Of a stretch of 64,000 nucleotides of DNA, positions 1 to 64,000 are shown piece by piece. Position numbers and translations under genes: made by a program. Every line of letters starts with the position of its first letter. Within the stretch, counting starts at the first letter, position 1. Where the stretch lies: positions 62,001-126,000 of the forward strand of contig NZ_FMCW01000020.1 in assembly GCF_900091595.1 (NCBI RefSeq). The letters run 5' to 3'. This DNA is from Micromonospora haikouensis. Its GTDB lineage: Bacteria; Actinomycetota; Actinomycetes; Mycobacteriales; Micromonosporaceae. The notes below the pieces were generated by a model, which ran no database searches, was not told the DNA's origin, and saw only the letters and a program-made list of their open reading frames with translations.

Positions 1-793
1 GCGGGTCGAGCTGCGGGCCGGCGAGCCGGCACGCCGCCCACGTCACGGCGAGCACCAGCAGCCCCCACGCCCCGACCGACCAGCCGAGGTAGTGGTCGAG
101 GGCGTCGGCCGGCCCGGCGGGGGCCGTCGAGGACCGCAGGAACGTGTCCAGCAGCGCGGCGGTGAGGTGGAAGCCCTGCGGATACCAGACCATGCCCTCC
201 GGGGCGATCCGCGCCGCCGCCTGCGGGTCGGTGAACAGGTACCCGCCGACGGCCCGGATGCCCTCCACCGTGGCCAGGTGCCGGCTGTTGTCCTCGCCCG
301 TCATCGCGTACGCGAGGCGGCCGGCGAGGCCACCGGCGCGCAGGTACGGCCACGCCATGGCGACGGCGGCCAGCAGCGCCGCCCCCACCGGCGGCAGGTC
401 GGCGGCGACCGGACGGGGCAGCCTCGGCCGGCGACCGGTGGCCGCCGCGATCCCCAGCAGGCCCGTCAACGCGGTCCCCGCCACCGGCACCGGGTGCAGC
501 CCCCACGGCCAGGCCGAGAAGAGCAGCCCAGCGGCGCACGTCGCGCCGGCCAGCAGCGCGCCGGACAGCACCAGCCGGTCCAGCAGGGTCCGGCCGCCGC
601 GCAGCAGCCCGGCCGTCAGGCCGAGCAGCACCAGCGGCAGCAGCCCGGCCAGCCCCGCCGCGTACGCCAGCAGGGGCCCGACCCACGCGGCGACGAGCCA
701 GCCGACCAGCCGGCGGGCGTGGCGGGCCGGGTGGCCCGGCGGCGGCTGCGGCGGACCGGCCGGCGCGACGACAGTGGCGGACTGGCTCTGCAC
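1..793 (-). CDS. multi-pass membrane protein, possibly GT-C-like (3' end outside window)
   Basis: This reading frame is open from a GTG at 793 to the left edge of the window, giving the first 264 residues of a longer protein. An in-frame TAG lies four codons upstream of the GTG, so the start is bounded. A proline-rich cytoplasmic N-terminus of about 30 residues is followed by Leu/Ala/Gly-rich hydrophobic segments (roughly residues 30-50, 55-70, 75-95, 105-120, 140-155). A polar loop then contains GEDNSRH and WYPQGFH, and another hydrophobic segment follows. Charged motifs and a YPxGxH-type loop between membrane helices recall actinobacterial GT-C-like or DUF6541-like envelope proteins, but this is only a resemblance. 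There is no signal for a specific substrate. It is divergent from the AlkB-like gene across a 123-bp gap. Confidence 0.72.
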   Translation of the reverse strand, partial: MQSQSATVVAPAGPPQPPPGHPARHARRLVGWLVAAWVGPLLAYAAGLAGLLPLVLLGLTAGLLRGGRTLLDRLVLSGALLAGATCAAGLLFSAWPWGLHPVPVAGTALTGLLGIAAATGRRPRLPRPVAADLPPVGAALLAAVAMAWPYLRAGGLAGRLAYAMTGEDNSRHLATVEGIRAVGGYLFTDPQAAARIAPEGMVWYPQGFHLTAALLDTFLRSSTAPAGPADALDHYLGWSVGAWGLLVLAVTWAACRLAGPQLDP

Positions 794-916
794 CCGGTCA
801 CGCTAGGCCCGGCCCGGCGACGGGCGGCGACGTCCACGTGTGCGGCAGGTGACCGGCGGGTGACGGGCCGGACCACGCTCGCACGCGCGTACGAAAGGCC
901 AGGTAGGCTGCGGGGC

Positions 917-1549
917 ATGCCCGGTGCCGCCTACCAGCCGTCGATGCTCGACCTCGCCGCCGACGGGCCGTCGCCGGGCCCGCTCGCCGGGCTGCGCCGG
1001 CACCCGCTGACCCGGGGCGCCTGGGTCGACCACCTGCCCGGCTGGGTGCGCGGCTCCGACGCGGTCCTCGACGTGCTGCTCGCCGACGTGCCCTGGCGGG
1101 CCGAGCGCCGCACGATGTACGACGCGCGGGTCGACGTCCCCCGGCTGCTCTGCTGGTATTCCGGCCACCGGGAGCTGCCCCACCCGGTGCTCACCCGGGC
1201 GCGGGCGGCGCTGACCGCCCACTACGCCCCCGAGCTGGGCGAGCCGTTCGTCACCGCCGGCATGTGCCTCTACCGCGACGGGCGCGACAGCGTCGCCTGG
1301 CACGGCGACACCCTGGGCCGCTCCGCGCACACCGACACCATGGTCGCCATCGTCTCGTTCGGCGCGCCCCGGCCGCTGCTGCTGCGCCCGCGCGGCGGCG
1401 GCCCCGGCCTGCGCTTCCCCCTCGGCCACGGCGACCTCGTGGTGATGGGCGGCTCCTGCCAACGCACCTGGGAGCACGCGGTCCCGGAGACCGCGCGCCC
1501 GGTCGGCCCCCGGGTCAGCGTCCAGTTCCGCCCCGCCGGGGTCGCCTGA
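917..1549 (+). CDS. AlkB-family Fe(II)/2-oxoglutarate-dependent dioxygenase
   Basis: This 210-residue protein matches the AlkB family of DNA/RNA dealkylation enzymes, which oxidatively remove methyl lesions such as 1-methyladenine and 3-methylcytosine. The iron-binding HxD is visible in WHGDTLG (about residues 132-138) and the distal His in WEHAVPE. The 2-oxoglutarate-binding arginines lie in the C-terminal RVSVQFR strand. The N-terminal part carries the typical substrate-lid region with RRTMYD and the PRLLCWY stretch. The ATG at 917 was chosen because the upstream open frame has poor coding character and overlaps the divergent membrane-protein gene. Length is normal for the family. The gene stands alone and is probably transcribed from the 794-916 gap. 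Confidence 0.88.
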   Translation: MPGAAYQPSMLDLAADGPSPGPLAGLRRHPLTRGAWVDHLPGWVRGSDAVLDVLLADVPWRAERRTMYDARVDVPRLLCWYSGHRELPHPVLTRARAALTAHYAPELGEPFVTAGMCLYRDGRDSVAWHGDTLGRSAHTDTMVAIVSFGAPRPLLLRPRGGGPGLRFPLGHGDLVVMGGSCQRTWEHAVPETARPVGPRVSVQFRPAGVA

Positions 1550-1629
1550 GCGCCGAGCCCGGCTCCTCTGCTAGAAACGACTTCCAGGGTCTCCGCCCCG
1601 CACCGCCGTCGACGCGAAAGGGCACCGCG

Positions 1630-2952
1630 ATGACCGAGACCCCCACCGAACCGCGCTCCCGCTGGTCCCCCTGGTCCCTGCACGGCGACGGCCGCTCCGT
1701 CACCCCCGGCGACGTCGTCCACCCCGGCGAACGGCTCTCCTGGCCGCGCACCCTCGGCATCGGCGTGCAGCACGTCGTGGCGATGTTCGGCGCCACCTTC
1801 ACCGTGCCGCTGATCAGCGGCTTCCCGCCGGCCACCACGCTGTTCTTCTCCGGCGTCGGCACCCTGCTCTTCCTGCTGATCACCGGCAACCGGCTGCCGT
1901 CGTACCTCGGGTCGTCGTTCGCGTTCATCGCCCCCGTGCTGGCCGCGAAAGCCGGCGGCGACATCGGCCCCGCGCTCGGCGGCATCGTCGTGGCCGGCGC
2001 CGCCCTGGCCGCCGTCGGCCTCGTCGTCCAGCTCGCCGGGACGCGCTGGATCGACGCGCTGATGCCACCCGTGGTCACCGGCGCCATCGTGGCGCTGATC
2101 GGGCTCAACCTCGCCCCCGTCGCCTGGGACGGCGGCGGCAGCGGCACCGGCGTCAAGGCCCAGCCGCTGATCGCCGTGGTCACCCTGGTCGCGATCCTGC
2201 TCGCCACCGTCGCGTTCCGGGGCTTCGCGGCCCGGCTGTCCATCCTGCTCGGCGTCGGCGTCGGCTGGCTGTTCGCCGCCGCCCTCGGCGGCCTCGACCC
2301 GAAGGCCGTCGACGGGCTGCGCAAGGCGGCGTGGGTCGGCCTGCCCGAGTTCCACGCGCCCAGCTTCAGCCTGCGCGCGACCGTGCTGGTGATCCCCGTG
2401 ATCCTCGTGCTGATCGCCGAGAACGCCGGGCACGTCAAGGCCGTCGCCGCGATGACCGGCCGCAACCTCGACCGGGACATGGGCCGGGCGTTCCTCGGCG
2501 ACGGCCTGGCCACCATGCTCGCCGGCGCAGGCGGCGGCTCCGGCACCACCACCTACGCGGAGAACATCGGCGTGATGGCGGCGACCCGCGTCTATTCCAC
2601 CGCCGCGTACTGGGTGGCCGGGCTGGCCGCCGTGCTCCTCGGGCTCAGCCCCAAGTTCGGCGCGCTGATCCTCACCGTGCCGGCCGGGGTGCTCGGCGGC
2701 GCGACCACCGCCCTGTACGGCCTCATCGCCGTCCTCGGCGCCCGGATCTGGATCGAGAACCGGGTCGACTTCCACGACCCGGTCAACCTGATGACCGCCG
2801 CCGTCGCCCTGATCGTCGGCGCGGCCAACTACACCCTGACCACCGGCGACCTCTCGTTCAACGGCATCGCCCTCGGCACCGCCGCCGCCCTGGCCACCTA
2901 CCACGGCATGCGCCTCGTCGCCCGCCTGCGCACCCCCACCCCGACACGCTGA
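1630..2952 (+). CDS. uraA: NCS2 uracil/xanthine permease (UraA-type)
   Basis: A 440-residue integral membrane protein of the nucleobase:cation symporter-2 family, expected to import uracil or a related base by proton symport. The family fingerprints are clear: QHVVAMFGATFTVPL near residue 45, YLGSSFAFIAPVL near residue 98, IAENAGH around residue 265, and TTYAENIGVMAATRVYST around residue 305. The Glu and His of the AENAGH helix and the Glu of AENIG correspond to uracil-binding residues of E. coli UraA. About 12-14 hydrophobic segments are visible. The ATG at 1630 lies just after a CGAAAGG ribosome binding site. Similarity to UraA is strong, so uracil is the likely substrate, though xanthine-type specificity cannot be excluded. 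Confidence 0.88.
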   Translation: MTETPTEPRSRWSPWSLHGDGRSVTPGDVVHPGERLSWPRTLGIGVQHVVAMFGATFTVPLISGFPPATTLFFSGVGTLLFLLITGNRLPSYLGSSFAFIAPVLAAKAGGDIGPALGGIVVAGAALAAVGLVVQLAGTRWIDALMPPVVTGAIVALIGLNLAPVAWDGGGSGTGVKAQPLIAVVTLVAILLATVAFRGFAARLSILLGVGVGWLFAAALGGLDPKAVDGLRKAAWVGLPEFHAPSFSLRATVLVIPVILVLIAENAGHVKAVAAMTGRNLDRDMGRAFLGDGLATMLAGAGGGSGTTTYAENIGVMAATRVYSTAAYWVAGLAAVLLGLSPKFGALILTVPAGVLGGATTALYGLIAVLGARIWIENRVDFHDPVNLMTAAVALIVGAANYTLTTGDLSFNGIALGTAAALATYHGMRLVARLRTPTPTR

Positions 2953-2974
2953 CCGGGGCGGGGGCGCGGACGGC

Positions 2975-5464
2975 TCAGTCGCGTTCGATCTGGTGACCGA
3001 CCACCGTGGGGCCCAGCATCACGGCGAAGCCGCTGCCGTCGCGGCGCGGGTCCGCCGGGGGCAGCTCCACGGGGTCGCCGGTCGCCGTCGCGCCGACCGG
3101 CCGGGGGCCGACCCACGCCACCACCAGATCCGTCTCGCCCTTGAGGAACCGCTGCGCGCGCACCCCGCCGGTCGCCCGCCCCTTCGCCGGGTACGCCCCG
3201 AACGGCGTCACCTTCACCGTCGCCCCGGTGGACGTCACCACCATCGGCTCGCCGTGGGCCGGATCGTCCTCCCGGACCGCGCCGAAGAAGACCACCCGTG
3301 CCCCCGCCGGCAGGTTGATGCCGGCCATGCCGCCGCCCTTCGTCCCCTGCGGACGCACCGTCGACGCCGGGAAGCGCAGCAGCGACGCCTCGGAGGAGAC
3401 GAACGCCAGCGTCTCCGCCCCGTCGGCCAGCCAGGTCGCCCCGACCACCTCGTCGCCCTCGCGCAGCCCGATCACCTCGAACTCGTCGGAGCGCACCGGC
3501 CAGTCCGGGGCGCACACCTTCACCACGCCCTGCCGCGTGCCCAGCGCCAGCCCCGGCGAGCCCTCCCCGGTCGCGCCCAGCGGGGCCAGCCCCACCACCG
3601 ACTCCCCCGGCTCCAGCGGCACCAGCTCGGCGGCGGACATGCCGCCGCGCAGCGACACCGTGCCGGCCTGCTCCGGCAGCACCGGCAGCGGCAGAACGTC
3701 GATCTTGAACGCCCGGCCGGCGCTGGTCACCAGCAGCACCCGCCCCCGGGCCGTGGAGTGCACCAGCGCGCGTACGGCGTCGTGCTTGACCCGACCGCTG
3801 CGCCGACGCCCCTCGGACGCCTCCTCCGACTCGGCCGCGGTGCGGGCGACCAGGCCGGTGGCCGAAAGGATCACCTGGCACGGGTCGTCGGCCACCTCCA
3901 GGGGACCGGCCGGCGCGGACGCGGCCAGCACCTCCTTCAGGTCCCCGTCGACCAGGGTGGTGCGCCGCTCGGTGCCGAACTTCTTCACCACGGCGGCCAG
4001 CTCGTCGGAGACGACCTTCCGCAGCACCTTCTCGTCGTCGAGGATCGTGGAGAGCTGCGCGATCTCCTTGCGCAACTGCTCCTGCTCGGCCTCCAGCTCG
4101 ATCCGGTCGAACTTCGTCAGCCGGCGCAGCGGGGTGTCCAGGATGTAACTGGCCTGGATGTCCGAGAGCTTGAACTGGCGCATCAGGCCGTCCTTGGCGG
4201 CCTGCGCGTCGTCGCTGCCCCGGATCAGCCGGACCACCTTGTCGATGTCGAGCAGGGCGATCAGCAGGCCGTCGACCAGGTGCAGCCGCTCCTCCCGCTT
4301 ACGCCGCCGGTAGGCGCTGCGCCGGGTCACCACGTCGTAGCGGTGCCGCAGGAAGACCTCCAGCAGCGCCTTCAGCCCCAGCGTCTGCGGCTGCCCGTCG
4401 ACCAGGACCAGGTTGTTGACGCCGAACGACTGCTCCAGCGGGGTCAGCCGGTAGAGGTCGGCCAGCAGCGCCTGCGGGTTGACCCCCACCTTGCACTCGA
4501 CGACCAGGCGGGTGCCGTTCTCGCGGTCGGTGAGGTCCTTGACGTCGGCGATGCCCGTGAGCCGCTTGGTCTTGTTGACCTCGTTGGTGATCGCGGCGAT
4601 GACCTTCTCCGCGCCCACGCCGTACGGCAGCTCGACCACGGTGATCGCCTGCCGGCCCCGGCTGCCCTCCAACGGGCCGATCTCCACCCGCCCGCGCATC
4701 CGCACCACGCCGCGCCCCGTCTCGTACGCCCGGCGCACCTCGTCGAGGCCGAGCAGCACCCCGCCGGTCGGCAGGTCGGGGCCGGGCACGAACTCCATCA
4801 GCTTGTCCAGGTCGGCGTCCGGGTGGTTGATCAGCCACCGGGCGGCGGAGACGACCTCGGCCAGGTTGTGCGGGATCATGTTGGTCGCCATCCCGACCGC
4901 GATCCCGGACGCGCCGTTGACCAGCAGGTTGGGAAACGCCGCCGGCAGCACCGTCGGCTGCGTGAGCGAGCCGTCGTAGTTGGGCTCGACGTCGACCGTG
5001 TTCTCGCCCAGCTCGCCGACCAGCAGCATCGCCTCGTGCGACATCCGCGCTTCGGTGTAGCGCGCCGCGGCCGGGCCGTCGTCCGGGCTCCCGAAGTTTC
5101 CATGTCCGTCGATGAGCGGGACGTTGAGCGAGAAGTCCTGGGCGAGCCGGACCATCGCGTCGTAGATCGCGGTGTCGCCGTGCGGGTGGTAGCGGCCCAT
5201 CACGTCGCCGACCACCCGGGCCGACTTCACGTGCGCCCGGTCGGGGCGGTGCCCCGCCTCGTGCATCGAGTAGAGGATGCGCCGGTGCACCGGCTTGAGG
5301 CCGTCGCGCGCGTCGGGCAGGGCTCGGGAGTGGATGACCGAGAACGCGTACTCCAGGTAGGAGTCGGAGACCTCGGTGACCAGCGGGTTGTCGAAGACCC
5401 GCGCGCCGGCCTGGTCGAAGGCGGCCAGGTCCGCCCGGGGACCGGTGTTCTTACGGCGTGCCAT
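2975..5464 (-). CDS. parC: DNA topoisomerase IV subunit A (GyrA/ParC family)
   Basis: This 829-residue type IIA topoisomerase A subunit is the DNA-breakage and rejoining half of an ATP-dependent topoisomerase. The active-site tyrosine is Tyr136 in AARYTEARM, after the conserved RYHPHGDTAIYD helix and the GHGNFGSPDDG loop. A coiled-coil arm and a C-terminal beta-pinwheel follow. The GyrA-box QRRGGRG motif typical of gyrase is absent from the C-terminal domain, which argues for topoisomerase IV rather than gyrase. It lies 80 bp downstream of parE on the same strand, so the two form one operon. The ATG at 5464 is followed by a short basic leader. The helix position matching the quinolone-resistance hot spot is Thr98. 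Confidence 0.9.
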   Translation of the reverse strand: MARRKNTGPRADLAAFDQAGARVFDNPLVTEVSDSYLEYAFSVIHSRALPDARDGLKPVHRRILYSMHEAGHRPDRAHVKSARVVGDVMGRYHPHGDTAIYDAMVRLAQDFSLNVPLIDGHGNFGSPDDGPAAARYTEARMSHEAMLLVGELGENTVDVEPNYDGSLTQPTVLPAAFPNLLVNGASGIAVGMATNMIPHNLAEVVSAARWLINHPDADLDKLMEFVPGPDLPTGGVLLGLDEVRRAYETGRGVVRMRGRVEIGPLEGSRGRQAITVVELPYGVGAEKVIAAITNEVNKTKRLTGIADVKDLTDRENGTRLVVECKVGVNPQALLADLYRLTPLEQSFGVNNLVLVDGQPQTLGLKALLEVFLRHRYDVVTRRSAYRRRKREERLHLVDGLLIALLDIDKVVRLIRGSDDAQAAKDGLMRQFKLSDIQASYILDTPLRRLTKFDRIELEAEQEQLRKEIAQLSTILDDEKVLRKVVSDELAAVVKKFGTERRTTLVDGDLKEVLAASAPAGPLEVADDPCQVILSATGLVARTAAESEEASEGRRRSGRVKHDAVRALVHSTARGRVLLVTSAGRAFKIDVLPLPVLPEQAGTVSLRGGMSAAELVPLEPGESVVGLAPLGATGEGSPGLALGTRQGVVKVCAPDWPVRSDEFEVIGLREGDEVVGATWLADGAETLAFVSSEASLLRFPASTVRPQGTKGGGMAGINLPAGARVVFFGAVREDDPAHGEPMVVTSTGATVKVTPFGAYPAKGRATGGVRAQRFLKGETDLVVAWVGPRPVGATATGDPVELPPADPRRDGSGFAVMLGPTVVGHQIERD

Positions 5465-5544
5465 GGTTCAGCTCTCTCCTCGGCGGGCCACGGTCGGGCG
5501 ACGGTCGTCCCGGCGGGCCGGGGCGGGGCAGGGGCGGATGGTCG

Positions 5545-8500
5545 TCATGCGTCGATCGCGTCCCGGTCGACCCGGTCGGCGGACTCGATCAGCCAGTTGC
5601 GGCGCGGCTCGACCTTCTCCCCCATCAGCAGCTCCAGGATCCGCTCGGCGGCGTCGACGTCGTCGAGGGTGATCCGGCGCACCGCCCGGGTCGCCGGGTT
5701 CATCGTGGTGTCCCACAGCTCGTCGGCGTCCATCTCGCCGAGGCCCTTGAACCGGGGGATCGGGGTGACGATCTGCTTGCCGGCCTTCTCCAGCTTGCGG
5801 ACCGTCGCCTCCATCTCCGCCTGGGTGTACGTGTAGGTCGTCTGCGGGTTGCGCCCCTTGGTGGTGATCTTGTGCAGGGGCGGCATCGCGGCGTAGAGCC
5901 GGCCGGCCTCGATCAGCGGGCGCATGTACCGGGCGAACAGGGTGATCAGCAGGGTGCGGATGTGCGCGCCGTCCACGTCGGCGTCGGCCATGATCAGCAC
6001 CCGGCCGTAGCGCATGGACGACAGGTCGAAGGTGCGGCCGGAGCCGGCGCCGAGCACCTGGACGATCGCGGCGCACTCGGCGTTGTCCAGCACCTGCTGG
6101 AGGTTGGCCTTCTGCACGTTGAGGATCTTGCCGCGGATCGGCAGAAGCGCCTGATATTCGGCGGTACGCGCGACGCGGGCGCTGTTGTGGACGAACACAC
6201 CGGCTTCGAGGGCGAAGTTGTGGTAGCCGTCGACCGTCAGGTCGTAGACATCCGCCGTCTCGTCCAGCGGCTCGACCGACACCACACGGTGGTTCACCAG
6301 GGAGGCCGCCTCGCGCAACCGCCCGTAGTCTCCGTCGTAGAGGTCCAGCAGCCTGTCGAAGCGCAGACCGGTCCGGGCGGTCCGCACCCGCTCCGCCTCG
6401 TAGGCAGCCGCCAGATCCTCGTCGGCGAGCGACAGCAGGGGCGCGAGACGACGCAGCGCGGCCAGGCGGCGACCCTCAAGTTGTCGGGCCACCCGGTCCT
6501 CGCGGGGCACGGACGCGACGTACCGGGCGCGTCCGGCCTGCACGCGGGCGAGGTGGCCGGTGTCCGGATCGGTCATCCGTTGCCGCATCCGACGGGAGTG
6601 CTGCTCACCGAACTGCGGGTTGTTCCGATGCCAGGCGGACACCGCGTTGCGCTGGCGCTCGCGCTCCGTGGGGTCTGCGAACTGCTCGACGGTCTTGCCG
6701 GACCGCCAGGCCCGCAGGTCGTGGTCCTGCCACTGCCGAAGCGAGCGTTCCCGCCACTCCGCCCGTCGGGCCGGGTCGACGAAGAACCGGCGGACCCGCT
6801 CGGCCGCCGCCTCCCGGTGCTCCGGCTGCGACCAGTAGGTGGCCTGCCGCTCGCGCATCCGCTCGGCGTAGGCGCGCTGCTCGTCCGGGCTGAGCGCGGT
6901 GTACCAGTCCTGGAAGGCCTGCTCCAGCTTGGCCCGGAACGCGGGGGACTCGTTGAGCGTGAACAGGCGGGCGAGGCATGCCTCACGGAAGGCCGGGTCC
7001 CGCCACTGAGCGGTGAGCATCGCCGAGCGGATCTCACGGCCGCCGTTGGCGAACCACTCGCGCCAGCCGGCGTGGACGTGCTCACCCATCATCGCGGCGT
7101 GCAGGGCGGAGTGGTCCGCCCACGTCATCCTCCGCAGATTGCGCGGGTCGTTGTTGCGCTTGTCGATGTCGATGTGGTGGCGGACGTTGCCGTTGGTCGC
7201 GCTGTCCCGGCCGTGCCGCAGGTTCCACGCGTCCGCCAGGTAGTGGGTGTAGACCCACTCCTCCTTGTCGTTCATCCAGACCCGCTCGTACCCCTGGAGC
7301 TTCTGCCCTTCCGCCTTGCTGGACAGGCTGCGGTAGAGCGGCATCAGGGAGTCGCCCGGCGCCAGCGCGTCGGCACGCCGGTAGGAGCCGTCACGCAGGC
7401 GGAACAGATGGTCGGGGGTGCAGCGCACCATCTCGCCGTTGTCGATGGTGACCCGCACCAGCGGGGCGTCGCGCTTCGTGAGCCGGGGCTCCACCAGCGG
7501 AGCGACGACGACGCGGCCGGCCTTGTTGGTGGTGTAGCCGAAGTGGCTGATGCCCTGCGCCCAGTCGGCGGCGAGATCAGCGAAGGACCGGCTCCGGCCC
7601 GACGCCAGGGCGACCATCGTGTCGCCGGTGAAGCACCCGAGTGCGCTGTCGCCCTCGACGATGAACAGCTCGCTCCGATCCACCCCGGTCGCGCGGCAGT
7701 CGACCAACTTCGGCGGCATCGACGCGCCCTCCAGGGCGGTCTTGCGGCGGGCCGCGTCCTTCTGCTGCTTCTGGGTGAGCCGGACCCGGGCCGCGTCGAC
7801 GATCTTCTGGAGCACCGTGCGGGCCTCGGCCTTGGTGCGGCGGTCCTCCAGCCACGCCTTGACGTGCGCCTCCACCAGGCCCTGGAGCACCTTCGTGATG
7901 CCGGCGGTGGACAGCTCGTCCTTGGTCTGCGAGGTGAACTGCGGCTCGGGGATGCGCACGTGCACCACGGCCGTCATGCCCTCCAGGACGTCGTCCAGGG
8001 TGGGCGCGTCCTCCTTGGGCCGCAGCAGGCCCCGGGCGGAGCGGGCCGCCTCGGCGAGGGTGCGGGCCAGGGCCCGCTCGAAACCCTTGCGGTGGGTGCC
8101 GCCGTGGGCGTTGCGGATGGTGTTGGTGAAGCACTCGACGGTGCGGTCGTAGCCGGTGCCCCAGCGGAACGCGATCTCGACCTCGGCCCGGCGCTGCACG
8201 TTGGACTGCATGACGCCGTTGGCGTCGGCGGCGTTCTCCCGGTAGGTGCCCTCGCCGGCGACCAGCAGCGTGCCGGAGACCGGCCGGTCGCCGGCCGGGG
8301 CGAGGAACTCGACCATGTCGGTGAGGCCGTTGGGGAAGTGGAAGGTCTCCTCGACCGGCTCCTCGCCGGTCTCGTCGCGCAGCAGGTAGCTCACGCCGGG
8401 GACCAGGAACGCGGTGTTGCGCACCTTGAGCCGGACGGCCTCGACGTCGAGCGTGGCGCCGGTCTCGAAGTAGCGGGCGTCGTGCCAGTAGCGGATCGAG

Positions 8501-9108
8501 GTGCCGGTGCGCTGGCCGCGCTTCATCGCGCCGAGGACCTGGAGGCCGGGGCCGGGGGTGAAGGCGGCGTCGGGGCCGGGGCCGGCGAAGACGCCGGGCA
8601 CGCCGTGCCGGAACGACATGGCGTGCACCTTGCCGCCCCGGCGCACGGTGACGTCGAAGCGCCGGGAGAGGGCGTTGACGGCGGACGCGCCGACGCCGTG
8701 CAGGCCGCCGGAGGTCTTGTAGCCGGAGCCGCCGAACTTGCCGCCGGCGTGCAGCCGGGTGAGCACCAGCTCGACGCCGGAGATGCCGGACTTGGCATGC
8801 ACGTCGGTGGGGATGCCCCGGCCGTCGTCGTCGACCTGCACCGAGCCGTCGGCGTGCAGGATCACCTCGACGCGCGTGGCGTGACCGGCGACACCCTCGT
8901 CGGTGGAGTTGTCGAGGATCTCGTTGACGAGGTGACCCACGCCACGGCTATCGGTCGAGCCGATGTACATGCCGGGGCGCTTGCGGACGGCGTCCAGCCC
9001 CTCGAGGTGCGTCAGGTCGTCGGCCCCGTAGAGCGTCTCAGGCTGTGCGGTCAACTGGTCGTACTCCCAGGTCTCGGCGGTGGTGGTGCCGCTCACCGGC
9101 TCGATCAC
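5545..9108 (-). CDS. parE: DNA topoisomerase IV subunit B precursor with intein
   Basis: A 1187-residue ATPase subunit of topoisomerase IV interrupted by a 484-residue intein, leaving a 703-residue mature ParE of normal size. The GHKL ATPase domain spans about residues 35-260 (RKRPGMYIG, NEILDNSTDEG, DDDGRGIP, GLHGVGASAVNALS). The transducer domain runs to about residue 460. TOPRIM starts at LFIVEGDSA (483-489), is broken after Gly491, resumes at Ser976 (SARVARTAEYQALLP, then RGKILNVQKA) and contains the acidic MADADVDGAHIR. The start is a GTG at 9108, with an in-frame TAG nine codons upstream. Because the intein sits within the catalytic metal-binding fold, ParE should be inactive until protein splicing occurs. 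It is cotranscribed with parC. Confidence 0.93.
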   Translation of the reverse strand: MIEPVSGTTTAETWEYDQLTAQPETLYGADDLTHLEGLDAVRKRPGMYIGSTDSRGVGHLVNEILDNSTDEGVAGHATRVEVILHADGSVQVDDDGRGIPTDVHAKSGISGVELVLTRLHAGGKFGGSGYKTSGGLHGVGASAVNALSRRFDVTVRRGGKVHAMSFRHGVPGVFAGPGPDAAFTPGPGLQVLGAMKRGQRTGTSIRYWHDARYFETGATLDVEAVRLKVRNTAFLVPGVSYLLRDETGEEPVEETFHFPNGLTDMVEFLAPAGDRPVSGTLLVAGEGTYRENAADANGVMQSNVQRRAEVEIAFRWGTGYDRTVECFTNTIRNAHGGTHRKGFERALARTLAEAARSARGLLRPKEDAPTLDDVLEGMTAVVHVRIPEPQFTSQTKDELSTAGITKVLQGLVEAHVKAWLEDRRTKAEARTVLQKIVDAARVRLTQKQQKDAARRKTALEGASMPPKLVDCRATGVDRSELFIVEGDSALGCFTGDTMVALASGRSRSFADLAADWAQGISHFGYTTNKAGRVVVAPLVEPRLTKRDAPLVRVTIDNGEMVRCTPDHLFRLRDGSYRRADALAPGDSLMPLYRSLSSKAEGQKLQGYERVWMNDKEEWVYTHYLADAWNLRHGRDSATNGNVRHHIDIDKRNNDPRNLRRMTWADHSALHAAMMGEHVHAGWREWFANGGREIRSAMLTAQWRDPAFREACLARLFTLNESPAFRAKLEQAFQDWYTALSPDEQRAYAERMRERQATYWSQPEHREAAAERVRRFFVDPARRAEWRERSLRQWQDHDLRAWRSGKTVEQFADPTERERQRNAVSAWHRNNPQFGEQHSRRMRQRMTDPDTGHLARVQAGRARYVASVPREDRVARQLEGRRLAALRRLAPLLSLADEDLAAAYEAERVRTARTGLRFDRLLDLYDGDYGRLREAASLVNHRVVSVEPLDETADVYDLTVDGYHNFALEAGVFVHNSARVARTAEYQALLPIRGKILNVQKANLQQVLDNAECAAIVQVLGAGSGRTFDLSSMRYGRVLIMADADVDGAHIRTLLITLFARYMRPLIEAGRLYAAMPPLHKITTKGRNPQTTYTYTQAEMEATVRKLEKAGKQIVTPIPRFKGLGEMDADELWDTTMNPATRAVRRITLDDVDAAERILELLMGEKVEPRRNWLIESADRVDRDAIDA
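6184..7635 (-). other. in-frame intein with HNH homing endonuclease in ParE
   Basis: Residues 492-975 of the ParE precursor form an intein. It begins with Cys492 (block A CFTGDTMVAL) and has the block B motif TPDH at 564-567. It ends with block F (DVYDLTVDGYHNFAL) and block G GVFVHN, giving a terminal His-Asn followed by Ser976 as the +1 nucleophile. Codon positions were checked: TGC at 7635-7633 and AAC at 6186-6184. The central part holds an HNH endonuclease (RHHIDIDKRNNDPRNL at 643-658 and a nearby ADHSALH). A charged, Arg/Glu/Trp-rich region of about 200 residues follows. All splicing residues appear intact, so both splicing and homing activity are plausible. The insertion point is between EGDSALG and SARVAR. 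Confidence 0.93.
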
Positions 9109-9415
9109 CTCGCGCGGCGCGCCGCAGCGAGCCTAACGGGCAGGTGGGACAGGACGCCGGCACCCCGCACCTCGGGCCGCGCCGCCTGCGGTGCGGGCCG
9201 TCCGGCGGCGGGCCCGCGGACTCCCCGACACCCGGGGTCAACGCCGCCGGGTCCGCGGTTCATCCCGCCTCCCGGCGGTACGCCGGCCGGCCGCCGGCCC
9301 TCGGTCGGGCGACCCCCTGATCCGGTCACCGGCCGTTGACGCCCGTCACGCGCCCGTGATGTGATCACCGTCTCGTAGAAACTTTCATATTTCCATGGAT
9401 GGATGGAGGACGCGC
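9109..9415 (+). promoter_or_regulatory. promoter region of the SGNH hydrolase gene with operator-like palindrome
   Basis: This 307-bp gap separates the divergent parE and SGNH hydrolase genes. TTGACG at 9336-9341, an 18-nt spacer and TGTGAT at 9360-9365 form a plausible sigma-70-type promoter. GAAACTTTC at 9378-9386 is a short inverted repeat just downstream of the predicted start site, in a locally AT-rich stretch. It resembles operators of LacI-type sugar regulators in actinomycetes. Both assignments are from motif reading only. Confidence 0.4.
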
Positions 9416-10672
9416 ATGTCCGTGTTCCGTCGTACCGCGCTCGCGGCGGTGCTGACCGTCGCGGCGGCGGCGCTGTCGACCGCCGTCGCGCCAGCCGGCC
9501 CGGCGGCGGCCGGCCTCCCCACCGCGGCCGTGGCGCTCGGCGACAGCTTCATCAGCGGCGAGGGGGCCGGGTCGTACTCCCCGGTCGTGGACGTCAACGG
9601 CGTCAGCCAGGGCTTCCCCGGCTGGGACGCGCCGAACAGCAACGCGTACTTCTGCCACCGCTCGCCCAACGCGTCGCTGTTCCAGGCCGACCTGCCGGGC
9701 ATCACCGACCGGTTCAACCTGGCCTGCTCGGGCGGCCAGCCGTACGACATCGCCGGGGCCTCGGTCAACCGGGCCAAGGGCCGCTCGGTGGCCTCGCAGC
9801 TCGACCAGCTCCGCGCGGTCGCCCAGACCCACGACATCGACCTGGTGCTGGTCGGCCTCGGCTCGAACAACAGCTCGTTCACCTTCGGCAGCGTGGCGGA
9901 GAAGTGCGCCAACCGGTTCATCGCCGACGCGTGGACGGGCTGGTGGGAGTTCTGGGCGTATCTGGGCGGGCCGGTGCCGCAGGAGCCGTGCAGCGACGCC
10001 GACCTGGCCACCTCGGCGCAGTTCAGCGCGGCCACGGCGGAGACCACGGCCGCCGTACGGCAGCTGCTGGCCACCCTCGACCAGGTCGACGCCGACGGCC
10101 AGCACCGGGTCGTGTTCCAGGACTACACCAACCCGCTGCCGTTCGACCTGGCCTCGAACTACTGGGAGGAGGACGGCCGGGAAGACGACCGGGACAAGTT
10201 CCGTGACCTGGGCGCGGAGCGGTACGCGGCCGGCTGCCCGATCCACCGCGCGAGCCTCGCGCCGGGGCACCGCTTCTCCACCGGCCTGGGCACGATGGTC
10301 CGTTCGGTGCGCGACAGCCTGGCCACCGAGTTCCCGGCCGACGACCTGGTCTACCTGAACGTGCAGCGGGCGTTCGACGGCGCCCGGCTGTGCGAGCAGC
10401 CGACCAGCCCGTCGGGTGCGCTCGCCACGCCGATCCGGCTGATGGACGGCCCGAGCGGCAGCTTCGTGACCAGCCTCTCGGGCAAGGACAAGATCGACAT
10501 TCAGCGGATCGCCAACACCTGCGTCTCGTACTTCCAGACCTGCCAGGAGTCGTGGCACCCGAACGTGGCCGGGCACAAGGCGCTGGGGCGCTGCCTGGCC
10601 GGCGCGGCCGTCGCCGCCAACCGGGCCGTCGCCTGCGTCCGCGCGGCCGACGGCACGATCACCGTCAGCTGA
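9416..10672 (+). CDS. secreted SGNH/GDSL-family hydrolase
   Basis: A 418-residue exported esterase/lipase-like protein. The N-terminus has a Sec signal peptide (basic MSVFRRT, hydrophobic core to about residue 30, cleavage near the AxA of PAAAG). The SGNH block I follows directly as ALGDSFISGEGAG, supplying the catalytic Ser. GLGSNNSSF supplies the block III Asn, and the catalytic His is in ESWHPNVAGHKALG near the C-terminus (block V). Several Cys residues suggest disulfides in the mature extracellular enzyme. The ATG at 9416 was preferred over one at 9395 because GGAGGA at 9405-9410 lies at the correct distance. The substrate (lipid, acetylated carbohydrate or other ester) cannot be told from sequence. 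Confidence 0.85.
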   Translation: MSVFRRTALAAVLTVAAAALSTAVAPAGPAAAGLPTAAVALGDSFISGEGAGSYSPVVDVNGVSQGFPGWDAPNSNAYFCHRSPNASLFQADLPGITDRFNLACSGGQPYDIAGASVNRAKGRSVASQLDQLRAVAQTHDIDLVLVGLGSNNSSFTFGSVAEKCANRFIADAWTGWWEFWAYLGGPVPQEPCSDADLATSAQFSAATAETTAAVRQLLATLDQVDADGQHRVVFQDYTNPLPFDLASNYWEEDGREDDRDKFRDLGAERYAAGCPIHRASLAPGHRFSTGLGTMVRSVRDSLATEFPADDLVYLNVQRAFDGARLCEQPTSPSGALATPIRLMDGPSGSFVTSLSGKDKIDIQRIANTCVSYFQTCQESWHPNVAGHKALGRCLAGAAVAANRAVACVRAADGTITVS

Positions 10673-10678
10673 GGCGCA

Positions 10679-10726
10679 AGGAAGGGCCCCTTGTTAACGC
10701 ATTCTGTTGTACAGGGGGCCCTTCCT
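10679..10726. repeat. intergenic palindromic repeat, GGAAGGGCCCC family (copy 1)
   Basis: A perfect 12-bp inverted repeat: AGGAAGGGCCCC at 10679-10690 and its complement at 10715-10726, with a TTGTTAACGC-containing loop. It lies 6 bp after the SGNH hydrolase stop and just before the 3' end of the convergent methyltransferase gene, so it can serve as a bidirectional terminator. A second element at 28225-28271 shares its outer arm and the TTAACGC core, so this is a dispersed repeat and not only a local hairpin. Confidence 0.7.
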
Positions 10727-10734
10727 AACCGTCG

Positions 10735-11373
10735 CTAACCACGGCGGGCGGCGCCGAGGACGTGCGGGGAGGGCGGCAGCGGGATCGGGGTGTCGGGGAA
10801 GCGGAACCGGTGCAGGTCGGTCAGCGTGAAGCCGGCCGCCTCGATCGCGGCGACGGTGTCCCGCCCCGTGTGGCAGCCGCCGCAGACCAGCGGCCAGCAG
10901 GTGGCGTCGACGAGGCGCTGCGCCCAGCGCAGGGCGCCGGGCCGCTCGGCGCGTACGTGCTCGAAGAAGCGCAGCTGCCCACCGGGGCGCAGCACCCGGT
11001 GGGCCTCGCGCAGCGCGGCGGCCTGGTCCGGCACCGAGCAGAGCACCAGGGAGAACACGACGGCGTCGGCGCGGCCGTCGGCGACGGGCAGCGCCTCGGC
11101 CACCCCGGCCGCCACGGTGACCGGCACCGGCGCGGCGGTGGCGGCGTCCCGCGCGGCCCGGCGCAGCAGGGGTTCCGGCTCGACGGCGAGCACGGCGGCG
11201 ACCGTCGGCGGGTAGTGCGCGAAGGCCCGGCCGTTGCCGGCGCCCACCTCGACCACCCGGCCGCGCAGGCCGGCCGCGAGCCGGCGGCGGTGCGCGCCGA
11301 CCCCGAGCCGGTCCAGCACGTCGGTGGCCCGCCCGTAGCGCCGGGCGAAGATCGGACGGGAGACCCCGGACAT
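10735..11373 (-). CDS. class I SAM-dependent methyltransferase (UbiE/Methyltransf_11 type)
   Basis: A 212-residue protein with a Rossmann-type methyltransferase fold. The SAM-binding motif I is [12 protein letters not shown] at about residues 40-51. An acidic position follows (VEPEP), and motif post-I/II appears as [14 protein letters not shown]. The [20 protein letters not shown] segment is typical of the Methyltransf_11 family. The C-terminal [19 protein letters not shown] is characteristic of phosphatidylethanolamine/menaquinone-type methyltransferase relatives. The ATG at 11373 follows a purine-rich GAGAGGGGG. It lies 50 bp downstream of nsrR on the same strand and might be cotranscribed with it. 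The substrate is unknown. Confidence 0.8.
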
Positions 11374-11423
11374 CGCATCCCCCTCTCGCTCGTTCGAGCC
11401 TAGCCCGGTCGCGGGCGGGTCGC

Positions 11424-11879
11424 TCAGAGCGGCACGGCGGCCGGCGGCGGGGTCGGCCGGGGGCCGAGGGTGAGCAGCAGCGGGCCCGCCGGTCCGTCGA
11501 CCAGGTCGGCCAGCCGCGTCTCGTCGAGTACGGCGAGGAACGCGGCCTGCGCGCGGCGCAACTGCCCGCGCAGCCGGCAGTCCACCGCCAGCGGGCAGGC
11601 CGGCTGTTCGCAGGAGACCACCTCGTCGTCGCCCTCGAAGGCGCGGACGACGGCGCCCACGGTGAGCTGACCGGCCGCCTCGGCGATGGCCACCCCACCC
11701 GAGCGGCCCCGGATGGTCACCAGCACCCCGAGGCGTTGCAAGCGCTGGACGACCTTGGCGACGTGGCTGCGGGGCAGCGCGAGCCGCTCGGCGAGCTCGT
11801 CCACCGTCGTGCGCGCCGGGGTGACGGCGGCCAGCATGGCGATGCGCAGCGCCATGTCGGTGGACCGGTTGAGCTTCAC
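11424..11879 (-). CDS. nsrR: NsrR-type Rrf2-family nitric-oxide-sensing repressor
   Basis: A 151-residue Rrf2-family regulator. The N-terminal winged helix covers residues 1-60 ([21 protein letters not shown] recognition region and the RGRSGGV wing). Three cysteines, Cys90, Cys95 and Cys101, have the C-x4-C-x5-C spacing known from E. coli NsrR. Asp8, the fourth cluster ligand described for Streptomyces NsrR, is also present. These features predict a [4Fe-4S] cluster that is destroyed by NO, which releases repression. It is divergent from the flavohaemoglobin gene, the classic NsrR target, with a perfect palindrome in the gap. Together this makes NsrR more likely than IscR or another Rrf2 protein. 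Confidence 0.88.
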
Positions 11880-11980
11880 GCACCGACCCTAGCCAGCGGA
11901 TCCGTCCTGCGGCACGGGCCGGAAGGCCGGTGCCCGCTGTGATCCGGACGACCCCCGACCCGGGACCTTCGACCCTGAAG

Positions 11981-11997
11981 AGGAATCTCTGATTCCT
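11981..11997. promoter_or_regulatory. candidate NsrR operator
   Basis: AGGAATC-TCT-GATTCCT is a perfect 7-bp inverted repeat with a 3-bp spacer. It lies in a locally AT-rich stretch between nsrR (start 11879) and hmp (start 12057), 60 bp before the hmp start codon. Its placement, symmetry and the identity of the flanking genes make it the likely NsrR binding site controlling hmp and perhaps nsrR itself. Confidence 0.6.
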
Positions 11998-12056
11998 GTT
12001 TATTGGGCACATCGGGAGCCCGGCGGGACGAAGCCGGCCCAACCGCAGGAGGAAAC

Positions 12057-13280
12057 GTGCTCACGGAATCTTCGGCAGCAGTGGTACGGGCGACCCTGCC
12101 CGCGGTGCAGGCGCACGGCGCGGCGATCACCGGCCGGTTCTACCAGCGGATGTTCGCCGCCCATCCGGAGCTGCTGGACCTGTTCAACCGGGGCAACCAG
12201 GCCACCGGGGCGCAGCAGGCCGCGCTGGCCGCCGCCGTCGTCGCGTACGCGGAGCACCTGGTCGGCCTCAGCGACGTGCCGTGGGGGCCGATCCTGGACC
12301 GGATCGCGCACAAGCACGCCTCGCTCGGCATCACGCCGGCCCAGTACACCATCGTGGGGCGGCACCTGCTCGCCGCCGTCGGCGAGGTGCTCGGGGACGC
12401 GGTCACCCCGGAGGTCGTCGCGGCGTGGGACGAGACGTACTGGCTGCTGGCCTGCGAGCTGGTGGCCCGGGAGGCGCGGCTCTACCAGGGCGCGGGGGTC
12501 GTCGAGGGCGGGTCGGTCTGGCGGGCGTGGCGGGTGGTCGAACGGACCCGGGAGACCGCGGACGTGGTCTCCTTCGGCCTGGCGCCGGCCGACGGCGGCG
12601 ACGTGCCCGGCTTCGTCCCCGGCCAGTACGTCTCCGTCGCGGTCGACCTCGACGGCGACCGGGGTCAGCAGATCCGGCAGTACAGCCTCTCCGGCCGCCC
12701 GGGGGCGGCGCGCTGGCGGATCACCGTCAAGCGGGTACGCGGCGTGGCCGGCGCGCCCGACGGGATGGTCTCCACCTTCCTGCACGACCGGGTCGCCGTG
12801 GGCGACACGCTGCGGCTGAGCCCGCCGTTCGGTGAGGTCAGCGCGGTGGCCGGGGACGGGCCGCTGGTGCTGGTCAGCGCCGGCATCGGGCTCACCCCGG
12901 CGATGTCCGCGCTGGAGCACCTGGCGGTCACCGCGCCGCAGCGGCCGGTGACCCTGGTGCACGCCGACCGGGCCGGCACCGCGCACGCGCTGCGCGACGA
13001 GCTGCCCCGGCTGCACCACGCCCTGCCCAACCTGCGGACCGCGCTCTGGTACGAGGACCCGGACGGGGCCGACGGCTCCCTCACCGAGCTGCCCGTGCGG
13101 GTCACCCCGGGGCGGGTCGACCCGGAGCTGATCCCGCTCGCCGCCGACGCCCACGTGCACCTGTGCGGGCCGCTGCCGTTCATGAACCAGGTCCGGGGCG
13201 GCCTGCTGCGCCGGGGCTTCCCGCATGACCGGATCGCCTACGAGGTGTTCGGCCCCGGCATGCTCCGCGACGCGGACTGA
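12057..13280 (+). CDS. hmp: flavohaemoglobin, nitric oxide dioxygenase
   Basis: A 407-residue protein with a globin domain (about 1-140) fused to an FAD/NAD(P)H reductase domain (about 150-400). It oxidises NO to nitrate in the cytosol. The globin shows the distal Tyr in [16 protein letters not shown], and the proximal-His helix around [14 protein letters not shown]. The FAD-binding motif is RQYSLSG. The NAD(P)H-binding part includes [18 protein letters not shown] and [14 protein letters not shown]. The GTG at 12057 is preceded by AGGAGG, and the N-terminus matches that of known Hmp proteins. Divergence from nsrR and the palindrome between them imply NO-induced expression. Confidence 0.93.
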
Positions 13281-13358
13281 CGCTGCGGCCGGGACCGGCA
13301 TCGCGAGAAGTCGGCGGTGCGCCGGTTAGGCGGCGGGGGCGAGGGTAGGGACTCTGCC

Positions 13359-14624
13359 ATGCGCATCGCGATGATCTCGGAGCACGCCAGCCCGCTCGCC
13401 GTGCTCGGGGAGCAGGGCGCCGGAGGGCAGGGCGTCGGAGACGGGGCCACCGGCGGGGAGGGCGCCGGCGGGCAGCACGCCCACGTGGCGGAGCTGGCCG
13501 CCGAGCTGGTCGGCCAGGGCCACGACGTGCGCGTCTACACCCGCCGCGACTCCCCCGCCCTGCCCGACGCGGTGCCCACCGGCGACGGCTACCAGGTGTG
13601 GCACGTGCCGGCGGGCCCGGCCCGCCGGCTGCCCTCGGACGAGCTGCTGCCGCACCTGGGCGAGTTCGGCCGGTGGCTGGCCGGCCAGTGGCGCGACGGC
13701 GGCTGGCTGCCCGACGTCGCGCACGCCCACTTCTGGACGAGCGGGCTGGCCACCGTGCACGCGGGACGTCGCGCCGGGGTTCCGGTGGTGCTGACGTACC
13801 ACGCGTTGGGCGCGGCGGCGGCCCGGCGGCAGCGGGACCCCCGGCACGCCGGCCCACCGGGGCGGCTCGGCTACGAGCGCGCCCTCGGCCGGGCGGTGGA
13901 CCGGGTGGTCGTGCAGTCCCAGGAGGAGGTCGGCGAGCTGGTCCGCCTCGGCGTTCCCCGGTCCCGGATGGCGCTGGTCCCGGCCGGGGTCAACGAGCGG
14001 ATCTTCCGCCCGGACGGCCCGGTCGCCCCGCGCGACCCGGCCCGCCCGCGCGTGCTCACCGTCGGGCGGCTGGCGGAGCGCATGGGCCTCCAGGAGGTCG
14101 TCCGGGCGATGCCGGCCGTGCCGGACGCCGAGTGCGTGATCGTCGGCGGCCCGCCGGCGGGGCTGCTGCCCGCTGACGGCTTCGCCCGCCGGCTGACCGC
14201 GCTCGCCGAGTCGTGCGGGGTGGCCGACCGGGTCCGGCTGGTCGGTGCGGTCCCCCGCGCGGAGCTGGCCGCCTGGTACCGCTCGGCGGACGTGCTGGTC
14301 GCCGCCAGCTGGCACGAGCCGTTCGGGGTGACCCCGCTGGAGGGCATGGCCTGCGGGGTGCCGGTGATCGGCACCGACGTGGGCGGCATCGCCGACACCG
14401 TCGTCGACGGGCTCACCGGCGACCTGGTGCCGCCGCGCGACCCGCGCGCGCTGGGCGTGGCGATCCGCCGGCTGCTCGCCGACAACGTGCGCCGCTTCGC
14501 GTACGCGACGGCGGCGCTGGACCGGATCCGCAGCCGGTACTCCTGGCGGCGCTGCGCCGAGCAGCTCGGCGCCGTGTACGCGTCGGTGGGCGCCGCCGCC
14601 CGGCCGGCGCCGGCGATGGCCTGA
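13359..14624 (+). CDS. GT4-family glycosyltransferase
   Basis: A 421-residue retaining GT-B glycosyltransferase. The C-terminal Glycos_transf_1 domain holds the donor-binding E-x7-E region in HEPFGVTPLEGMACGVPVIG, then GGIADTVVDG. Preceding blocks are LTVGRLAERMGLQEVVRAM and VRLVGAVPRAELAAWYRSADV. The N-terminal acceptor domain starts MRIAMISEHASPLA and carries the expected GGQHAHVAELA turn. Here the turn is preceded by an unusual run of Gly/Gln/Ala (GEQGAGGQGVGDGATGGEGAGG) that looks like a local duplication of the loop. The overall pattern is close to MshA/sucrose-synthase-like actinobacterial transferases, but donor and acceptor cannot be assigned. It lies 78 bp downstream of hmp. Confidence 0.87.
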   Translation: MRIAMISEHASPLAVLGEQGAGGQGVGDGATGGEGAGGQHAHVAELAAELVGQGHDVRVYTRRDSPALPDAVPTGDGYQVWHVPAGPARRLPSDELLPHLGEFGRWLAGQWRDGGWLPDVAHAHFWTSGLATVHAGRRAGVPVVLTYHALGAAAARRQRDPRHAGPPGRLGYERALGRAVDRVVVQSQEEVGELVRLGVPRSRMALVPAGVNERIFRPDGPVAPRDPARPRVLTVGRLAERMGLQEVVRAMPAVPDAECVIVGGPPAGLLPADGFARRLTALAESCGVADRVRLVGAVPRAELAAWYRSADVLVAASWHEPFGVTPLEGMACGVPVIGTDVGGIADTVVDGLTGDLVPPRDPRALGVAIRRLLADNVRRFAYATAALDRIRSRYSWRRCAEQLGAVYASVGAAARPAPAMA

Positions 14625-14683
14625 CGGGTCCGCACCACCCACCCTGGCTACCCGCCGGTAGCTTACGGCCGTAGGCTGGGCCG

Positions 14684-15547
14684 GTGAGCGCGCCCGGGGA
14701 GTACACGCAGGAGTACGTCGACGTCGATGGGGCCCGGCTCGGGGTGCAGGTCTACCCCGAGCCCGACGGGGCCCCCGGCGCCCCGGTCGTGGTGATCTGG
14801 CCCGCCATGGGGGTGCGCGCCCGCTACTACCGCCCCTTCGCCGCGCACCTGCGGGCCGCCGGCCTCGCCGTGGTCGTCGCCGACCTGCGCGGGAGCGGGG
14901 AGAGCACGCCCGCGCCGAGCCGCGCCTGCCGGTACGGCTACGCCGAGCTGGCCGCCGACGTGGGCGCGGTGCTGGCCGCGCTGAAGCCCCGGCTGGACGG
15001 CCGGCCCACGATCCTGCTCGGGCACTCCCTCGGCGGCCAGGCCGCCCTGCTGCACCTGGCCCTGCACGGCACCGGCGCGGTGGACGGGCTGGCCCTGGTC
15101 GCCGTCGGCGTCCCCTACTGGCGCAACTATCCCGGCCCACGCCGGTTCGGGGTCCTGCCGTACACCCAGGGGATCGCCGCCACCGCCCGGCTGCTCGGCG
15201 TCTGGCCGGGCTGGGGGTTCGGCGGCCGGCAGGCGCGCGGGGTGATCCGGGACTGGGCGCACACCGCGCGCGCCGGCCGCTTCCCCGCCCTGGACGGCGT
15301 GGACGTCGAGGCGGCGCTGCGCACGCTGGACGTACCGGTCCTCGCGGTGAGCGTCGACGACGACCAGTACACCCCGCACGGCACGGTGGACCACCTCTGC
15401 GGCAAGCTCGCCGCGGCCACCGTCGTGCGCGAGCGCCTCACGGCGGCGCGGGCGGGCGCCCCGCTGGACCACTTCACCTGGGTACGCGCCAGCGGGCCGG
15501 TCGCCGCCCGGGTGGCGGCGTGGGCGGCCGACCTGCCCGGGGCCTGA
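14684..15547 (+). CDS. alpha/beta hydrolase (serine hydrolase)
   Basis: A 287-residue alpha/beta-hydrolase-fold protein. The oxyanion region is VIWPAMGVRARYYRPFA, the GRGSGxS-like loop is DLRGSGEST, and the nucleophile elbow is LLGHSLGGQAA (Ser at about residue 117). A cap region with PYWRNYPGPRR and several Trp residues follows. The acidic residue is likely in SVDDDQYTP and the catalytic His in LDHFTWV near residue 263. The start is a GTG at 14684. The sequence resembles actinobacterial 'alpha/beta fold' esterases with no defined substrate. Confidence 0.82.
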   Translation: MSAPGEYTQEYVDVDGARLGVQVYPEPDGAPGAPVVVIWPAMGVRARYYRPFAAHLRAAGLAVVVADLRGSGESTPAPSRACRYGYAELAADVGAVLAALKPRLDGRPTILLGHSLGGQAALLHLALHGTGAVDGLALVAVGVPYWRNYPGPRRFGVLPYTQGIAATARLLGVWPGWGFGGRQARGVIRDWAHTARAGRFPALDGVDVEAALRTLDVPVLAVSVDDDQYTPHGTVDHLCGKLAAATVVRERLTAARAGAPLDHFTWVRASGPVAARVAAWAADLPGA

Positions 15548-15625
15548 CATCCGGCTTCCCGTCCCGGGGCGTACTCCCGCGATCGGCGGGTATGCCGCTG
15601 CGCCCGTACGGTGGAAGGGGATCAG

Positions 15626-16255
15626 ATGTCCGAACGACACACCGCCCTGCGCTCGATGCACGACCTCGGCCTCGCCGCCTGGTTCGGCGGCTCGCTGATG
15701 GGGGCGCTCGGCGTCAACGGCGCGGCGGCACAGATCGACGACTCGACCCAGCGGCTCCCGGTGGCCTCCGCCGGATGGTCCCGGTGGACGCCGGTCAACG
15801 CGGCGGCGATCGGGGCCCACCTGGCCGGCGCGGTCGGCGAACTGGCGACCGAGAGCCCCCGCATGCTCGCCCAGTCCGGGGTGGGCCGGATGAGCGCCGT
15901 GAAGACGGCCCTCACGGTGGGCGCGCTGGCGGTCACCGGCTACAGCCGGCTGCTCGGCATGCGGCTGCAACGGGCCGGCGGCCCCTCGGTCGAGGGGATC
16001 ACCGAACCGAACCCGCAGACGCCGGCCGACGTGGCCTCCTACCAGCGGCAGATGCGGCTGCTCCAGTGGACCATTCCCGCGCTCACCGGCGCGCTGGTGG
16101 TGGTCACCGCCTACATGAGCGAGCAGCAGAAGCCCGGCCAGGTGTTCCGGGGGATGATCGGCCGGGTCGGCGGGCTGGCGAGCGCGCCGAAGACCATCGG
16201 CAAGGTGGCCGCGATGGGCGCGGCCAAGCGCCAGATGGCCATGTCCGGCCGCTGA
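15626..16255 (+). CDS. conserved actinobacterial hypothetical protein with membrane segments
   Basis: A 209-residue protein of a type widely found in actinobacteria but without known function. It starts MSERHTALRSMHDLGLAAWFGGSLMGALGVNG. Hydrophobic stretches occur at about residues 17-40, 95-110 and 145-165. Between them are a conserved Trp-Thr-Pro segment (SRWTPVNAAAIGAHLAGAVGEL) and EGITEPNPQTP. The ATG at 15626 was chosen over one 15 bp upstream because of GGAAGGGG at 15613-15620. It ends just before a strong hairpin terminator. No catalytic motif is visible. Confidence 0.75.
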   Translation: MSERHTALRSMHDLGLAAWFGGSLMGALGVNGAAAQIDDSTQRLPVASAGWSRWTPVNAAAIGAHLAGAVGELATESPRMLAQSGVGRMSAVKTALTVGALAVTGYSRLLGMRLQRAGGPSVEGITEPNPQTPADVASYQRQMRLLQWTIPALTGALVVVTAYMSEQQKPGQVFRGMIGRVGGLASAPKTIGKVAAMGAAKRQMAMSGR

Positions 16256-16266
16256 CCGTCCGCCGC

Positions 16267-16312
16267 GCGCCGCCCCTGCCCCGCCCAGCCACGGGCGGGG
16301 CAGGGGCGGCGC
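16267..16312. terminator. bidirectional hairpin terminator with 20-bp perfect stem
   Basis: Positions 16267-16286 and 16293-16312 are exact reverse complements of each other, separated by the 6-nt loop AGCCAC. The stem is nearly all G:C and lies between two convergent genes ending at 16255 and 16348. There is no clear U-tract on either side, as is common in actinomycete terminators. Confidence 0.85.
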
Positions 16313-16347
16313 CCTGGCGGAGACGACCGGCATGCACCCGGAGGGGA

Positions 16348-17256
16348 TCAGCCGCCGCGGCTGACCCCGGTGGACGCGAGGGCCGCCCGGCCGAGGAGTT
16401 CGGCCAGCCGGGCGGCGTCGCGCTGGGCCCGGTCGCCGCAGCAGTTGTTGAACAACACGTGCAGCTCGTCGACGCCGTCGGCCAGCCCGGTCAGCAGCTC
16501 CGCCCAGGTGCGCAGCTCCCGCTCGCCGTAGGCGTACCGGAACTTGTCCTGCTTGTCGCCGCTCTCCCACGCCGCGCTGTGGCCGTGGAACCGGACCACG
16601 GCCGGGTTCGCGGTGGCGACCAGGATCGGCGGCACCGACGAGGCGAACCCCTGTGGCATGTCCACGCAGACGAAGGAGAGGTCGTGCTCGCGCAGGAGGG
16701 TCAACGTGCGCAGCGCGGCGGCCTCGTCGGCGAACCAGGAGCCGTGCCGCAGCTCGACGCTCACCCGCCAGGGGCGCAGCCGCGCGGCGGTCTCGACGAT
16801 GCGCCGCTCGGCGGCGGCGCTGCGCGCCAGCCACGGTGGAAACTGCAACAGCACCGCGCCGAGCCGGTCGGCCGCCGCGATCGGCTCCAGCGCCGCGCGG
16901 AACCGGCTCCACAGCTCGTCGTACGCCCCGGCGGGCAGGTCCCGGCGGCGCACGCGCGACGGGCCGCCGGCCGGGCGCAGGTCCCGGGGCAGCACCGAGA
17001 CCGGCGTCGGGTGGCCGGTGAAGAGGCTGAACGCCTTGACGTCGAAGGTGAAGCCGGGCGGGGTGGCGGCCACCCACCCGGCGGTGGTCTCCGGCACGGG
17101 CACCGCGTAGTAGGAGGTGTCCACCTCGACCAGCCCGAACCGTTCGGCATAGAAGCCGAGGCGGCCGGCGGGGGTGTTGACGGCGCGCGGATACCACCCG
17201 GAGCGCAGCAGCAGCTGGTCGGCCCACGAGGACGTGCCCACCCTGATCTCACCCAT
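16348..17256 (-). CDS. DUF72-family protein
   Basis: A 302-residue TIM-barrel-like DUF72 protein (YecE family), whose function is unknown. Family landmarks are GTSSWAD near the N-terminus, LVEVDTSYYAVP, FTFDVKAFSLFTGH, VLLQFPPWL, VSVELRHGSWF and VRFHGHSAAWES. The C-terminus has the typical LFNNCCGDRAQRDAARLAELL. The ATG at 17256 was chosen because the family starts directly with a strand leading to GTSSW. The longer upstream frame adds a Pro/Arg-rich leader with no similarity to the family and would overlap the promoter of the divergent DinB gene. Confidence 0.87.
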   Translation of the reverse strand: MGEIRVGTSSWADQLLLRSGWYPRAVNTPAGRLGFYAERFGLVEVDTSYYAVPVPETTAGWVAATPPGFTFDVKAFSLFTGHPTPVSVLPRDLRPAGGPSRVRRRDLPAGAYDELWSRFRAALEPIAAADRLGAVLLQFPPWLARSAAAERRIVETAARLRPWRVSVELRHGSWFADEAAALRTLTLLREHDLSFVCVDMPQGFASSVPPILVATANPAVVRFHGHSAAWESGDKQDKFRYAYGERELRTWAELLTGLADGVDELHVLFNNCCGDRAQRDAARLAELLGRAALASTGVSRGG

Positions 17257-17387
17257 GTGGATCAGTGGACCGCGCCCCGGGCGGATCGGCAACCGGAGCG
17301 GCGGCTGCCGCCCGGAGGGCCGGGCGTGGCGGAAGTGTCGGTGGGTCTGCATAGGTTGGTCGGGACGTGACCAGGAAGGACGGTGGC

Positions 17388-17888
17388 ATGACCAGTCCCG
17401 AGCAGTTCCGCACCGGCGAGCGGCCCGACCTGTTGCAGGCGCTGCGCCAGCAGCGCGCCTTCCTGCGCAGGACCGTGGACGGCCTCACCGACGAGCAGGC
17501 CGCACTGCGCAGCACCGTCAGCGAGCTCTGCCTCGGCGGCCTGATCAAACACGTCGCCCTCATCGAGCAGACGTGGCTGCGGTTCGCCGTGCACGGCGCC
17601 GAGGCGATGCAGGCCGGCCAGGATGACTGGGCCGACGGCTTCCGGATGGACGACACCCTGGCGGCCCTGCTCGACCGCTACGCCCGGGTGGCCTCGGCGA
17701 CCGACGAGCTGGTCGCCACGCTCGACCTGGACGCCGCCCACCCGTTGCCCGCCGCTCCCTGGTTCGAGCCCGGGGCGAGCTGGTCGGTGCGCCGGGTGCT
17801 GCTGCACGTGATCGCCGAGACGTCCCAGCACGCCGGGCACGCCGACATCCTCCGTGAGGCCATCGACGGCGCGAAGACGATGGGCTGA
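17388..17888 (+). CDS. DinB/DUF664-family protein
   Basis: A 166-residue four-helix-bundle protein of the DinB superfamily, whose members in high-GC Gram-positives are often mycothiol- or metal-dependent enzymes. The metal-binding histidines are visible as GGLIKHVALIEQTW (first His), and LLHVIAETSQHAGHADILREA (last His pair). The ATG at 17388 has AGGAAGGA seven bases upstream; an in-frame GTG at 17367 is less well placed. It is divergent from the DUF72 gene. A second, distant DinB-like gene occurs at 23088-23600. Confidence 0.84.
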   Translation: MTSPEQFRTGERPDLLQALRQQRAFLRRTVDGLTDEQAALRSTVSELCLGGLIKHVALIEQTWLRFAVHGAEAMQAGQDDWADGFRMDDTLAALLDRYARVASATDELVATLDLDAAHPLPAAPWFEPGASWSVRRVLLHVIAETSQHAGHADILREAIDGAKTMG

Positions 17889-17948
17889 GCTGGTCCGTTC
17901 CGGTGGCGATGTGACGCCCGCGCGCCCGATGGCGCTGAGGGACACGAG

Positions 17949-18863
17949 ATGAACGCACACCGGATGGACCAGGAGACCGTCGAGCGCCTGCTCGCCAGCT
18001 CCGTCGGCGGCCCCGTCGCCGGCTCCGTCGGCAGCCCCCGGGGCGGCCCGGAGCCGCTGGTCCGACTCCTGGCGGCGGTCCGCGCCGCCCCCCGCCCCGA
18101 CGAGCTACGCGGCGAGGGCGCTGCCCTGCACGCCTACCGCCTGGCCCGCGCCGCTTCGACCGCGCCGGTCACCGCGGCCCGCGCCCGGCCCTCGCTCCTC
18201 GCCGGACTGTTGAGCGCGAAGGCCGCGCTCGCGGCCCTGGCCGTCGCCGCGACCGGCGGGGTCGCGCTCGCCGCCGCCCACGGCGCGCTGCCCCAGCCGC
18301 TGGGTGGGGCGGGCGAGCCGGTAGGGGCGCCGGCGAGCGGGCAGGCCGCGCCGAGCGGGGCGGCGGGGCGGACGGCCGGCCCGCCCGGGGGGATCCGCGA
18401 CCGCCGGGTCCCGCCAACCCCACTGGTCGTGCTCTGTCACCGGCTGCGCGCCGAGGCCACGGTGGACCGCGCCCTGGCCGAGCCGCGCTACGCGGACCTG
18501 GTCTCCGCCGCCGGCGGCCGGGACCGCGTGCTGAACTGGTGCGCCGAGGCGCTCGCGGCGTCGTCCGGCTCCGCCGCCCCGACGCCGACCCCGGTGCCCA
18601 CGCCCACGCCCACCCCGACGGTCCGGTCGGGCGGCGACGGCGGGCCGGACGGGCGGCCCGGCCGGTCCCCGGCCACCCCCTCGCTGCCGGTAGGGCCGCC
18701 GCCAGGGGTCCCCGCGTCGCCGGGGAATCCGTCGCTGCCGACAGCCCCGTCGGTCCCGGTGACGTCGGGGCCGGCGATCCCGCCGGCACCGGGAGCCCCG
18801 TCGGCATCGGCAGGCCGACCGGCCCCGGCCGACCCGTCCGCGTCCTTGCCCACCGCGCGCTGA
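17949..18863 (+). CDS. single-pass membrane protein with Pro/Thr-rich C-terminal region
   Basis: A 304-residue protein not assigned to a family. Residues 1-75 are charged and presumably cytoplasmic. One hydrophobic helix spans about residues 78-105. The rest is Gly/Pro/Ala-rich, with a small folded segment at about 155-200 holding two Cys (VLCHRLR and NWCAEAL). A PTPTPVPTPTPTPT repeat and a long low-complexity Pro/Ser/Ala tail follow. This topology, with a short cytosolic head, one membrane helix and a disordered extracytoplasmic region, resembles proteins encoded with ECF sigma factors in Micromonosporaceae. No sigma-factor gene is adjacent, so an anti-sigma role is only a guess. Confidence 0.62.
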   Translation: MNAHRMDQETVERLLASSVGGPVAGSVGSPRGGPEPLVRLLAAVRAAPRPDELRGEGAALHAYRLARAASTAPVTAARARPSLLAGLLSAKAALAALAVAATGGVALAAAHGALPQPLGGAGEPVGAPASGQAAPSGAAGRTAGPPGGIRDRRVPPTPLVVLCHRLRAEATVDRALAEPRYADLVSAAGGRDRVLNWCAEALAASSGSAAPTPTPVPTPTPTPTVRSGGDGGPDGRPGRSPATPSLPVGPPPGVPASPGNPSLPTAPSVPVTSGPAIPPAPGAPSASAGRPAPADPSASLPTAR

Positions 18864-18870
18864 CCGGGGT

Positions 18871-18966
18871 AAGGCCGGGCCGGGGCGAGGCCGGGGCCGG
18901 GGATGGGCCGGGGCCGGGGCAAGGCCGGGGCGAGGCCAGGGCCGGGGATGGGCCGGGGCCAGGACC
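18871..18966. repeat. GC-rich tandem duplication after the Pro-rich membrane protein gene
   Basis: Two imperfect head-to-tail copies of a unit of about 45-50 bp begin with AAGGCCGGG at 18871 and at 18921. Each contains GGGGATGGGCCGGGGCC. The run is made almost only of GGCCGGGG words, so it probably arose by slippage. It has no coding role in any convincing frame. The wider gap 18864-19390 otherwise holds only the inverted-repeat element at 19116-19243. Confidence 0.6.
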
Positions 18967-19115
18967 GAGGGCGGGCCGGCGTGGCCAGGGCCCGACAGCT
19001 GCTTCCCAGGTGATCGCTGGCACGGCCGGCCGTGCTGCCTCCGCGCCCGGCACCCGCCATCCACCCGTTACGTAGAGCGACGCGTCAGCCAGGCAAGCCC
19101 ACCATTGCAGCCAAC

Positions 19116-19243
19116 CCCTTTGCTCTGCACCCACATACGCATCGGTCACACAGCGCAAAGATCGAGCAGACCCTCAAACATCCATTCACCTTAATTCAAG
19201 CAGCTTATTGCAGGTGTCGCGTATATGGGTGCAGAGCAAAGGG
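19116..19243. repeat. 128-bp inverted-repeat element (MITE-like or hairpin)
   Basis: Positions 19116-19140 and 19219-19243 are 25-bp inverted repeats with a single mismatch (arms begin CCCTTTGCTCTGCACCCA). They enclose 78 bp that are much less GC-rich than the surrounding DNA. The element lies between convergent genes. No open reading frame of note and no certain target-site duplication are seen. It could be a miniature transposable element, a cruciform-forming intergenic repeat, or a large terminator. Confidence 0.65.
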
Positions 19244-19390
19244 AGCGTGAGGTTGTTCGGCGGGCCGGAGCGGCGTGACGGAGGGTCAGGCAGTCGGCAG
19301 CGTCGCAGCCAACTCGGGGATATCACCGAGAGTGGTCGACGCGGGCAGCCGGCCCTCGTCACGGCACGGCACAGCGCGGCGCGGCGCGGC

Positions 19391-21457
19391 TCAGCGGAGG
19401 CGTGGGCGGGGGCCCCGGTCTCCCGGCGCGCGGTCCCGGCCGTACGCGTCGGCGTGCCCCCAGCGGCCCGGGATGTCGAGCAGCTCAATCCGCCCGGCGC
19501 CCTTCGGCAGTGCCGGGTTGACCAGCAGGCTCTCGCCGCAGGGCGACAGCCCGAGGACGGTGCCGAGCAGCATCAGCAGCGCGCCCGACGACCACGACTG
19601 GGGCCGGCCGGCGTGCGGGAGCTGGACCGGGAAGCGGGTGAGGTCGCGGTGGTAGCCGGCGATCACCTCCGGCACCGGGTTGCCCAGCATCTGCACGACG
19701 TCGAAGATGCCGGCCGCGACCTGGGCCGCCGCCTCGTCGCAGCCGTACCGGCGCAGCCCGGCCGCGATGATCGCGTTGTCCGACGGCCACACGGAGCCGA
19801 GGTGCGCGCCGACCGGGTTGTAGGCCCGCTGCCCGTCGGCCAGGGTCCGCACCCCCCAGCCGGAGAAGAGCCGTGGCCCGAGGAGGTGCTGGGCCACCGC
19901 CTCGGCGCGCTTCTCGTCGACGATGCCGCTCCACAGCAGGTGCCCCATGTTGGAGGCGAGCGCGTCGACCGGCTCGCCGTCGGGCCCCAGGGCCAGCGCG
20001 TAGTAGTCCCGGTGGGGCAGCCAGAAGTCCCGGTTGAACCGCGCCTTCAGCTCCGCCGCCTCCCGTTCCAGCCGGTCGGCGTACGCGGGGTCGTCCCAGA
20101 ACTCGCGGGCCAGGCGCGCGCCGCGCCGCTTCGCGTCGTACGCGTACCCCTGCACCTCGCAGGTCGCGCGGGGCGGCGCCGGCGCGCGTCCCTCGGCATC
20201 GACGATCGCACCTGGCGAGTTCTTCCAGCACTGGTTCTCCAGCCCGGTGCGGGTGTTGCGCCGCTGGTAGCGCACGTAGCCGTCGCCGAGGATGTCGCCG
20301 TACTCGTCGATCCAGTCCAGCGCCATCCGGGCGGGGTGGCGCAGCTCGCGGACCAGATCGGCGTCGCCGGACCAGCGCTCGTATTCGTCGAGCAGGATCA
20401 CGAACAGCGGGGTGGTGTCGGCCGCGCTGTAGTGCAGGTAGGTGGGTGACTCGCCGAAGACCGCGTTCTCGCCGTAGCGGTACTCGGCAACGATCTTGCC
20501 GGGTTCCTCCTCGCGGTGGTCGTCGAGCCGGCCGCCCTGACCGAGGGCGAGCAGCCGCAGGGTGGGCGGGGCCAGCTCCGGGGTGAACGGCAGCGTCTCC
20601 AGGCAGGTGATCATGGCGTCCCGGCCGTACAGCGCCATCGCCCACGGCAGGCCGCCCACCGGCAGCTTGCCCCGGATCGACAACGGCGTGTACCGCAGCG
20701 CGGCGAGGTCGTCGAGGCTCCCCTCGTACGCCGCGCGGAGCCCGTCGTGCTCGGCGACCAGCTTCGGGGCGCGCTCGTGCCAGCGGCGCAGGTCCTCCCG
20801 CATGTCCCGGCGGATCTGCTCGCGGTGGGCCTCCAGGCTGGACCGCAGGTCCCGGGCCCCCGCCCCCCGCATGATCATGCCGATGTGCAGGTCGGTCGTC
20901 CACGAGCCGTTCGGGGGGACGCGGATCCGGAAGGTCATCCCGCCGGGGTCCACCTCCACCGGGGCGGTGGACGACACGACGGTCTCGCGGGCGAACCGCT
21001 CCCGCTGGTAGAACAGCCGGAGCTGCCCCTCGGCCGGCATCGGGACGGCGACGATCCGCCGCTCCCTCGGCTTCTTGATCTCGGCGGTGTCGGCGAAGTC
21101 CGAGGCGATCTCCATCCGCACCGTGTAGTCCGCCGGTTCGGCCGAGTGGTTGAGCACGACGAGCCGCTCGTTGAAGCTGTCGTCGATCGACCGGTGCCGG
21201 ATCACCGAGACGTCGGCGTCGACATAGTGGCTCGCCGCGCCGGGAACCAGCACGAACCTCGTCTCGAAGTACGTCATCTCGTCGCGGGACAGGGCCTTCA
21301 GCCGCTTGCCGTCGATGGTGAGCACCCAGCGGGACAGGAACCGGGTGTCGAACGAGAAGAGGCCGATGGGCGCGAGCGGATCGGGCGTCATGTCGCCCTG
21401 CGCGTCGCTGACCGCGAAGGAGTTGCCGGTCAGCACGTTGACCAGTTCCTGCTTCAC
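19391..21457 (-). CDS. glycogen-debranching-type enzyme (amylo-alpha-1,6-glucosidase family)
   Basis: A 688-residue protein with an N-terminal bacterial debranching-enzyme domain (about 1-200: GNSFAVSDAQGDM, FDTRFLSRWVLTIDGK). An (alpha/alpha)6 glycosidase-like domain follows (about 250-660). Motifs of the catalytic barrel include GLPWAMALYGRDAMIT, EYRYGENAVFGESPTYLHYSAADTTP, GLENQCWKNSP, EVQGYAYDA, NPVGAHLGSVWPSDNA and PHAGRPQSWSSGA. Members act on alpha-glucans or related oligosaccharides, but several actinobacterial ones are uncharacterised. Its start overlaps the stop of the SCP2-like gene by 4 bp (ATGA), so the two are translationally coupled. No signal peptide is seen, so it is cytosolic. 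Confidence 0.84.
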   Translation of the reverse strand: MKQELVNVLTGNSFAVSDAQGDMTPDPLAPIGLFSFDTRFLSRWVLTIDGKRLKALSRDEMTYFETRFVLVPGAASHYVDADVSVIRHRSIDDSFNERLVVLNHSAEPADYTVRMEIASDFADTAEIKKPRERRIVAVPMPAEGQLRLFYQRERFARETVVSSTAPVEVDPGGMTFRIRVPPNGSWTTDLHIGMIMRGAGARDLRSSLEAHREQIRRDMREDLRRWHERAPKLVAEHDGLRAAYEGSLDDLAALRYTPLSIRGKLPVGGLPWAMALYGRDAMITCLETLPFTPELAPPTLRLLALGQGGRLDDHREEEPGKIVAEYRYGENAVFGESPTYLHYSAADTTPLFVILLDEYERWSGDADLVRELRHPARMALDWIDEYGDILGDGYVRYQRRNTRTGLENQCWKNSPGAIVDAEGRAPAPPRATCEVQGYAYDAKRRGARLAREFWDDPAYADRLEREAAELKARFNRDFWLPHRDYYALALGPDGEPVDALASNMGHLLWSGIVDEKRAEAVAQHLLGPRLFSGWGVRTLADGQRAYNPVGAHLGSVWPSDNAIIAAGLRRYGCDEAAAQVAAGIFDVVQMLGNPVPEVIAGYHRDLTRFPVQLPHAGRPQSWSSGALLMLLGTVLGLSPCGESLLVNPALPKGAGRIELLDIPGRWGHADAYGRDRAPGDRGPRPRLR

Positions 21458-21864
21458 TGCCGCTCACCCCCGTGCGACTCCGACGTACGGTGCGTGGCGA
21501 CCGCCCTGACCGCCATCTCCCGGGGGTGACGGGCGTCGGGCGGGCCGGGGAACAGCCGGCGCAGCAGCATCAGCAGCCGCAGGTCCCCCTGGGCGGTGAC
21601 GTCGTTGCGGACCAGCGCCGCGCCGATGTGGGTGCCCTCGGCGACAAGCCGGTCGAACACCTCCCGGTCCCCCGCGACGACGAGGTCCGCCTCCTCCGCC
21701 GACCGGCTCACCCCGACCTGCTGGTCACCGATCGTGAGGAACCAGTGGTCGGTGCTGCCGTCGTCGCGGATGTCGAGGCGCACCGTGCCGCTGACGTTCT
21801 CCGGCAGGTCCTCGTGGCGACCCCCGACCCAGCAGGCCAGGTAGTCCGCGGCGGACGCGGTCAT
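21454..21864 (-). CDS. small SCP-2 sterol-transfer-like protein
   Basis: A 136-residue protein resembling the SCP-2 domain. It has an N-terminal strand-rich half (SGTVRLDIRDDGSTDHWFLTIGDQQVGVS) and then AEEADLVVAGDREVFDRLVAEGTHIGAALVRNDVTAQGDLRLLMLLRRLFP. The latter is the typical 'acidic loop, helix, GxxxP/L' pattern of the family. These domains bind lipids or act as accessory modules. The ATG at 21864 has GGGAGGG just upstream. The gene overlaps the downstream debranching-enzyme start by 4 bp, which suggests a functional pair. Confidence 0.75.
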   Translation of the reverse strand: MTASAADYLACWVGGRHEDLPENVSGTVRLDIRDDGSTDHWFLTIGDQQVGVSRSAEEADLVVAGDREVFDRLVAEGTHIGAALVRNDVTAQGDLRLLMLLRRLFPGPPDARHPREMAVRAVATHRTSESHGGERQ

Positions 21865-21917
21865 CAGCCCTCCCCTCCCGGACGACACAGGTCGTCTCCG
21901 GAGCATCCCCGCCCGGC

Positions 21918-21947
21918 GGGTGACCCCGGCTCACCCGGTCCGGGTGA
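21918..21947. promoter_or_regulatory. operator-like cluster of alternating GGGTGA/TCACCC half-sites
   Basis: In the divergent gap between the SCP2-like gene (start 21864) and the alcohol dehydrogenase (start 22052), GGGTGA occurs at 21918-21923, TCACCC at 21931-21936 and GGGTGA at 21942-21947. The last two form the perfect palindrome TCACCCG-GTC-CGGGTGA. The arrangement suggests a dimeric regulator controlling one or both flanking genes. No regulator gene is adjacent. Confidence 0.4.
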
Positions 21948-22051
21948 ATCCCGGCCGGGGCCGTCCGGGCCGGGCGCGGCGGCGACCGTTTGTCCGGACG
22001 CCGAACGGGCACGCCGGCAGCAAGAGCCGAGCGACGGAACAGGAGAGAGCC

Positions 22052-23101
22052 ATGCGCGCGCTGCGGTTGCCGGGCTGGAAGTCCGAACCCGAGCTGGTCG
22101 AGGTGGCCGAGCCCACCGCCGGCCCCGGCCAGGTGGTGGTGCGGATCGGCGGGGCGGGGGCCTGCCACTCCGATCTGCACCTGATGCACGATTTCGACGC
22201 CGGGGCGGTGCCCTGGAACCCGCCGTTCACCCTCGGCCACGAGAACGCCGGCTGGGTGCACGACCTCGGTGCGGGGGTGACCGGCCTGGAGGTCGGCCAG
22301 CCCGTGGCCGTCTACGGCCCGTGGGGCTGCGGCACCTGCGACCGCTGCCGGGTGGGCGTCGACCCGTACTGCGAGAACCCCGCCGCCGCGCCGGTGCCCG
22401 GCGGGGGCGGCGGCCTCGGCCTGGACGGCGGCATGGCCGAGTACGAGCTGGTTCCCGACGCCCGGCACATCGTGCCGCTGCCCGAGGGGCTCGACCCGGT
22501 GCAGGCCGCGCCGCTGACCGACGCGGGCCTCACCCCGTACCACGCGATCCGCCGGTCGTGGCACAAGCTCGCGCCCGGCAGCACCGCGGTGGTGATCGGC
22601 GTCGGCGGCCTCGGCCACATCGGGGTGCAGATCCTCAAGGCCACGACGGCGGCCCGGGTCATCGCCGTGGACACCCGCCCCGAGGCGCTGAAGCTGGCCG
22701 AGGAGTACGGGGCCGACCTGACGCTGCGTTCCGGCGAGGAAACCGCGCAGGAGATCCGTGCAGCCACCCCCGGCGGGCGGGGCGCGGACGTCGTCCTCGA
22801 CTTCGTCGGCGCCGACGCCACGCTGCGGCTCGGCGCGGCGGCCGCCCGTACGCTCGGGGACCTCACCATCGTCGGCATCGCCGGCGGCACGCTGCCGGTG
22901 TCGTTCTTCGCCGTGCCGTACGAGGTGAGCATCCAGACCACCTACTGGGGCAGCCGGCCGGAGCTGACCGAGGTGCTCGACCTGGGCGCCCGGGGCCTGG
23001 TACGCCCGAAGATCACCACGTTCCCGCTGGAGCGGGCGGTCGACGCCTACCGGAGGCTGCAGGACGGCTCGGTGGAGGGCCGCGCGGTCATCGTCCCGTG
23101 A
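22052..23101 (+). CDS. zinc-dependent alcohol dehydrogenase (MDR superfamily)
   Basis: A 349-residue medium-chain dehydrogenase/reductase. Catalytic zinc ligands are Cys in GACHSD and the GHENAG motif. The structural zinc site is present as a C-x2-C-x2-C-x7-C series in WGCGTCDRCRVGVDPYC. The Rossmann nucleotide-binding loop is VIGVGGLGHIGVQILKA, followed by an acidic VDTRPE that favours NAD over NADP. The ATG at 22052 is preceded by AGGAGAGA. It most resembles AdhA-type aldehyde/alcohol dehydrogenases of actinobacteria. The 3' end overlaps the convergent DinB-like gene by 14 bp. Confidence 0.88.
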   Translation: MRALRLPGWKSEPELVEVAEPTAGPGQVVVRIGGAGACHSDLHLMHDFDAGAVPWNPPFTLGHENAGWVHDLGAGVTGLEVGQPVAVYGPWGCGTCDRCRVGVDPYCENPAAAPVPGGGGGLGLDGGMAEYELVPDARHIVPLPEGLDPVQAAPLTDAGLTPYHAIRRSWHKLAPGSTAVVIGVGGLGHIGVQILKATTAARVIAVDTRPEALKLAEEYGADLTLRSGEETAQEIRAATPGGRGADVVLDFVGADATLRLGAAAARTLGDLTIVGIAGGTLPVSFFAVPYEVSIQTTYWGSRPELTEVLDLGARGLVRPKITTFPLERAVDAYRRLQDGSVEGRAVIVP

Positions 23102-23600
23102 GCAGCAGGCCGCGCACGTAGGCGGCCTGGCCGACGTGCTGGAGGTCGTCCTCGGCGACGCTGACCAGCCGGACCCCGAGGGTCACCGGCGGGTCCCACG
23201 CCTCGTCGACCACCCGGTCCAGGTCCGCCGGCCGCAGCCCGGCCAGGAATCCCCGGGTCCGTTCCGCGACCGCGTCGTGGTAGTCGACGAGGACCCGGGG
23301 GCTCTCCGGCGCGACGGCGGCGACCTGGTCCGGGGTGTGCGCGTAGCCGGTGTCGTCCGGGTCGGCGGACAGCCCGAACCGGGCCGCCCAGTCGCCGGTG
23401 ACCCAGAGCTGCTCGGTGTCGAGCAGGTCGGCGACGTGGTGGTCCTGCACCCGGGTCAGGTGCCACACCAGCCAGCCCACCGGGTTCGCGCCGGGCGCGG
23501 GCGCGCGCCGCAGCTGCTCCGGGGACAGGCCGTCGACCGCGGCGCGGACCAGCGCGGGCAGTCGGCCGTAGGTCTCGGTCAGTACGCCGCTGATCTCCAC
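23088..23600 (-). CDS. DinB/DUF664-family protein (mycothiol-S-transferase-like)
   Basis: A 170-residue DinB-superfamily helical-bundle protein. The three expected metal-binding histidines are in VGWLVWHLTRVQDHH (near residues 45-55) and AEDDLQHVGQAAYVRGLL (near residue 155). The pattern EDDLQHVGQAAYVRG is typical of the DUF664 branch in actinobacteria. It starts at an ATG at 23600 with GGAGGAG just upstream. It overlaps the convergent alcohol dehydrogenase by 14 bp and is not close in sequence to the other DinB-like gene at 17388. Confidence 0.84.
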   Translation of the reverse strand: MEISGVLTETYGRLPALVRAAVDGLSPEQLRRAPAPGANPVGWLVWHLTRVQDHHVADLLDTEQLWVTGDWAARFGLSADPDDTGYAHTPDQVAAVAPESPRVLVDYHDAVAERTRGFLAGLRPADLDRVVDEAWDPPVTLGVRLVSVAEDDLQHVGQAAYVRGLLLTGR

Positions 23601-23704
23601 GCGCTCCTCCTCGGCCGGGGCCTGCGGTCTCCTCGCCAGTACCGCACGGGCGGGCGACCAAACCTGCTCGCGGCAACGGCGCGGCCCCGCCCTAGGGTGG
23701 GCGG

Positions 23705-24220
23705 GTGGTCGCCGCGCTGGAGCTGTATCTCGACACCGACGCCACCCGGCGGATCCGGGTGCTGTGGGACGCGTTGGAGTCCGAGGGCGTGCAGAGCATG
23801 CGCAGCCTGCTGGAGCAGCGGCACCGGCCGCACGTGTCGCTCGCGGTGGCCCCGCGACTGGACCCGGACCAGGTGGCCGACGCCCTGGCCGGGACGACGG
23901 TGGCGGTGCCGCTGCGGCTGTCGTTCCAGCACGCCGGGCAGTTCGTCGGCCGGGTGCTCTGGCTGGGGCCGTCGCCCACGGCCGACCTGCTGGCCCACCA
24001 GGCGCTCGTGCACGACCGGCTCGCCGCCGCCGGGGTCGGGTTGGCCGAGCACTACCGACCGGGGCGCTGGGTGCCGCACTGCACGCTGTCGATGCGCGTG
24101 CCCAACGCCCTGATGGCCGCCGCGGTGCGGCGCTGCCTGGAGGTGCTGCCGCTGGAGGCGACGGTGGTCGGCGCGGCGGTCACCGACCACGCCCAGGGCA
24201 TCTGCCGGCCGCTGCCCTGA
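23705..24220 (+). CDS. 2H phosphoesterase / 2'-5' RNA ligase-like protein
   Basis: A 171-residue protein with the two H-x-S/T-x motifs of the 2H phosphoesterase superfamily, HVSL (about residue 41) and HCTL (about residue 123), separated by the usual distance. The fold also shows GRVLWLGPSPTADLLAHQALVHDRLAAAG between them. Family members include LigT and cyclic phosphodiesterases acting on RNA ends or small cyclic nucleotides. The substrate here is unknown. The start is a GTG at 23705. It is followed by an AT-richer regulatory gap. Confidence 0.8.
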   Translation: MVAALELYLDTDATRRIRVLWDALESEGVQSMRSLLEQRHRPHVSLAVAPRLDPDQVADALAGTTVAVPLRLSFQHAGQFVGRVLWLGPSPTADLLAHQALVHDRLAAAGVGLAEHYRPGRWVPHCTLSMRVPNALMAAAVRRCLEVLPLEATVVGAAVTDHAQGICRPLP

Positions 24221-24447
24221 CCCGTGGCGCAACGACGCCGGGCTATGCGAGGAATCCTCACGGACCGTGTGCGGCCGACCAAGTCCAGCACTTAAGGATG
24301 ATTCAGGGGTCAATTCTGGGGTCGAATGATCCCACCTCGCACGAAACCCAAATTACGGGTTATCTAATGTGTAGTTTCCTTGCCTAAATCGCAATTCGCT
24401 ACTTACATTTCACGGAGTTTACGCTCAGCCTGTGCGGAGGAGAGCAC
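24221..24447 (+). promoter_or_regulatory. AT-rich leader region of the GT8 gene with direct repeats
   Basis: This 227-bp gap is clearly less GC-rich than its surroundings, with AAATTACGGGTTATCTAA-type runs between about 24290 and 24420. GGGGTCAAT at 24306-24314 and GGGGTCGAAT at 24318-24327 are direct repeats with a 12-bp period. Several weak -10-like words occur near 24395-24405 but no convincing -35 partner. The long AT-rich leader suggests a regulated promoter for the GT8 gene. Confidence 0.35.
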
Positions 24448-25281
24448 GTGGAACTCACATTGACCTTCGACGCCGCGTACGCGGCCCACGCGGCGGTCGT
24501 CATGGCGTCCGTCGCCGAATCGAACCCGGGCCAGGCGGTCCGCTACTGGCTCATCGCGGCCGACGACGTCAGCCCCTCGGCGCGCGCCGCCCTGACCCGG
24601 GCGGCCGGGCCGGACGCAGGCGTGGAATACCTGCGGGTGGACACCTCCGTGGTGAACCTGCCGAAGGGCAGCGACCCGGTGATGGCGTACCTGTCCCCGG
24701 CGATGTACCTGCGCCTGCTGGTCCCCGCCGCGCTTCCCGACGAGGTGCGGCGGGTGCTCTACCTGGACTGCGACACGATGTGCACGAACAGCCTCGCCCC
24801 GCTGTTCGACGTGGACATGGGCGGCGCCCCGCTGGGCGCGGTCCGGGACCCGTTCAACCGGCGGCTGCTCGACATGGGCGGCATCCCCGGCCTGGCCGAA
24901 TACCGCGACCTGGACCCGTACGCCCTCTACTTCAACTCCGGGGTGCTGCTCATCGACGTGGCCCGGTGGAAGGAGTGCGAGGTGACCGAGAAATCGCTGG
25001 CGTACCTCGCCCGGCACGCCCACGAGTCGCGGTACCCGGACCAGGACGCCCTCAACTACGCCGTGTACGGCAACTGGCTGCGGCTGCCCCGGCAGTGGAA
25101 CGACCTGATGGCCTGGCGGCTGGAGCCCGAGTTCGGCGGGAAGCTCTCCGACTCGGCGGTCATCCACCCGGCCGGGCCGATCAAGCCGTGGCAGCCCGGC
25201 TTCCCGAAGGGGGCCCGCCGGGACCTGTACTGGCGGCACCGCCGCCGCAACGGCGGGCTGGTCGCCACCACGCGCCGCTGA
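24448..25281 (+). CDS. GT8-family glycosyltransferase
   Basis: A 277-residue retaining GT-A glycosyltransferase of family 8 (glycogenin/LgtC/galactinol-synthase-like). It opens with LTFDAAYAAHAAVVMASV, the typical N-terminal nucleotide-binding strand. The DxD metal-binding motif is in RVLYLDCDTMCTNSL (about residues 106-120). Other family blocks are YFNSGVLLIDVARWKE, PDQDALNYAVYGNWLRLPRQWN and a late HPAGPIKPW (the second metal-ligand His). The GTG at 24448 has GGAGGAGA eight bases upstream. No signal peptide is seen. The gene stands alone behind an AT-rich leader, and acceptor and donor are unknown. Confidence 0.88.
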   Translation: MELTLTFDAAYAAHAAVVMASVAESNPGQAVRYWLIAADDVSPSARAALTRAAGPDAGVEYLRVDTSVVNLPKGSDPVMAYLSPAMYLRLLVPAALPDEVRRVLYLDCDTMCTNSLAPLFDVDMGGAPLGAVRDPFNRRLLDMGGIPGLAEYRDLDPYALYFNSGVLLIDVARWKECEVTEKSLAYLARHAHESRYPDQDALNYAVYGNWLRLPRQWNDLMAWRLEPEFGGKLSDSAVIHPAGPIKPWQPGFPKGARRDLYWRHRRRNGGLVATTRR

Positions 25282-25421
25282 CCCCGGGAACCGGGCCGCC
25301 GCGTCGCTGACCCGAAGCACCGGGCCGCCGGTGGCCGGCCCCGGGCCCCGAACCGCCGGACCGGACCGCAACCCGGCCCGGCGGGGCGGGGCACGGCGGG
25401 CGTTCTGCCATCATCGTCACG

Positions 25422-27710
25422 ATGTCCGCCACCCCACCCGCGCCGACCGCCACCCCGGTCGCCGCCCGCGCAGCCGCACCCACGGCCGGCCCCGGCGCCC
25501 CCGCGCGCGGCGCCGTGCTCGAGGCGGTGCTGGAACGCGTCACGTACGTCAACGAGGAGACCGGGTACACCATCGCCCGCGTCGCCACCGACCGCTCCGG
25601 CGACGACCTGCTCACCGTCGTCGGCACGCTGCCCGGCGCGCAGCCCGGCGAGCGGCTGCGGCTGGTCGGCCGGTGGGGTTCGCACCCGAAGTACGGGCGG
25701 CAGTTCGAGGTGCACCAGTGCACCACCGTCCTGCCGGCGACCGTGCAGGGCATCGAGCGCTACCTGGGGTCGGGCCTGATCAAGGGCATCGGTCCGAAGA
25801 TGGCGGCCCGCATCGTGGCCGCCTTCGGCGTGGACACGCTGCGGATCATCGAGGAGGAGCCGGGCCGGCTGGTCGAGGTGCACGGCCTCGGCCGCAAGCG
25901 CACCGCCGCGATCGGCGCGGCCTGGCAGGAGCAGAAGGCCATCAAGGAGGTCATGGTCTTCCTCCAGGGCGTCGGCGTCTCCACCTCGCACGCCGTGCGC
26001 ATCTTCAAGCAGTACGGCGACGAGTCCATCGCCGTCGTGCGCGACGACCCGTACCGGCTCGCCGCAGACGTGTGGGGCATCGGGTTCCGCACCGCCGACA
26101 GCATCGCCAAGGCGGTGGGCATCCCGCACGACAGCCCGCAGCGGGTGCGCGCCGGCATCCGGTACACCCTCTCCGAGGCCGCCGACGGCGGGCACTGCTA
26201 TCTGCCCGAGCCGAACCTGGTCGCCGACGCCGCGACGATCCTGGAGGTCCCGGCGGACCTGGTCGCCGCCTGCCTGGCCGACCTCGTGGCGACCGAGGAC
26301 GGCGTGGTCGGCGAGGCGGTGCCGAACCCGAGCAACGAGGGGGCGGTCATCCCGGCCGTCTACCTGGTGCCGTTCCACCGGGCCGAGTCGGCCCTCGCGG
26401 CGAGCCTGGTCCGGCTGCTGACCGACCGGCTGGACCGGATGCCGGCCTTCGCGGACGTGGACTGGGGCCGGGCGCTGGCCTGGCTGAAGGCCCGCACCGG
26501 GGCGGAGCTGGCCCCCGAGCAGGAGCAGGCCGTACGGCTGGCGCTGACCTCGAAGGTCGCCGTGCTGACCGGCGGCCCCGGCTGCGGCAAGTCGTTCACC
26601 GTCCGGTCGATCATCGAGCTGGCGGCGGCGAAGAAGGCGAAGATCGTGCTGGCCGCGCCGACCGGCCGCGCGGCGAAGCGGCTCACCGAGCTGACCGGCC
26701 ACCCGGCGACCACCGTGCACCGGCTGCTGCAGCTACGCCCCGGCGGGGACGCCACCTTCGACCGGGACAACCCGGTCGACGCCGACCTGATGGTGGTCGA
26801 CGAGGCGTCCATGCTGGACCTGATCCTCGCCAACAAGCTGGTCAAGGCGGTGCCGCCCGGCGCGCACCTGCTGCTGGTCGGCGACGTCGACCAGTTGCCC
26901 TCGGTCGGCGCGGGCGAGGTGCTGCGCGACGTGCTCGCCGCCGAGACGGTGCCCCGGGTCCGGCTGACCCGCATCTTCCGGCAGGCGCAGGAGTCGGGCG
27001 TGGTGGTCAACGCGCACCGGATCAACGCCGGCCAGGCCCCGGTGTTCGGCGAGCACCCCGACTTCTTCCTCTTTCCCAGCGATGAACCGGAGGTCACCGC
27101 CGAGCAGGTGGTCGACATCGTGACCCGGCGGATCCCGCGCCGGTTCGGGCTGCGCGCCCGCGACGTGCAGGTGCTCACCCCGATGCTGCGCGGGCCGGCC
27201 GGCGCCGGCAACCTGAACACCCTGCTCCAGCAGGCGATCGCCCCGCACCGCGAGAACGCGCCGGAGCGGCGGCACGGCGGGCGGGTCTTCCGGGTCGGCG
27301 ACAAGGTCATCCAGGTCCGCAACAACTACGACAAGGGCGCGGCCGGGGTGTTCAACGGCACCGTCGGCGTGGTCACGGCCCTGGACCCCGACGAGCAGAC
27401 CCTGACCGTGCGCACCGACGAGGACGAGGACATCGGGTACGAGTTCCACGAGCTCGACGAGCTGCAGCACGCGTACGCCATCACGGTGCACCGGTCGCAG
27501 GGCAGCGAGTATCCGGCGGTGGTGGTGCCGGTGACCATGGGCGCGTACACGATGTTGCAGCGCAACCTGCTCTACACCGCCGTCACCCGGGCCCGGAAGC
27601 TGGTCGTGCTGGCCGGTTCGCGCAAGGCGCTGGCCATCGCGGTGCGGACGGCCGGCACGGGTCGCCGGCACACGGCGCTGACCCACCGGCTCTCCCCCGA
27701 CCGGCCCTGA
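25422..27710 (+). CDS. recD2: RecD2-type SF1 ATP-dependent DNA helicase
   Basis: A 762-residue 5'-3' DNA helicase of the RecD2 branch, which occurs without RecBC. The N-terminal OB-like domain is at about 35-110 (VLERVTYVNEETGYTIARV). Helix-hairpin-helix-type segments follow (GLIKGIGPKMAARIVAAFG, LVEVHGLGRKRTAAIGAAW). Walker A is TGGPGCGKSFT near residue 385 and Walker B is MVVDEASMLD near residue 455. The later motifs are LLLVGDVDQLPSVGAGEVL, RLTRIFRQA, VLTPMLRGPAGAGNLN and the motif VI region AYAITVHRSQGSEYPAVVVP. The N-terminal Ala/Pro stretch is low-complexity. It probably acts in replication-fork or mismatch repair. Confidence 0.93.
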   Translation: MSATPPAPTATPVAARAAAPTAGPGAPARGAVLEAVLERVTYVNEETGYTIARVATDRSGDDLLTVVGTLPGAQPGERLRLVGRWGSHPKYGRQFEVHQCTTVLPATVQGIERYLGSGLIKGIGPKMAARIVAAFGVDTLRIIEEEPGRLVEVHGLGRKRTAAIGAAWQEQKAIKEVMVFLQGVGVSTSHAVRIFKQYGDESIAVVRDDPYRLAADVWGIGFRTADSIAKAVGIPHDSPQRVRAGIRYTLSEAADGGHCYLPEPNLVADAATILEVPADLVAACLADLVATEDGVVGEAVPNPSNEGAVIPAVYLVPFHRAESALAASLVRLLTDRLDRMPAFADVDWGRALAWLKARTGAELAPEQEQAVRLALTSKVAVLTGGPGCGKSFTVRSIIELAAAKKAKIVLAAPTGRAAKRLTELTGHPATTVHRLLQLRPGGDATFDRDNPVDADLMVVDEASMLDLILANKLVKAVPPGAHLLLVGDVDQLPSVGAGEVLRDVLAAETVPRVRLTRIFRQAQESGVVVNAHRINAGQAPVFGEHPDFFLFPSDEPEVTAEQVVDIVTRRIPRRFGLRARDVQVLTPMLRGPAGAGNLNTLLQQAIAPHRENAPERRHGGRVFRVGDKVIQVRNNYDKGAAGVFNGTVGVVTALDPDEQTLTVRTDEDEDIGYEFHELDELQHAYAITVHRSQGSEYPAVVVPVTMGAYTMLQRNLLYTAVTRARKLVVLAGSRKALAIAVRTAGTGRRHTALTHRLSPDRP

Positions 27711-27714
27711 CCCG

Positions 27715-27795
27715 CCGGCGGTCGGCGCGGTCCGCCCCGCCGATGTGTCGGCGCGGCGGTCGGCGCGGTCCCCGGCGGACCGCGCCGACCGCCGG
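27715..27795. terminator. bidirectional terminator with 22-bp perfect inverted repeat
   Basis: Positions 27715-27736 and 27774-27795 are exact reverse complements (22 bp). A third partial copy of the left arm lies between them (about 27755-27771), so alternative hairpins are possible. It separates convergent recD2 (stop 27710) and the DUF5988-like gene (stop 27809). Confidence 0.75.
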
Positions 27796-27808
27796 GCCGC
27801 TGCCTGGC

Positions 27809-28114
27809 CTACTCGGCGATCCGGGTCCGGCCGGTCCAGCGGAAGACGACCGGCGCCTCGCCGCCGCCGGAGTCCCGCTCGAAGTGCTCGTAGCCCCCGT
27901 AGTGACGTACCTTGATCTTGTGTTCCACCGGGGAGACCCGGTGGCTGCGCAGCTCGGTCGGCAGGTTGGCGGGCCCGCCCTCCAGCACGACGTCGATGAT
28001 GCCGGCGGCCTCGCTGCTGATGGTCATGGCCGGCACCGTCCAGGCGATCCGGTCGTCGTCGTTGACGATGGGGTTCGCCGTCCGGGCGGTGGGGGCGGAT
28101 TCGGAAACTGTCAT
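27809..28114 (-). CDS. small DUF5988-like protein
   Basis: A 101-residue protein. The N-terminal third is polar and unstructured-looking. The rest has IDVVLEGGPANLPTELRSH, IKVRHYGGYEHFER and VFRWTGRTRIAE. This pattern recalls DUF5988, a small family found mostly in Streptomyces and Micromonosporaceae, often near secondary-metabolite genes. No function is known. The ATG at 28114 has GGAGG eight bases upstream. Its promoter carries two tandem copies of a CTA(A/G)GGGG box also found at matB promoters (see 28148-28197), which ties it to the polyketide cluster. Confidence 0.65.
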   Translation of the reverse strand: MTVSESAPTARTANPIVNDDDRIAWTVPAMTISSEAAGIIDVVLEGGPANLPTELRSHRVSPVEHKIKVRHYGGYEHFERDSGGGEAPVVFRWTGRTRIAE

Positions 28115-28147
28115 CGCACGACCTCCGTCGTTCGTCGCTCCGCCACG

Positions 28148-28197
28148 AACGTAATCCAGGTCACACTCGGCGGGCACCCCTTAGCGACCCCCTAGCG
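28148..28197 (-). promoter_or_regulatory. promoter with tandem CTARGGGG boxes upstream of the DUF5988-like gene
   Basis: Reading the minus strand, CGCTAGGGGGT (28197-28187) is followed directly by CGCTAAGGGGT (28186-28176), giving an exact 11-bp, one-helical-turn tandem repeat. From the last G of the second GGGG there are 23 nt to TACGTT (28153-28148), a plausible -10 box. The predicted transcription start is about 27 nt before the ATG at 28114. The same GGGG-N23-TANNNT spacing occurs at 31050-31085 and 35601-35639. Confidence 0.6.
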
Positions 28198-28224
28198 CGC
28201 CGGTGCCGGCGTGGGCCGCCGGTG

Positions 28225-28271
28225 AGAAGGGAACCCTTCTCTACCGGAGGCGTTAAGAGGGGGCCCTTCCT
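28225..28271 (-). repeat. intergenic palindromic repeat, GGAAGGGCCCC family (copy 2)
   Basis: On the minus strand this element reads GGAAGGGCCCCCTCTTAACG, then CCTCCGGTAG, then the palindrome AGAAGGGTTCCCTTCT (28240-28225). Its first 22 bases match the left arm and TTAACGC core of the element at 10679-10726. It lies 2 bp beyond the 3' end of the ABC permease gene and may act as its terminator. Confidence 0.65.
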
Positions 28272-28272
28272 T

Positions 28273-29010
28273 TCACTCCCAGCGGAAGAAGCGGGTGGCC
28301 AGGACGCTGCCGGCGACGGCGGTGACGGCCAGGGCGAGCAGCTGCGGCCACGCCGGACTGTCGCCGGCCCACGCCGCCGCGAGGGTGTCCACGGTGGCCC
28401 CGAGCGGCGAGTAGTCGCCGATGCGGGCCAGCACGGTCGGCATCTGGTCGCGCGGCAGCCAGGCGCCGGCGAGGAAGAGCAGCGGGAAGAACAGCGCCGG
28501 CCCGATGGACTGGGCCGCCCGCGCCGACGGGGCGAGCGCGGCGATGAGCAGGCCGACGGCGAAGAGGCAGGCCACGCCGAGCAGGAACGCCAGCACGAAG
28601 GCGGGCACGTTGGCCGGGGCCGGCTGGTCCAGCAGGAACCGTACGCCGATCGCGGTGACCACCGCGCCGGCCACGCCCATCACCAGGTTGACCACCACCT
28701 GCGCCACGAGCAGCAGGGCCGGGTTGACCGGGGTGGTGGCCAGGCGGCGCAGCACCCGCCGCTCCCGGTAGATGCCCAGCGCCATCGGCAGGGTGAACAG
28801 CGCGAGCATGCCGATGGTGAGGGCCAGCGCGAGGGCCGGCAGGAAGGTCAGCTCGCCGTGCTGCCCGGCGTCCGCGCCGGAGGCGCCGCGCTGCGGCAGC
28901 CCGAAGACCAGCATGAGGCCGAGCGGCAGGGCGAAGACGAAGAACAGCGACACCGGCTCGCGCAGGAACAGCTTCGCCTCGACGGCGATCAGCTTGGACA
29001 GGGCGTTCAC
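28273..29010 (-). CDS. ABC-2 type transporter permease
   Basis: A 245-residue permease with six hydrophobic segments. It starts LSKLIAVEAKLFLREPVSLFFVFALPLGLMLVFGL, the usual cytosolic amphipathic helix and first membrane helix of the ABC-2 family. The conserved RERRVLRRLATTPVNPALLLVAQV loop and the late PLLFLAGAWLPRDQMP and YSPLGATVD segments follow. The GTG start at 29010 overlaps the stop of the ATPase gene (GTGA), so the two are translationally coupled. With the upstream ATPase it forms a DrrAB/NodIJ-like exporter, probably for a lipophilic small molecule. It lies at the left side of the polyketide cluster. Confidence 0.88.
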   Translation of the reverse strand: MNALSKLIAVEAKLFLREPVSLFFVFALPLGLMLVFGLPQRGASGADAGQHGELTFLPALALALTIGMLALFTLPMALGIYRERRVLRRLATTPVNPALLLVAQVVVNLVMGVAGAVVTAIGVRFLLDQPAPANVPAFVLAFLLGVACLFAVGLLIAALAPSARAAQSIGPALFFPLLFLAGAWLPRDQMPTVLARIGDYSPLGATVDTLAAAWAGDSPAWPQLLALAVTAVAGSVLATRFFRWE

Positions 29011-29948
29011 GAGGACCTCTCGTCGGTCGACGGCGGGGTGGTGGCCCGGGCGGCGCGGCCGGTCAGCGAGACGAAGGCGTCGTCCAGGGTGGGCTGCTCG
29101 ACGCGCAGGCCGGCGTAGCGGACCTTCTGCTCGGCCAGGGCCGACAGCACCGTCTGCAGGACCTGTTCCGGGCCGGTGACGGTGACCTCGTCGCCGGAGC
29201 GGCGCACCCCGGTCACCTCGGGCAGCGCGGCGAGCAGCGCGTCGTCCACCGGGTCGAGCGGCCGGAAGTGCACCCGGTGCTCGGTGCCGACCCGGGAGAG
29301 CAGGCCGGACGGGGTGTCGATGGCCACGACCCGGCCGGTGTCGATGATGGCCAGCCGGTCGCAGAGCCGCTCGGCCTCCTCCATGAAGTGGGTGACCAGC
29401 ACGACCGTCACCCCCCGGTCGCGGATGCGCTCGACCAGGTCCCAGGTGTCCCGCCGGCCCTGCGGGTCCAGCCCGGTGGTCAGCTCGTCGAGGATCGCGA
29501 TCTCGGGGCGGCCGACCAGGGCGAGGGCCACCGAGAGCCGCTGCTTCTGCCCGCCGGACAGCTTGTGGAAGGCGGTGTCGCGCTGCGTGGCCAGGCCGAG
29601 GTCGTCGAGCAGCTCGTCGATGTCGGCCCGGTTGCGGTAGAAGGACCGGTAGAGGTCCAGCGCCTCGCGCACGCGCAGCTTGTCGGGCAGCTGGCTCTCC
29701 TGCAACTGGGCGCCGACGCGCTGCCGCACCTCGGTGCGGTCGCGGACCGGGTCGAGCCCGAGGACGCGGACGGTGCCCCCGTCGGCGCGGCGCAGCCCCT
29801 GCACGCACTCGACGGTGGTGGTCTTGCCCGCCCCGTTGGGGCCGAGCACGCCGAAGATCTCGCCCTGGTCGACGGTGAAGGAGACGTCGTCGACGGCGAT
29901 CTTGTCGCCGTACCGCTTGTGCAGGTGCTCGACCTCGATGACCGGCAT
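29007..29948 (-). CDS. ABC transporter ATP-binding protein (DrrA-like)
   Basis: A 313-residue ABC ATPase. Walker A is GPNGAGKTTT near residue 40, the Q-loop is AQLQESQLPDKL, the signature is LSGGQKQR near residue 137, and Walker B is IAILDELTTGLD. The switch His is in VLVTHFMEEAERLCDRLAI. The Walker B Glu and LTTGLD D-loop region are intact. The C-terminal extension of about 80 residues is typical of DrrA-type drug-export ATPases. The start is an ATG at 29948 with GGAGGACC upstream. It is coupled to the permease gene by a 4-bp overlap. Confidence 0.92.
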   Translation of the reverse strand: MPVIEVEHLHKRYGDKIAVDDVSFTVDQGEIFGVLGPNGAGKTTTVECVQGLRRADGGTVRVLGLDPVRDRTEVRQRVGAQLQESQLPDKLRVREALDLYRSFYRNRADIDELLDDLGLATQRDTAFHKLSGGQKQRLSVALALVGRPEIAILDELTTGLDPQGRRDTWDLVERIRDRGVTVVLVTHFMEEAERLCDRLAIIDTGRVVAIDTPSGLLSRVGTEHRVHFRPLDPVDDALLAALPEVTGVRRSGDEVTVTGPEQVLQTVLSALAEQKVRYAGLRVEQPTLDDAFVSLTGRAARATTPPSTDERSS

Positions 29949-30229
29949 GGGCGTGGTCCTCCGTCAGGTGCGGACTGCCGCCGGCGAGGGCGGGCCCTCG
30001 GGGGAATCGCGGCGTCTGGGTGCTGGGTGGTGTCGCGGTGCTGGGGATGGGAGTGCGGTGCTGGGGTATGTGGTGCTGCGGGTGCGTCGTGGCCACGGTC
30101 GGACGACGACCGGCGCACGGGCGGTCGACGCCGGATATCATCCGGCCAACCGAGGCACGAATCAACTCATCGGCTGACGAACCGGGGTGCCGACCGGGAT
30201 CGGGACCGGCCGGCAGGGGTACGGGGCGG
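29949..30229. other. intergenic region, GGTGCTGGG repeats, no gene seen
   Basis: This 281-bp gap contains several copies of GGTGCTGGG. Two are the 12-base GCGGTGCTGGGG at 30035-30046 and 30055-30066, exactly 20 bp apart. A GAGGGC-GGGCCCTC hairpin lies near 29985-30000. No frame has convincing coding character. Confidence 0.4.
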
Positions 30230-31003
30230 TCACCCGGCGTGTCCGTCCACCCCGGCCGGTCCCCGGCCGGGGGCCGCCGGCCCGTCGCCGCCGGCCACGG
30301 GCCGGTCGCCGGGCGGCGTGGCGCCGGGGGCGGGGCACGGGTCGCAGAGCGGCAGCAGCTCCCCCAGCCCGGTCAGGACGACGTCCGGGCCGGCGGCGAG
30401 CAGGGTCGCCGGGTCGGACTCCCCCCACAGCGCCGCGACCGCGAGGACCCCGGCGGCACGGGCGCTGGCCAGGTCGCTGGGCGCGTCGCCGACCATCAGC
30501 GCGTCGGCGGGCGCGACGTCGAGCAGCTCCAGCGCCCGGCGCACGATGTCCGGGGCCGGCTTCGGGCGGGCCACCTCGTCGGAGCCCACCACGTGGTCGA
30601 CCAGGCGCAGCAGGTCCAGCCGGCCCAGCAGGTCGCGGGCGCGCACCCCGCTGCGGCCGGTCGCCACGGCCAGCCCGATCCCCCGCCCGCGCAGCACGCC
30701 GAGCAGGTCGGCCGCCCCGGGCACCGGCGTGACCAGGTGGGCCAGCCGGTTGCTCTCCCGCACGAAGGGGTCGGCCATGGCCGCCGGGAGGCCCATCAGC
30801 CGCAGCACGTCGGGCAGGTAGCGGCCCGGGTGGCGGCAGTATTCGTCGACGGGTGCGACGCCGCCGCCGACCACCTCGGCGTACGCGAGGGCGAACGCCT
30901 CGCGGGCCACGGCGAGGCTGTCGACCAGCACACCGTCGAGGTCCAGGACGACCGCCCGGACTCCCCCGGGCACCCCGGACCGGCGCACCGCCACACCGGC
31001 CAC
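30230..31003 (-). CDS. HAD-superfamily hydrolase (phosphoglycolate-phosphatase-like)
   Basis: A 257-residue HAD phosphatase. Motif I is VLDLDGVLVDS (nucleophile Asp near residue 21), motif II is AVATGRSG, the motif III Lys is in ARPKPAPD, and motif IV is MVGDAPSD. The alpha-helical cap lies between motifs I and II (EAFALAYAEVVGGG). The C-terminal tail of about 40 Pro/Gly-rich residues is probably disordered. Several in-frame GTG codons exist. The GTG at 31003 is preferred for GGGGAGG eight bases upstream, but the frame is open to 31030. It is divergent from matB. It is not an FkbH-type (glyceryl) HAD protein, so a direct role in polyketide extender supply is not indicated. Confidence 0.85.
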   Translation of the reverse strand: MAGVAVRRSGVPGGVRAVVLDLDGVLVDSLAVAREAFALAYAEVVGGGVAPVDEYCRHPGRYLPDVLRLMGLPAAMADPFVRESNRLAHLVTPVPGAADLLGVLRGRGIGLAVATGRSGVRARDLLGRLDLLRLVDHVVGSDEVARPKPAPDIVRRALELLDVAPADALMVGDAPSDLASARAAGVLAVAALWGESDPATLLAAGPDVVLTGLGELLPLCDPCPAPGATPPGDRPVAGGDGPAAPGRGPAGVDGHAG

Positions 31004-31049
31004 CGGCGTCACCTCCCCGCCCACGCGCACGACACGCCGACGCCGGCCC

Positions 31050-31085
31050 GTAGGGGTGGCCCGCTCCGGGCACCCCGACTAGCGT
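31050..31085 (+). promoter_or_regulatory. matB promoter with GTAGGGG box and TAGCGT -10
   Basis: CGTAGGGGTGGCCCG starts at 31049. The last G of GGGG is at 31056, and exactly 23 nt later TAGCGT occupies 31080-31085, a good actinomycete -10 element. The same spacing and a similar GTGCCCG-like 3' extension are found at the DUF5988 and matB-paralogue promoters. A regulator overlapping the -35 region is the natural reading. Confidence 0.55.
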
Positions 31086-31176
31086 CGGGTCGCCGGGACC
31101 CGCCGGGCCGGGTCGACCGCGACGACCCGGCCGGCCGGCGTCCCCGCGAACCCTACCGGTGGAGAGGTGCGTCCAC

Positions 31177-32586
31177 ATGCCGCTGCTGAGCTGGCTGTCC
31201 GAGTCCGCCGACGACCGACCGGACGCGGTCCGGGTCGACGACCGGGCCGTGTCCTGGGTGGAGCTGCGCCGGCTCGCCACGGCGGTCGCCGACGACCTGG
31301 GCGGCGTGGACCGGGTCGCCGTCGAGGCGACGCCCACCCTGGAGACGGTGGTCGGGGTGGTCGGGGCGCTGCTGGCCGGCGCGGCGGTCGTGCCGGTGCC
31401 GCCGGACGCGGGGCCGATGGAGCGGGAGCACATCCTGCGCGACTCCGGCGCGACGGCGCTGCTGGCCCCGGCGGGCGGCACCGCTCCGGCCGGCGACGGG
31501 GGCCCGCCGGTGATCCCGGTCGACCTGGCGCGGCGGTCGGACACCGTCCACCCCGAGCCGGACCCGGCCGCCACCGCGCTGATCCTCTACACCAGCGGCA
31601 CGACCGGGGCGCCGAAGGGCGCGGTGATCGGCCGGGGGGCGGTCGCCGCCTGCCTCGACGGGCTCGCCGACGCCTGGGCGTGGACGCCCGAGGACCTGCT
31701 GGTGCACGGGCTGCCGCTGTTCCACGTGCACGGCCTCGTGCTGGGGGTGCTGGGGCCGCTGCGGCTGGGCAGCCGGCTGCACCACGTGGGCCGGCCGCGC
31801 CCCGAGCGGTACGCGGCGGCCGGCGGCACGGTCTACTTCGGCGTACCCACGGTGTGGTCCCGGATCGCGGCGGACCCGGAGTCGGCGCGGGCGCTGCGCC
31901 CGGCGCGGCTGCTCGTCTCGGGCAGCGCGGCCCTGCCGGCGGCGGTCTTCGCGGACCTGGCCGCCCTCACCGGCCACGAGGTCGTCGAGCGGTACGGGAT
32001 GACGGAGACCCTGATCACGGTGAGCGCGCGGGCGGACGGGCCGCGCCGGCCGGGGACGGTCGGCGTCCCGCTGCCCGGGGTGCGGACCCGGCTGGTCGAC
32101 GAGCACGGCGCGGCGCTGCCCGCCGACGGGGAGGCGATGGGCGAGCTCCAGGTCGCCGGCCCGACCCTCTTCGACGGCTACCTCGGCCGGCCGGACGCCG
32201 ACGCGGCCACCCGCACCCCGGACGGCTGGTTCCGCACCGGCGACGTCGCCACGATCGGCCCGGACGGGTGGCACCGGATCGTCGGCCGCGCCGCCACGGA
32301 TCTGATCAAGAGCGGCGGGTACCGGATCGGGGCCGGCGAGGTGGAGGACGCCCTGCTGGCCCACCCGGGGGTCCGGGAGGCCGCCGTGGTCGGCACCCCG
32401 CACCCGGACCTCGGCCAGCAGGTCACCGCGTACGTGGTGGGCGACGGGGTGGACGGCCCGGAGCTGATCGACTTCGTGGCCCGCCAACTGTCGGCGCACA
32501 AGCGGCCCCGCGAGGTGCGGCTGGTCGAGGCGCTGCCCCGCAACGCCCTCGGCAAGGTCCAGAAGACCAGGCTGGCGGCGGACTGA
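31177..32586 (+). CDS. matB: MatB-type malonyl-CoA synthetase
   Basis: A 469-residue AMP-forming acyl-CoA synthetase closely resembling Streptomyces coelicolor MatB, which makes malonyl-CoA or methylmalonyl-CoA from the free diacid, ATP and CoA. All core motifs are intact: LYTSGTTGAPKGAVIGRGA (P-loop), LVHGLPLFHVHGLVLGVLGPL, VERYGMTETLI, GWFRTGDVATI, IVGRAATDLIKSGGYRIGAGEVE and the catalytic Lys in NALGKVQKTRL. The ATG at 31177 has GGAGAGG nine bases upstream. A likely role is to supply extender units to the PKS in this window. It lies next to the PPTase gene, and a degenerate paralogue lies at 34068-35471. Confidence 0.92.
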   Translation: MPLLSWLSESADDRPDAVRVDDRAVSWVELRRLATAVADDLGGVDRVAVEATPTLETVVGVVGALLAGAAVVPVPPDAGPMEREHILRDSGATALLAPAGGTAPAGDGGPPVIPVDLARRSDTVHPEPDPAATALILYTSGTTGAPKGAVIGRGAVAACLDGLADAWAWTPEDLLVHGLPLFHVHGLVLGVLGPLRLGSRLHHVGRPRPERYAAAGGTVYFGVPTVWSRIAADPESARALRPARLLVSGSAALPAAVFADLAALTGHEVVERYGMTETLITVSARADGPRRPGTVGVPLPGVRTRLVDEHGAALPADGEAMGELQVAGPTLFDGYLGRPDADAATRTPDGWFRTGDVATIGPDGWHRIVGRAATDLIKSGGYRIGAGEVEDALLAHPGVREAAVVGTPHPDLGQQVTAYVVGDGVDGPELIDFVARQLSAHKRPREVRLVEALPRNALGKVQKTRLAAD

Positions 32587-32648
32587 GCCGGGGCCGAGCC
32601 GAGCGTGGACGCCGGGCCGCGCCGGGGGTGGACGCCGGGCCGCCCCGG

Positions 32649-33311
32649 TCAGCCGGTGACCGCCGGGATGCCGATGGCGGTGAGCACCAGGCCCCGCTCG
32701 ACCAGGAACCGGCCGCGGAAGGCGGTCACCGGGGCGCCGCCGAGGACCGGGCCGGGCACCAGCAGGTGCGCGACGAACGTCCCGCCGGCGTCGACGACGA
32801 TGTCCGCCTCGGCGAAGTCCAGCCACCGGCCGGTCAGCGGGAACCACGCCTTGTAGACCGACTCCTTGGCGCTGAACAGCAGGCGGTCCCAGCAGACCGT
32901 GGGGTGGGCGGCGGCCAGCGCGGCGGTGCGGGTCCGCTCGGCCGGCAGCGCGATCGCGTCGAGCACCCCCTCGGGCAGCGGCGCGTGCGGCTCGGCGTCG
33001 ACGCCGAGGGTGGCCAGCGCGGTGGCGCGGCCGAGGGCGGCCGCCCGGTAGCCCTCGCAGTGCGTCATGCTGCCGACCACCCCGGCGGGCCAGACGGGGG
33101 CGCCGCGCGCGCCAGAAACGATCGGCGTCTCGGCGATGCCCAGCTCGCGGAGCGCGCGGCGGGCGCAGTGCCGCACGGTGGTGAACTCCCGGCGGCGTTT
33201 GTCGACGGCGTTGGCGACGAGCCGTTCCTCCTCGGGGAACAGGGTCAGGCCGGCGGGGTCGGTGAACGCTTCGGCCACCACCGCGGCCGCAGGGAGGATC
33301 TGCTCGATCAC
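32649..33311 (-). CDS. 4'-phosphopantetheinyl transferase (EntD/Sfp type)
   Basis: A 220-residue PPTase that would convert apo-ACP domains to the holo form. Family motifs are RHCARRALRELGI, GSMTHCEGYRAAALG, the Mg-binding GVDAEPHAPLP (Asp/Glu near residues 113-115) and FSAKESVYKAWFPLTGRWLDF (WxxKEA-like Glu/Lys near residues 155-160). It ends with AIGIPAVTG. The GTG at 33311 is only 8 nt from the end of a TAGCAT -10-like element, so the mRNA is probably leaderless. It is convergent with matB, separated by 62 bp. It is the obvious candidate to activate the PKS ACPs encoded nearby. Confidence 0.9.
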   Translation of the reverse strand: MIEQILPAAAVVAEAFTDPAGLTLFPEEERLVANAVDKRRREFTTVRHCARRALRELGIAETPIVSGARGAPVWPAGVVGSMTHCEGYRAAALGRATALATLGVDAEPHAPLPEGVLDAIALPAERTRTAALAAAHPTVCWDRLLFSAKESVYKAWFPLTGRWLDFAEADIVVDAGGTFVAHLLVPGPVLGGAPVTAFRGRFLVERGLVLTAIGIPAVTG

Positions 33312-33319
33312 AGCCGCCG

Positions 33320-33325
33320 ATGCTA
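33320..33325 (-). promoter_or_regulatory. -10 element of a leaderless PPTase transcript
   Basis: On the minus strand TAGCAT occupies 33325-33320 and ends eight bases before the GTG start codon at 33311. Transcription would start at or next to that GTG, and no Shine-Dalgarno sequence is seen. Leaderless mRNAs are common in actinobacteria. Confidence 0.45.
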
Positions 33326-33485
33326 GGCCGCCCCGGCGACCCGCGCCGTCCCTCGATCGGGCGCGACGCGCCGATAGGGGTGGGTACGGGTGGAGGGCGG
33401 CGGGGGCGGATGTCACCCTGAGGGGTGCCCCGGCCTGGTCGGTCGGGGGTGTGTAGTGGTCTTGGTCTGAGGAATGCGGGTGGCG

Positions 33486-33938
33486 ATGCTGACTGGCAGG
33501 GTGGTCCGGTTCGACGAGGTGCGGGGTTACGGCTTCATCGCTCCGGACGGCGGCGGGGACGACGTGTTCGTGCACGCCAACACGGTCGACGGCGACAAGT
33601 GGGCGCTGGGTCCGGGCGTCCCGGTGGAGTACGAGGCGGTGGAGAACGAGCGCGGCCCGAAGGCGCTGACCGTACGCGTGCTCGGGCCCGCCGTGGCGGG
33701 CGAGCGCACCGCCCCGGTCCGGACGGTCGCACCGTCGACGGGGCGCGGCCACGAGTCGGGCCAGGGCGGGCTCGAGGACGAGGAGGGGCTCTGTGACGTG
33801 CTGTCCGAGCGGTCCTTCGTCACCGAGACCACCGAGGCGCTGCTGATCTCCGTGCCGGACCTGACCGGGGCGCAGATCGTGGCGGTGCGCGCCCGGATGC
33901 TGGCGCTGGCGCGGCGGCACGGCTGGGTGGAGGGCTGA
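33486..33938 (+). CDS. cold-shock-domain protein with C-terminal extension
   Basis: A 150-residue protein. Residues 1-65 form a cold-shock (CspA-like) nucleic-acid-binding domain: TGRVVRFDEVRGYGFIAPD contains the RNP1-like GYGFI, and DDVFVHANTV the RNP2-like VFVH. After a polar linker comes a second conserved-looking block, LSERSFVTETTEALLISVPDLTGAQIVAVRARMLALARRHGWVEG, absent from ordinary 67-residue Csp proteins. The ATG at 33486 begins directly at the domain. The in-frame ATG at 33474 is too close to GAGGA to use it. It lies between the PPTase and the matB paralogue, within the polyketide cluster. Its role there is unknown. Confidence 0.82.
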   Translation: MLTGRVVRFDEVRGYGFIAPDGGGDDVFVHANTVDGDKWALGPGVPVEYEAVENERGPKALTVRVLGPAVAGERTAPVRTVAPSTGRGHESGQGGLEDEEGLCDVLSERSFVTETTEALLISVPDLTGAQIVAVRARMLALARRHGWVEG

Positions 33939-34067
33939 GGCTGCCGCCTCCCCCGCTGCGCGTGGGGTCGAGCGGCCGGTGCGGCCCCGTCGCGCGGCGG
34001 GTTCGGCACGGTCGGCCGGTGCGGCGGGTGCTGCTCGGCGACGCCGACCCGGTCGACCGGTTCGCGG

Positions 34068-35471
34068 TCAGCCGGCCGCGATGAGCAGCGACTTCCTGAT
34101 CCGGCCCTGCGCGCTGCGGGGCAGTTCGTCGACGAAGTGCACCCGGCGGGGCCGCTGGCCGGCCGACAGGTGGCGGCCCACGTGGTCGATGAGCACCTGG
34201 GCGGTGAGCCCCTCGGCGGCGACGACGTACGCGGTGACCTGCTCGCCCTGCCCGGCGTGCGGGGTGCCGACCACGGCGGCGTCGCGGACCCCGGGATAGC
34301 TGAGGAGCACCTCCTCGACCTGCCCGGCGTGGACCCGGCGGGTGCGGCCGTGCACCACGTCGGTCCGTCGCCGCCCGATGATCCGGTGCGAGCCGTCGGC
34401 CGCCACGGTGGCGAGGTCGCCGGTGGCGTGCCAGCCGGCGGCATCGGCGCACCGCCCGCGCCCGTCGACGTAGCCGCTGGACAGCGTGGGGCCCCGGATG
34501 CTCAGCTCCCCGACGGACTCGCCGTCGGCCGGCACCGGCCGGTCGTCGCGGTCGAGGATCCGGGTCTGCACGCCGGGCAGGGGCGTCCCGGCGGTGCCGG
34601 CGGCGCAGGGCGCGTCGACCCGCCCGGTCACCGCGATCAGGGTCTCGGTGGTGCCGTAACCCTGGATGAGGGAGTGCGAGGTGAGCAGGCGGAGCCGTTC
34701 GGTCACGGCGGGGGCCAGCGGGGCGTCGGCGGAGACCAGGATCCGGGCCCCGGACAGCGACCGGGCCCAGGGGTGGTCCCGCGAGATGCGCGCCCACTGG
34801 CCGGGGACGGCCAGGTACATGGTGCCGACCGGACCGGCGGCCGCGTCCCGGTCGAGGTGGACGAAGCGGCTGCCCGTGCGCAGCGCGCCGAGCAGGCCCA
34901 CCACCAGGCCGTACGCCCGGAACAGCGGGGCGCCCTGGACGAGGACGTCCTCGCCGTTCCACCGCCACGCGTCGGCCAGCAGGTCCAGGTCGGCGGCGAT
35001 GGCCCGGCGGGAGACGCGGACGCCCCTCGGTGGCCCGCTCGCGCCGCCGGTGTAGAGGATCACCGCGTCGGCGTCGGGGTGCGGCTCGGGTTGGTGGGCC
35101 GAGGAGCGTCGGCTCAGGTCGACGGGGACGGTGGCCAGCCCGGCGGCGACGGCCCGGTCGGGGGCGTCGGAGGGGTCGCGGCCGAGGAGCACGGTCGCGC
35201 CGGACTCCCGCAGGATGCGGCCGCGCTCCCGCGCGTCGGCCCGGGGCGGCAGGGGCACCAGCGGCACGCCGGCCTGGACGGCCCCGACCATGGCGACGAC
35301 GGTCTCCAGGCTGGGGGTGGCGTCGACGGCGACCGCGGCGGCGCCCCGGATCCGGTCGGCGACCGCGTTCACGCAGCCGAGCAGGGCTTCGCTGGAGAGC
35401 GTCCGCCCGGCCACCCGGACGGCGTCGGGGCGGTCCGCGCCGGAGGCGCGTAACGCCGGCAGCAGTGTCAT
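34068..35471 (-). CDS. degenerate MatB-like acyl-CoA synthetase paralogue
   Basis: A 467-residue relative of MatB, colinear over its full length with the synthetase at 31177-32586, but with several catalytic motifs altered. The P-loop reads LYTGGASGPPRGVRVSR instead of YTSGTTGxPKGA, losing the conserved Ser/Thr residues and Lys. LFHVHGL has become LFRAYGL. The IKSGGYRIGAGE hinge is replaced by VVHGRTRRVHAGQ. The A10 catalytic Lys position reads AQGRIRKSLL instead of GKVQK. YGTTETLI and TGDLATV are retained. The frame is open and the codon use normal, so it is maintained. It may be inactive, regulatory, or adapted to another substrate. The ATG at 35471 has a TTAGGGCGG before it. Confidence 0.85.
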   Translation of the reverse strand: MTLLPALRASGADRPDAVRVAGRTLSSEALLGCVNAVADRIRGAAAVAVDATPSLETVVAMVGAVQAGVPLVPLPPRADARERGRILRESGATVLLGRDPSDAPDRAVAAGLATVPVDLSRRSSAHQPEPHPDADAVILYTGGASGPPRGVRVSRRAIAADLDLLADAWRWNGEDVLVQGAPLFRAYGLVVGLLGALRTGSRFVHLDRDAAAGPVGTMYLAVPGQWARISRDHPWARSLSGARILVSADAPLAPAVTERLRLLTSHSLIQGYGTTETLIAVTGRVDAPCAAGTAGTPLPGVQTRILDRDDRPVPADGESVGELSIRGPTLSSGYVDGRGRCADAAGWHATGDLATVAADGSHRIIGRRRTDVVHGRTRRVHAGQVEEVLLSYPGVRDAAVVGTPHAGQGEQVTAYVVAAEGLTAQVLIDHVGRHLSAGQRPRRVHFVDELPRSAQGRIRKSLLIAAG

Positions 35472-35600
35472 CCGCCCTAACCTCTGTCGAGGGCGCCGAC
35501 GAGGCTCGGCAGGGGCAGGGACATCGCGGCCACAGAACCCTTCGCGTCATGGGTGCGGTAGCCCCATATCCGGCCATCCCCGCGTGCTGCGGGTGCCCCG

Positions 35601-35639
35601 AAATTAGGCGGCGCTATCGCCGGGCACAACCCCTAGCCG
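35601..35639 (-). promoter_or_regulatory. matB-paralogue promoter with CTAGGGG box and TAATTT -10
   Basis: On the minus strand CGGCTAGGGG occupies 35639-35630, followed after exactly 23 nt by TAATTT at 35606-35601. The box continues TTGTGCCCG, like TGCCCG at the DUF5988 promoter and TGGCCCG at the matB promoter. The predicted leader to the ATG at 35471 is about 125 nt. Confidence 0.55.
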
Positions 35640-36968
35640 TGGCGCGCGAGGCCCGCCGCGACGCGGGGTCGCGCCGCCACCGGCGGGCGGGCGGGCCAGG
35701 CAGGACCCCCGCCGGGGCGGGGGCTGGTCGCCTTGGGCGGGGCGATGCTGTTCCGCGAACCGGCGGCCCGTCGTCGGCACTCCGCGACCGGGGCGGAATT
35801 GGAATCGCGGCGCGGGCCGCACGGATTGCGCAACCCGCCCGAAACGGAATTCCGATACATTGATCCCGACCACGCGTTCTGATTTGTCCTCGATTGACTT
35901 CAGCCACTGCGGGGGCCGCACTCCGTCGCCAACCAATCGCGTATAACCCGCATTTAACGGCAAAGACGCCTTTTGTTTTTGAAGCGGCCCTAATCGGGCA
36001 AGCGGGCGTCGATGCCATGAAGGGGACGCGACCTTCCCGCGCTCCCGCCAGCCACCGCCGACCGAGCCCACCCCGGCGGGCAGCCCGCCCGGCCGAAATG
36101 CCGCAGGCATCGATCCCCGCCGCTCGCGCACGTCCGCCCGCCGGGCCGGCCGCCGCCCGCCGGCACCGCCGGCCCGTCACGCAGCGACATCGTCCCGCCC
36201 CTCGGGACGGGGTCGAACGCCCCGGCTCCGCACCGCCGGACATGGCCGCCCCGCCGCCAGCACCCCCACCCACCACCCCGCTCCCAGGACGAACGGCCCG
36301 CTCCGGCCAGGGTCGCGCCGCGACGGGCCCGGCCGCCGGGGCGGCAGACCCGCCGGACGCCGACGCGGCGCCGAGCGCGCGGATGCCACGCAGCGCCACC
36401 GTCGCCGGAGGCCGGGCGCGGGCCGGCACCGGCGGGACCGGCGGCTCTCCGCACCGCGTCGCGGGGAGCGCTCCCTCGGGGTCAACGGGGCCGCACAGCC
36501 CTTTCCACCCAATTGTCGGCAAGCCACGAAAACGGCATCAACCGACCGGAGAAACGCTCACGTATCACTTTGTGAATTCACCCGGCGACGGTCCGCTGTC
36601 AGCTCCGCCGACGCGCCCGGCGCCGCCCGAAGGCACCAAACCGATGTTTGCCTATCCTTTACAACCTTCGGCTTGCCGCCCAATTGCCGGACTGCCATAC
36701 TCCCAGCATGCACGGCGGTCGATAGCGGGGGGATGCGTCCGGACGGGCCCTAGAATTGTCGAAGGTGCTGGTAGAACCCTGGTCCGGGAACATCAGCCAG
36801 TCAAGCTAATCGATGGCCCGCCGCGAACGCGTGACGGCCGTCTATATTCGCCAATACGGGAATGGGTCGAAAATTGCCGGTCTCCGATTTCGTCAGGCTC
36901 GATGGCAGACCAGGGAAGGTGGCGGGCCCCGTGACGGCTGACCCCGCGCGCCTTCCGAGGCTACGCCC
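35640..36968. other. 1.3-kb non-coding region with AT-richer segments
   Basis: Between the matB paralogue promoter and the first LAL regulator no frame looks protein-coding. The two long frames here (one per strand) have mixed third positions and low-complexity Arg/Pro/Ala translations. About 35820-36000 and 36500-36900 are markedly AT-richer than the genome norm. Seen within it are CGGAATTCCG at 35845-35854, TAGAAT at 36751-36756 and TATATT at 36843-36848 (both -10-like, pointing to the regulator). There are also two CCCAATTG words near 36507 and 36679. It may be a large regulatory region or the remnant of a decayed gene. Confidence 0.5.
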
Positions 36969-39809
36969 ATGGAGCTGAGCGAACGGTCCCACCAGCTCGA
37001 CCTCCTGGCCCGCCGGCTCGGCGACCTGGGCAGCCCCGCCGGTCCGCCCGCCGACGCCCGACCGGTGATCGCGCTGACCGGCCCCGTCGGCTCCGGCAAG
37101 ACCACCCTGTTGCAGGCCTTCGCCCGGCGGGCCGCCGACGCCGACGCCCGCTTCCTCGGGTCGAGCGCCTCCCGGGCCGAACGCGCCGTCCCGCTGGAGG
37201 TCGTCCGCCAACTCGTCCGGGCGGCTCCGCCGGACGACGCCCGCGCCCGCCTCGAACGGCTGCTCGACCAGGGCGCCCTCACCTGGCCCGACCTCGACGA
37301 CGACCAGGAGGGGGCGGCCCGGACCATCGCGGCGATCGGCGGCGCCCTGCTGGAGCTGGCCGCCCGGGGTCCCCTGGTGATCGGGGTCGACGACGTCCAC
37401 CACGCCGACGTGCCGTCGCTGCGCTGCCTGGACTACGTGGCCCGGCGCATCCCCGGCCTGCCCGTGCTGATCGTGCTGACCGAGGCGCCCCGCACCCGGC
37501 CGTGGCACCCCGAGGTCTACGCCGAGCTGCTGCAACCCGCCCGGCTGCACCGGATCCGGATCCCCCTGCTCACCCCGGACGGGACCTACCAGGCCCTGGC
37601 CGACCGGCTCGGCGTGCCGACGGCGCGGAGCGTCGCCGAGGAGGTGCACCGGATCAGCGGCGGAAACCCCCTGCTGGTGCAGGCGCTCGCCGACGACCAC
37701 CTGACCGCCGCGCCGCGCGGCGCGGCCCGCCCGGAGGCGGGCGAGGCGTTCCGGGAGGCCGTGCTGAGCTGCCTCTACCGGTGCGAGCACCTGGTGCTCA
37801 AGGCCGCCCGGGCGCTCGCGGTGACCGGCGAACCGCTGCACGGCGCCCTGCTGCCGCAGCTCGTCGACGTACGCGCGGAGTCCGCCCTGCTCGCGATCGA
37901 CGCCTCCACCAGCGCCGGCCTGATCATCGAGGGCGGGCTGCGGCACGCCGCCGTCGGCCGGGCCGTGCTCGACGGGACCACCGCCGAGGAACGCGCCCGG
38001 CTGCACCGGCTCGCCGCCTGCCTGCTGCACGAGGACGGCGCGTCGCCGGTCCTGGTCGCCGGGCACCTGCTGCGCACCGACGAGCTGGCCGAGCCGTGGA
38101 TGGCCCGGACCCTGCTCGACGCCGGTGAGCAGGCGCTGCTGGACGGCGAGGTGGACGCGGCCCTGCGGTTCCTGCGCCGCGCCAACCGGGACTGCGCCGA
38201 CGAGTGCCTGCGGGCGCGCGCCCGCTCCGCCCTCGCCCGCGCCGAGTGGCGCCTCGACCCGCAGGCCGCGATGCCCCACCTCCAGGGGGTGGCCAGCGCC
38301 GTCCGGGCCGGGCACCTGGGCAGCACGCAGGCCGCCGGGCCGATCCAGTACCTGCTCTGGCACGGCCAGATCGACAAGGCCGTCGAGCTGGTCCAGCACC
38401 TGGGCGAGCGCGCCGACAGCAGCGACCCGCGCTCCGCCGCCGAACTGCTGGTCACCAAGGGCTGGATGGCCACCCTCTATCCCGGGGTGACGATCGACCA
38501 CACGGCCCCCGCCGCGGCCCGGCGGGACCCGCTGACCGTCGCGAAGGTGAAGCAGCGGCTCCAGGGCGTGACCATGCTGGCCTCCGTGCTGGAGCGGGGC
38601 GACGGCGGTGCCGTCGAGGAGGCCGACCGGGTGCTGTCCACCATCGGGCTGGACGACGAGCGGGACATGTGGACCGCCATCTGCGCCCTGATCACCATGA
38701 TCTACGCCGACCGGCTGGACCTCGCCGGCGACTGGTGCGGCCGGCTGGGCCGCAGCGCCACCGTCAGCCGGCATCCCACCCCGGCGGCGATGCTGACCGC
38801 CCTCGACGCCGCGATCGCCGGCCGGCGCGGCGACCTGCCCCGGGCGCAGAAGCTGGCCGACACCGCGCTGACCCAGCTCTCCCCGAAGGGCTGGGGCGTG
38901 GTGATCGGCATACCGCTGGCCATCCGGCTGCGGGCCCTGACGTTCCTGGGCGAACTCGACGCGGCGGCGGCCTGCCTCCAGGTTCCCGTGCCCCAGGTGC
39001 TCTTCGAGACCCCGTTCGGGCTGCACTACCTGCACGCCCGGGGGCTGCACGCACTGGCCGCCGGCAGCCCGGAGAGCGCCCTGGCCGACTTCCAGCTCTG
39101 CGGGCAGCTGATGACGGCCTGGCGGCTGGACCTGCCGGCGCTCATCCCGTGGCGCACCGAGTCGGCCCGGGCCCTGCTGCAGATCGGCCGTCGGCAGCAG
39201 GCCGAGAAGCTGGTCCGGGAGGAGCTGGGCCGGCTGCGGCCCGGCCACGTGCGGTACCGGGCCGCCGCGCTGCGGGTGCTGGCGGCGGCGCAGGACGGGC
39301 CGGACCCGATCCCGCACCTGCGCGGCTCCGTGCGGCTGCTGCGCCAGTGCGGCGACCGGATGGAGCTCGCGCACAGCCTCACCGACCTGGGCCACGCCTA
39401 TCAGCAGGCGGGCGACCTGCGGCAGGCCCGCAAGGCGGCGCGGGCCGCCCGGACGCTGGCCCAGGAGTGCGGCCTGCCGCTGCTGCGGCCGGCCGCCGGC
39501 ACCGCCCGGGGCGGACCGGTCAGCGCCGACCCCGACGTGACGGTGCTGGTGGAGGGGCTCAGCGACACCGAGTCGCGGGTGGCCACCCTGGCCGCGCAGG
39601 GCCACACCAACCGGGAGATCGCCGAGAAGCTGTTCCTGACGGTCAGCGCGATCGAGCAGCGGCTGACGCGCATCTACCGCAAGCTCGACGTCGACTCGCG
39701 CCGGCAGTTGGCCGTGCGGCTGCGGTTGGACCGGCCCGGCGCGCTGCCGGCTGAACGCCTGGGCGCGCCCCGCACGCCCCCCGGCCGCGACGACGACGCC
39801 CGGCGCTGA
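36969..39809 (+). CDS. LAL-type LuxR-family transcriptional activator 1
   Basis: A 946-residue large ATP-binding regulator of the LuxR family. The N-terminal AAA-like ATPase has Walker A ALTGPVGSGKTTLL (about residues 35-48) and Walker B GPLVIGVDDVHHAD (about 137-150). A long helical/TPR-like middle region follows. The C-terminal LuxR HTH is at about 860-915 (GLSDTESRVATLAAQGHTNREIAEKLFLTVSAIEQRLTRIYRKLDV). Such regulators activate polyketide and other secondary-metabolite clusters. The ATG at 36969 follows CGAGG. The HTH recognition helix has SAIEQRLTRIYRK, the same class as the second LAL gene 506 bp downstream. The two proteins share domain order and length, so they look like an old duplication. 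Confidence 0.92.
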   Translation: MELSERSHQLDLLARRLGDLGSPAGPPADARPVIALTGPVGSGKTTLLQAFARRAADADARFLGSSASRAERAVPLEVVRQLVRAAPPDDARARLERLLDQGALTWPDLDDDQEGAARTIAAIGGALLELAARGPLVIGVDDVHHADVPSLRCLDYVARRIPGLPVLIVLTEAPRTRPWHPEVYAELLQPARLHRIRIPLLTPDGTYQALADRLGVPTARSVAEEVHRISGGNPLLVQALADDHLTAAPRGAARPEAGEAFREAVLSCLYRCEHLVLKAARALAVTGEPLHGALLPQLVDVRAESALLAIDASTSAGLIIEGGLRHAAVGRAVLDGTTAEERARLHRLAACLLHEDGASPVLVAGHLLRTDELAEPWMARTLLDAGEQALLDGEVDAALRFLRRANRDCADECLRARARSALARAEWRLDPQAAMPHLQGVASAVRAGHLGSTQAAGPIQYLLWHGQIDKAVELVQHLGERADSSDPRSAAELLVTKGWMATLYPGVTIDHTAPAAARRDPLTVAKVKQRLQGVTMLASVLERGDGGAVEEADRVLSTIGLDDERDMWTAICALITMIYADRLDLAGDWCGRLGRSATVSRHPTPAAMLTALDAAIAGRRGDLPRAQKLADTALTQLSPKGWGVVIGIPLAIRLRALTFLGELDAAAACLQVPVPQVLFETPFGLHYLHARGLHALAAGSPESALADFQLCGQLMTAWRLDLPALIPWRTESARALLQIGRRQQAEKLVREELGRLRPGHVRYRAAALRVLAAAQDGPDPIPHLRGSVRLLRQCGDRMELAHSLTDLGHAYQQAGDLRQARKAARAARTLAQECGLPLLRPAAGTARGGPVSADPDVTVLVEGLSDTESRVATLAAQGHTNREIAEKLFLTVSAIEQRLTRIYRKLDVDSRRQLAVRLRLDRPGALPAERLGAPRTPPGRDDDARR

Positions 39810-40315
39810 CCCCCGCCGCATTGACCGTCCCACCGACCACCCGGGACACCCGAACGCCGACGTCCGACCGCCGGACGTTCCGCCGTCGTGCTCTGGTGGA
39901 GGTGCGCCGGGATCCGAGCGTGTGACACCATCACCCCGCTGCGTCGACACCCGCCGTACGTCCCGTCGACACGTGCCGCCGCCCGGCCGTCGCCGACCCC
40001 CCTTACGGCGTCGCTGGCAACCCCTAACGGCCACCCGGATCCGCAGGTTTGCGCGCGAAACGATGGGGTCTCGCGCCCGTTGTCGCACACCCGACCCGGT
40101 GCCAAACTCGCCTGGACATCCGGATCGCTCGCTGGGGAGCGCGGTCCGGTCAGGGGACAGTTCAGGTCCACCCGGCATGGCGGCCCGGTGCGCTCCACCC
40201 CTACCCGGTGCGACGGGTGGGTGTGGTGGAGGGGCGGCTGTCCGGCTTGGGGGGGCGGTGTCGGTCAGCGCCGGTGTTCCCGGCCCGGCACCGCGTACGA
40301 GAAGGGCTGACACGA
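39810..40315. promoter_or_regulatory. intergenic region between the two LAL genes with two CCCCTWACGG boxes
   Basis: This 506-bp region holds CCCCTTACGG at 39999-40008 and CCCCTAACGG at 40021-40030, in the same orientation and exactly 22 bp (two helical turns) apart. They are the complement of the (C)TTAGGGG-type boxes at the cluster promoters. No TANNNT is found 23 nt beyond either box, so they may be operator rather than promoter sites. A third weaker match, CCCCTACCCGG, lies near 40198. No gene is seen. Confidence 0.45.
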
Positions 40316-43162
40316 GTGGTGCTGGTGCAGCGGGAGGAACAACTGGACCGGCTCCGGGGGGCGTTCGACGCCTGCGCGGAGCACCAACGCGGACACGTCG
40401 CGCTCGTGACGGGCGCGGTGGGCAGCGGCAAGACGAGTCTGTTGGAGACGTTCAGCGAGTGGGCCGCAGCCGCCGGGGGGCGGGTGCTCGGCGCGGCCGG
40501 GTCGCGGGCGGAACGCGGGCTCCACCTCGGAGTCCTGGGGCAGCTGTTCCACAGTGCAAGGCTGGAGCAGCAGGCGGCGACCCGGATCGAGAACCTGATG
40601 CGGGACGCCGCCTTCGCCGTGCCCCTGCCGGAGCCCGGTGGGGACGCGGCCGACGGGACGGCCGCCGGCGACCGGGTCTGGGCGCCCCTGCTGCACGGCC
40701 TGTTCACGGCCCTGCTCGACCTCGCCGACGCCGGGCCGCTGGTCCTCGCCGTCGACGACGTGCACCACGCCGACCCGGCGTCGCTGCACTGCCTGCTCTA
40801 CGTCACCCGGCGGCTGCGGCACGCCCGGATCATGGTGGTGCTCGCCGAGGCGTCGACGCTGCGCCCGCCCCACCCGCTGTTCCGCGCCGAGCTGCTCAGC
40901 CAGCCGTACTTCTCGCGGATCAACCTGCCGCCGTTGACCGTCGACGGGATCGCCCGGCTGGTCGACGCCGACGGCGGGGCCGCCGCCGCCCGGGAGACGG
41001 CCGAACGCTGCCTCAGCATGACCGGCGGCAACCCGCTGCTCACCCGCGCCCTCATCGACGAGCGGGCCCCCGGCGGGGCGGCCGACGAGCGGGGGGCCGA
41101 CCCGACCGGCGGCGACCCGTTCGACCAGGCCGTCCTCGGCTGCCTCTACCGGCACGAGCCCGGGGTACGGCGCGTCGCGCAGGCCCTCGCCGTGCTGAAC
41201 CGCCCCGTCCCGGCCGAGCTGCTCGGCCACGTCCTCGACGTGGTGCCCGAGTCGGCCGCCCCGGCGGTGCGGGTGCTGCGCACCTCCGGGCTGATGGACT
41301 CCGACCAGCTGCGCCACCCCCGCATCCTGCGGTCCATCCTGACCGACATGTCCCCCGAGGAGCGCCGCGGCCTGCACCAGCGGGTCGCCGAGGTGCTGCA
41401 CGAACACGGCGCGGAGCCGGGCGCGGTGGCCGAGCACCTGGTCGCCGCCGCGTGGGCGGACGCCCCCTGGGTGGTGCCCGTACTCTCCGACGCCGCCGCG
41501 CAGGCCCTGGCGTCGGGCCGGCCCGACGTGGCGGCGGCGTGCCTGCGCCTGGTCGCCCGCGCCGACGTCGACGAGCGCCAGCGCACCGCCGCCACCGCGA
41601 TGCTGGTCAACGCCCGCTGGCAGGTCAACCCGCTCGCCGTCAACGGGCACCTGACCGAGCTGGTGGAGACCGCGCGGGCCACCGGCTGGTCCACCGGGGC
41701 CGCCCTGTCCACCGTGCCGTTCCTGCTCTGGCAGGGGCGGGCGGAGGAGGCCACCGAGGCCGTCAGCGGCTTCTCCGGAGACGACGACCCCGGCTCCGCC
41801 GCCGGCCACGCCGGCCGGCTGCGGGCCATGCAGCTGCTGGTCTCCCTCTCGCACCCCGACCAGCTGGCCTCCGTGCGGGAGACGCCCAGCACGTGGAGCC
41901 GGGCGGCGACCGCGCCGACGTCGATCAGCCCCCAGTTGCAGGCGGTCACGGTGCTCGGCACGGCGCTGCTGCCGAACGCCGACAACGACACCGTGGCCAC
42001 CGCCGAGCAGCTGCTGCAACGGCACCACACCGACGACGGGGCGTTGGGGCTGCTCACCGCCCCGCTGCTCGCGCTGCTCTGGTCGGGCCGCTGCGACCGG
42101 GTCGTGGCCTGGGCCGAGATCCTGCTCAACCGGCCGGCGGTCCGGCACGCCCCGGTGTGGCGGGCCGTCGTGCGGGCGGTCCGCGCCGAGGCCGCGCTGC
42201 GGCTGGGCGACCTGCCGGGCGCGGAGCACCACGCCCGCGCGGCGCTGGAGGACATCCCCGCCCCGGCGTGGGGGGTGGCCATCGCCGGGCCGCTGGCCAC
42301 GCTGATCGCCTGCGCGACCGAGGCGGGCCGGTTCGCCGAGGCCGACCGGTGGCTGGCCCATCCCGTCCCGGCCGGCATGTTCCGCACCCCGCTGGGCGTG
42401 CACTACCTGGCCGCCCGGGGCCGGCACCACCTGGCCATGGGCCGGCCGCACGCGGCGACCGCCGACCTGCGCCGCTGCGGGGAGCTGATGCGCGGCTGGG
42501 GCATCGACGTGGCCGGGCTGGTGCCGTGGCGGCTGGAGCTGGCCCGGGTGCAGCTCAGCGTCGGCAACAAGACCCACGCCACCCAGCTCCTGCAGGAGCA
42601 GCTGCGCGTCGCGCACGGGGTCGACGACCGGACCCGGGGGCGTTCGCTGCGGCTGCTCGCCACCACCGCCGCCCCGGACCACCGGCGCAAGCTGCTCGGC
42701 GAGGCGGTCAACCTGCTCCAGGGCTGCGGCGACCGGCTGGAGCTGGTGCGGGCCCTCGGCGACACCGGCCAGAGCCTGCAGCGGGCCGGCGACTCGGCGC
42801 GCGCCCGGTTGCTGGTGCGCCGGGCCTACCAGCTGGCCCAGGACTGCGGGGCGTCGGTGCTGGCCCAGCGGCTGATCCGGCGCGACGCGGGCGGCGGGCT
42901 GCCGGCGTACCCGGCCGGGGCCGAGGCGCACGAGCCGGACGACGGGCTCAGCGAGGCCGAGCGCCGAGTCGCCGCGCTGGCCGCCCAGGGGCACACCAAC
43001 CGGCAGATCTCCAGCAAGCTATTCATCACCGTCAGCACCGTGGAGCAGCACCTCACCCGGGTCTACCGGAAGCTGGACGTCAAGCGGCGCACCGACCTGC
43101 CGGCCCGGCTCGTCGCCTACGCGGAGCCGCTGGCCGAGGAGCCGCAGGGCGCGGCGTCCTGA
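40316..43162 (+). CDS. LAL-type LuxR-family transcriptional activator 2
   Basis: A 948-residue protein of the same design as the preceding gene. Walker A is VTGAVGSGKTSLL (about residues 32-44) and Walker B is GPLVLAVDDVHHADPASLHCLLYVTRRL (about 137-164). A helical middle region is followed by a C-terminal LuxR HTH in GLSEAERRVAALAAQGHTNRQISSKLFITVSTVEQHLTRVYRKLDV (about 873-920). GTG at 40316 was chosen: GAAGGG lies nine bases upstream and the ATPase domain begins right after it. It is followed by a strong terminator. It is a likely pathway-specific activator of the polyketide cluster, possibly acting with or under the first LAL protein. Confidence 0.92.
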   Translation: MVLVQREEQLDRLRGAFDACAEHQRGHVALVTGAVGSGKTSLLETFSEWAAAAGGRVLGAAGSRAERGLHLGVLGQLFHSARLEQQAATRIENLMRDAAFAVPLPEPGGDAADGTAAGDRVWAPLLHGLFTALLDLADAGPLVLAVDDVHHADPASLHCLLYVTRRLRHARIMVVLAEASTLRPPHPLFRAELLSQPYFSRINLPPLTVDGIARLVDADGGAAAARETAERCLSMTGGNPLLTRALIDERAPGGAADERGADPTGGDPFDQAVLGCLYRHEPGVRRVAQALAVLNRPVPAELLGHVLDVVPESAAPAVRVLRTSGLMDSDQLRHPRILRSILTDMSPEERRGLHQRVAEVLHEHGAEPGAVAEHLVAAAWADAPWVVPVLSDAAAQALASGRPDVAAACLRLVARADVDERQRTAATAMLVNARWQVNPLAVNGHLTELVETARATGWSTGAALSTVPFLLWQGRAEEATEAVSGFSGDDDPGSAAGHAGRLRAMQLLVSLSHPDQLASVRETPSTWSRAATAPTSISPQLQAVTVLGTALLPNADNDTVATAEQLLQRHHTDDGALGLLTAPLLALLWSGRCDRVVAWAEILLNRPAVRHAPVWRAVVRAVRAEAALRLGDLPGAEHHARAALEDIPAPAWGVAIAGPLATLIACATEAGRFAEADRWLAHPVPAGMFRTPLGVHYLAARGRHHLAMGRPHAATADLRRCGELMRGWGIDVAGLVPWRLELARVQLSVGNKTHATQLLQEQLRVAHGVDDRTRGRSLRLLATTAAPDHRRKLLGEAVNLLQGCGDRLELVRALGDTGQSLQRAGDSARARLLVRRAYQLAQDCGASVLAQRLIRRDAGGGLPAYPAGAEAHEPDDGLSEAERRVAALAAQGHTNRQISSKLFITVSTVEQHLTRVYRKLDVKRRTDLPARLVAYAEPLAEEPQGAAS

Positions 43163-43173
43163 CCGACGACGCA

Positions 43174-43211
43174 GGGGCGGCGCGGTGGGTGACCACCGCG
43201 CCGCCCCTTTT
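43174..43211 (+). terminator. Rho-independent terminator of the second LAL gene
   Basis: A perfect 15-bp G:C-rich stem (43174-43188 with 43193-43207) and the loop GTGA are followed directly by TTTT at 43208-43211. It lies 11 bp after the LAL stop codon and between convergent genes. Confidence 0.88.
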
Positions 43212-43231
43212 CGCGTACGGGAGGAAGGGGC

Positions 43232-44659
43232 TCAGCCGGCGACGGGCGCGACGGCGCGACGGGCCGCCACCGCCTCGTCGCGGTGGCCCAGCACCAGGTC
43301 GGCGGCGGCGGTGACCCCGCCGGCCTGGCGCAGCCGCCGGCTCCACAGCGCCGCCCGGTCCCGGAAGGTCCGCTCGGTCAGCAGCCGGCGCAGCTTCGCC
43401 ACGATGTCGTCGACGTCGAGGGCGTCGTCGTGCTCGACGGCCAGGGCGACGCCCGCGTCGACGACCCGGACCGCGCCGTCGTGGCAGTCGAACCAGAACG
43501 GCAGCACGAGTTGCGGCACGCCGAACCAGGCCGCCTCGTGGATCGCGTTGGCGGCGGCGTGGTTGAAGAAGACCCGCACGTGCGGGTGGGCCAGCACCTC
43601 CACCTGCGACGGCAGCCACGACTCGACGCGCAGGTTCGCCGGCAGCTCGCCGGCCGGCGGCAGGTGCCGCTGCCGGTCGGCGGGGAGCTTCCACAGCACG
43701 TGGTGGTCGGGGCCGAGCCGGGCGGCGACGTCGACGAGCGCGGCCACCTGGGCGGCGCTCGGGCGCATGATGGTGCCGAACCCGACGTAGACCACCGACT
43801 CGTGGGCGTCGAGCCAGGCGCGCAGCTCCGCGCCGTCGGGGCTCGGCACGATCTCGGTGGGCACCATCGAGCCGACCGTGCGCAGCGTCGCCGGCGCGGT
43901 GGCGAAGGGATATTCCAACCCGAAGACCGTGTACGCCAGCAGCGCCCGCGCCGCCTGCGCGTACAGCGAGGGCCGCAGCTCCACGTTGGGGATCCCGGCC
44001 GCCCTGCGGCGCTGGGCGGCGGCGGTGTTGCGGGCCAGCCGCTGCGGCTCCATCAGGGTCTTCAGCAGCGCCTCGCGGTGGCGGCCGTTGGCGGCCTGCT
44101 GGCTCGGGCTCATGTGCAGCGGCAGCCCCGACAGCGGCATCGGGTACGTCGGCGGCAGGCTGTCCTGGAGGAAGTTCGACGGCGGCACCGACACGCTGAT
44201 CACGAACGGCACGCCCCGGACCGTCATCGCGTCCATCCCGAACGAGGCGAACGAGTCGACCACGGCCAGCGCCGGGGCCACCTCGTCGACCAGGGCCAGG
44301 CAGCGCTCGTACAGCTCGTGCAGGTAGTCGTAGTCGACGGAGGTGTCGACGTACGTCGCGAAGTTCTCGACCCGGCTGCCGGCGGACATCCGCCGGTGGG
44401 TCTCGTCGTCCCAGTGCTCGGGGCGCACCGCCAGGCGGGCCGGCCCGAGCGACAGGAAGGTCAGCTCCCCGCCGCCGGGCAGGCCCTCGACGTCGGCCCG
44501 CCGCTCGTCGGTGCAGGCGAAGAACACCCGGCGCGTCCCCCGGCGCCTCAGCTCGCCGGCCAGGGTGAGCAGCGGGTTGAACAGCCCGGAGCTGCCCGAG
44601 GTGACGATCAGCAGCGGGCTCTCGTCGGCCGTCGTCGCGCCGGCCGCCTGAGTCGTCAT
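43232..44659 (-). CDS. GT1-family (UGT/macrolide-type) glycosyltransferase
   Basis: A 475-residue GT-B glycosyltransferase of the UGT/MGT type. The N-terminal acceptor domain begins LLIVTSGSSGLFNPLLTLAGELRRRG. The C-terminal donor domain has VVYVGFGTIMRPSAAQVAALVDV, VLWKLPADRQ, NLRVESWLPSQVEVLAHPHVRVFFNH and the terminal PFWFDCHDGAVRVVDAGVALAV. In place of the usual HGGxNS after the donor-binding His it reads HAAANAIHEAAWFGVPQLVLP, so the HGG glycines are replaced. The ATG at 44659 follows the permease stop by 13 bp, placing it in an operon with an ABC exporter. Roles could be glycosylation of the polyketide or self-protective inactivation coupled to export. The sugar donor is unknown. Confidence 0.86.
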   Translation of the reverse strand: MTTQAAGATTADESPLLIVTSGSSGLFNPLLTLAGELRRRGTRRVFFACTDERRADVEGLPGGGELTFLSLGPARLAVRPEHWDDETHRRMSAGSRVENFATYVDTSVDYDYLHELYERCLALVDEVAPALAVVDSFASFGMDAMTVRGVPFVISVSVPPSNFLQDSLPPTYPMPLSGLPLHMSPSQQAANGRHREALLKTLMEPQRLARNTAAAQRRRAAGIPNVELRPSLYAQAARALLAYTVFGLEYPFATAPATLRTVGSMVPTEIVPSPDGAELRAWLDAHESVVYVGFGTIMRPSAAQVAALVDVAARLGPDHHVLWKLPADRQRHLPPAGELPANLRVESWLPSQVEVLAHPHVRVFFNHAAANAIHEAAWFGVPQLVLPFWFDCHDGAVRVVDAGVALAVEHDDALDVDDIVAKLRRLLTERTFRDRAALWSRRLRQAGGVTAAADLVLGHRDEAVAARRAVAPVAG

Positions 44660-44672
44660 CGCGCCGGCCGCC

Positions 44673-45506
44673 TCAGTCCATCGCCCGGCGCATGAAGCCG
44701 CGGATGCCGATGGCGCTGAACAGCACAAACACCCCGGCCAGCACGATCAGGTCCAGCCACAGCGGCACCGACTGCACCCCGGGCGGGGCGACCAGCGACC
44801 GGGTGGCCTCGCTGACGTAGGTGAGCGGGTTGAGGGCGCAGATCACCTGGAACCAGGGCAGCTGGTCCAGGGCGCGCAGCGGGAACTGGGTGGCGCCGGT
44901 GAACATCAGCGGGGTCATCGTCACGGTGAACATGATCTGGATGCGGTGCGGCGGGACGAGCGTGCCGAAGGTCAGGCCCATGGCCGCGCCCACCATCGCC
45001 CCGGCGGTGAGCACCCCGAGCACCGGCAGCAGCGTCGACAGCGGCCACGTGACGCCGAGCATCAGCATGCCGATGGGGATCAGCACCACGCCGGCGATGA
45101 CGCCCCGGATCGCCCCGAAGACGATCTTCTCGAACGCGACCAGCGGGATCGCCATCGGCGACAGCAGCCGGTCCTCGATCTCGCGGGTGAAGGAGAAGTC
45201 CATCACCATCGGCAGGGCGGTGTTCTCCAGGCCGATGAGGAACGCGTTGAGCGCGATGACGCCGGGCAGCAGCACGTTGGCGAAGTCGTTGCTGGCGTAG
45301 CCGAGGCTGGTGAGGACCTTGCCGAAGATCAGCAGCATGAACAGCGGCTGGAGGAACACCTGGGCGAAGAACGCGCCCAGCTCCCGGCTGGTGACGAACA
45401 TGTCGCGCCAGAGCACCGCCCGGAAGGTGGCGAGCTGGTCCAGCCCGCGCACCGGCGCGGCCGGCGCCACGGCGGTCGACGGGGTGGCGGGTGCGGTGAC
45501 GCTCAC
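44673..45506 (-). CDS. ABC-2 type transporter permease (DrrB-like)
   Basis: A 277-residue permease with six membrane helices after a Pro/Ala-rich cytosolic leader. It shows LWRDMFVTSRELGAFFAQVFLQPLFMLLIFG, FSFTREIEDRLLSPMAIPLVAFEKIVFG and FTGATQFPLRALDQLPWFQVICALNPLTYVSEATRSL. This last block is the DrrB/ABC-2 hallmark near the C-terminus. The GTG start at 45506 overlaps the ATPase stop by 4 bp. With the ATPase it forms a drug or polyketide exporter. It sits between the ATPase and glycosyltransferase genes of one operon. Confidence 0.9.
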   Translation of the reverse strand: MSVTAPATPSTAVAPAAPVRGLDQLATFRAVLWRDMFVTSRELGAFFAQVFLQPLFMLLIFGKVLTSLGYASNDFANVLLPGVIALNAFLIGLENTALPMVMDFSFTREIEDRLLSPMAIPLVAFEKIVFGAIRGVIAGVVLIPIGMLMLGVTWPLSTLLPVLGVLTAGAMVGAAMGLTFGTLVPPHRIQIMFTVTMTPLMFTGATQFPLRALDQLPWFQVICALNPLTYVSEATRSLVAPPGVQSVPLWLDLIVLAGVFVLFSAIGIRGFMRRAMD

Positions 45507-46540
45507 CGAAGTTCCCTTCCGGTCAGGTGGATGAAGACGTCTTCGAGGCTCGGCTGGCCGATGCTGAGGTCGCGGACCTCGCAGCGCAGGTCGGTGAGGA
45601 TCTTCAGCGCCATCGGCACGGCGTTGGCCGGCGCGGTGCCGGTGTAGAGGCGGAACGACAACGTGGCGTCCGGGTCGGCGGGGGCGTCCGGCACCGGCAT
45701 CGGCGGCATCCCGGGGAACATCGGCATCCCGCCGGGCGGGCCGCCGGCCCGCAGCCGCTCGACGCGCTCCACGTCGGCGACGTTGCCCAGCGCCGCCTGC
45801 ACGTCCTCGGCGGGGGCACCGGCGGCCACCACCAGGGTCAGCGTGCTGCTGCCCGGCAGGGTGCGGGTCAGCGCCGCCGGGGTGTCCAGGGTGAGCAGCT
45901 TGCCGTGGTCGACGATGCCGACCCGGTCGCAGAGCTTCTCCGCCTCGTCCATGTCGTGGGTGGTCACCACGACGGTCACGCCGGCCTGCTTCAGCTCGGC
46001 GATCCGGTCGTGCACGAACAGCCGCGACTGCGGGTCGAGGCCGCCGGACGGCTCGTCGAGGAAGAGTACCTTCGGCGCGTGCATCAGCGCCCGCGCGATC
46101 ATCGTGCGCTGGGCCAGGCCGCCGGAGAGGAAGTCCGTGCGGGCGTTCGCGAAGTCCTTCAGGCCCATCTGCTCCAGCAGCTCGTCGGCCCGCTTCGTGC
46201 GCACCGACCGGGACACCCGGTGGTACGCCGAGTGGAACAGCAGGTTCTGCCGGACGGTCAGCGCCCGGTCCAGGTTGACCCGCTGCGGCACCACCGCCAG
46301 CAGTTGCCGGGCCGCGGCCGGCGAGCGGACGACGTCCGCCCCGCACACGACCGCCCGCCCCGAGGTGGCCCGCACCCGGGTCGTCAGCACCCCGATCGTC
46401 GTGGTCTTGCCCGCGCCGTTCGGCCCGAGCAGACCGAAGACCTCACCGGCGGCGACGGAGAAGCTCAGCCCGTCCACCGCCGGCGGCATGTTGGGCTGGT
46501 AGCGCTTGACCAGCTCCTCGACCACCACTGCCTCGTCCAC
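45503..46540 (-). CDS. ABC transporter ATP-binding protein (DrrA-like)
   Basis: A 345-residue ABC ATPase. Walker A is GPNGAGKTTT near residue 40, the Q-loop is AVVPQRVNLDRALTV, the signature is LSGGLAQR (note LSGGLAQ rather than LSGGQ), Walker B is VLFLDEPSGGLDPQSR, and the switch His is in VVVTTHDMDEAEKLCDRV. The C-terminal domain contains a Pro/Met/Gly-rich loop (GPPGGMPMFPGMPPMPVPDAP) and ends DLSIGQPSLEDVFIHLTGREL, as in DrrA-type exporters. The GTG at 46540 is preceded by GGGAG. It is the first gene of the ATPase-permease-glycosyltransferase operon. Tandem 11-bp boxes lie just upstream. Confidence 0.92.
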   Translation of the reverse strand: MDEAVVVEELVKRYQPNMPPAVDGLSFSVAAGEVFGLLGPNGAGKTTTIGVLTTRVRATSGRAVVCGADVVRSPAAARQLLAVVPQRVNLDRALTVRQNLLFHSAYHRVSRSVRTKRADELLEQMGLKDFANARTDFLSGGLAQRTMIARALMHAPKVLFLDEPSGGLDPQSRLFVHDRIAELKQAGVTVVVTTHDMDEAEKLCDRVGIVDHGKLLTLDTPAALTRTLPGSSTLTLVVAAGAPAEDVQAALGNVADVERVERLRAGGPPGGMPMFPGMPPMPVPDAPADPDATLSFRLYTGTAPANAVPMALKILTDLRCEVRDLSIGQPSLEDVFIHLTGRELR

Positions 46541-46589
46541 GTCGCCATGCTCCCGTCCTGGTCCCTGCTGGGACAGATGTCAATCGCTT

Positions 46590-46610
46590 CGTTAGGGGGT
46601 GCTAGGGGCA
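46590..46610. promoter_or_regulatory. tandem 11-bp TAGGGG boxes upstream of the exporter operon
   Basis: On the plus strand CGTTAGGGGGT (46590-46600) is followed directly by GCTAGGGGCA (46601-46610), repeating with an 11-bp period like the pair at 28176-28197. The boxes lie 50-70 bp upstream of the exporter ATPase start codon but point away from it, and no TANNNT lies 23 nt downstream of either. A small GTCCC-TGCT-GGGAC hairpin is at 46561-46574. It is probably an operator for the cluster regulator. Confidence 0.5.
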
Positions 46611-46624
46611 GGCCAGGGGCGGTG

Positions 46625-49600
46625 TCACAGGCCCCGGTCGGCCAGCCACCGCTGCACGGTGGCGGCCAGGTCGGTGCCCCGCTCGCCGACCATGGTGAAG
46701 TGGTCGCCGTCGGCGTCCACCGCCTCGTGCGGGTACGGCCACCGCGACCGCCACCCGTCGGGTTCGCCGTGCCACTGCCCCAGCGGCCGGGTGGCCCGCA
46801 CCAGCAGCGTCGCCGAGTCCAGCGGGGCGGGCTGCCAGGTGAGGAACAGCGGCAGGTAGCCGGCCCAGGCGGTGGTGCGGTAGTCGTCCATCGGCGTGTA
46901 CGCGCTGTCCCGCTCGACCATCCCGTCGAGCAGTTGCCCCGTCCAGCCGCCGAGCACCTCGCTGTCGGCCGGGTAGGTGTCCATCAGCACCACCGCGGCG
47001 GGCGGCCGGCCCTGCCGTTCCAGCTCCCGGGCGAGCACGTTGGCGACCATCGCGCCGCCGGAGTGTCCGGCGAGGACGAACGGGCCGCCGCCGACCGTCC
47101 GCAGCACCGTGTCGGCGTGCACCCGCAGCAGCGCGTCCAGGTCGGCGGGGAGTTCCTCGCCGACGGCGAAGCCGGGGTTGGGCAGCGCCCACACGTCGCG
47201 GTGCCCCCGGAAGCCGGCGGCGACGCGGGCGTACTCGTGCGGGCCGGAGAGCAGCGACATGGTGCAGCAGAACACGATCGGGGCCGCGCCGGTGCCGCCT
47301 TCGGCGAGCCGCAGGATCGCCGCCGGGCGGCTGAGCTGGCCGGGCTCGGTGAAGCTGGGGCGGAACTGGGCGAGCTTGACCAGCAGCTCGGCGTATCCGG
47401 CGGCGTCCTCGCGGGCCTTGGGCTCGCGGAACAGCCCGCCGAGGATGCCGCCGGCCCCCTCCGGCGTGCCGGTGCCGGCCGCCGCGTCGCCGGCCGCGCC
47501 GAGCAGCTGGCCGAGCAGGTGCCGGGCCAGCGCCGTCGGGGTGGGGTGGTCGAACAGCAGGGTGGCCGACAGGTCCGCCCCGGTCTCCTGGCGCAGCGCG
47601 TCGCGCAGCTCCAGCGCGGTCAGCGAGTCGAAGCCCAGCTCCAGGAAGTCCCGGTCGGCCTCGATCGCCCCGGGCGAGGCGTGCCCGAGCACGGTCGCCA
47701 CCTGCGCCCGGACCAGGTCGAGCAGGATCCGGTGCCGGTCGCCGGCCGCGCTGGCGACGAGCCGGTCGCGCAGCAGCCGCGCGGGGTCGACCACCGGCTC
47801 GTCGGCCGGCGCCTCCTCGGCGGCGTCGGACTCCGGTCGGGTCGCGAGGTGCAGCGCCGGCGGCTCCGGCCAGTACCGCTCGTGGTGGAACGCGTAGGTG
47901 GGCAGGTCCACCCGGACGGCGTCGGTGCCGGCGAAGGCCGCGGCCCAGTCGACGCCCGCCCCGCGCAGGTCGACGGCGGCGAGCGCGGCGAGCAGGGTGG
48001 CCGCCTCCGGCTGGTCCCGGCGGCCGATGGGCGCGAACGCCGCCGCGTCGGCGTCCGGCAGGCACTCCCGGCCCAGGGCGGTGAGCGCGCCGTCGGGGCC
48101 CAGCTCCAGGAAGGCGCCGACCCCGGCGGCGGCGAGGGTGGTCATTCCGGCGTGGAAGCGGACGGTGTCCCGGACGTGGTCGACCCAGTAGCCGGGGTCG
48201 GTGGCCTCGGCGACGTTCAGCGGGGCCCCGGTGCGGTCGGAGACCAGCGGCACGGCCGGCGGATGCCAGGTGGCCTTCTCGGCGACCACCCGGAAGTCGG
48301 CCAGCATCGCGTCCATCCGGGCGGAGTGGAAGGCGTGGCTGACCCGCAGCGGGCGGGTCCGGTGGCCCTGCGCGGCGAGCCGTTCGCCGGCCGCCGCCAC
48401 CGCGTCGGCGTCGCCGGAGAGCACCACCGACGCGGGGCCGTTCACGGCGGCCAGGGCGACCCGGCCGTCGAGCAGCGGGGCCACCTCGGCCTCGGACGCC
48501 CGCACCGCCAGCATCGCCCCGCCGTCGGGCAGGGCCTGCATGAGCCGGCCCCGGGCGGCCACCAGCGCGGCGGCGTCGGCCAGCGACAGCACCCCGGCGA
48601 CGTGCGCGGCGGCCAGCCCGCCGACGGAGTGCCCGAGGAGCTGCTGCGGGCGCAGCCCGAAGGCGGTGACCAGCCGGTACGCGGCCACCTCGTACGCGAA
48701 CAGCGCGGGCTGGGTGAACTCGGTGCGGTCCAGCAGGGCCGCCTCGGGGGTGTCCGGCGCGGCGAAGACGACCTCGCGCAGCGGGCGGGGCAGGTGCCGG
48801 TCGAGTTCGGCGGCCACCTCGTCGAACGCGGCGGCGAAGACGGGGAACCGGCGGTGCAGCTGCGCGCCCATGCCGGGGCGCTGCGCGCCCTGCCCGGTGA
48901 ACAGGAAGGCGAGCTTGCCGGCGGGGCGGGCCACGCCGCGTACGACGTGGGGGGCGGGCCGATCCTCGGCGACCGCGCGCAGGCCGGCGCGCAGCGCGTC
49001 GGCGTCGTCGCCGGTGACGGCGGCCCGGTGCGGCAGGGCGGCCCGGGTGGTGACCAGCGAGTACGCCACGTCGGCCGGGGCCAGGTCGGGGTGGGCGGCG
49101 AGGTGGTCGAGCAGGCGGCGGGCCTGCCCGGCGAGGGCCGGGGCGGAGCGGGCGGAGACGATCCACGGCACCGGCGGGGCGGGCGTCCCGGCCGGCCGGG
49201 TGGGCTGGGCGTCGGCGGGGTCGGCCTGCTCGACGATGGTGTGCGCGTTGGTGCCGCTGACCCCGAACGCGGACACCCCGGCGCGGCGCGGGCGGCCGGT
49301 GTCCGGCCACGGGGTGGTCTCGGTCAGCAGGGTCACCGCCCCGGCGGACCAGTCGACGTGCGGGGTGGGCTCGTCGACGTGCAGGGTGGGCGGCAGCACC
49401 CCGTGCCGCATCGCGAGCACCATCTTGATCACCCCGGCGACGCCGGCGGCGGCCTGGGTGTGGCCGATGTTCGACTTCACCGAGCCGAGCAGCAGCGGCG
49501 CGGCGTCGCCCCGGCCCTGCCCGTACGTGGCGAGCAGCGCCTGCGCCTCGATCGGGTCGCCGAGGGTGGTGCCGGTGCCGTGCGCCTCGACGACGTCGAC

Positions 49601-50608
49601 GTCGGCGGCGGTGAGCCCGGCGTTGGTGAGGGCCTGCCTGATGACCCGGCGCTGCGAGGGGCCGTTGGGGGCGGTGAGCCCGCTGCTGGCCCCGTCCTGG
49701 TTGACGGCGCTGCCCCGGATCACGGCGAGGACCCGGTGGCCGTTGCGGCGGGCGTCGGAGAGCCGCTCGACGAGCAGCATGCCGACGCCCTCGGACCAGC
49801 CGGTGCCGTCGGCGGCGGCGGCGAACGACTTGCACCGCCCGTCGGTGGACAGGCCCCGCTGGCGGGAGAACTCGACGAAGACCGTCGGGGTGGCCATCAC
49901 CGACACCCCGCCGGCCAGGGCGAGGGTGCACTCGCCGAGCCGCAGCGCCTGGCAGGCCAGGTGCAGCGCCACCAGCGACGACGAGCAGGCCGTGTCGACG
50001 GTGACGGCCGGGCCCTCCAGGCCGAGGGCGTACGAGATGCGGCCGCTGGCCACGGCGGCGGCGCTGCCGGTGCCGAGGTAGCCCTCGACGCCGCCGCCGA
50101 CCCCGGACAGCAGGGCCGCGTAGTCGCCCTGGCTGCTGGTGGCCGCGTACACGCCGGTGGGCGCGCCGCGCAGCGTCGTCGGGTCGATCCCGGCCCGCTC
50201 GAACGCCTCCCACGCGGCCTCCAGCAGCAGCCGCTGCTGCGGGTCCATGGCGAGGGCCTCGCGGGGGCTGATGCCGAAGAACGCGGCGTCGAAGTCCCCG
50301 GCGTCGTAGAGGAACCCGCCGTCGCGCACGTACGAGGTGCCCCGGCTGGCCGGGTCGGCGTCGTAGAGCGCGTCCATGTTCCAGCCCCGGTCGCCGGGGA
50401 ACGGGGCCATGGCGTCACCGCCGGCGGCGACGAGGTCCCACAGCCGCTCCGGCGAGTCGACCCCGCCGGGGAACCGGCAGCTCATCCCGATGATCGCCAC
50501 CGGTTCGCCGAGCGTGGCGGCGAGCTGCTGGTTCTGCTGGCGCAGCTTCTGGTTGTCGAGCAGGGACGCGCGCAGCGCGCTGACGACCTCGTCCAGCGAG
50601 ACGCTCAT
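46625..50608 (-). CDS. type I modular PKS, terminal module KS-AT-ACP-TE
   Basis: A 1327-residue single-module polyketide synthase ending the assembly line. The N-terminal docking helix is at residues 1-30 ([20 protein letters not shown]). KS is at about 36-460 (Cys208 in DTACSSS, His343 in EAHGTGTT, His383 in SNIGHTQ). AT is at about 565-875 (Ser661 in LGHSVGG; HAFH at 758-761, the malonyl-CoA fingerprint). ACP is at about 955-1035 (Ser995 in LGFDSLTA). A type I thioesterase is at about 1095-1327 (Ser1183 in AGHSGGAM). There is no KR, DH or ER, so the beta-keto group is kept. ATG at 50608, with AAGGAG upstream, is 26 bp from the stop of the previous PKS gene. It releases the chain as a macrolactone or acid. 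Confidence 0.95.
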
Positions 50609-50633
50609 TCGGGGCTCCTTGGGGCGGGCCGGG

Positions 50634-60182
<9,549 letters not shown>

Positions 60183-60227
60183 CGGGGTGCCGCTTCCTCG
60201 CAAGGGACGGGGGTGAGCCGGGGCGGG

Positions 60228-63200
60228 TCAGGAGATGCCGAGGTCCTTGTCCACCATCGCGAACAGTTCGTCGTCGGTGGCGTCGTCGAGGTGCCGGCCG
60301 ATGTCGGCTCCGCCGCCGGCCTGCCCGAGGCGGGAGAGCATCGCCTGGAGGCGTACGGTGGCCCGCACCCGGGCGGCCTCGTCGCGCGCCACGACGTCGA
60401 GGCTGTCGGCGATCCGGTCGAGGTCGTCGAGGAGGACCGTCGGGGTGACCACGTAGTCGTGGGCGACCTCGGCGAAGAGGTACTCCGCCAGCGTCGTCGG
60501 CGTCGGGTAGTCGAAGACGAGGGTGACGGGCAGGGCGACGCCGGTGGCGGAGCCGAGCCGGTTGCGCAGCTCGACGGCGGTGACGGAGTCGAAGCCCAGC
60601 TCGCGGAACGCCCGGTGCTCGTCGACCGACTCGGCGGACGGGTAGTTGAGCACGGCGGCGACCTGGCCGCGGACGAGGCCGAGGAGCACGGCTTGCCGGT
60701 CGGCGGCGGGCAGCCCGGCGAGCCGCTCCTGGAGCGAGTCGGGGCCGTCGCCGGTCTCCACAGTGGCGATCCGCTCGGTCGCCTGGAGCCGTCGCACGTC
60801 CGGCAGGTCGCTGATCAGCGGGCCGGGGCGGGTGGCGGTGAAGGCGACGGAGAACCGCTCCCAGGCGATGTCGGCGATGGTGAGGAACGCCTCGCCGTGG
60901 TCGACGGCCTGGTGCAGGGCGGCGATGGCCGCGTCGGGGGCCATTTCGGGTACGCCGTGGCGGTGCAGCAGCTCGCCGAGCGGCCCGTCGGCCATGCCGC
61001 CGCCGGCCCACGCGCCCCAGGCGATGGAGGTGGCGGGCAGGCCGAGGCCCCGCCGGTGCTGGGCGAGGGCGTCGAGGAACGCGTTGCTGGGCGCGTAGTT
61101 GCCGACGCCGGAACTGGCGACGCTGCCGGCGAAGGAGGAGAACATGACGAACGCGGACAGGTCGAGGTCGAGGGTCAGCTCGTGCAGGTGGTACGCGACG
61201 TCGACCTTGGCCTGGAGGACCCGTTCGATCTGGTCCAGCCGGATGTCGTTGATCATGGCGTCGTCGAGGACGGCGGAGGCGTGCACGACCGTGGTGAGGG
61301 GATACTCGGCCGGGATCGACTCGATCAGCGCGGCGAGGGCGTCGCGGTCGGCGGCGTCGCACTCGACGACGCTGGCCTGCGCGCCCAGCGCGGTGAGGTC
61401 GTCGACGAGCTGCTGCGCGCCCGGCGCGTTCATGCCCCGGCGGCTGGCGACGACGATGTTCTGCACGCCGCTGCGGGCCAGCCAGCGGGCGGCGTGCCCG
61501 CCGAGGGCACCGGTGCCGCCGGTGACGAGCGCCGTGCCGTAGGGCTCCCACGGGGTGGCGGGCTGGCTGTCGCCGAGCGGCACGCGGGTGAGCCGGCGGG
61601 CGAGGAGGCCGCCGGGGCGTACCGCGATCTGGTCCTCGTCTCCGGCGGCGGTGAGGGCCGCGACCAGCAGGCCGGCGCAGCGCTCGTCGACGGCCTCGGG
61701 CAGGTCGACGAGGCCGCCCCAGCGCTGCGGGTGTTCCAGGGCGGCGACCCGGCCGAAGCCCCAGACGAGGGCCTGCGTCGGGGAGCGCAGCAGGTCGGCG
61801 CGGCCGACGGAGGCGGCGCCGGAGGTGACGGCCCACATGGGGGCGCGAAGGCCGACGTCGCCGAGGGCCTGGAACAGCGCGACGGTGGCGGCGAAGCCGC
61901 CGGGCACGGACGGGTGCAGCGGGTGGACCAGCTCGTCGAAGGCGAGCAGCGACACCACGCCGGTCACGTCGGCGGGCTCGTCGGTGCCGCCGCCGCTGGC
62001 GACGAGGGCCTCGCGCAGCAGCTTGCCGAGCAGGTCGCGGTCGGCGTCGGTGGTGGAGACGGGCACGGCGACGACGGTCGCGCCGGCCGCCGTGATGGCC
62101 TCGACGCAGGCGTCCTGCCAGGGCTCGACGATGTCGCCGGTGGGCAGGACCACGACCCAGGTGCCGCTCATGCCCCGGTTGGCGATGCCGGTCAGCGGCT
62201 TCCAGGTGTCCTGGTAGCGCCAGCTGTCGATGTCGGACTGCCGGCGGCGCTTGCGCCGCCAGGAGGTGAGCAGCGGCAGGGCGGGGCCGAGTGCGTCGAG
62301 GGCCTCGTAGGCGGGGGTGTCGTCGGTGGCGACGGCCTCGGCGAGGGCGGTGAGGTCGCCGCGTTCCACGGCGGCCCAGAAGCCGGCGTCGTCGGGGTTG
62401 GCCGCGCCTTGGAGCAGCGCCTCCAGGTCGACGCCGCCGCTGCCGTCGAGCCAGAACCGCTGGTGGTCGAACGCGTACGTGGGCAGCGGCACCATCTCGG
62501 CCTCGCCGAGGACCTTCGTCAGGTCGACGGGCAGGCCGATCGCGTGGGCGGTGGCCAGGTTGGTCAGCAGCCGGGCCGGGTCGTCATCACCCCGGCGCAG
62601 GCTGCCCAGGGTGTGGCCGGTGACGCCGGCGTCGTCGAGGATCGCCGTGACGGGCATGGTGAGCACCGGGTGCGGGCTGATCTCCACGAACGTGGTGTGC
62701 CCGGCGGCAACAGCGACCCGGACGGCGGCGTCGAACTGGACGGTCTGCCGCAGGTTGTCATACCAGTAGTCCGCGGTCATGGTGGCGGGGTCGACCCAGT
62801 CGCCGGTCAGCGTCGACACCAGGCGGGTGTGGCCCGGCTGCGGGGTCACGTCGGCCAGGTCGGCGCGCAGCCGCTCGGCCACGTCCTGCACGGCGGCGGA
62901 GTGCGACGCGTAGTCCACCGGAATCAACCGCGCCCGGATCCCGTCCGCCTGGCAGGCGTCCACCAGCTCCGCGACCGGCTGCGGCGGACCCGACACGACC
63001 ACCGTCGCCGGGCCGTTCACGGCGGCCACACCCACACCCGAGAACGCGGGGAGACGCTCGGTGACCGCGTCGGCGGACAGGTCCACCGACGCCATGGTGC
63101 CGGTGCCCCGCAGCACGGCCAGGGCCCGCGACCGCAGCGCCACCGTCTTCGCCGCGTCCTCCAGGGACAGGATCCCCGCGACGCAGGCGGCACCGATCTC

Positions 63201-64000
63201 ACCCTGCGAGTGACCGACCACCGCGTCCGGCACGATGCCGGCCGCCCGCCACACGGCGGCGAGGGCGACGCCGACGGCCCACAGGACCGGCTGCACGACC
63301 TCGACCCGTTCCAGCCACGACTCGTCGTCGCCGGTCAACACCGACACGAGATCCACGTCGAGATGCGGGGCGAGGGCCCGCTGACACTCCGCCAGCTTCG
63401 CGTCGAACACCGGCGCACGGCCCACCAGGCCGGCGGCCATCCGCGCCGACTGCGCGCCCTGGCCGGGGAAGACGAAGACGGGTCCCGCGCCGGAGCCGGT
63501 GACCGTGCCGGTGACCAGGTTGCCGGCCGGCTGGCCGGTGGCCAGGGCGTCGAGCCCGGCCAGCAGCTCCCCGGCGTCCGCGCCGACGACGGCGGCACGG
63601 TGGTCGAACGTGGACCGGGTGGTGGCCAGGGACCAGCCGACCGCCGCCGGGGCGAGGTCGCCGTGCTGGCGCACGTGGGCGGCGAGCCGGGCGGCCTGGC
63701 CGGCGAGGGCCGCCTTCGACCGGGCGGACACGGGCCACACCGTCACGTCGGAGCCGACGAGCGCGGCGGCGGCAGTCTCCGCCTCGGCGGCCTCCGTGTC
63801 GACGGCCTCCCCGGCGTCCGGGGCGGCGGCCTGCGGCCGGTACTCCTCCAGGATCACGTGGGCGTTGGTGCCGCTGACGCCGAACGAGGAGACGCCGCCG
63901 CGCCGGGGGCGGCCCAGCTCGGGCCACGGCCGGGACTCCGTGAGCAGCGACACCGCCCCGGCGGACCAGTCGACGTGCTTCGACGGCTCGTCGATGTGCA
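60228..64000 (-). CDS. type I modular PKS, 3' part with KS(end)-AT-KR-ACP (5' end outside window)
   Basis: The frame is open to the right edge (HIDEPSKHVDWSAG is read at 63998-63957), so this is the C-terminal part of a longer PKS. Visible are the end of a KS ([16 protein letters not shown]), an AT with VGHSQGE and YASH (methylmalonyl fingerprint) and a KR (TALVTGGTGALGGHAARW). The KR has the LDD motif (HASAVLDDA, B-type) and GNYAPSNAFLDAL. An ACP (LGFDSVTAVELRN) follows, then a long C-terminal docking region rich in charged helices (LLDDLDRIADSLDVVARDEAARVRATVRLQ) ending DDATDDELFAMVDKDLGIS. It ends 45 bp before the next PKS gene. Its AT and flanking linkers are nearly the same as those of module 1 in the next gene. 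Confidence 0.95.
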   Translation of the reverse strand, partial: HIDEPSKHVDWSAGAVSLLTESRPWPELGRPRRGGVSSFGVSGTNAHVILEEYRPQAAAPDAGEAVDTEAAEAETAAAALVGSDVTVWPVSARSKAALAGQAARLAAHVRQHGDLAPAAVGWSLATTRSTFDHRAAVVGADAGELLAGLDALATGQPAGNLVTGTVTGSGAGPVFVFPGQGAQSARMAAGLVGRAPVFDAKLAECQRALAPHLDVDLVSVLTGDDESWLERVEVVQPVLWAVGVALAAVWRAAGIVPDAVVGHSQGEIGAACVAGILSLEDAAKTVALRSRALAVLRGTGTMASVDLSADAVTERLPAFSGVGVAAVNGPATVVVSGPPQPVAELVDACQADGIRARLIPVDYASHSAAVQDVAERLRADLADVTPQPGHTRLVSTLTGDWVDPATMTADYWYDNLRQTVQFDAAVRVAVAAGHTTFVEISPHPVLTMPVTAILDDAGVTGHTLGSLRRGDDDPARLLTNLATAHAIGLPVDLTKVLGEAEMVPLPTYAFDHQRFWLDGSGGVDLEALLQGAANPDDAGFWAAVERGDLTALAEAVATDDTPAYEALDALGPALPLLTSWRRKRRRQSDIDSWRYQDTWKPLTGIANRGMSGTWVVVLPTGDIVEPWQDACVEAITAAGATVVAVPVSTTDADRDLLGKLLREALVASGGGTDEPADVTGVVSLLAFDELVHPLHPSVPGGFAATVALFQALGDVGLRAPMWAVTSGAASVGRADLLRSPTQALVWGFGRVAALEHPQRWGGLVDLPEAVDERCAGLLVAALTAAGDEDQIAVRPGGLLARRLTRVPLGDSQPATPWEPYGTALVTGGTGALGGHAARWLARSGVQNIVVASRRGMNAPGAQQLVDDLTALGAQASVVECDAADRDALAALIESIPAEYPLTTVVHASAVLDDAMINDIRLDQIERVLQAKVDVAYHLHELTLDLDLSAFVMFSSFAGSVASSGVGNYAPSNAFLDALAQHRRGLGLPATSIAWGAWAGGGMADGPLGELLHRHGVPEMAPDAAIAALHQAVDHGEAFLTIADIAWERFSVAFTATRPGPLISDLPDVRRLQATERIATVETGDGPDSLQERLAGLPAADRQAVLLGLVRGQVAAVLNYPSAESVDEHRAFRELGFDSVTAVELRNRLGSATGVALPVTLVFDYPTPTTLAEYLFAEVAHDYVVTPTVLLDDLDRIADSLDVVARDEAARVRATVRLQAMLSRLGQAGGGADIGRHLDDATDDELFAMVDKDLGIS

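Follow-up and report, generated by a model that had tools for sequence, protein, structure and literature searches.

An apparently old paralogue of MatB, encoded in the 64,000 nucleotides of Micromonospora haikouensis DNA analyzed here (the window), seems to have become a dedicated, probably non-catalytic part of a quinolidomicin-type polyketide pathway. Since the protein, which we call PAR, has lost catalytic residues and fixed new ones, has kept its AMP side, is under purifying selection and is tied to one pathway, a pseudoenzyme component is the best reading and the one toward which we lean. Such a protein would be too poor a catalyst to be of use in ATP-dependent malonyl adenylation and CoA ligation. 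Its function would rest on binding, and its ligand, should it have one, probably resembles AMP or an acyl-adenylate. The likeliest form of PAR may be that of an accessory partner or sensor which tunes the MatB extender supply of a synthase that has over 30 modules.

The PAR gene and its locus

The following features were found in the locus.

27809..28177, minus strand: DUF5988 protein at the cluster edge (Pfam DUF5988)
28273..29010, minus strand: ABC-2 transporter permease (Pfam ABC2_membrane)
29007..29948, minus strand: DrrA-like ABC transporter ATPase (Pfam, NCBIfam)
30230..31030, minus strand: HAD phosphatase of the AHBA-synthesis-associated type (NCBIfam TIGR01454, 281.7 bits, cut-off 246.65)
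31177..32586, plus strand: intact MatB with canonical catalytic motifs (NCBIfam PRK07787)
32649..33326, minus strand: 4'-phosphopantetheinyl transferase, start provisional (Pfam 4PPT_N, ACPS)
33474..33938, plus strand: cold-shock domain protein (Pfam CSD)
34068..35471, minus strand: PAR, a MatB-like ANL protein of 467 amino acids with rewritten catalytic motifs (Pfam, NCBIfam, AlphaFold2)
36969..39809, plus strand: LAL1, a large LuxR-type regulator divergent from PAR (Pfam AAA_16, GerE)
40049..43162, plus strand: LAL2, a large LuxR-type regulator (Pfam AAA_16, GerE)
43232..44728, minus strand: macrolide-type glycosyltransferase (Pfam UDPGT, EryCIII-like_C)
45503..46540, minus strand: second DrrA-like ABC ATPase (Pfam, NCBIfam)
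46625..63953, minus strand: 3' end of a giant modular polyketide synthase, last module with thioesterase (Pfam KS, AT, KR, ACP, thioesterase)

The PAR frame opens at an ATG and is full length, and its product is 51% identical to the intact MatB of the same cluster, whose open reading frame begins at GTG 31159 and for which ATG 31177 was adopted as the start. The GC contents of the three codon positions were nearly equal in PAR (0.80/0.57/0.97) and MatB (0.81/0.55/0.99). The initial annotation had described a full-length, colinear MatB paralogue with an intact frame and preserved codon use, and these results, together with the two ANL domains of PAR, agree with it. The phosphopantetheinyl transferase and cold-shock genes are also enclosed by MatB and PAR, as the annotation had said.

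Pfam analysis of PAR returned AMP-binding and AMP-binding_C and nothing beyond these two ANL domains. The best NCBIfam model for PAR was PRK07787 (NF005858), on which it scored 487.9 bits, under the curated cut-off of 575; the cluster MatB scored 742.1 bits on the same model and exceeded the cut-off. The AlphaFold2 model of PAR had a pLDDT of 88.1 and a pTM of 0.88. Its best structural match was S. coelicolor MatB (3nyq; Z 47.4, 363 residues), which is also the closest solved structure by sequence, and comparison with ATP-bound R. palustris MatB and its chimeras gave Z 44 over 463 residues. Both the Pfam domains and the predicted model place PAR in the ANL fold of the MatB family. Structure prediction and alignment with S. 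coelicolor MatB, which had been proposed as a check, pointed to a retained fold with altered motifs.

The PAR proteins formed one clade (100/100) in the phylogenetic tree, with 40 MatBs all across the branch, and a smaller tree (13 PAR, 16 MatB and 8 other proteins) reproduced the split. The PAR stem was long, at about 0.6-0.85 changes per site, with an unsure depth of the split since the root was placed by midpoint. A recent tandem duplication of the neighboring MatB was rejected because of the 100/100 clade on its long stem, and the trees suggest that the PAR duplication is old.

The claim that MatB and PAR share promoter architecture was not borne out. A search of 30900-37100 gave no sigma-70-like site, and the alignment of the 146 bases before MatB with the 300 bases before PAR was no better than those of shuffled sequences (60 of 500 reached the score). 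The direct repeat families, all of them examined, and the 25 longest inverted pairs (of 99) contained no repeat joining the two upstream regions. The comparison covered sigma-70 sites, repeats and plain similarity, and shared regulation of another kind may exist.

Twenty-five other cluster regions had a common order of ABC permease, ABC ATPase, HAD phosphatase (in some), MatB, cold-shock gene (in some), PAR, LAL1 and LAL2. The HAD gene was not seen in the cluster regions of five genomes (G026, G169, G135, G123 and G134). The cold-shock gene was matched in 15 of 26 clusters and not seen in the other 11, and it looks optional. Of the 25 other regions, 24 had a match to the DUF5988 gene, and the glycosyltransferase was matched only where the cluster stretch extended to it.

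The contig of the window ends inside the synthase. In the closest relative (G006), 32 AT domains were found within 183 kb, all on the minus strand and with some other genes between, and the first synthase began with an AMP-binding domain. The G006 cluster also contained a DegT aminotransferase, a type II dehydroquinate dehydratase and a transketolase pair. Quinolidomicin is a 60-membered macrolide, and its cluster is larger than 200 kb with 34 modules (PMC9054317). When G006 and the window were combined, the more than 30 modules, the CoA-ligase-type loading domain and the terminal thioesterase of a quinolidomicin cluster were all present. An orthologue of that cluster is reported for M. okii TP-A0468 and for 34 of 74 Micromonospora strains (PMC8698034), and the M. 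okii TP-A0468 locus is included in the present data (L105 in G108). From the M. okii identity and the published cluster descriptions, we infer that the locus belongs to an orthologue of the quinolidomicin (qnm) cluster and forms one of its ends. The annotated qnm reference is BGC0002520 (PMC11965639). The likeness consists of the strain identity, the giant synthase with thioesterase, the CoA-ligase-type loading domain and aminobenzoate-type starter genes (PMC8698034, PMC9967187, PMC9054317). The passages of these papers that describe the synthase mention neither PAR nor MatB.

Rewritten catalytic motifs of PAR

We aligned 26 PAR proteins with 40 MatBs (25 from the same clusters and 15 others). 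From MatB to PAR, the P-loop changed from YTSGTTGxPKG to YTGGASGPPRG, the A4 motif from LFHVHG to LFRAYG (His-Val-His to Arg-Ala-Tyr), the carboxylate-site segment from SGSAxL to SADAPL (Ser to Asp), the A5 segment from YGMTET to YGTTET and the A10 motif from GKVQK to GRIRK. A further motif changed from DLIKSGGYRIGAG to DVVHGRTRRVHAG. The A3 and A10 Lys were both Arg in PAR, and the A8 gate loop was scrambled.

Both Lys-to-Arg changes were present in 26 of 26 PAR orthologues and in none of the 40 MatBs, all of which had the A10 Lys. As a control, we used 54 other ANL loci, which had been fetched for other purposes and include several further MatBs. Lys was found at both places in 48 of them and Arg at either place in 0; of the remaining loci, 5 were unaligned at one or both places and 1 had His at A3. 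Since the changes are fixed in every PAR orthologue and absent from the MatBs and the control loci, they exceed what is expected by chance. The earlier observation that the P-loop, hinge and A10 regions of PAR are unlike those of MatB was therefore confirmed and extended to the whole set of orthologues.

The alignment had 17 columns with one residue fixed in all PAR proteins and another in at least 95% of the MatBs. Nine of these were in or near the P-loop, A4, the acyl pocket, A5 and A10 (S142G, K149R, H185R, V186A, F220L, S249D, M274T, K457R and Q459R). Another 23 columns that were invariant in MatB had no residue above 60% in PAR, with 3 of them in the A8 loop. At the MatB-invariant columns, PAR retained the MatB residue in 2 of 17 in A8, 5 of 10 in A3, 5 of 8 in A4, 6 of 8 in A5, 4 of 5 in A7, 3 of 8 in A10 and 52 of 126 outside the motifs. 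In all, 166 of the 457 compared PAR columns were invariant. YGxTETL, TGD and the T-x-G-x-x-G frame of the P-loop were invariant across the PAR orthologues. In the PAR P-loop, the first Thr and three Gly were kept, the Ser was Gly, the Thr-Thr pair was variable and the Lys was Arg.

In MatB, the A4 Val and the A5 Met are specificity positions, and the SGGY loop of A8 gates CoA. Arg236 and Ser261 of S. coelicolor MatB are presumably the carboxylate-binding residues. At these positions in PAR, the Ser was Asp in 26 of 26 orthologues and the Arg (R236) was kept in 20 of 26; the T232 place was occupied by at least six different residues. The ribose Arg of A8 was missing in 3 of 26 orthologues, being Pro in G169, G135 and G123. 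PAR thus departs from MatB in the A10 Lys, the P-loop TSGTTGxPKG, the carboxylate residues, the A8 loop and the PRK07787 cut-off. As judged from the alignment, the fold is kept and the adenosine/AMP side (YGxTE, TGD and the P-loop Thr and Gly) is invariant. The parts that handle the triphosphate (the P-loop Thr-Thr, the A4 His, the A10 Lys and its +2 residue) are mostly lost or refixed, and the CoA-gating A8 loop is largely unconstrained.

The expected effect of these changes was read from mutants of characterized enzymes. In R. palustris MatB, the A10 mutation K488A blocked adenylation, and ATP was still bound at 6 μM (PMC5479551). When further mutations were made in the K488A background, the Kd for ATP rose from 8.8 μM to 156 μM (T166A), 149 μM (T167A), 224 μM (H207A), 52 μM (T208A), 50 μM (M302A) and 66 μM (Q490A), in a single-titration screen of mutants that were mostly to Ala (PMC5479551). 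R299A tightened ATP binding, with a Kd of 2.4 μM, and AMP binding by T303A was too weak for measurement (PMC5479551). By sequence alignment with the solved structures, the window PAR differs at the equivalents of T166, T167, H207, T208, M302 and Q490, as well as of K488 and R299, and keeps the equivalent of T303, the alpha-phosphate/AMP contact. Three of the 26 PAR orthologues retain Thr at the T166 equivalent, and at the T208 position Val is found in the MatB of Micromonospora as well. The Arg, Thr or Gly of PAR may, by analogy with these Ala mutants, have comparable effects.

A second set of mutants comes from an enzyme that we take to be 4-chlorobenzoate ligase. In the published table (PMC8388817), mutation of the A4 His caused a 500-fold loss, mutation of the Pro before the A3 Lys left no activity, mutation of T161 or G163 caused losses of 1000-fold or more, and mutation of the A3 Lys had only a 4-fold effect. 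The A10 Lys is given as the key catalytic residue (PMC8388817). PAR has Arg at that A4 His and, in 13 of 26 orthologues, Ser at that Pro, and it keeps T161 and G163. Mapped onto both sets of mutants, the PAR changes would probably impair the triphosphate and CoA halves of the cycle and spare the adenosine/AMP part.

Several points speak against a non-catalytic PAR. T161 and G163 are kept, the effect of the A3 Lys is only 4-fold (PMC8388817), the T166 equivalent is Thr in those 3 orthologues, Val at the T208 equivalent is shared with Micromonospora MatB, and the loss of R299 tightened ATP binding in R. palustris MatB (PMC5479551). The dN/dS of PAR, given below, also counts on this side, being higher than that of the other genes with several pairs. 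A change from Lys to Arg also retains the charge, and with both Arg invariant, a working but altered enzyme would fit as well.

Distribution, selection and loss of PAR

A search for orthologues with the same altered motifs, suggested in the initial annotation, gave an open PAR orthologue in 26 of 160 Micromonospora genomes (72-100% identity), all with both Lys-to-Arg changes. The copies in M. rubida, M. okii, M. halophytica and strain MW-13 were about 81% identical. Of the 160 genomes, 27 had a LAL1 orthologue, and these were also the ones with the second ABC ATPase. PAR was present in 26 of these 27 cluster-bearing genomes, and an intact copy was present in 0 of the 133 others, among which no PAR match was above 54% identity, the level of MatB. 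The 27th genome (G023) is a 990-contig assembly in which the LAL1 contig starts 581 bases before LAL1 and the PAR site is off the contig; MatB was likewise not found in this genome.

The family-wide search placed PAR in 27 of 354 genomes (E up to 1e-127). In a genome of another genus (G362), a PAR orthologue with both Lys-to-Arg changes was found in a related cluster with no adjacent MatB. This related synthase cluster (L135) has a different regulator order, and the first 43 residues of its PAR match in another frame, either by a frameshift near residue 43-53 or by sequencing error. G008 has kept the cluster and PAR (C1:3024352, L093), and its in-cluster MatB is missing; another MatB is about 620 kb away (C1:3645052, L075). 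G008 and G362 each have a MatB elsewhere in the genome. Regulation of MatB by PAR is possible, as the initial annotation had suggested. That PAR is a partner of MatB specifically is rather doubtful, since PAR occurs without an in-cluster MatB in G008 and without an adjacent MatB in G362. MatB-like second loci outside the cluster were also seen in G068 (C75:95498) and G019 (C1:4043732).

All 26 PAR orthologues in the cluster-bearing Micromonospora genomes are open frames. The median dN/dS (YN00) was 0.081 for PAR and 0.040 for MatB on 48 usable of 300 pairs, a result that leans on close pairs, as 249 of the 300 were unusable for both genes and 3 were outside dS 0.02-2. The dN of PAR was about 2.2 times that of MatB. 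On 18 close pairs, dN/dS was 0.085 for PAR, 0.078 for LAL1 and 0.069 for LAL2. The values for the neighbors were 0.052 for the HAD gene (14 pairs), 0.081 for the cold-shock gene (12 pairs) and 0.024-0.033 for the transporter genes. Usable close pairs numbered 18 for PAR, MatB, LAL1 and LAL2, 16 for the permease, 15 for the first ATPase, 14 of 14 for the HAD gene, 12 of 14 for the cold-shock gene and 1 for the glycosyltransferase. Among the genes for which more than a single pair was available, PAR had the highest dN/dS, yet it was far from neutral.

Where the A8 Arg was lost as well (G169, G135 and G123), the dN/dS of PAR was 0.046-0.065, which suggests that selection maintains PAR even where the ligase motifs have eroded further. 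PAR therefore combines the loss of catalytic residues with purifying selection, as is expected of a pseudoenzyme. Decay of PAR in the cluster-bearing strains was rejected in view of the open frames and the dN/dS near 0.08. These results support the proposal of the initial annotation that activity was lost or changed after an old duplication and that the intact frame argues against simple decay.

Decay in close relatives, which the annotation had counted as evidence against its reading, was found in part. Broken pieces of PAR, either truncated or frame-broken, were present in three genomes (G131, G109 and G092), and neither LAL1 nor the second ABC ATPase was found in any of them. PAR remnants had been sought in the MatB region of 14 of the 61 MatB-only genomes, with these 3 positive. 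The broken PAR adjoins an intact MatB in L069 (G131, Micromonospora sp. ATCC 39149), L070 (G109) and L066 (G092), and in G131 a partial HAD gene and ABC permease also lie beside the intact MatB. The broken pieces look like scars of cluster loss, and PAR seems to decay once the polyketide cluster is gone. Since all three broken copies sit in cluster-less genomes, a pathway role is favored over general decay.

Alternative readings and related systems

PAR might instead be an active, re-specialized adenylating enzyme, which we consider possible but rather unlikely. Its pocket of Arg185, Ala186, Leu220, Asp249 and Thr274 would take another acid, the two Arg would stand in for the two Lys, and a carrier protein or a small acceptor, not CoA, would receive the acyl group. 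An intact AMP site, the smaller residues at the specificity positions (Val to Ala and Met to Thr) and a lost CoA gate, which alone would suit a non-CoA acceptor, are consistent with this. The altered pocket residues are also fixed in 26 of 26 orthologues, but they were picked for being fixed, so that their fixation is no test. The key catalytic role of the A10 Lys (PMC8388817) and the block of R. palustris MatB by K488A (PMC5479551) argue against an active enzyme, as do the variation at other pocket positions (the T232 place and R236) and the loss of the A8 ribose Arg in 3 of 26 orthologues. Activation of the starter by PAR is unlikely, since G006 has an AMP-binding loading domain on its first synthase for that purpose.

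It is improbable that PAR is functionless and drifting, with its presence due to linkage to the cluster only. The broken copies in G131, G109 and G092 and the raised dN relative to MatB could be explained in this way, and the possible frameshift in G362 is the one hint of frameshifts in cluster-bearing strains, which would favor it. However, every copy in the cluster-bearing Micromonospora genomes is open with dN/dS near 0.08, the three broken copies sit where the cluster markers are gone, and PAR has outlasted the loss of the neighboring MatB in G008. We give equally little credence to PAR as an acyl-adenylate/AMP sensor for the regulators, independent of MatB, which would bind a ligand and report precursor status. 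The kept AMP-site residues, the lost triphosphate contacts and the divergent PAR-LAL1 order in the 25 other cluster regions could fit a sensor of this kind, but Pfam gives just the two ANL domains, and a conserved order says little in a cluster that is syntenic throughout.

The known systems closest to a pseudoenzyme component of the pathway resemble PAR in part. PAR shares with MatB of S. coelicolor (3nyq) and R. palustris (4fuq/4fut) the colinear, full-length ANL fold and the adenosine-side motifs, and is 41% identical to the S. coelicolor enzyme over the 363 structurally aligned residues. It differs in the Lys-to-Arg changes of A3 and A10, the carboxylate Ser-to-Asp change, the Arg-Ala-Tyr of A4 and the largely unconstrained A8 gate. 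The FLD2 domain of opisthokont DIP2 is likewise an ANL domain with degenerate motifs that is retained beside an active ANL unit (PMC9342972). Unlike PAR, which keeps A5 and A7 and changes A3, A8 and A10, it belongs to fused tandem FAAL-type domains of eukaryotes and is degenerate in A5 and A7 (PMC9342972). The prozymes of trypanosome AdoMetDC and deoxyhypusine synthase are impaired paralogues kept with an active counterpart (PMC5201418, PMC3663545). They have other folds, and activation of the partner has been shown for them, whereas it is conjectured for PAR (PMC5201418, PMC3663545). Among the papers listed by our literature searches, none was on the PAR gene or on a MatB pseudoenzyme.

Family models would probably name PAR an acyl-CoA synthetase, and its sequence suggests that it is very likely not one in the usual sense. 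If PAR is a pseudoenzyme, a giant polyketide pathway would include a conserved component that does no catalysis, and this component would give access to the question of how cells supply more than 30 extender units for each molecule. If PAR is active, the two Arg in place of the classic ANL lysines would revise the adenylation requirements of the superfamily.

Two minor observations concern LAL1. In one cluster (L094 in G021), LAL1 is split into two open reading frame pieces with 603 and 296 residues matched, where a frameshift or an assembly error is possible. In addition, 11 of the 27 LAL1 matches run through one TGA, which is probably the end of a shorter C-terminus.
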